The notes beneath the pieces were generated by a model, which had not been told where the DNA came from, did not search any database, and saw only the letters and a list, made by a program, of their open reading frames with translations. Of a stretch of DNA of 32,209 nucleotides, positions 1-32,209 are shown piece by piece. Position 1 is the stretch's first letter. Each line of letters starts with the position of its first letter. The stretch lies in NCBI RefSeq assembly GCF_019649055.1, contig NW_026570600.1, positions 1 through 32,209 of the forward strand, written 5' to 3'. The stretch is from Paramacrobiotus metropolitanus. Taxonomy: Eukaryota; Tardigrada; Eutardigrada; Parachela; Macrobiotidae. The position numbers and the translations under genes were made by a program.

Positions 1-65
1 TGCCTGAAGTAGGTTCAATACTGCAAGTGGTGACACTCATCGCCAGCCCATCAGCGTGTTTTTAG

Positions 66-219
66 GATCTTTCCTCTTCCGGACTGGCATGTCAAGTACA
101 CCAGTCGCATGACTCAGGAGCAGATTCAGCAGCTCACCTACGACAAATTCGCGTATGTGGCGACGCCAACAACAGAACACTACGATAAGATCCTTCTGTT
201 GACGCGGTCCGTATTGTGA
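66..219 (+). CDS. Terminal exon of an unidentified gene (partial)
   Basis: A spliced last exon is the best reading of the left edge. A pyrimidine-rich stretch ends in TTTTTAG at 59-65, and a frame that opens after it runs 50 codons to TGA at 217-219. The translation begins IFPLPDWHVKYTSRM and ends in YDKILLLTRSVL, with balanced amino-acid use and no low complexity, which argues for real coding sequence. The upstream exons lie outside the window, so the gene cannot be identified. It does not resemble the F-box or Kelch exons that follow. An AT-rich stretch after the stop (around 330-350) could hold the poly(A) signal, but I see no clear AATAAA next to it. The exon could also be a chance open frame; I judge coding more likely than not. 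Confidence 0.45.
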
Positions 220-700
220 ATATGCCTATCCGCGGGTTTGGTTCTGACATAAGGACTCGCGAGCGTCCTCCTGGATGAATTTCATTGTACATTATTCTAT
301 AGCATCCTTGTGTTTATGAGTCCTTAACTTTAATAATTAATAAGTCATGTTTATTTCCTTGGTTCCGAGAAAGGAGCATTTTGGTGTACTTGTATTCAGT
401 TGTTGCCCCGTGTACAAATTTTATTGGAATTTTATTTAGATGGACTATATTAATATGGCGTTTGCGCTTTTATTAGAATTTATCAGAGTATTGGATGATG
501 TGCGAATGTATTAAATTTACGCAGTCGTTAGCCGGTTGATTGTAGTAAAATGTTAGGACGTGCTAACATGCAAACTCCCAGCGAAGAGAGTTACGAAAAT
601 AAAGTCTTGACCGCTATGTGAGTAGTATACCACTCATGCAGAGGCGCTATAAAATACACACGGTTAACATATGGCTACTCAATTGTTAAAATTACGAATA
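220..700. other. AT-rich intergenic stretch, nothing recognised
   Basis: No open frame of useful length, no splice-bounded exon and no clear repeat was seen. This is probably the 3' flank of the gene ending at 219. Confidence 0.5.
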
Positions 701-1460
701 AAAATCATTATGACTGTGTAGTCGAATGGTAATCAATCCACTGGTTCGTCTGGATATCCATAGTTCGAATACCAGTAAAGGAAGAAATTTTGGGAAGAAA
801 AATTAGTTTTTGCCTATTTTTCTGTCGCAACACAACAGGATACAATTTCGGCATTTATGAATTTAATTTAATAAATCCAATGCGATATTTAATATGAAAC
901 GAAACGGCGATATAACTTCACACTTTACACGACTTGGCGTCTGTACGATGGTCAGATTGATCAGTAAGAATTACAAATACACGGTAGTTCAGCTGTAGTA
1001 GTGACGACCAGCTTGTGTATGTCTACAGTTCGAATCCCACTGAAGTAGAATATTTTGGGAATTAAAACTTACTTTTTCAAATAATTAATTGCGTACGACA
1101 AAATAACAACTACAGCATTTGTCCTGTTATTTTTAAAATATGAAATGTCGTAGTGGCGATGGGTATCTGTAGTCACCCACCAGGTCCCAGAGTCCCTAGT
1201 TCGAAACACAGGGCTGGCAAGAATTTTGTAAAACATCTTTTTCTTTTTATCATTTTTATGGTTTGAATATTTGAATTGACAGTTACGGTGAATTTTGAAA
1301 GTGTTTAAAAATACGAATGCCGTAGTGGCCCAGTCGTAGTAGATTTTACCAGCCGTGCCCAGGTCGCAGGATCTAACCCATATGCGGATAGAAATTTTGC
1401 AAATAAAGTGCTGAAATTTGAGTAGAAAAATTTATTTTTGGATCCTTGTGCTGACGAATT
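700..1460 (+). repeat. Degenerate tandem array of tRNA-like units (about 170-190 bp each)
   Basis: Four units are clear. Each starts with an A-box-like stretch (TAGTCGAATGG near 719, GTAGTTCAGCTG near 984, CGTAGTGGCGATGG near 1149, CGTAGTGGCCCAG near 1321). Each has a B-box-like GTTCGAAT or relative 40-50 bp later (762-772, 1027-1037, 1198-1208; decayed near 1368). Each is followed by a shared tail of the form GAATTTTGGGAA and then T-runs. Spacing is about 166-172 bp between units 2, 3 and 4; between units 1 and 2 it is about 265 bp, with a more decayed head near 905. The sequence before units 3 and 4 (AAATATGAAATG and AAATACGAATG, then CGTAGTGG) is also alike, so the repeated unit includes the AT-rich spacer. 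This fits a tandemly amplified tRNA-derived SINE or a dead tRNA gene array; stems are too eroded to assign an amino acid. Confidence 0.5.
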
Positions 1461-1819
1461 AATTTTTAATCGGAATAATAAATTCCGGAAGCAGTGTGGT
1501 AAGTTATATGGAATAATACATGCAAGAATACTCACTGGAATTATGGCTAAATTATTATCACGATTTAATTCGAGAAATACACCGGCCGTAAAAGAGTGTT
1601 AAAATTATCCGCATGAGTACAAACTAATAAAATCAGAATTATGAGAACACCCGGAATAATGAACATCCTGTACCGTTAATCCAAAACAACCAGCAAATGC
1701 AGTATTAATCGGAAACAGAGCGACGATTACGGAAAGGATTTAGCAGATTTCGCGGTTTTTCCGGTCTGCTCTTCATCCATCCGACGCTTTCAAATTGTTC
1801 AGCTTTCGTCCAGCATGCT

Positions 1820-2165
1820 TCAGATTGGTCTCAGAAATGAATCCGCGATGGCATTTAAAACTTTACCAGTTTCAATTGCGTCCTTCTTTACGAGTTCACT
1901 GAATGAAGATACTTCAGTACGGGCGCGAGCAGTCTGTCGGACTTTAGCAGATTTCCGACCCGGCGTAGAATACTTGAAACTCAGCGCTACGGGCATAGCA
2001 GGAAAGAAGAGCTCGTGGTAGGGCCGGCGTTGTTCGCCTGACCACTTGCAGCGCTCCCCAAAATTCCGGTACCATCTTTTGCAGTAGACCAGATGTCAGC
2101 AACAGATAAATCACCAAAAACCCTTGCATCCGAGAGGACAATCTGATAGAGTGCGGTTTCACATC
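1820..2165 (-). other. Overlapping minus-strand coding-like remnants downstream of gene A
   Basis: Two minus-strand frames look protein-like. One opens after TTCTTGCAG at about 2,160 and holds a hydrophobic run, GFLVIYLLLTSGLL. The other runs through DLSVADIWSTAKDG and, after a one-base slip near 1,998, through MPVALSFKYSTPGRK and ARTEVSSFSELVKKDAIETG to a stop at 1,820. They cannot both be real. The second has the more natural composition and could be the end of a separate decayed gene or a gag-like fragment. The first could be an alternative tail exon of gene A. I do not recognise either product, and this entry only marks that the stretch is not plain spacer. Confidence 0.25.
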
Positions 2166-2268
2166 AATATCTGCAAGAAGAAAATTAACAAATTAATTAC
2201 TGGTTATGAAAATGTTGAAAGTATGCTTTAATAAAATTATAGCGGAAATGAATAATTAAAATAAAATT

Positions 2269-2376
2269 TTAAAACTTACTTAGAGTGCGGCCGAACTCAG
2301 TGGAGAGTTCTCTAGCTCCAATACTTTTCATTTTCACATCCACACAGGGATGAATGAAGAGAGTTCCGTAAGCAGT
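2269..2376 (-). CDS. Possible last exon of gene A
   Basis: After CTGCAG at 2,377-2,382 a phase-compatible frame reads TAYGTLFIHPCVDVKMK and ends FGRTLSKF at TAA 2,269. It sits where gene B has its last exon, but the residues do not align convincingly. A GTAAGT inside its last codons could instead be a donor leading to the frame at 2,160. ATTAAA follows the stop on the minus strand. Confidence 0.3.
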   Translation of the reverse strand, partial: TAYGTLFIHPCVDVKMKSIGARELSTEFGRTLSKF

Positions 2377-2483
2377 CTGCAGTTGTCCCTGACGAATGAG
2401 CATCGATACAGCTCAGTTTTTTTTTGCATATTTTGTTGTATTGATGGCCTTTGCCAAACAAAGCCATCACCAACAGCACCTAC

Positions 2484-3236
2484 ATGTAGCAGCAGGTGGA
2501 TATCATTGTGCGTAATGGAGTCAGCGATCCACTCAGACAAGACTGCCATATCCACCGATCGCTCCAGGACGAGATTCTCCTCAAACAGATCCCACAGAAG
2601 GATGCTCAGTTCCTCTTCGGGCTTACACTGGGCAGAGTACGCCGGCACAACCGCGCTCAAATTTTTATCCTTTAAACGACACTGGGACCACACTTGCTGC
2701 TCTGCAAGGTACGCAGCAGCCAGTGGATAGTCCCCCGAACATGGGCATTCATATCGCAGTAATCGTAGTAGAAGAACACCGGTGGAAGACCAGCGTCCCG
2801 ATGCTGTGGATCAGGTAGGCGACGAGATGAATCGCATTCACGCCTCTTTTAGGTTCAGGTGCGCGAGAACCAGCGTCTTGGTACGGTTGACAGCGCAGTG
2901 GAGGAGACAGTCCAGCATCCAGAATAAGGGCGGCACGCCGGATGACGGACAGTCCTCGCGGCGACCGGAGACCCGCACATCGGGGAAGTAGGCGTCTGTG
3001 GTGAGAAGAGCGTTCCATAGAGTGCAGGTGCGCCGGCAACGGGTGCGGTTGATGGTGTCCAGGGACTGGAAGACTTCCACTAACAACTCGCTGGGTAAGC
3101 GATGGAATGGTTTACAATTCGGCATAGTGTTGCGGTTGTTTATGTGTTTAGTAACCGGTTCCGGAGCCAGAACAAGCAGTCCGAGTGGGATATCGGAGAC
3201 ATCGTATTTCTTCTTCATCTGCGTGCAAAAGTCCTC
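2484..3236 (-). pseudogene. Gene A F-box exon
   Basis: Opens after TTTTGCAG with EDFCTQMKKKYDVSD. It reaches the F-box at LPSELLVEVFQSLD and continues RTRCRRTCTLWNALLTTD and FPDVRVSG, the diagnostic block of this family. After TLVLAHLNLKE the frame slips near 2,845, continues as IHLVAYLIHSIGTLVFHRC, slips again near 2,750, and resumes at WSQCRLKDKNLS through LWDLFEENLVL to the donor CAT|GTAGGT. Total length is 753 bp, a multiple of three despite two slips, so the indels compensate in sum. The F-box is expected to bind Skp1; the tail after it has leucine-rich periodicity and probably binds substrate. Confidence 0.7.
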
Positions 3237-4286
3237 CTGCAAAATCAGTTAAACGGTTACTGTGAGTCCACTTATGACATTTAAAAGAAAACATCCTCGC
3301 CGTGAAAAATAAAATATAGGAGAAATTCAAACAAACAGTCTCGAGACGATTTTGAAATGATTTGAAATGAAATCTGAAACATAAAAGCGAATTACTTGAT
3401 TATTTTATATTGAAACTTAATATCTTATTCCGTTTTTTAATTCTAAATATTATTTAGCCACATATTTGAAAATATTAATTTTTCAGAAATTTTGATTGCG
3501 TTTTGCAACGAAATTAACCTAAGGGCCTAAGCGCGAAAAATGACTCACTTATCGTGTCGTCAGGCTTAATGAACAACTGTGTCAAGCCCTAGTTAATCCA
3601 GCGATGTTTTGGACCGCAAAATATTGCAACGGCAACTTCTAAGCTGCCACTAGTGGAGTGGGTTAATCCACCCGTACCACGATAAAACGAGGTTTGATGG
3701 TTCGTCGGTGATGTTCCGAGTTAGCGAATTACCCAAAAGTCAGTTATGCAATTGCGAACATGTTAACCGATACCGGCGCGATTGTCAAAGTGCACAAACA
3801 TTTTTAATTAGCTGAAAAGTCATTGGGGAAGAGCAAGGGCAAGGCAAGAGCAAGAATGATTTCAGAACATTCAGACAATCTCAGAAGTCTAGAAAATCCA
3901 CGTTAGAACTGGTCGTTTCGTACAAGTACACATTCAGATGTTTCCGGTTGAACTAGCACCAATGAGATGTACATCTTCTCTACAGATCTCATTTGTACGG
4001 CTACAATATCATTTTTTACCGCATTTATTTCATTTTGGCGGTTTTCATGCACAAGGCCGAGTTGAATTGTGTAATAATTCGATTCCAAAGATGAAACGTT
4101 CTACAACGTCGAAAATTTCATTGTTTAATTACAAGTTATAATTTAGAGTTTCAAACGTTTATATCAGACAATTGCGCTGATTTTGATTCTGTAATCCGTT
4201 TGTAAGAAGAAAAGCTTGCGCCCGTAAATTAAAAAATTGCTGATATCCTTACGAAGGCCCTGATTACAATCCTAGATAAAACATAC
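3237..4286 (-). other. Intron 1 of gene A
   Basis: Bounded by GTATGT (4,286) and TTTTGCAG (3,237). It matches in length and position the 1.0-kb intron 1 of genes C, D and F. No exon, repeat or RNA gene is evident inside it. Confidence 0.5.
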
Positions 4287-4391
4287 CAGTCCATGAGGTT
4301 GCAGCCTCGATCTGCTCCACGCTGCAAATACACGAACGTTTCGCTCAGCACCGATGCACAACACGGGCCGCTCTCGATACAAAGCTGATAG
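4287..4391 (-). pseudogene. Gene A exon 1, 3' part, beyond the retrotransposon
   Basis: The minus strand reads SALYRERPVLC and then, after a frame slip, ASVLSETFVYLQRG. This aligns with YELDRLFQVLC plus FRYLQ of gene F and with TSMLSQTFSYLQRR of gene C. It therefore continues the exon broken off at about 7,539. A donor, CTG|GTATGT, follows at 4,287/4,286 at the place where gene C has GTG|GTAAGA. This short piece is the main proof that the element at 4.4-7.5 kb landed inside coding sequence and not in an intron. Confidence 0.6.
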
Positions 4392-4560
4392 ACGGCTGGC
4401 TGGCTGGCGGGCTAAATTTAGCTCTGTCTAGCCAGCAGTAGTTCCTTCGTTCTTTTATTTTCAAACTATCGTAAAACAACTTTTTTGGTACCGAAATGAT
4501 CCTTAAATTTTCTGTATCTTCTAAATGTAAGGTTGTGTGAATACAGTTAATACTGCAGCC

Positions 4561-7432
4561 ATGCGGGCCAAAAAATCGTCTCCGCTAGGAACTGTTGTTT
4601 ACCATCATTTAAATGTTCAACGCCTGAATAATGAGAAAACCGATGTGCTGCAGCAAATTCTGTCTTGTGACGATAATTTAGTTAAAATTTTCTGTTTAAC
4701 TGAAACCCATTTGTCCGAGAATGATCCCTCTCAGTTGTATGAAGTTCCAAATTATACGTTAATTAGAAAGGATCGCTCTCCAAACTATCGTAAGCGCAGT
4801 GGTGGTGGCATTCTTGTTTACCTTCCCTCCCATATTCCTTATTCCATTGTTGATGTATCCTCGGAAAATGCGGATGTGGAAAGTTTGTGGTTGTCCGTCC
4901 GAGTGGGTAAAAAAGAAGTTTTGCTAGGAACAATTTATCGGGCTCCTGACACCAACGCACACAACACGGAAAGTTTATTTGATCACATCCGCGAAGTTCT
5001 CTGTAAGTTTCCTAGCAGTGACTATGTGATTACAGGGGATTTGAATATTAACACCAATGACGTGAGTTCCCCGTTCCATCGCTATTATTCTGATCTGTGC
5101 AGTGAATTTGATCTCAGTGACATGGTTGTTGGAAATACTCGTATCTCCAGTCGTCGTAATAAGTCGAAAAATTCGTCCTATTTTACTTGTTCAAAAATTG
5201 ACGTGATGTTGTGCCATCCATCAACAAATTACAGCAGCAGCCTTGCCAAAGACATCGATATTTCAGACCACCGATTATGCAGAACCGTTGCGAGCTACAA
5301 GTGTGTTGTCCCCCGCCACAAGACGATATCGTATCGCCTATGGAAGCATACCTCCGAAGCAGATTTTGCAGCAAAGTTGAAATGCTTTTCCATGCGGGAT
5401 GAATTTCAGGATGAGAACGTGGATGTGAATACGCAGGTGGCAAATTTTGTTCGTGGCGTCTCCGACTTAATCGATGAATGTTTCCCAGTACGTACGAAGC
5501 GAGTGAAGCAGAGCGAAGCGCCTTGGATAACACAGAGCATTCGTACCGCTATCCGAGAAAAGAACGAAGCATATCAGCGACGATGTGCGGCCAGAAATAC
5601 AACTGAATATCCCATGTTCCACCGGGAGTTTTGCAGACTGCGGAGCGAGGTGCGATACCTGATCGGAGTGGCAAAGCAACGCTATTTTACTGAAAATCAA
5701 AGAAAAACTTCCGTGTTATGGAGAGAAGTGGGAAGAATGTTGCGGAAAACAAAAGATCATGTTGATTGCGAAGTTCCGCTTGACACGCTAAACCAGCATT
5801 TTGCTGCGATGGGACAGCACGGATTCCTGCATGCCGCACTAGCGCCTCTCGTCGGGGGCGACGGAATTAACAGTTTGTTTTGTAGGTTCAGCACTGTCAA
5901 ACCAGACGTGATAATGTCAATACTGCAGCAAATGAAAGAGAAAAAGAGCATCGGGACCGCTTGGAGTACCAGCTGGTCTACTCGGTGGGATCTCGTCAAT
6001 CCTTGTCCCTCCGTTGACCCACATGGTAAACAAGTCGCTACGTACGGGTGTCTTTCCTTCGGTGTTCAAATGTGCGGACGTTTATCCGCTTCCAAAAGTG
6101 GCCAACGCCCGATGTGCGGACGATTTCCGACCGATATCATTGCTATGCAATATATCTAAAGTCTTCGAGCGATGCGTACAGATCCAGTTGCATGACTTCC
6201 TGCAGGCGAATAATACATTGTCACCCAGACAATCAGGCTTTCGGAAAGGCCACTCATGCGAAACGCTGCTAACGAAAGTGACAGATGCGTGGGTACAAGC
6301 AATGGATCAGGGAGATGTCACCGCGGTTGCATTCCTCGACTTAAAAAAAGCGTTCGATTCGGTCAATCACGAACGGCTATTGGTCAAGTTAAAAGAAAAT
6401 GGTGTTAGCGGCCAAGCTCTAAACTGGTTTTATTCTTATCTGACCGGCCGCCGGCAGCGCGTAAACACGCAGAAATACTTTTCCGATTGGCTACCTGTAA
6501 TTTCCGGCGTTCCGCAAGGCACAGTACTGGGCCCGTTGCTCTTTATCTTGTACATCAACGACTTGCTGCTACACCGGAATTTCGAGATAGAAGCATTCGC
6601 GGATGATACCATTGCTCACTGCCGTGCGAAAACAGAGCAGCAGCTGCTAAGAAGCTCAATGATGCGCTGGAGACGGCAGCTAAGTGGTTCGAAGAAAACA
6701 GACTGGCAGTGAATGTGAAAAAGTGTGCGGCCATGTTTATTTGCACCGAACAGAAGTACCGGAAAGAAATCGACCCGCCGGTGACGTTGAACGGTCAGAC
6801 ATTGACTATAAAGCAGCATACAACGTACTTGAGCGTCGAAGTGGACCGCAACCTGAAATGGACTAAACAGTATGTGAAAGTGAAGCGAAACATCAACTAC
6901 GGCATTAAAAAGATCAAGCGTGTACAGTCCGGGCTCAGCATCCCCCAGCGAGTCACCCTTCACCACGCTTTTGTCCAGCCATACATAGATTACTGTGCAC
7001 TGGCCTGGTCAGCAGCGTCTTTGGGAGAGCGGGAGAAGTTGATGAAGCGACAGCACGCCGCCCTACGGACCATCACCGATGATGGTTCGGGTAACACCGC
7101 AACTGTACGAGCAGCTGGGCATAGTTCCAGCAGTCGAGCGATGGCGCCAGAAGAAAGCAGTGTGGCTGTACAAGATCCGAAACCGCGACAGTTTTGACGT
7201 GCCAGCATACATGTGTGACCTTGTTCCATTCAAGGACATTAGCCTGAGGTATGACTTCCGCCGGAAAGAACGTCTGGATATACCTGCGGCAAAGCTACGA
7301 ATTGGAAAGACAACCCTTGCGATGAGGCTGAAAGATTTGTTTGACAAAGTAGTGGGAAGCGGAAATCAGTTGTTTGGTTGTGGATCTGTTAAGACTTTCC
7401 TGTTCTTGTTGAAATCAAAAAATTTCTTGTAG
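4561..7432 (+). pseudogene. ORF2: endonuclease-reverse transcriptase of the non-LTR element, three frameshifts
   Basis: The endonuclease comes first: N in LNVQRLNNE, E in CLTETHL, GTIYRAP, then D and N in ITGDLNIN, and the closing SDHRLC. A linker is followed by the RT: FRPISLLCNISKVFE, the GFRKGHSCETLL block, AFLDLKKAFDSVNHE, GVPQGTVLGPLL and the catalytic AFADDT near 6,594-6,610. The thumb and C-terminal part carry QPYIDYCALAW and LPQLYEQLG-like RVTPQLYEQLG. The frame shifts near 5,960, near 6,645 and near 7,080. The likely first ATG is at 4,561 (MRAKKSSP), although an open frame extends slightly upstream. Catalytic residues are intact, so decay is recent or the shifts are sequence errors. 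By family, the protein nicks target DNA and primes cDNA synthesis from the element RNA. Confidence 0.85.
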
Positions 7433-7538
7433 TTCTTAATTTTTCTGTTTTGTCCAAGTATTGTACTGACCAGACCAGAAAGTGCCTCGAGGGTTTGTCT
7501 GCTCAATGAATAAACTAAACTAAACTAAACTAAACTAA
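7433..7538 (+). other. 3' UTR and microsatellite tail of the non-LTR element
   Basis: After the stop comes GACCAGACCAGAAAGTGCC, then TCGAGGGTTTGTCTG, which can fold with CAGAC pairing GTCTG around a CCTCGAGG core, then CTCAATGAA and (TAAAC)n. The truncated copy at 27.8 kb has the matching sequence. The stem-loop next to the tail is a likely recognition site for the element's own reverse transcriptase. Confidence 0.6.
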
Positions 7539-8057
7539 GAATACTCTCACGTATCGCAGGCGACGCCCTGATCCAGGCTGTCGGCAGGACAACCACGGAC
7601 CACAAAATCAATTTACCACCGCAGCGTCGAGCAAACTCATCCGGGTAAGCGCACTTGCTCCTTGGGCAGCAGCTCGTTGACGCCACCCGACGGGCAACTG
7701 CGCCTCGACGATGTACACACTGGCTAGATCTCTTAGGTCGCCGAGAAACGTCGCCGTTCCCGGGTACCATCTCCAGGGACCCTCCGGACCGGCCCGCAAA
7801 TATGCCTGCACATCACGTCCCACGTATGGGCCCCGAAAAGGGTTCGAGATTTCATCCGGGTCGTGCGAATGGAAGATGTTGGCGATTCCGTAGGCGACGA
7901 ACTGGGAGCGTACGGCAGCACATCCGAAATCAACGATCAGGCCCTTCTCCACCACGTTGATTACCTTACCGCGCTGCAGGAGGCCGTCGACCTGGACATC
8001 TACGGCGTTCCACGCGTAGATCGAGGGAAACTGTTCGTCCTTTTCGTAAACATACAT
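7539..8057 (-). pseudogene. Gene A exon 1, 5' part (N-terminal domain)
   Basis: Encodes YAWNAVDVQVDGLLQRGK, then IVDFGC and QFVAYG, then AYLRAGPEGPWRWYPGTA and VYIVEAQLPVG, all matching the N-terminal domain of the cluster. The frame slips near 7,685, just where paralogs read RELLP, and again near 7,650. The remainder, ending LPTAWIRASPAIRESIL, matches LPTAFWSESSPALREIF of gene F. It stops at the retroelement's 3' tail (TAAAC repeats). The internal residues share features of both subtypes: YAWNAVDV as in C/D/F, LLQRGKVINV as in B/E. Confidence 0.7.
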
Positions 8058-9212
8058 GACTACAGTTGTGTGCTCGTTGTGCTGCGTTAAAACTGTACGT
8101 TCTGAAAGTTTGATACGAAACGAAACCGCAAACAAAACGACTGGTTACTTCTCCACAGCGCCGCGTTCTTGTTTCGGATAATCTTACTCAGTCAAAAATC
8201 GTACGAGGAAAAAAGAATCTTCAGAATCGGAAAACTGAAAGATAGAAAACGGAAACACTTCACAGCTTATCGAGCGACACCATTGGACATGCTGCAGAAA
8301 CGGAAAACGGTTTCAAACGTAGTCGGCGTTAGCGGGTGGCAGTATAGCACATTTTATTTATAAGTCAACAAGAAGTTCTTGTTCTTGTCAAGAACTAAAT
8401 TCGGTAACGTCCCTTTAACTCTTGGCGTTCGGCCTTGCGTTTTCTGATATTTTTTAGGCGGTGCAGGGAAAAGCACATTGTACTAACTTGTACCTTAACT
8501 TTACATTGCTGCATGAAGATTTCTCATAAGATAAAAAATAACCCCGCGTGTAAAGTTGTGATTAGTGACTAGTCATGCTGCTTGCCTCGGTCGCTGCTGT
8601 TCGATCTGATATCCGCATGGGCTCGACGGCCAGCCTGCCGGTTTGTTTGCGACTTTTGTCCCGCTCTACTGTTTAATCAACTTTTTACCATGTCGTCCAA
8701 ACTGTACCATACCTTTCACATGCCGGCGTTCTACGAGAAGGAAGCAGCTGTTTGCTTGGATACTGTCGACTGTGCACAGCTGCAAACGTTTTACCGAATG
8801 CCAATGAAAAGTTGTTAGAAACGTTTAACATAGGTTTTAGCTTTGCATACCGGATGCTCGCTATTTCCATCAAATACAAAAACCGTACTGCAAAAATTTC
8901 CGTACGGTTCTGTCGAACCTTGTATAAAGAACGCTTTAATAAGAAATCGATTTTACAAGAGCTCTGCAGAAACGTAACTGGCTGGTTAACGTTGAACTAA
9001 TTGAAAATTCGGTATTCAGCTGGCCGTCTGCTGGCGACCCGCAAAGAAAACGTAAAAAAAACTCCCGCTACTGCTAGTAACCAGAATATAATCACATACA
9101 ATTGCTAACGACACAACGAAACACACCCCAATGTCACAGAAGAATTTGATAAGAATTAGAAATCGGTTATAACAATAAAAATTAGTGAGTTATAGCAGCA
9201 CGAATGCGATGT
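8058..9212. other. Intergenic region between genes A and B
   Basis: Contains the upstream region of gene A and the 3' flank of gene B. A small inverted repeat, ACAAGAA-G-TTCTTGT, lies near 8,370. Between 8,570 and 8,820 GC content rises and short plus-strand frames begin at ATG 8,575 (MLLASVAAVRSDIRMG, 35 codons) and ATG 8,690 (MSSKLYHTFHMPAF, 42 codons, good ACC context). Neither has recognisable homology or a clear splice partner, so no gene is called. Confidence 0.4.
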
Positions 9213-10899
9213 TCAGTTAACGCACTTCCATGTCAGAAAAGCGAACAAGGCCACGGCGGTGATCAAGGTCAGGTTGTATACGTCGACACGGGGAATGCTT
9301 CTTTTCCCAATCACGCTTCCGATAGTGCGTTGAACAGCGGGGATCCGTACTCTGGAATGTGTTAGTGTCTAAACAACAAGGAATACCATGAAAAATAAAA
9401 AAACTCCTAACATATTTACTTGGTAGCAAGCAAACAGAGAGCAATCGATTTACCGGCAGAAGCTGGGGAAACGGATTATACTTGATGGAATTGGCGATCC
9501 GCGCCGCCAACCGCGCCAGATTGACCGGTTCCTTCACAACGAGATGCGTTTCAAAGAGATCCCACAGCTGCATCTCCAGTTCTTCGTTTGAGTGGCCGGG
9601 AAGAACGTACTGCGGCACAACAGCCTTCAGATGCTGCACCGTGATGCGACAACGCATCCACACCACCATCTCCGCAGTGTCGCAGATGTGCATGAGGCAC
9701 CGCATGGTCTCCCCATCTGCCAGCCTGTGTAATGCAGCGAACAGTTGTGCAGCACCAGCGTCCCGATGCTACCGTATCGGCCGACCACGTAGCGCACAAC
9801 AGCGGCCGCATCAGCGCATTCGCTCATATGCATGTTCGTCAGAACGACGAGCTTGGTGCTGCTGTTGACGAAGCGCAGAAGGCAGGCCAGCGCCCAGAAC
9901 ATGGACGGCATGCTGAACGACGCTGAGTCCCCGCGGCGCCCGGAAACGCGCACATTGGGGAAGTGGGTGTCCGTGAGAATCGTGTTCCACAAAGCGCAGA
10001 TGCGCCGGCAACGGGTGCGAGTGACGCTGTCTAGCGAATGGAAGACTTCCACTAGCAGTTCGCTGGGTATGGATTGGAACAATTTCTGACCGCCAATGGC
10101 CATCCATTTCTTCACTGCCTCTTCTTCCTGAAAAAAAAACGGTTGATCACAGATTCAGTCGCCCATCATCGTGTGTATCAGTCTCAACGTTGAAATATTT
10201 ATCCCGACGTACCAGTTTATACTGTGGCAGTGCACGGGTGCAGTCCGGTTTCAGGTTTAGGAGCGTAGCGATGTGTTGCTTCAAGGTGAACCATTTCATT
10301 GTCTGCAACAAAAAGATTATCAGTTATTGGCAGACATCGAGCGGCCGATGGGACCCGCCGGATCAGGCGACCCGCATTTTGCAGTCACGGAGGCTTTTTT
10401 TGACAGTCGCGTCAGTTAATTAAAGTTGCTTTTTAACTACCCTGGGGCGCACCGCGTAGGCCGCCATTTCGGCATCCTGGAGCTGTCGGCGCACCTGGTA
10501 CCTAGGCACCAGCTCCCTCGCGGTTCCTTGGGGCAGACAGGCCTCCACGATATACAAATTGGCCGAGTAATTTGCGCAGTAAGGGAACGATCCCCACGGT
10601 GCCACCACCAGCGCCGTTCCGGGATACCAGGTCCAAGGTCGGTGGAGGCCAGCTCGAAGAAGAACCTGCACTTCAGGTCGCACATCCGTATAATAGTGAC
10701 AAGAAGGCTTCCGCGCGTAAAACAGGCGTCCATATTCGACAAACTGCGAGCGCTGGTTTGTACAGCCAAAATCAACGATCAGGCCGTCATCCAGCACACT
10801 GATGGCCTTGCCGCGCTGCAGCCGGCCATCGACCAGGGCGTCAACGACGTTCGGCGGGTACTCGGCCTGCGACCCGTTGCCCGCATTGTACATTGACAT
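9213..10899 (-). CDS. Gene B: F-box protein, short subtype, with a hydrophobic C terminus
   Basis: Four exons on the minus strand: 10,899-10,441, 10,302-10,213, 10,127-9,454 and 9,368-9,213, all with GT...AG borders. The start is the ATG of MSMYNAGNG, which aligns with gene E; ATG 10,917 is upstream of the conserved part. Exon 1 (153 codons) is the cluster's N-terminal domain, with VVDALVDGRLQRGKAISV, WTWYPGTALV and YIVEACLPQG. Exon 2 encodes a 30-residue basic linker (TMKWFTLKQHIATLLN). Exon 3 has the F-box LPSELLVEVFHSLDSV and a leucine-rich tail ending LWDLFETHLVVKEPVNLARL. Exon 4 ends VYNLTLITAVALFAFLTW, a possible membrane segment. One base is missing after GGCTGG near 9,720 compared with gene E, breaking exon 3 (674 bp instead of 675). 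It is either a recent pseudogene or an assembly error. Likely role by family: substrate receptor of an SCF ligase. Confidence 0.7.
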
Positions 10900-11949
10900 G
10901 GCCACAATTTTGCACACGTCGGATATTGCAGAGACCAGTTGGATCGCGCGAGGGTAAGGTTAGTGTAACTCAATTCCTTAGTGAAAATTCTAAACCTCCG
11001 ACAAACGGATAAACAGCCGGGCTGATCGCTTGAAAAGAATGGTGCTTGTAATATCCTTTAAAAAAAGACTTGTCGTCAATTGCAGTACTGCGCATAAAAT
11101 ACGTAAGTACAACGTTGTTTTAATCGGCGGAATCGGCTTTAGGGGCTATATCCGGTACCGATATAGCCGCAAAGCCGATTGCGCAGATCGTTCGTTCCGA
11201 TGACGTCATGTCATTCAGTCGTCATGGTAAGCAGTGAAATTCTTCCACACGATACTACGCGATTGTCGAATGCAACGTGTAACGAATCCGCAACCTCCAC
11301 CTCCGTGTGCCTCGTATCGAGAATGAGAAGTGTTGTTCTTCGAAGACTATTCAACTGCCATTCGACGTCGGATTTGTTTAAATACTGTACCTAGTTTGAA
11401 AGATCCTGTATTCTTTAAGCTCTAATGGCGGTAGCGTAACCTATATTGTAGCAACAAGTGTTATTTTTGTAGCTGCATTTTTTGTCTCTGTCAACTGAAT
11501 CGCTTGAAATCCTGCGCCAGCCGATATACTGCATATTGTGATTAAAAGGTGAATATACTGTAATCTATTGACGAGTGTTTTGGCACGAACATTACCGAAC
11601 AACAAATTTAGCTGCCCGAGAACGGCTTTATTTGTCGAACACGGATTCTTGATTGCGATGTAAACCAAATACACCCTAAAATAGTTTTGTGGAATAACCC
11701 TACTGCAAAAGTTTTTATTCTAAGCGAAAAAGACACGAATTAAAAGTGATAAAAAAACTCAGAAAACAACGTGCAGTCGTTGGTTTTATACAGGTTATTA
11801 GATCGTGTATTAAGTGTTCCCGTCACAACATAAACTGTCAAATGTCTCAAACACGTGGATGGTTACGTGCATCTTGGGCTGTCATGTGCCTTTTCCGCCG
11901 GAAGACACCCGCGCCACGGCGGATTAAATAGCGTCATTTGTTAAATAGG
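10900..11949. other. Upstream region of gene B, with a strong hairpin
   Basis: The first 80 bp resemble the upstream of gene E: TATCCGACGTGTGCAAAAT here against AATCCGACGAGTACCAAAAT there, so both genes share a 5' UTR or promoter block. The rest holds the hairpin at 11,131-11,180 and no coding frame I can support. Confidence 0.45.
11131..11180. repeat. Near-perfect hairpin, arms of about 21 nt
   Basis: AATCGGCTTT then GGCTATATC in the left arm are matched by GATATAGCC then AAAGCCGATT in the right arm. A 3/2-nt internal bulge separates the two helices and the loop is CGGTACC. It could be a regulatory RNA stem, a foldback element remnant or an extrusion-prone site. Its distance to the gene B start is about 230 bp. 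Confidence 0.6.
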
Positions 11950-12403
11950 ATGTGTCTGCCGGTGTGCCCGCAAACTGGAGCCTCGTGGTACCTCTCACGA
12001 CACGGAACGCCCTCCGGGCGGCTGCACGACGTTTGTCTGCAAACGTGGATTGTGCCTCGCATGGGACGTGATATGTAGACACGGTTGCGCCGTCACATTT
12101 CAGCCACCTCGACCGCAGCGGAGCGGCCGCAGTGCAAGCAGAGGATAAGAAATCCAAATTTTATTTGTACCTGTTTGGCCGCAACTTATTCGTCCCAATC
12201 GCCTTTGAAACCCTGGGCCTGTGGGGCCGTCAGCAATCGCAATTGTCAAAGAATTGGGGAAAAGACTCAGCAGCAAACCGACGAAGCACGCTCGCATGAA
12301 TATTTACGTCAGCGTTTGTCGATAGAAATTCAACGGTAATGCGGCGTCGGTGCTGGGCACGACGGACGGGCTGGATAAATTAAATGAAATCCTCTGGTTG
12401 TAA
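11950..12403 (+). mobile_element. Decayed retroelement 3' end, copy 1
   Basis: Pieces of one protein can be read in changing frames on the plus strand: AGVPA, EPRGTS, CTTF, RGLCLAWDV, VQAEDKKSKFYLYL, LFVPIAFETLGLWG and NAASVLGTTDGLDKLNEIL, then TAA at 12,401. The same order occurs intact at 24.2-24.6 kb. This RPDG...LAWDVT...FxPIAFETxG block is, to my knowledge, a common C-terminal domain next to reverse transcriptases in invertebrate mobile elements; its D and E-x-K-like spacing suggests a nuclease fold, which is inference. At least two frameshifts and one stop show it is dead. It lies just past the 3' end of gene C, which runs on the opposite strand. Confidence 0.6.
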
Positions 12404-12497
12404 TTTTTGTGTTTCTTTCTTTATTTTGCGTTAACTTTGATTTGACCAATAAAGTTTCAAAAATTTGTAGAAAAAAACATAAACTGTCGATCTGAGA

Positions 12498-15154
12498 TTA
12501 AAACTGAGCAACTACATCGATGTTTTCGCTTAAGACGGCCGCTGTCAGGGCGGTCAGCTTGTCAGCATCCAAGCCAGCGACTGTGGACATGGTCCACTGC
12601 TGGTTGCGGTACTCGGTGGTCGGCCGCGGATCCACACTCTGGTAGTTAACAAGCGCCTGCAATCATTCGCACAACTGATTAAGAAACCACTCAACGGCGC
12701 AATTCTTTCTACAGTCTACACTCACGTATTCAATAACGCCGGTTCGTTCGCGAGCGGTGCACTCGGCAATCCATTTCGCTAAAGCAGACCCACCAACCCG
12801 CTTCGGGTGAACCAGATTGTTCTCCAAGAGATCCCACAACTTCACCTGCATCGCCTCTTTGAGGGGAACGACAAACTCATGGTGCATAACTGTTGCGTTC
12901 AAAGTACGATCGAAGAGCCAGCACTTCTTCCACACCACTCTTTCGCATATCGACGAGCACTTCCCCATAAGATCGGTGAGAAAGTCGACTACGCCCGTAA
13001 CCAAATCAGCACTATCGCCGAAATTGCACCCGTTCAGCGAAAGCACCGGTAATTGGTTGGTTTGCAGTTCCTTGATTAATTTGATCATTTTGTCGAACTG
13101 CTCCAGATCCAGATGCACGAGCGTAATGACCTTCGTGGTGCTGCTGTAGCATTTCAGCAAGCAAGCCGTCGACCAGTAAATGCCCTCGTCGCAGAAATCC
13201 GGCTTCCCGTAATCCACATCGCTGCCGGAAATCCAGACGTGGGGAAAGTTAGTGTCCGTCGTGAGCAACGTGTTCCACAGGGGACAGACACACCGACAGC
13301 GGATCCGTTCGATGGAGTCCAATGACTGGAAGATCTCCACTAACAGCTCCGTCGGAAGATGCAGTTTCGCATCGGTTGATTCGATGACTTCCGTATCATC
13401 CAGTTTTCTCTTTTTGCTGGGTTCAGTGTTCGGTGCATGACGGAGCATCCAATGCGATATCCTGGGTAGGTAGCTCCGATCTTCGTCCATCTCCGCCTCG
13501 CAGTATGCCTTTTCCTACAGGAAGTAACACTAATATGTTATCACCCGTGAATGTATTTTTTCAGAGTGTTTCGCCATCTGTTAATATAAGTATATAACTG
13601 AACTTTAATTTTTCGAACAGGAAATAGCCATCAGTATTTGAAAAGAATTTTAAAGTTAATTTATTCAAATCGAACAATTCGAGAAAATTTACTGAAAAAC
13701 ATGATAAATTATTTGTGAATTCTATTTTTTTATGCTGTTAATGCTGTTTTTAAATAAATATATAAGCCTATAGTTGTGTGGAGGTCGAAAAGACCTGCGA
13801 CAGCATCTCTTTCGAACTTTTTTTAGGAGATCGGGTATGGTGACAAAACTAAAACTTTTCTGCTGATTTAAAGCAGCGAGAAAAAATAAGGATACATACA
13901 AAGGACATACCAAAAATAAAATTTCCTTACTTTGTGTCTCCCATCACACATGCCTTTAGGCCTAATTATCCATACAGATACAAAAGCCCTTCAGTTCACT
14001 ATTTGATGTAAACGCTTTCAATTTACCGTTGAAAACTGGACAGGGGCGAAAGTAATACAAGAATGAAAGGGTTTTAGAAGTCCGTGGAAAAACTGAAAAG
14101 GTGGTACAAGCCATTTATTTCTCCTGCCTCCGTTTTCATCGAGCCATTTGATTCTAATTTTCCTGAGTAGTTTACATGATTGCTTAAGTAACAAAAATAT
14201 ATCAGTTTATTACTTCAGATGGCAGGTGCTTACTTTTGGTACGTGCAATTACGAAAAATGGGAAACATTCTTTTGGTACGTTCTTTGAACTTCTTTCCAC
14301 TTCAGCAGCATATTTTTAGGGCTGCCCCCCCACCCTCCGCACAGGTTTTTAGGGCTGCCCCCACGCACAACCATTTAACTGTGCGCTCCAAATTCTTGCC
14401 GCGTAAAACTTTTTTGGCATTTAAAAAAAAGTAAAAGCTCTACTGTGATTAAGGTCTAAAGGCGAACTGAAACTGGCCTTCTAATTCTAGGAGACAATGA
14501 GATTAGGATGCACATTACACGCACAGCTTGAGCTTTCTTACCACTTGCTCCGCATTCAGGGGGTTTCAGTCCGACGTTGCAGATAGCTAAATGTCTGGCT
14601 GAGCATCGAGGTGCACAACACTCTGTACAGTCGGTCGAGTTCGTATTTGAAGATCTCCCGGAATGAGGGGTCTCCTCCGACCACAATTCGCCGGGCATGG
14701 GACAATCGCGGATAACAAAGTCGGTCTGCCCCACGCGACGCTCTTCCAAGACCGCGTTCGTGGGCGCAAGGCGCACTTGTTGCCAGGGCAGCAGCTCCCT
14801 GACGGTTCCGTACGGGCGCTGAATATCGACCAGTTCAACATTGTTGGAGGTGAAAGACCCCAAGGAGACGAGCGCCCCTGGATACCAGATCCAGGCGCCG
14901 TCGGAATGGCGCCGCAGAACGACCTGCGCGGGCTGCTCCCCCCAGGGCCAGAAATTCTGACGGTTGTTGCAGTGGAAGATGAGCCCGTATTTGACGAACT
15001 GCGCGCGTTTTGTGGGACATTTAAAATCGATGATCAGGCCGCCCTCCGTCATGTTGATCACGTCCCCGTGCTGCAGCTGGCCGTCAACCAGAACGTCCAC
15101 GGCGTTCCAGGCGTATACCGCGTGGTTTTGATCGTCGAAGCTGTAAGACAGCAT
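12498..15154 (-). CDS. Gene C: F-box protein, long subtype
   Basis: Three exons: 15,154-14,542, 13,514-12,726 and 12,656-12,498, with donors GTG|GTAAGA and TAC|GTGAGT and acceptors CTGTAG and TTGCAG, all phase 0. The intact product would be about 521 residues. Residues 1-205 are the N-terminal domain (YAWNAVDVLVDGQLQHGD, GLIIDFKCPTKRAQFVKYG, WIWYPGALV, RPYGTVRELLPWQQVRL). The F-box (LPTELLVEIFQSLDSIER...CPLWNTLLTTD) falls near residues 250-297. A leucine-rich tail follows, and the last 52 residues form a conserved block, YQSVDPRP...EYRNQQWTMS. Exon 1 is two bases short of 615; both losses map to C-runs (near 14,668 and 14,561), so they may be sequencing errors. Exons 2 and 3 are fully open. 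It shares its upstream region with the BTB-Kelch gene at 15,776. Family role: SCF substrate receptor, probably cytosolic or nuclear. Confidence 0.8.
13515..14541 (-). other. Intron 1 of gene C
   Basis: A 1.03-kb intron between GTAAGA and CTGTAG. It is AT-rich and includes a direct repeat of TTTTTAGGGCTGCCCCC (14,314 and 14,346) and a short plus-strand frame at 14,219 that I do not accept as a gene. Confidence 0.6.
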
Positions 15155-15775
15155 CGCGCAGTGCGAGCTTGCTAATAAACAGTATGCTTCGAAGGATCAA
15201 ACAGCTGAGCAGTATTCGACGACTGACGAGCAGTGCAATAAAATTTTGGCTGACAATCGTCCGACGAGCAATTAGAAAGAAGTCGAAATAGAAGCTGGAA
15301 CCTAGTCCTCATGTAATAAAACTTGAAAAATACAAAACCAACAAACGATATCCCGGTTCATTGCAGAGAAGTTGCAACCACATTCCAAATTTTCGCAGGT
15401 AACCGTCGCTCCGAGCTTTAGAGACTAACTCAACAAAGTCGCAACGCTAACCGCCCATAGAGGGTGCCGTCGTCCAGATCAGATGAGAAGTGTGTGTATG
15501 GCTTATGCTATTGCTGACACAAGCCTCGTAGAAATGATAGAATTCAAATCTTTCATTAAATCAAATAAGTTCGTGGTGGCAGCGTTTTTTTCCCGTGAGG
15601 CTTGTTTTTCTAAATTTGCTGTCGACCGATACTGACGTGAGTTTATTCATGTGTGAGGCTTGTTCGAATGCCAGTGCTCAGTGCTCACAAAGTCACATGC
15701 TCACATTCTTCACACCTGATCTTCGTTTCTTTCTTAAGGTGCCAGTGGCCGTACCACATACTGGGTTGAACAGAT
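15155..15775. promoter_or_regulatory. Shared upstream region of gene C and BTB-Kelch gene 1
   Basis: 621 bp separate two divergent start codons. Two blocks recur upstream of genes D and F: CGCAGGTAACCGTCGCT (15,395-15,411), and GTCGCAAC followed by TAACCGCCCA and AGAGGG (15,438-15,464). A third, looser block near 15,560-15,625 (TTTTTCTAAATTTGCTGTCGACC) also recurs next to D. Conservation against diverged flanks suggests promoter or enhancer elements serving both genes. No TATA box is obvious. Confidence 0.6.
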
Positions 15776-18700
15776 ATGGCTGGTTGTGCGAGACGCAGTT
15801 CACCGCCAGCTCGCAAACGCAGGCGACTCTTCGAGGACGCAACCCCGCTCCGGCTTGACGGGTCGGAATTCTTCCGCGGGCTGCAAGATGCCCGTCACAA
15901 CTTCTGCGATGTGTCGGTGCGGGGCGCGGATGATCCAACCCAATCTGAATCTCAGTGGATTCCCTGCCATCGCATCGTGCTAATGGCACACAGCCTCTGG
16001 TTCCGACGCATGCTGCTCGCGCCCATGAAGGAGGCCAAACAGGACACCATCCAACTGCACAACGTTCCCCACGATATCCTGCAACAGTGAGTGTACCTAG
16101 AGCGTTCTCATTTTCGCTGTTTGTTTAGCGAATGTTGTTTATGCGTTGCAGATTGGTCGATTACATGTACTCTTGCGAGATCTCCGTGGACGCCAGCAAT
16201 GCGCTCCTTTTGCTCCAAGCAGCGGACATGCTGGAACTGGGACAGATCGTGGAAACGTGCCAGACATTTTTACGGGAGCACATCGACGTAACCAACTGCC
16301 TGACGATCTACCGTGGGGCGCAGCAACTCTCCTGCGCCGATCTAACGAAGGAGTGCCACGACTTCTTGCTGGAGCACTTTCCTAGCTTCTGCCACTCGAT
16401 GGAGTTTCTCGAACTGGACGCTGTCGAAGTATGCTGGGCTGTTTCGAATTGTTAATTATAAATAACGGGGTTGAAAATATTAAGTAGTTTTATTCTGCAG
16501 ATTAGTAAGCTGATCGCCTCGGACGAGCTGAACGTGGAGAAGGAAGAGCAGGTGGTCGCGGCGGTTGTGCGGTGGCTGGATCATTCCTTCGAAGAGCGCC
16601 AATCGCATGCAGCTGAGCTGGCGGGACTCATTCGTTTAGATCTGCTGGCAGCGAATCATGCTTCCCTTCCTGACACGCCCGCTGGGAATCATTTTCAGCA
16701 GGCTATCCTGTCCATCTCCGCACCCCACAGCACATCCACACTACGCAGCTCCTATGGAAGAGGTAAGTACGTTTTCCTTTGCATAGTGATGGGCCCAGTG
16801 TTGTAATGAATTTCAAATACTTTAGCCATTATTTTAGAATTTGTCAAAAATGTTGCAACCTTGGTTCGGTGTAAAAACATTCTGCATGGTGATGTGTTCT
16901 TCCTTGCAAAATTGGTTGATAGGTTGATAAAGTGGATTGGTTGATAATGAGACCTTTGATACACCCCGTGCATTTAAAATTTTAAATGCACTTAAATTTT
17001 ATTATTTATTTTTAATAATTAATTATTAATTATTTTTAATAATTATTTTTTATTAAATGCACTTTAAATTTTATTAATTTTATTACGATTAAGTGCATTT
17101 AAAATTTTATTTCACCCATAACCCCCCAACCGGATGCTGCTTGCACAATTGCATCGTATACAATTTTTTTGGCTATGTGATGTCAAAAACAATGTGATGT
17201 CAAGCGAAAAATATCACTTACCTTCAGAAATTCCTTCCCTTGAAAGTTTTTTTTTATTTTTATGTGAAATGTAATGCTTTTTACACATTCTTTTGCGTGA
17301 AAAGCGAAATTTTTGATTTAATACGCATCACAGCAGATAGCCATTTTCTGGCTAGGGTGTCAATCTATAGAATCTTGCAGCATGGCTGGGAAAAATAAAC
17401 AATAAAATCAAACTTTAAGAAACGAGCAGATGTTAAACCGGGTGCAGTCGTACTCCGACAGCAGCCTTTTACAATAATATTATTCGAAATCGAAGTTTTC
17501 TGGTTGGCTTTCTCGTTCCAGAGCCGGTAATTATTTCCCTTCGCTGTTCGACGCAAGGATTCGGAAACCGTAGGCGTCTTGTTGCTGTGTTGCACTGCTT
17601 GGCTCCGTTAACCTCCAACAACTGGAGCCTTCCGTGTGAGCCTCCCCAGAGCCGATGGCATGGTTTCCCGGTGTATGTAGTGAAAAATGGGCGCCTTCTC
17701 GTCTACGTTCTGACGGAGGCGGGTAGCGACGAGTGCCGGCACCTTCACGTGTACGATGCCACCGCGAACCAGTGGACGGACCTAGCGGTGCTTCCGGTTC
17801 GCGATCACATGAAACATATAGCGTCGCCGGTCGTCGTCAGGGACCAGGTGTACGTCGTGACTGCCGACCGGGTGTACGCGTACGAAGAGGGCTTCAGCAG
17901 ATGATCCCCAGAGCGCACAGACCTCGGGTGGCTTGGAGCAGCACGCTAGTGCCGTGCGGGAGCCGGCTCTTCGTGTTTGGGGGCTGCGCTAATTATCCGT
18001 GCCGAGGCGGTGAAGGAGACCTACAAACGCCGGGCTGAGAGTCGCGTTCGTCTATGATCCGGCACGCGACCAATGGGAGAAACTAGCGCCGATGCCGACA
18101 GCACGCGCGGATGCTGCAGCATGCGTGGGCCCCGATGGACTCATCTATGTGGCAGGTCAGTACAAGCCTGTGGACAAATTGAGCACATTGAAAGGTCTGG
18201 GCTAGGCTCGCACAGACTTGCAAAAAATCTGCCGATTGAGGGAATCGAACCCACAACCTCTTTACTCTAAGGCCGAGAGGCACATTAGGATATCGGCAAA
18301 GCATACAAAATGTATCGAAATGTTCTATCGAACGATCCTATAGAGAGCGGATGCCGCTCTGACAATATAAAGATACAGGTAGAACGAAATGAGCGTGCAA
18401 CGTGACTGTGCATAACTCATCTTCCAACTGACTATCATGTTCGGTATCAAATCCGTAGGCGGTTCCCCCGATAACGTGAACCCAAAGTTGACCTGTGTGG
18501 AAGCGTACAACCTGCGAACGAACCAGTGGAAGCTGAAACGTGAGTGTACCGTACGCTGCTCTTGGGTGGAGCCCACACTGTTAATGCGTTGACGGATATA
18601 TAATAAGCATTTTAATTAGGAGACATGAATATTGCCAAAGAAGTGCACATCGGCCTGGTGCCGGTAAAGACCGTCTGTACGCTATTGGTGATCCGGCGAT

Positions 18701-18853
18701 GGAGACCTACGATCCGCCACCGACACCTGGTCGTTGTGCGAAGCGGCGCTGCAGTCGTTTTCCTGGTCCGCCTGCAGCGTGGTGCCGCGGCGTTTTGTGT
18801 GGATGAGGATGCCGAGGGCGGAATCGCCGGATACGGACGGCTCTGGCCACTGA
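15776..18853 (+). CDS. BTB-BACK-Kelch gene 1 (Cul3 adaptor type), Kelch part frameshifted
   Basis: Six exons can be traced: 15,776-16,086, 16,152-16,428, 16,501-16,762, 17,522-18,155, 18,459-18,539 and 18,620 to about 18,853. Start ATG: MAGCARRSSPPARKRRR, a basic leader. BTB domain, residues about 35-150: HNFCDVSVRGADD, CHRIVLMAHSLWFRRML, LVDYMYSCEISVDASN, LLQAADMLELGQIV. BACK domain follows (ASDELNVEKEEQVVAAVVRW, GLIRLDLL). Kelch repeats: HVYDATANQWTDLAVLPV, SRLFVFGG, FVYDPARDQWEKLAPMPT, LIYVAGG, AYNLRTNQWKLK, RLYAIG and TYDP. Exons 1-3 are fully open. In the Kelch part the frame slips near 17,905, 18,030, 18,665 and 18,725, and the gene runs into a MITE-like repeat. By family it bridges Cul3 (BTB/BACK) to a substrate held by the Kelch propeller. 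It may be a pseudogene, or carry assembly errors. Confidence 0.8.
16763..17521 (+). other. Intron 3 of BTB-Kelch gene 1, with AT-rich palindromes
   Basis: Bounded by GTAAGT and TTCCAG. Between 16,968 and 17,116 it contains a 24-bp perfect palindrome with half-site GTGCATTTAAAA, and two further copies of the TGCACTTTAAATTTTATT / GTGCATTTAAAATTTTAT motif around 17,053 and 17,093, separated by TTAATAATTA-rich sequence. The structure could be a decayed foldback element. Confidence 0.6.
18230..18298 (-). repeat. tRNA-like element 1, in an intron of BTB-Kelch gene 1
   Basis: On the minus strand, TGCCGAT at the 5' end pairs fully with ATCGGCA at the 3' end over 69 nt. The B-box GGGTTCGATTCC is canonical and T-runs follow the 3' end (GATTTTTT). 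The D and anticodon arms do not fold cleanly, so I call it a tRNA-derived SINE head or tRNA pseudogene and assign no anticodon. Confidence 0.5.
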
Positions 18854-18894
18854 AGACTCTTCGCCACTTTGTGTCCATTCCTCTTTTTGGGTAC

Positions 18895-19160
18895 GCGACC
18901 GTTCGTCGCGGGACATTTCGCTTTACGGACATTTCGTCTAAGGACAACTCGTTTTTGTGGCCAACAGCCATATGACTGTTCGTTACCATAAATCAATTTA
19001 TAATTTTTCACTCCCCAAAAGTCGCGCGACCTAATGTCGCAAACTAATCACTACAAAACGGTTGCAAAACAGGTTGTCCCAAAACAGATTACCCGCCGCG
19101 ACGAAAAACGTGTGGCGAAATGTCCACGGCAGAAATGTCCCGCGACCACCTGGGCTGTCA
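18895..19160. mobile_element. MITE-like element with long terminal inverted repeats
   Basis: The left arm holds GTCGCGGGACATTTC then CGGACATTTCG (about 18,906-18,933). The right arm holds CGAAATGTCC then GAAATGTCCCGCGAC (about 19,117-19,146), which is its reverse complement with few mismatches. About 180 bp without a coding frame lie between them. This is the layout of a non-autonomous DNA transposon; superfamily and target duplication cannot be assigned by eye. It directly follows the last Kelch coding sequence and may have removed the natural 3' end of that gene. Confidence 0.55.
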
Positions 19161-20154
19161 CGCTCTTTTGTAGCATCTTGGGTAAATTTTTTTTATATCT
19201 TGTCAGAGCGGGCTTATACTTGTAGCTCATGACTGTGCCCTCCTGCTGTTCGCTCTTTTCTGAGTATTTTCCTGTTGGCATTTTAGGCTTTTCACGGCTC
19301 TGTGAGCGCAGTTACGCTGGCTACAGACGCCGCTCATATCAGTGACGGAGAGATCAGTACGATAAGAATAATTACCGTAAATAATCCATCCTACCGACCC
19401 ACTCAACGACACAGTGTGAGCTGATAATCTCAATGTGGCATAGCTAAGTCTAAGAATCTACGCGAAGCGAGATCTCCATCTCCGACGCTAAATTTTACAG
19501 AACTCCGAAACTGACAAACTCAGAATGAGATAACTGACGACGCCAAAGTACTGCCACTCACGGACTTATATAGGCGCAAAGAATATCCGTGTGGAAAACT
19601 ATATTCAACCCAAAACAAAAGAGAACATTCTAGAAAATAAAATATGGAATAATAGCAAGGACGAGTAAAGAGATTAACGTACGGACTAATCACTACGAGT
19701 ACGACTATATTCTGTCATCAGTTGACTGGTTTTGATTTTTGCGCCGTATCTCCATGAAATGTCAACATTTGCGGGTTGTCTTCCGTCGTAAGCACTGAGC
19801 AGTGGCAGTAACTAGTAAGCAACTAATGATTTCTCGTTTTAGCTTACGGAAATGTGTTGCGCGATAACATTGTCAATTTTGATTGTCCTTGGCAAGTTAG
19901 CATAAATGATATCATACTATGAGCGCTGTGCAGTGCAGGTACAGTATTAAGTCGTACCCGTAACCAGTAGGTTTTGTGCGTAAGAATGGAAGCGCCCGGA
20001 AGAGCCAGGCGTTTGAAATCTTACCCGTCGACAGCCTTTAGTTTGGGATGTGACATGCAGAGACACGGTTATCCACGGTTACTCTGTAAATACTTTTGTG
20101 GAATAAATTTATTGCAAAGTTATCTAATCTCAGCGATCGACATAAGTTCAATTA
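19161..20154. other. Intergenic region, nothing recognised apart from the gene D poly(A) area
   Basis: No supported coding frame. On the minus strand a canonical AATAAA lies near 20,107-20,112, about 45 bp past the stop of gene D, and is its probable poly(A) signal. Confidence 0.5.
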
Positions 20155-21162
20155 TTATCCAGGTTTATCGATGCCTTCGCTCAGGACGGCCGCTGTCAGT
20201 GCTGTCAGCTTGTTGACATCGACACCTGCTATGGTGGACATGGTCCACTGCTGGTTGCGGTACTCCGTCGCCGGCCGCGGATCCACGCTCTGGTAATTAT
20301 CAAGCACCTACAAAAGATATGCACAACTAATTCAGAAACTATTAAACGGCGAACGGCTGCTCTCAACACTCACGTTTTCAATAACGCCGGTTCGCTTGCG
20401 AGCGATGCACTCGGCAATCCATTCCGTTAATGCAGATCGATTAACCAGCTTCGGGAAGACAAGATTGTTCTCGAAGAGATCCCACAGCTGCAGCTTCATC
20501 ACCTCTTTGGGTGGAATGACGAACACGTGGTGCATCACCCTTGCTTGCACATTGCGATCCAAGAGCCAGCACTTTTTCCACACCACTCGTTCGCAAATCG
20601 ACGAGCACTTCACCATGAGATCGGCGATATCGCTAACAACACCCTCAATAAAATCAGCTTCATCCCCGAAATTGCATCCGTAGAGTGAAAGCATCGATAA
20701 GCGGGTGGTTTGGAGTTCCTTGATTAATTTGATCACTTTGTCGAACTGCTCCAGGTCCAGATGCACGAGCGTAATGATCTTCGTGGTGCTGCTGTAGCAT
20801 TTCAGCAAGCAAGCCGTCGACCAGTAAATGCCCTCGTCGCAGAAATCCGGCTTCCCGTAATCCGCATCGCTGCCTGAAATCCAGACGTGGGGAAAGTTAG
20901 TGTCCGTCGTGAGTAGCGTGTTCCACAGGGCACAGACACGTCGACAGTGGACGCGTTCGATGGAGTCCAACGACTGGACGATCTCCACTAACAGCTCACT
21001 CGGGAGATGCAGTTTCGCACTGGCTGATTCGATGACTTCCGTGTCATCTACTTTTCTCTTTTTACAGGGACCGGTGATGAAGATATCACGGAGCATCCAG
21101 TGCGACATGCAGGGTAAGTAGCTCCGGTCTTCGTCATTCTCCGCCTGGCAGTACGCCTTTTC

Positions 21163-22207
21163 CTGCAATTCAAACAGTTAAACACTACAGAGTAGTTTGC
21201 TCTCCCGCGCCCGTGAACTTATTTTCATAGAGATTCAACATTTATTGATAAACTATACTGCGACCTGAGGGCTTCTATATAGCAAATCTGACCTCTGGAT
21301 AATTTCAGCGCATTTTTCTGACTGCTCCGTTCACCCTCAAATCACTTGGGCGGTTGCAATGACGCCACTACTAAACCTTATATTTTTTGTTGTCAGGCCG
21401 CCTGTTTCTGCTGTCGGCTAAGGCTGTGGAATTACTTAATACATCTTTATTATGATGGAAAAATTGTGACTTTTGAATACCGCCAATTATTAAAAATTTT
21501 TTTTGCTTTTTATAAACTCCAGGACTTATCGCCGATTCTTAACATGTTGTCAGAAAAATTGTATTAGTATCCTAAAGGAAGACCCTTAAAAGTTTTTAAA
21601 TTTTTTGAATAATTCTTCCCAAATTCTGCTTTTATCCAAAGATTTTCTTTTCTTCGACTGAAACAATTTTTCTGACAACACATTCAAAATCAGCGATATC
21701 GATTCACCTAGAAGAGGCGTTTATAATGCAAAACAAAAAGCTACATTTTTGTTAGTGGCGCCATTGCAGCCGCACAGGGTACTGCAATTGGGTCTAAGCA
21801 GGGCGCAATCCGAGGGAATCCGAGAAACGGCTGAAAAAGGCGCCGATGGGGAATCGAACCCGGCGTCGTTAGATCCACGTAGGCAGTCCACTGCGCCACG
21901 GCGCAATGCGTTGAAATCCTTTGAAAGATTTCGCTGCGTAATCCGCTTCTCGCTTCACATATCAAAAGATATCAAAACTGCTCATATAAAATAGCGAGAA
22001 AAATGAAAAATATGGTAAATGCTTGTTTGCGTAGCAGTTTTTAGGGCGCCCAGGAAATCAACCAAGTGCTACAAATTTTTGGTGAGAATATTTGCCAGTA
22101 ATAAAAATGATTAAAGGTTTCGACCGAGTGATTGTGGTTTCTAAAGTACTAAAATCCTAATCGTAAGCGGTAAGACAAACAAGATGCACAAAACATGTAA
22201 CACCTAC
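21163..22207 (-). other. Intron 1 of gene D
   Basis: About 1.05 kb, bounded by GTAGGT and TTGCAG. It contains the tRNA-like element at 21,839-21,905 and otherwise AT-rich sequence with no exon signal. Confidence 0.6.
21839..21905 (-). repeat. tRNA-like element 2, in intron 1 of gene D
   Basis: The minus strand starts TGCGCCGTGGCGCAGTGGA, with a good A-box (TGGCGCAGTGGA), and has a canonical B-box GGGTTCGATTCC. The ends pair GCGCCG with CGGCGC, and TTTTT follows as a Pol III-type terminator. The T stem is imperfect and the anticodon arm does not fold normally. This is the best promoter-like match of the tRNA-like units, but I cannot assign an isotype. Confidence 0.5.
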
Positions 22208-22825
22208 CACTTGTTCCGTGGTCAGGGCGGCAGTCCGGCGCTGCAGATAGCGAAATGTCTGACTGAGCAGCGAGGTACACAACACTTTGTAAAGTTGGTG
22301 GAGCTCGTATTTGAAGACCTCCCGGAACGACGGGGACTCCTCCGACAACAATTCGCTTATTTCGCTAGGCAGGGGACAATCGCGGATAACAAAGTCGTAA
22401 TGCCCACGCGACGCTCTTCCAAGATCGCGTTCGAGGGGGGAAGGCGCACCTGTTGCCAGGGCAGCAGCTCCCTAACAGTTCCGTAGGGGCGCTGAATATC
22501 CACTACTTCAACGTTTTGGGAGGTGAAGAATCCCAGGAGACGAGCGCCCTGGATACCAGATCCAGGCGCCGTCGGAATAACGACAGTAGGACCTGTGCGG
22601 GCTGCTCTCCCCATGGCCAGAAATTCTGACGGTTGTTGCAGTGGAAGATGAGCCCGTATTTGACAAACTGCGTTCGTTTTGCGGGACATTGGAAATCGAT
22701 GGTCAGGGCCTCCCTCCGCCACGTCGATGACGTCGCCGTGCTGTAGCTGGCCGTCGACAAGGACGTCCACCGCGTTCCAGGCGTACACAAGAGTGTTCTC
22801 TATCGTCCCAGCTGTAAGACAGCAT

Positions 22826-23340
22826 CGCGCGAGCTTGCAAAATTCTAAACAAAACAGTATGCAACTGTATGCTTCGAAGGATCACGCTAACTGAGCAAAT
22901 CTTTTTATCCAACGAGCAATGAAAAGTCGATGAGACACGGCTGGAACCTTGTCTTACCCTAGTGTAATAAAACTTGGAAAATTATAAAATCAACTACTGT
23001 AGCAAATCTTGGTTCATTGACGTGGGAAGTTGTAACCACATTCCAAATTTTCGCAAGTAAGTACAGTAACCGTCACTCTGATTTTAGAGACTAACTTTAC
23101 GACGTCGCAACACTAACCGCCCAGAGAGGGTGCCGCTTGAAGATCAGATGAGCACTGTGCATCGTGTATGCCATATTACTGATACAAGCCTGTAGAACGA
23201 AAGAAATTATGCCTAGATTACTGTACGAGTACAGTGTACAGATATACTCCGTATAATGTAAAACTCAATAACTAAAATAATTTCCTGGTGACAGCCTTTT
23301 CATACCGTGCGGATTCTTTTCTAAATTGGTTGTCAACTGG
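22826..23340. promoter_or_regulatory. Upstream region of gene D: remnant of the shared F-box/BTB promoter
   Basis: GTCGCAAC, TAACCGCCCA and AGAGGG recur at 23,104-23,130, and GTAACCGTCACT lies near 23,068. The block TTTTCTAAATTGGTTGTCAACTG (about 23,310-23,340) matches the region just before BTB-Kelch gene 1. Similarity then stops and no BTB coding sequence follows, so the duplicated segment ended here or the partner was lost. Confidence 0.55.
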
Positions 23341-24060
23341 TTTGTGAAAATCGGGCCATCGGCTCGATTACGACAATACAGTTTGCGTTAGCCAATTGCC
23401 TTCCGGTTGCACATCGTATAATGCACTGAAAGTTGGTATGCGACTACTACTGTACTAGTCTAATCTGACAAACATCGCCTCCAGAATTCTGTCGACTAGC
23501 TTTTCAAACATACGATGGTAATTACCTTAAGATTACGATAAGTTGTAAAGTAATATCAATAAATACGCCTTTTAAAATTGCAGTATTCGAAAGATTGAAA
23601 GAACAGGATATGTTATAAATGTAAGGTGTTTCTAGTACGAAATTTGTACTTGTTCTTAGCATACGTTTGGATACGTAAAGAATTCGGATACATATAGAGG
23701 AGGCACCGCCAAATTTCAAAAGGGAACGATTTAAAAATCCGAAAATCAATGCACCATCACGATTCTCTAATAACGAAACGCGAGTGATACAGATGCAAAT
23801 CAGGAAAGCAAACAAAAAATGGTGCCATTTAATTTCCTGGATAAATAAGTCTGGTTAAGGTAAAACTCAGCCTAAACGATTGTCCAATATTTCAATGCAT
23901 AAAAGAGCAGAACAAACTCAAAAGCACAAGAGCACCATTATAGTCAGATTCTTAAAACGTCACTATGCCTCAAATTATAGGAACCAGGAATGGGGGATGT
24001 CCGTTTCGGTCCAGCACCGCTTACGATAGCGCGCGGAGCCGCGCAGATCCTTACTCTGGA
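23341..24060. other. Intergenic stretch without recognised content
   Basis: AT-rich. A minus-strand open frame at 23,522-23,815 has no ATG near its start and no family signal. A GC-rich inverted repeat, GCGCGGAGCCGCGC, lies near 24,031. Confidence 0.45.
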
Positions 24061-24151
24061 ACTTGTTTTGACAGATTGCTTTAATTCGAGTTGCATCTTT
24101 ATTAATAATCGCACAAGTTCTGGTAATAAAGAAAGAAATACGCTATCTTAT

Positions 24152-24640
24152 TCACAACAGCAAGACTTCATTTAAACTATCCACTCCGTTCATTGTGCCA
24201 AGGATAGATGCTGCATTTCCTCGCAGAATCTCCAACGATATTCGTTGACGCAAAAACTCATGCGATCGACGCTCTCCTGTATGCTCTTGAAGTCTTTTGC
24301 CCAACTCCTTCACGATGGCGATAGCCGACGGGCCCCAGGGGCCCATCGTTTCAAAGGCGATGGGAGAAAAGATATAGCGCCCTTGCAGATACGCATACAG
24401 TCGGGACTTCTTATCTTCTGCTTGTACAGCAGCAGCTCCAGCCGTAACCGACGTCGAAGGGAGATGGGAAAAGGCCACTGTGTCAACGCACGTCACATCC
24501 CAGGCCAGACACATTCCTCTTTTCCAGGCGAAAGTTGTACAACCGTCAGGGCGTTGATCTGTTGTAGAGGACGTACCGCGTGGTTCCAGCTTAGCGGGAA
24601 CACCGGCTGAAACGCACGCACGGCATACGATGCTGTTTAA
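24152..24640 (-). mobile_element. Retroelement 3' end, copy 2 (open frame)
   Basis: The minus strand reads, in one frame without a stop, GVPAKLEPRGTSSTTDQ, RPDGCTTFAWKRGMCLAWDV, TCVDTVAFSHLPSTSV, a coiled AAVQAEDKKSRLYAYL, the core FSPIAFETMGPWGPSA, ELGKRLQEHTGERRS, FLRQRISLEILRGNAA and a C-terminal NGVDSLNEVLLL, with a stop at 24,152-24,154. It is homologous to copy 1 at 12 kb but much better preserved. I read it as the C-terminal domain of a mobile-element protein whose RT part is missing, so the copy is 5'-truncated. TTTCTTTCTTTATT follows the stop in both copies and marks a shared 3' UTR. Its left neighbour is the 3' end of gene E. Confidence 0.65.
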
Positions 24641-24696
24641 ACCACCATGGCGCGCGTGCCTACCGGCCGAGTAGGTGCACGATAAGCCATGGTGTC

Positions 24697-26378
24697 CTAA
24701 CTTGTCAACGCGCTTCTGACAACGCTTCTGACTTCTGACAACTTGTTAAGTATCTATACAAAATCAAGACAATCCAAACACAGCTACCAATAGCAAACAA
24801 GTAGACAACATTCCAGTTACCGGCAGAAGCTGAGGAAATGGATTGTACTTCATCGAGTTGGATCCGCGCCGACAAGCGTGCCAGATTGACCGGTTCCTCC
24901 ACAACGAGATGCGTTTCGAAGAGATCCCACAGCTGCTTTTCCAGTTCCTTGTAAGACTGGTGGCAGGTGAACGAGTATTTCAGCAAGACGACGTTCACAT
25001 GGTGCACCGTGATGCGACACTGTGTCCACACAACCTTCTCCGCAGTGTAGCACATGTGCCGCAAGCAGCTCACGATGTCCGCCTTATTCCAGCCGTCGTA
25101 ATGCAACAAACAACGGCGAAACACCAGCGTCGCGACGCGACCATCACGGCCGAGCACGTGGCGTACGATGGCGGCCGCATCGGCGCATTCACCCATATTC
25201 ATGTCTGCCAGAACGACGAGCTTGGTGCTGCTGTTAACGAAGCGCAGCAGGCAGGCCAGCTCCCAGAACGTGGACGGCATACCGCAGGAAACCGAGCCCT
25301 CCGGGTGGCCAGAGACCCGCACATCGGGGAAGTCGGTCTCCGTGAGGATCGTGTTCCACAACGCGCAAGTGCGCCGGCAACGGGTGCGACTGACGCTGTC
25401 CAGCACCAGGAACACTTCCGCTAACAACTCACAGGGTATGGATTGAAAGAGTTTCCGACCGCCAATGTTCATCCATTTCTTCAATGGATCGTTTTCCTGG
25501 AAAATCGTTTATTTGTTGGGCGATGTATGAGCAGTGATTGCTATAGCAAAAAATGGGTGGGTCCAGAAACCCACACCGGCAACCGCTGCTTAAAAAAGCG
25601 ACCCGGCTTTAGAAATGAACCGAAATGAATGCCAGCTTGGCGATTCGGCGACAAGCAGCTCGATTATTCTCAACGTACCAGTTTATTCTGTGGTAGTGCA
25701 AGGCCTCCGTGCTGCGCATTGAGGAGCGTGTCGATGTGCTGCTTCATGGCAAACCACTTAATTGTCTGCCAAAGAAGAAGAGTTATAAAATAAGTAGCGT
25801 CAATCGGCCGGTTAGGCCGGCCAGATTAGGCGGCCGGCACGGACAGCCACAAATAACTGGTTTTACAGACGTCATTTTGATTCGACGGTTATGCAGATGT
25901 CTTTATAAATGTTTCTTCCTTACCCTCGGCCGCACAGCGTAGCCGGCCAATTCGGCGTCGGGGATCGATCGGCGGACTTGATACTTAGGCAACAGCTCCC
26001 TGACCACGCCATGGGGCAGCAACACCTCCACGATATACACATTGCCCCAGTAGCTTTTGCGCCGAAGGGACTTCCCTCGGGGACTCAACGCCAGCACCGT
26101 TGCGGAATACCATGTCCAGGGGCTCTCGGGGCCAGCTCGTAGGAGAACCTGTACATCAGGTCTCCGACCGTATTGCCAAACAAAGGTCTCCACGGATGAA
26201 ACAACCGCCCGTACTCGACGAACAGTGAGCGCTGGTCCGCACAGCCAAAATCAACGAGCAGACCGTTCTCCAAGGCACTGATGGCCTTGCCGCGCTGCAG
26301 GCGGCCGTCGACGAGGGCGTCAACGGCGTCCGGTGCATACAGCGCCTCCGACCCCTTATGCGCTTCGTACACTAACAT
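24697..26378 (-). CDS. Gene E: F-box protein, short subtype (frameshifted)
   Basis: Exons 26,378-25,924, 25,765-25,679, 25,496-24,821 and perhaps 24,753-24,697. Borders include AGG|GTAAGG, CTG|GTACGT and CCG|GTAACT. Start MLVYEAHKG. Exon 1 carries DAVDALVDGRLQRGKAIS, LLVDFGCADQRSLFVEYG, VQVLLRAGPESPWTWY and YIVEVLLPHGVVRELLP. It is 455 bp where 456 is expected, with a frame slip near 26,170. Exon 2 is the 29-residue linker TIKWFAMKQHIDTLLN. Exon 3 holds the F-box IPCELLAEVFLVLDSVSR, CALWNTILTETDFPDVRVSG and a leucine-rich tail to LWDLFETHLVVEEPVNL; the frame slips again near 24,858 compared with gene B. The last exon (19 codons) lacks the hydrophobic end seen in B and abuts retroelement sequence, so the original tail may be lost. 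Pseudogene or assembly error. Family role as for gene B. Confidence 0.65.
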
Positions 26379-27756
26379 GATCAGATTTTGGTACTCGTCG
26401 GATTTCTAACGGATCGCGCGGTGAGGCTGTTGCGAAACTCAGATCCTAAGCCAAGCTACCACCGACACCCGGCTGCTGGCTTGTGAAGAAAGTAGTATTG
26501 ATTCACACTAAAACGTTAACTGATGTGTTCAATATCTTAAGTCGTTAAAGTTATCAGAAAACAAGTCTAACAGCAACAGAGGCACTTGCACAAGAGTAGA
26601 GACATCACATGGATATCGGACTCAGCATGCAGCGGGTGCGTGCAGGTACGGTGTGAACTTGTCAGCGACGCAGCCAGTGGATCGATAGCCCAGCATATGC
26701 TGCCGTGTGCCACGCATCGAGATTCCGGGAAGAACCGGTCATGCCATCCAAAGGCTGCGGCATTTGTCATTCAGTATCGCCTATACGCAGCGGGCGGAGT
26801 TGATCAGTCCGATTAAACGCTTTTTTATCGATTTGTCGGTAGTATACCGTCACTATACCCTTCATGGCGGCCATTTTTGTTCACCTTTACCTTGTGCCAG
26901 TAACTATAAATCGCTGGAAATCTTATCCAACCGGTATATATAAAAGACTGGATACAAAAATCAATTAAACCAAAGCGAGTGTTAAACACAAAAAAAATTA
27001 CGGAACAAGAAAACTTCAGAACCGTCCAAGTCGTCACCAAAACTTTATTAGATTTCAAAAATTTCAAGATGACGCACGAGCTGCTAATCATTTCTTATGT
27101 GATCGCTTTACACCAGGAACCTTCCATATTGTTTCAATATTGTTTTGAGCCAGAGACCGCCCTTCATGAACGTTAACTGAAACGTAGTACCCGGTAACCT
27201 TACAATAGTTTGCATTACGAAGAAATCGTTGTTTTTGGCGATGGACAAAAGCTTTGCATGGCGTCTCTTCAAATTTTTGCGAACTCAAAGGAACTCAAAG
27301 GTGTTCTATACATCGCTGACCAAGCCAAGATCGTCTTGTTGACTAGCACAGGATATTTGTCTTCCACGAATCAGGATATACGGTAGTGCCCGTTTAAGGG
27401 CATAGCTACTGGAAAATGAATCAAAGCAAGTTTGAATCATAAACAGAAATAGTCCATTTTTTTAGACCACGTGGACTTGTTGTTTGAAATTATAATAATG
27501 TATGGAGAATGTAAGCCACGGTAAAAGCAACCGGAAGCATAGCTCACTATGGTCAGAATGGTGTTAGTTCTGATGTTCAACGTTATACAAGCAAGTTGCT
27601 TATATATCACACGGCACATTTATGGTATTAATGAGCTACTGTATCTGAACATCTGATAAACAAGGGGACTGGAGACCTGGGTGCACTGTACACTCAGAGA
27701 TCAGCTAGTAAGTCAATCGCTCATAGTTCACAAGTAGATGACACATCATGATTGTA
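26379..27756. other. Intergenic region between gene E and the truncated retroelement
   Basis: The start is the upstream region of gene E, sharing the AATCCGACGAGTACCAAAAT block with gene B. A strong TATA-type box lies near 26,934 (see next entry). A small hairpin, GCCC-GTTTAA-GGGC, lies near 27,388. No recognised gene. Confidence 0.45.
26934..27176 (+). promoter_or_regulatory. TATA box followed by a small ORF
   Basis: TATATATAAAAG at about 26,935-26,946 is a near-consensus TATA box. About 125 bp downstream an ATG at 27,069 (AAG ATG A context) opens a 35-codon frame beginning MTHELLIISYVIALHQEP and ending at TAA 27,174-27,176. The first 14 residues are fairly hydrophobic. It could be the first exon or whole of a small gene, or chance. 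I do not recognise the peptide. Confidence 0.25.
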
Positions 27757-28265
27757 TAATAATAATATTATTATTATTACGGCACAAGAGCAGACAACCC
27801 CGAAGGGACTTCAAGTCTGGTCGAACAAAAACAATTTTCTGCTAACAAAAACATTGAGGAGAGTTTAACAGATCTGAGTAGAAATTTGAAAGAAAGTACA
27901 GAACCTGCTTCTGAGAATTTTAGGATTAACAGGAAGAATTTTATCAAGAAGACGCTTTAGGCGCACTTCCATAGTCCACCCTCCGATAACTTTCTTTGCC
28001 CGCGTAACATCGATCCGGGCCGGCTTCCGCAAATTGTAGCGCGTGGTGTTATCTTTACTTGGATCATGTCCAGGAGGTAGGCCGGACGCGATAACTGATC
28101 GTTGTTCAAGAACTGGGACAACCACACCGCATCGCTCTGACGCCATCGGTCGAATATGTGAGGAATACCCAACTTCTGATACAGTTCCGGAGTAACCGGC
28201 ATCTTGTAATAAGTGATGGTTTTCAGAGCTTTACGTTTTAGTCCGGCTATGTTGGCAATATACTT
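27757..28265 (-). mobile_element. 5'-truncated non-LTR retrotransposon, relative of the 4.4-kb element
   Basis: The minus strand encodes only the C-terminal end of ORF2: LKRKALKTITYYK, then VTPELYQKLGIPHIFDRW, SDAVWLSQFLNNDQL, and after one frame slip NTTRYNLRKPARIDV and GGWTMEVRLKRLLDKILP. Each matches the larger copy (VTPQLYEQLGIVPAVERW, LRYDFRRKERLDIP, LAMRLKDLFDKVV). The 3' UTR has the same GACCAGAC...GTCTGCTC stem-loop with a CCCTTCGGGG core, and the tail is a TAA/ATT microsatellite (27,757-27,780) instead of TAAAC. 5' truncation is typical of incomplete reverse transcription. It lies just beyond the 3' end of gene F. Confidence 0.7.
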
Positions 28266-28527
28266 CTAAGTTCTAACACTTGTAAAGTGCAAAAAAAAAT
28301 ACTTGTAAAAGTTATCATAAAAGTAGTAAACAAAAAAACTATCCCGTTCATGTTGTCGAGCTGTATGGTTCTTCCCTAAGGCCGCGTATGCGTGTTTTCT
28401 TCGGTTTCTACTGATAATGTTTGTGGCCCAGGTTGCATAAAATTTTTCCCCGAATTTATCCTGATCCGTCTTCAAGTGAACCGTGCTGTGCTGCCCATAA
28501 CCAAAACTATCGATATGAGAATTAATA

Positions 28528-31135
28528 TTAAGGAACTAGATCGATGCCTTCACTCAAAACGGCCAACGTCAATACGGTCAGCTGGCTGACATCTAAACCA
28601 GCGACTATGGCCATGGTCCATTCCTGGTTTCGGTACGCCGTAGCCGGGCGCGGATCCACGCTCTGGTAATAATTAAGAGCCTGCAAACGATGTTGATCAA
28701 TAACCAATCAATATAATCACCAGGCAGAAAATCTCACCATAACCATCACGTTTTCAACACCGACGGTTCGCTTGTGTGCGCTACAATCGGCGATCCATTC
28801 CTCCAGAGCTAGTCGGTTGATCGGCTTCGAAAGCACCAGATTGTTCTCGAAGAGATCCCACAGCTGCAGCGTCATCTCCTGTTTGACCGAAACCCTGAAT
28901 GCATGATGCGCAACCGTTGCCCTGAGATTGCGATCGAAGATGCTGCACTTCTTCAATATTACTGTGGCACATGTCGAAGAACTCTCAGCTATGACATCGG
29001 AGACACCGTCCACCACCTCCTCGATATATTCATCTTTATAGCCGAAATTGCACGCGTGCAGTATCAGGACTGGTCGGCTGGTTTGGTCAAGTTGTTTGAG
29101 CAGTTGAGTCACATGAAAGCATTGGAATAAATCCGCATTCGTGAGTATGATCGCCTTAGTCGTGCTGGAAAAGCATTTCAGCAAACAAGCAATCAGCCAA
29201 TACATGCAATCAGAAAAATCCAAATTCCCGTACTCCGCAAGGTTGCCAGACACCCAGATATAAGGTAAGTAGGCTTCGGTGGTGAAAAGAGTGTTCCACA
29301 GGGAACAGACCTGCCGGCAACGGATGCGTCCGATGGAGTCCAGCAACTGGAAGATCTCCACTAACAGCTCAACCGGCAGACGCATTTTCGTAGCTGGTAC
29401 TTCCCCTACATCATTAACGTCGAGAAGTTTTCTCTTTTTTCTGGGGCCGTTATTCGAACTATGACGGAGTATCCACTGTGATATCCAGGGCGAGATGCCC
29501 CGGTCCTCTTTTCTCGCCTCATAGTATGCAGTTTCCTGCAAGCAACGACACCGGAGCGCGTGTCAACATATTTTCTCAGAGTTTTTCGCCAGGACTGCCT
29601 ACTTCAGCAGTAAAACACCGAACACAATTAATATTTTGTTATTAGAGAAAGAACTTTCTACTATAGACACTATGGACACGTAGACCGGCTCCAGATTCGA
29701 AAATTCTCGTTTTCTGAAGAAGGGTAGTAAACACTATAAAGTGTTCAAAAAGAATATCTTCAGCTTGATAGGCAGTCGCACAGTGCGCTAACATCTTAAG
29801 ATGATTTAATAATGCAGCCGGTGTAGATCGGTGGTAAGACGGACGGCTACAGACGCAGCTGGCACGGGTTCGAGTCCGTTATCGGCAGATTTTATTTCTT
29901 CAGTATTTTCCGTAAATCAGAAATGCATAGGTAATTAAATCTCATTTAAGATTGGCAGTGTTCTTCTGTCGCAGGCGTCCGCCCTTCTAAGCTGCTGTAG
30001 TAATTCAACGTTCACTGCTATAATTCGGGCGTAGTACTAGTATCAGTATATTCTTGTAACTCTCGAATATCTCACGCCACTGACCCCCTGTGCGATGGTA
30101 AAAACTAAACCAAATAAAATGAACTAATTAATTGACCGTACTAATTTATTTTAATTTAATACTCATACTTATAGAAGATAGTCAGAAACAATAAAAAATT
30201 AGGATTATCGTTTTCCTGGCAATTTTTCCAGGGAGTCCGGCACAGCAACTATGCGCCCCAAATTTTTATCACTGTACTTCCTTACGTGCACCATTTTCGT
30301 TAGAATAAATTACAATTGTTTGGAACCTCAGTTTAATTTCTTTTATTCAAATTACTGCACAACCTTGCTGCCGCGTGATTATTGTCTTACAAGGCGGCAT
30401 AAAACATATACGGACTTTATTGGTCAAATCAATGCCACAATACACAAATTTGAAGAAAAAAACACGCTAAATTATAACAGAAAAATTTCGTTCAGCATAA
30501 AATTGGATAGCTACTTTCTGCTTGCTCCGCACTCAGGGGGGCGGTAAACGTGGGCTGAAGATAGCGAAAAGTCCGGGTGCGCTGCGAGATGCACAACACT
30601 TGGAAGAGTCGGTCCAGTTCGTAGCTAAAAATCTCCCGGAGGGCCGGAGAGCTCTCGGACCAGAAGGCGGTAGGTAGGGGACAGTTGCGAATAACGAAGT
30701 CATACTGTCCCACGCGGCGTTCCGCCAAGGCCGCGTCCGTGGGCGGTAGGCGCACCTGCTGCCACGGCAGCAGCTCCCTGACGGTTCCGTACGATCGCTC
30801 CACATCCACCAGTTCAGCGTTGTCGGCCGAAAAGTAGGGTCCCACGGAGACGTTCATTCCTGGATACCAAATCCAGGCACCGTCGGAATAGCGACGCAGC
30901 AGCACTTGCACGGGCTGCTCTTTCCAGGGCCAGAAATTCTGACGGTTGTTGCAGTGAAAGATGCGCCCGTATTTGACGAATTGCGAGCGTTGAGTGGGGC
31001 ATTTAAAATCGATGATCAGGCCGCCCTCCGCCACGTTGATGACGTCGCCGTGCTGCAGCTGGCCGTCGACCAGGACGTCCACGGCGTTCCAGGCGTATAC
31101 CGAGTGTTTTGATCGTTGCAGCTGTAAGACAGCAT
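28528..31135 (-). CDS. Gene F: F-box protein, long subtype
   Basis: Exons 31,135 to about 30,519, 29,535 to 28,750 (or 28,738) and 28,680-28,528. The start ATG context matches C and D. After MLSYSCNDQN one base is missing near 31,106 (CC to C in the coding strand relative to gene C). The frame is then open: VYAWNAVDVLVDGQLQHGD, GLIIDFKCPTQRSQFVKYG, GAWIWYPGMNVS, RSYGTVRELLPWQQVRLPP, ALREIFSYELDRLFQVLC. Where C and D have a GTG|GT donor, F reads GCA|GA, so the usual donor is lost; a GTAGCT four bases on may substitute. Exon 2 has the F-box LPVELLVEIFQLLDSIGR and CSLWNTLFTTEAYLPY plus a leucine-rich tail, and ends at GTGATG or, 12 bp later, GTGAGA. Exon 3 keeps YQSVDPRPATAYRNQEW. Divergent from BTB-Kelch gene 2. 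Family role: SCF substrate receptor. Confidence 0.75.
29536..30518 (-). other. Intron 1 of gene F
   Basis: About 1 kb. It contains a tRNA-like element on the plus strand (29,817-29,888) and AT-rich sequence. A plus-strand ATG frame of 98 codons at 30,251-30,547 overlaps the exon border and is not accepted as a gene. Confidence 0.5.
29817..29888 (+). repeat. tRNA-like element 3, in intron 1 of gene F
   Basis: 72 nt on the plus strand. GCCGGTG pairs with TATCGGC (two wobbles), leaving a discriminator A. The A-box TAGATCGGTGGTAAGACG and B-box GGGTTCGAGTCC are recognisable, and ATTTT follows. The anticodon arm gives an 8-nt loop and the T stem is short. The 3' end TCGGCAGATTTT is the same as in the element at 18.2 kb, which suggests one dispersed SINE-like family. 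Confidence 0.5.
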
Positions 31136-31780
31136 CGCGCAGTGCTAGCGTATTAATGAACTGGAATGTCAGAACGTGGATGGATTATCCTCGCATCCAG
31201 CTGCGTAAAGCGAAACGAGCAACGCACAAAATAATAAACATGATTGACAAAATGTTTTCGCGACAGATGATAAGATGAGGCAGTCACAATAATCAGATAG
31301 GAAGTTAGGAAATGGAATCTGCAGCAAGAAATAAATTTTCTAAAGCAACCTGCAACAGAACTAAAAAAAACCAAACAAATGATCTCGTTTATAGTTTATA
31401 GTTTATTGCAATTTGCAACTGCAACTAAATTTTCGCAGGTAACCGTCGCTGTCAGCTTAGTGTCCAAGTCTTGGTTGTCGCAACATTAACCGCCCACAGA
31501 GGGGCAGACTGCCCGACCAGCTGTATCCTGTGTGTTTCCTTTGCTTCTGCTGAACAAGCCTCGAGAAACTAGGCCTGTGCAGATCCCTCGTTAATTTAAA
31601 TTAAAACAGATTTTTGTCGCAATAGGGTTCTTATCGAGTGGCTAAATTTGGTCGACTGGAAAGTATCGTTTGTGAACATTCTTCGAATCGAACTTATCTA
31701 AGTGCTGGCGGCTGAATCGGTCTGATTATCAATTTATCACTTTTCTTAGGCGCTGCCACATAGTGCGTTCGGAGATCATC
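31136..31780. promoter_or_regulatory. Shared upstream region of gene F and BTB-Kelch gene 2
   Basis: 645 bp between divergent ATGs. CGCAGGTAACCGTCGCT recurs exactly at about 31,435-31,451, and GTCGCAAC, TAACCGCCCA and AGAGGG at 31,477-31,503, in the same order and spacing as upstream of gene C. The rest has diverged strongly, so these blocks are likely functional promoter elements. Confidence 0.6.
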
Positions 31781-32209
31781 ATGGCAGATGGTGTCACATG
31801 CAGTTCTCCGCCTGCTCGCAAACGAATGCGGATCTCTGAAGAGGCAACTCCCATTAAGCTTCATGGGTCGGAATTTCTTCGCGAACTGAATGAGGCCCGT
31901 CACAACTTCTGCGATGTGTCAGTGCGAGGCGCAGATGATCCGTCAGCCCGAAGTGCCGTGGATTTCCTGCCATCGCATCGTGTTGATGGCAAGAGTGGTT
32001 GGTTCCGACGCATGCTGCTCGCGCCATGAAGGAGGCCAAACAGGACTACATCCAACTGCATAACGTTCCCCATGATATCCTACAACAGTGAGTGTACCTA
32101 CAGAGCTCTATAGGGTTCTAATTTTCGCTGTCTGTGTAGCGAATGTTTGATGTTGTTTGTGCGTTGTAGATTGGTCGATTACATGTACTCTTGTGAGATC
32201 TCCGTGAAC
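31781..32209 (+). CDS. BTB-Kelch gene 2, 5' end (partial, runs off the window)
   Basis: Exon 1 is 31,781-32,087 and exon 2 begins at 32,170 (after GTTGTAG), with the same CAACA|GTGAGT donor as gene 1. Start MADGVTCSSPPARKRMR, then EEATPIKLHGSEFLREL and ARHNFCDVSVRGADDP, the start of the BTB domain. The frame breaks near 31,950 and 31,998 and again at 32,024, where gene 1 has CCCATGAAG and this copy has CCATGAAG. It continues LQLHN-like as IQLHNVPHDILQ and LVDYMYSCEIS. Expected role is that of a Cul3 substrate adaptor. Whether the three slips are real cannot be told here. Confidence 0.7.

What the first reader, a model, noticed from the sequence alone, without database searches (positions are those of the whole stretch)
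12498..18853. Head-to-head module: an F-box gene and a BTB-Kelch gene share one promoter region
Gene C and BTB-Kelch 1 diverge from a 621-bp region, and gene F and BTB-Kelch 2 diverge from a 645-bp region, with the same two conserved blocks in each. F-box proteins serve Cul1 ligases and BTB-Kelch proteins serve Cul3 ligases, so two different ligase systems appear to be co-expressed and co-duplicated as a unit. I know of no described module of this kind. Co-regulation is inference from layout.
Basis: partly seen in the sequence, partly recalled or inferred. Interest (0 to 1): 0.7.

Follow-up and report, generated by a model that had tools for sequence, protein, structure and literature searches.

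The report
Decaying tandem F-box/BTB-Kelch gene cluster
A stretch of an unnamed animal-like genome carries six repeated copies of an F-box gene, two of which sit back to back with a BTB-Kelch gene; the pairing looks like one old neighbourhood that was copied and is partly falling apart, not a proven shared-control unit.

Summary
The layout is real. Gene C (-) and BTB-Kelch K1 (+) start 621 bp apart, gene F and K2 645 bp apart, and the gaps share a ~165-bp block. C, D and F have significant F-boxes; K1 is BTB-BACK-Kelch. A 'module' is not supported. Only 2 of 6 F-box units in the window are paired. D, the closest copy of C, keeps the block but has no BTB gene; its homology to C stops ~150 bp before the K1 start. 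All six F-box units lie on one strand, so any opposite-strand neighbour is head-to-head with one of them. K1/K2 exon 1 and the C/F 5' exon differ alike (18.8%, 19.0%; the C/F F-box part 32.5%), which fits one ancestral pair copied once. As sequenced, C, D, F, K1 and K2 carry frameshifts although substitutions look protein-conserving (dN/dS 0.17-0.41): recent decay or assembly errors. The exon upstream of the F-box folds, at low confidence, like FMRP/FXR tandem Tudor domains. No host genome is held, so enrichment and expression could not be tested.

The parts
12498..12656 (-). gene C, last exon (ends ..ENIDVVAQF, stop at 12498-12500)
   Evidence: splice acceptor and homology to D and F
12726..13514 (-). 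gene C, F-box exon; open reading frame
   Evidence: Pfam F-box E 1.4e-9; indels among C/D/F in this exon are all 3 nt
14542..15154 (-). gene C, 5' exon; tandem-Tudor-like domain; two frameshifts near 14670 and 14560
   Evidence: fold match to FMRP/FXR tandem Tudor
15155..15775 (.). 621-bp gap between C and K1
15369..15534 (.). conserved block shared with D and F upstream regions
   Evidence: blastn C-F E 2.5e-17; nhmmer finds three places below E 0.9
15739..15775 (+). possible 5' UTR part of K1 behind a splice-acceptor-like TTTCTTAAG (inferred, by eye)
   Evidence: not visible in the global alignment
15776..18853 (+). BTB-Kelch K1: BTB (exons 1-2), BACK (exon 3), Kelch exons in changing frames
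   Evidence: Pfam BTB 1.1e-19, BACK 2.9e-25, Kelch_1 4.6e-15 on the late piece; PDB KLHL3 2.8e-31
20155..22825 (-). unit D: F-box gene closest to C; 5' exon with five or six frameshifting indels; no BTB partner
23023..23203 (.). the same conserved block upstream of D
   Evidence: nhmmer E 1.5e-52 with a profile that includes it; blastn C-D E 6.3e-44 over the larger region
28528..31135 (-). gene F: F-box exon open; 5' exon with one frameshift near 31107 and no GT at the homologous donor
31136..31780 (.). 645-bp gap between F and K2; block at 31410-31568
31781..32209 (+). BTB-Kelch K2, cut by the window end; exon 1 with indels of 2, 1 and 1 nt against K1
2334..8057 (-). unit A, unpaired (rough limits); LINE between its exons
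9430..10899 (-). unit B, unpaired (rough 3' limit)
24705..26378 (-). unit E, unpaired (rough 3' limit)

Best explanation
This is a tandem array of a lineage-specific F-box gene family (tandem-Tudor-like 5' exon + F-box exon + short last exon) turning over by gene birth and death. One ancestral member, the forebear of C, D and F, had a BTB-BACK-Kelch gene on its 5' side. Local duplication copied that neighbourhood; C and F inherited the BTB-Kelch neighbour, while D ends, or was cut, about 150 bp short of it. The head-to-head pair is therefore one inherited arrangement, seen twice. The shared block is most simply a control element or 5' untranslated part of the F-box subfamily; whether it also drives K1/K2 is open. 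Family biochemistry (recalled, established knowledge) would make the F-box product a receptor of an SCF (Cul1) ligase and K1 an adaptor of a Cul3 ligase, acting independently. Shown: layout, domains, homology limits, frameshifts as sequenced, selection pattern. Inferred: order of duplications, role of the block, protein functions, and that the copies are decaying rather than misread.
For: Six F-box units on one strand and two BTB-Kelch genes. C+D closest in 1000 of 1000 bootstraps in both segments; C-F 5' exon differs 19.0%, K1-K2 exon 1 18.8%. Block found upstream of C, D and F and not beside A, B or E; C-D homology reaches 15626/23337 and stops. Purifying selection in each exon compared, with both control frames higher. 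Frameshifts in C, D, F, K1 and K2. Mobile-element remains lie in the array.
Against: The block is more conserved between C and F than most of the rest of the gap, so something there is under constraint, possibly for both genes. The C-F F-box part differs by 32.5%, not 19%, so the match in divergence holds for one exon only. Substitutions on D's lineage are not relaxed (12 amino-acid changes against 10 on C's), which argues against long-dead copies. Only one window was seen; pairing elsewhere in the genome is unknown.
Confidence: 0.7

Rival explanations
1. A working bidirectional-promoter pair: the ~165-bp block drives both the F-box and the BTB-Kelch gene, the pair was kept through duplication because co-expression is useful, and the frameshifts are assembly indel errors.
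For: Block conserved above most of its surroundings in both gaps and far above shuffles; low dN/dS in C, F, K1 and K2 despite frameshifts; no relaxed rate on D's lineage; head-to-head pairs tend to be co-expressed (opening of the abstracts of PMC4089025 and PMC7817982 in the listing).
Against: D keeps the block with no BTB partner; 4 of 6 units unpaired; zero frameshifts in three F-box exons against eight in three 5' exons (P 0.0014 by length, 0.0026 by homopolymers, 0.014 by G/C homopolymers, a comparison chosen after seeing the data), which uniform sequencing error does not predict.
Confidence: 0.2
2. The block belongs to the BTB-Kelch gene alone, as a 5' untranslated exon or first-intron element: CAG|GTAACC in it looks like a donor, and TTTCTTAAG / CTTTTCTTAG before the start codons looks like the matching acceptor. 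D keeps it as a leftover of a lost BTB gene. This concerns the block only and can hold together with the best explanation's history.
For: By eye, C/F likeness resumes at the acceptor-like site just before both start codons.
Against: The global alignment does not show that likeness (identity 0.34-0.40 there), for which I lowered this rival from 0.15 to 0.1; C and D are close copies, so leftover and function cannot be told apart; the donor-like site in D is altered; no transcript data.
Confidence: 0.1
3. The F-box protein acts on its neighbour's product: either BTB-dimer quality control as by FBXL17, or a toxin-antidote-like pair as klmt-1/kss-1 in Caenorhabditis tropicalis.
For: FBXL17 binds BTB proteins including KEAP1 (PMC7729025 passages). 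Linked, rapidly evolving F-box antidotes degrade their partners through SCF (PMC12680543 passages).
Against: A profile of the F-box exons finds only the FBXL2 F-box in the PDB, not FBXL17; the partner is an ordinary BTB-Kelch gene; four of six F-box units have no partner; no interaction data.
Confidence: 0.04

Closest known systems
Lineage-specific F-box and BTB gene expansions by birth and death (nematodes, plants; passages of PMC4209131)
   Same: copies of ubiquitin-ligase receptor genes, broken members, copy-number turnover
   Different: a BTB-BACK-Kelch neighbour embedded in the F-box array; tandem-Tudor-like domain on the F-box gene
Head-to-head (divergently paired) genes, about 10% of genes (opening of the abstracts of PMC4089025 and PMC12672016; passages of the latter)
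   Same: start codons under 1 kb apart, opposite strands
   Different: no evidence of shared start region or co-expression; a single ancestral pair
klmt-1/kss-1 toxin-antidote elements (PMC12680543, passages only)
   Same: F-box gene tightly linked to an unrelated gene and duplicated with it
   Different: partner there is a tRNA-synthetase copy; here BTB-Kelch, with no sign of toxicity
SCF-FBXL17 BTB quality control (PMC7729025, passages only)
   Same: F-box protein and BTB protein
   Different: no sequence link of this F-box family to FBXL17 was found

Membership tests
F-box protein family | significant F-box domain | tested here: met
   best of Pfam F-box/F-box-like: C 1.4e-9, D 1.5e-7, F 1.5e-8, A 2.9e-9; E 1.9e-4, below the curated cut-off; B's F-box exon was not put to Pfam
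F-box protein family | binds Skp1/Cul1 | not testable with these tools
   needs experiment
BTB-BACK-Kelch (KLHL) family | BTB, BACK and Kelch domains in order | tested here: met
   K1, by in-frame pieces: BTB and BACK strong, the first two Kelch pieces weak (0.01 within the joined exons, 0.047), the third 4.6e-15; KLHL3 and KBTBD2 best in the PDB
BTB-BACK-Kelch (KLHL) family | one open coding sequence | tested here: not met
   K1 changes frame near 17900 and 18040, and by eye twice more after 18640; K2 has three indels in exon 1
Bidirectional-promoter gene pair | divergent starts within 1 kb | tested here: met
   621 and 645 bp between start codons; transcription starts unknown
Bidirectional-promoter gene pair | shared regulatory element and correlated expression | not testable with these tools
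   no RNA or start-site data; the block is also present without a partner
Tandem Tudor domains (FMRP/FXR type) | two Tudor barrels | tested here: inconclusive
   the ten best Foldseek hits are all FMRP/FXR for both models (best E 4.0e-4 and 7.0e-5), but mean pLDDT is 52 and 60, TM to the query 0.22-0.37, rmsd mostly 11-12, and no Pfam match in 5 of 5 rows
Toxin-antidote element | toxic partner neutralised by a linked gene | not testable with these tools
   only linkage seen
FBXL17-type BTB quality control | sequence similarity to FBXL17 | tested here: not met
   profile search of the PDB, which holds the FBXL17 complex 6WCQ (named in PMC7729025; its KEAP1 chain appears), found only 6o60 FBXL2 at E up to 0.1

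The most novel reading that the evidence does not exclude
A heritable two-ligase cassette: a Tudor-like F-box protein that controls, or is controlled by, the BTB-Kelch protein transcribed from the same 0.6-kb region, copied as a unit, with unpaired relatives being cassettes that lost their partner.
Probability: 0.05. Interest if true: 0.75.

Novelty: new member of a known kind. Interest (0 to 1): 0.3.

Why it matters
If a genome-wide survey showed repeated independent pairing, it would be the first case known to me of Cul1 and Cul3 receptor genes being inherited as one unit, and would point to cross-regulation between two ligase systems. As it stands it shows how tandem duplication alone can make an apparent module. 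The tandem-Tudor-like/F-box protein family is the more durable lead.

Tried and rejected
Genome-wide pairing test: no whole genome is held for this window. Relatives elsewhere: searches of genome contigs (2 of 2 scans) and viral contigs (3 of 8 scans) found no relative; these collections hold prokaryotes and viruses, so this says little. The organism was not identified; a tardigrade was suspected from memory only and is not claimed. Literature (10 of 10 searches): F-box + BTB-Kelch + head-to-head gave 0 papers; F-box + kelch + bidirectional promoter + Cul3 gave 0; a looser search listed 12 of 80, all 12 of them plant papers; Tudor domain with F-box and others listed 8 of 22, none on such a protein by title. 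The library is open-access only, so absence there is weak. tRNA and Rfam scans of the window: 0 hits. I rejected 'conserved blocks prove a shared promoter' because D keeps the block without a partner. I could not decide between real decay and assembly indel errors: the uneven spread of shifts favours real shifts (post hoc), the selection pattern favours errors or very recent decay. Limits of my own counts: C's F-box exon was aligned to itself, so its zero only restates an open frame; E was aligned to the distant C protein and its three events there are not counted, since E's own frame is open for 267 codons; A's events rest on weak alignments; the total of eight takes D as five shifts, while the gap list has six; K1 and K2 were left out of that comparison; the 5'-exon dN/dS includes a few last codons where the majority frame is lost. 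One query (C's 5' exon) was in the wrong frame and is not used.

Full report
Setting. The 32,209-base window is 46% G+C and carries introns and a LINE; no whole genome is held for it. It looks animal-like, but the species is not known to me.

Layout. Six F-box units lie on the minus strand (A to F), and two BTB-Kelch genes on the plus strand (K1 whole, K2 cut by the window end). The others are 1.3 to 2.1 kb with rough unit limits: A-B 1372, B-C 1598, K1-D 1301, D-E 1879, E-F 2146 (the last becomes 2149 with F's stop codon at 28528).

Gene make-up. In C, D and F the gene has a 5' exon, an F-box exon and a short last exon, with splice acceptors at matching places. Pfam finds F-boxes in C, D, F and A above the curated cut-off and in E below it; B was not put to Pfam for this. 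K1 exons 1-3 hold BTB (1.1e-19) and BACK (2.9e-25); a later piece holds Kelch (4.6e-15), while two earlier Kelch pieces match weakly (E 0.01 within the joined exons, and 0.047). The best solved structures are KLHL3 and KBTBD2.

The 5' exon. No Pfam family matched in 5 of 5 rows scanned, D not being among them, and no PDB sequence at E below 0.8. Two AlphaFold2 models of low confidence (mean pLDDT 52 and 60), which share most of their input, both give as their ten best Foldseek matches the tandem Tudor domains of FMRP, FXR1 and FXR2 (best E 4.0e-4 and 7.0e-5). Agenet, DSIF/KOW, SGF29 and SETDB1 Tudor domains follow. TM-scores to the query are only 0.22-0.37 and rmsd mostly 11-12, so the relative placing of the two barrels is not trusted.

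The shared block. C-F: 15369-15534 with 31410-31568, 72.9% identity; 77 bits against at most 27.4 in 200 shuffled pairs. A three-row profile of C, D and F finds those three places in the window and nothing else below E 0.9; it was built from them, so only the absence beside A, B and E is informative. D has the block but no BTB gene: K1 pieces match significantly at K1 and K2 alone. C-D homology continues past the block to 15626/23337 and then ends.

History. C and D are closest in 1000 of 1000 bootstraps for both segments. F is the outer copy and has a BTB neighbour, so the forebear of C, D and F most simply had one, and D lost it or was copied short. K1-K2 exon 1 differs by 18.8% over 308 sites and the C-F 5' exon by 19.0% over 612, but the C-F F-box part by 32.5% over 992; dS is 0.62, 0.49 and 0.86. 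Rates differ along the gene and the dating is rough. Because all six units share a strand, a plus-strand neighbour is head-to-head with one of them whatever its history; only its orientation, a one-in-two matter, and one duplication need explaining (inference).

State of the genes. Frame-aware alignment puts 2 shifts in the 5' exon of C, 5 in D (6 in the gap list), 1 in F, 0 in B and 1 in E (first 128 residues only) and 4 in A (weak alignment). F lacks GT at the homologous 5'-exon donor. The F-box exons of C, D and F are open, and their indels are all of 3 nt; B's has one shift and A's three events. K2 exon 1 has indels of 2, 1 and 1 nt. K1's Kelch exon reads in three frames in turn, changing near 17900 and 18040, the middle piece being the weak one; two more changes after 18640 are by eye only.

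Selection. dN/dS: 5' exon 0.33 (F-C), 0.28 (F-D), 0.26 (C-D); F-box exon 0.40, 0.35, 0.41; last exon 0.21, 0.23, 0.17; BTB exon 0.20. The other two frames gave 0.77 to 2.56. With F as outgroup, amino-acid changes in the 5' exon are 10 on C and 12 on D (15 ambiguous, 189 codons compared); in the F-box exon 15 and 15 (46 ambiguous, 260 codons compared). So D is not relaxed although it has most shifts. Eight shifts in 1845 nt of 5' exon against none in 2355 nt of F-box exon has P 0.0014 by length, 0.0026 by homopolymers and 0.014 by G/C homopolymers, a comparison made after seeing the data and without K1 and K2. Recent decay and assembly error both remain open.

Literature. Head-to-head genes are common, about 10% of genes (opening of the abstracts of PMC4089025 and PMC12672016; passages of the latter). 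F-box and BTB families are known to expand and decay by birth and death (passages of PMC4209131). Linked F-box genes that degrade a partner's product are known from C. tropicalis (passages of PMC12680543), and FBXL17 acts on BTB proteins (passages of PMC7729025); both are analogies only. PMC12062965 (abstract and outline) shows F-box genes gaining extra domains from mobile elements. PMC5531438, on two tardigrade genomes, was searched for passages only: kelch and ubiquitin do not occur, and one BTB/POZ family is listed in a table. The Cul3-contact and Skp1-contact roles are recalled family knowledge.

Verdict.

Noticed in passing
14542-15154, 22208-22825, 30522-31135, 7546-8057, 10423-10899, 25972-26378: 5' exons of all six F-box units encode one related domain; no Pfam match in the five rows scanned (D not scanned), and the predicted fold of F's and C's resembles FMRP/FXR tandem Tudor domains. 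A tandem-Tudor-like/F-box protein family may be undescribed.
   Followed up: yes
4531-7432: LINE with endonuclease and reverse transcriptase, in several frames, lying between the exons of unit A.
   Followed up: partly
11894-12425 and 24125-24670: Inverted copies 69% alike in the B-C and D-E spacers; they recall the C-terminal part of a retroelement protein (from memory); the parts scanned have no Pfam match.
   Followed up: partly
27865-28265: Reading frames that resemble by eye the LINE 3' end at 7046-7432, in the E-F spacer; no Pfam match.
   Followed up: partly
15715-15775 and 31727-31780: Acceptor-like pyrimidine tract and AG just before both BTB-Kelch start codons: possible 5' untranslated intron.
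   Followed up: partly
16975-17109: A+T-rich self-complementary stretch in the long K1 intron.
   Followed up: no
30505-30540: Gene F lacks the GT donor present at the homologous place in C and D; a GC donor is possible.
   Followed up: no
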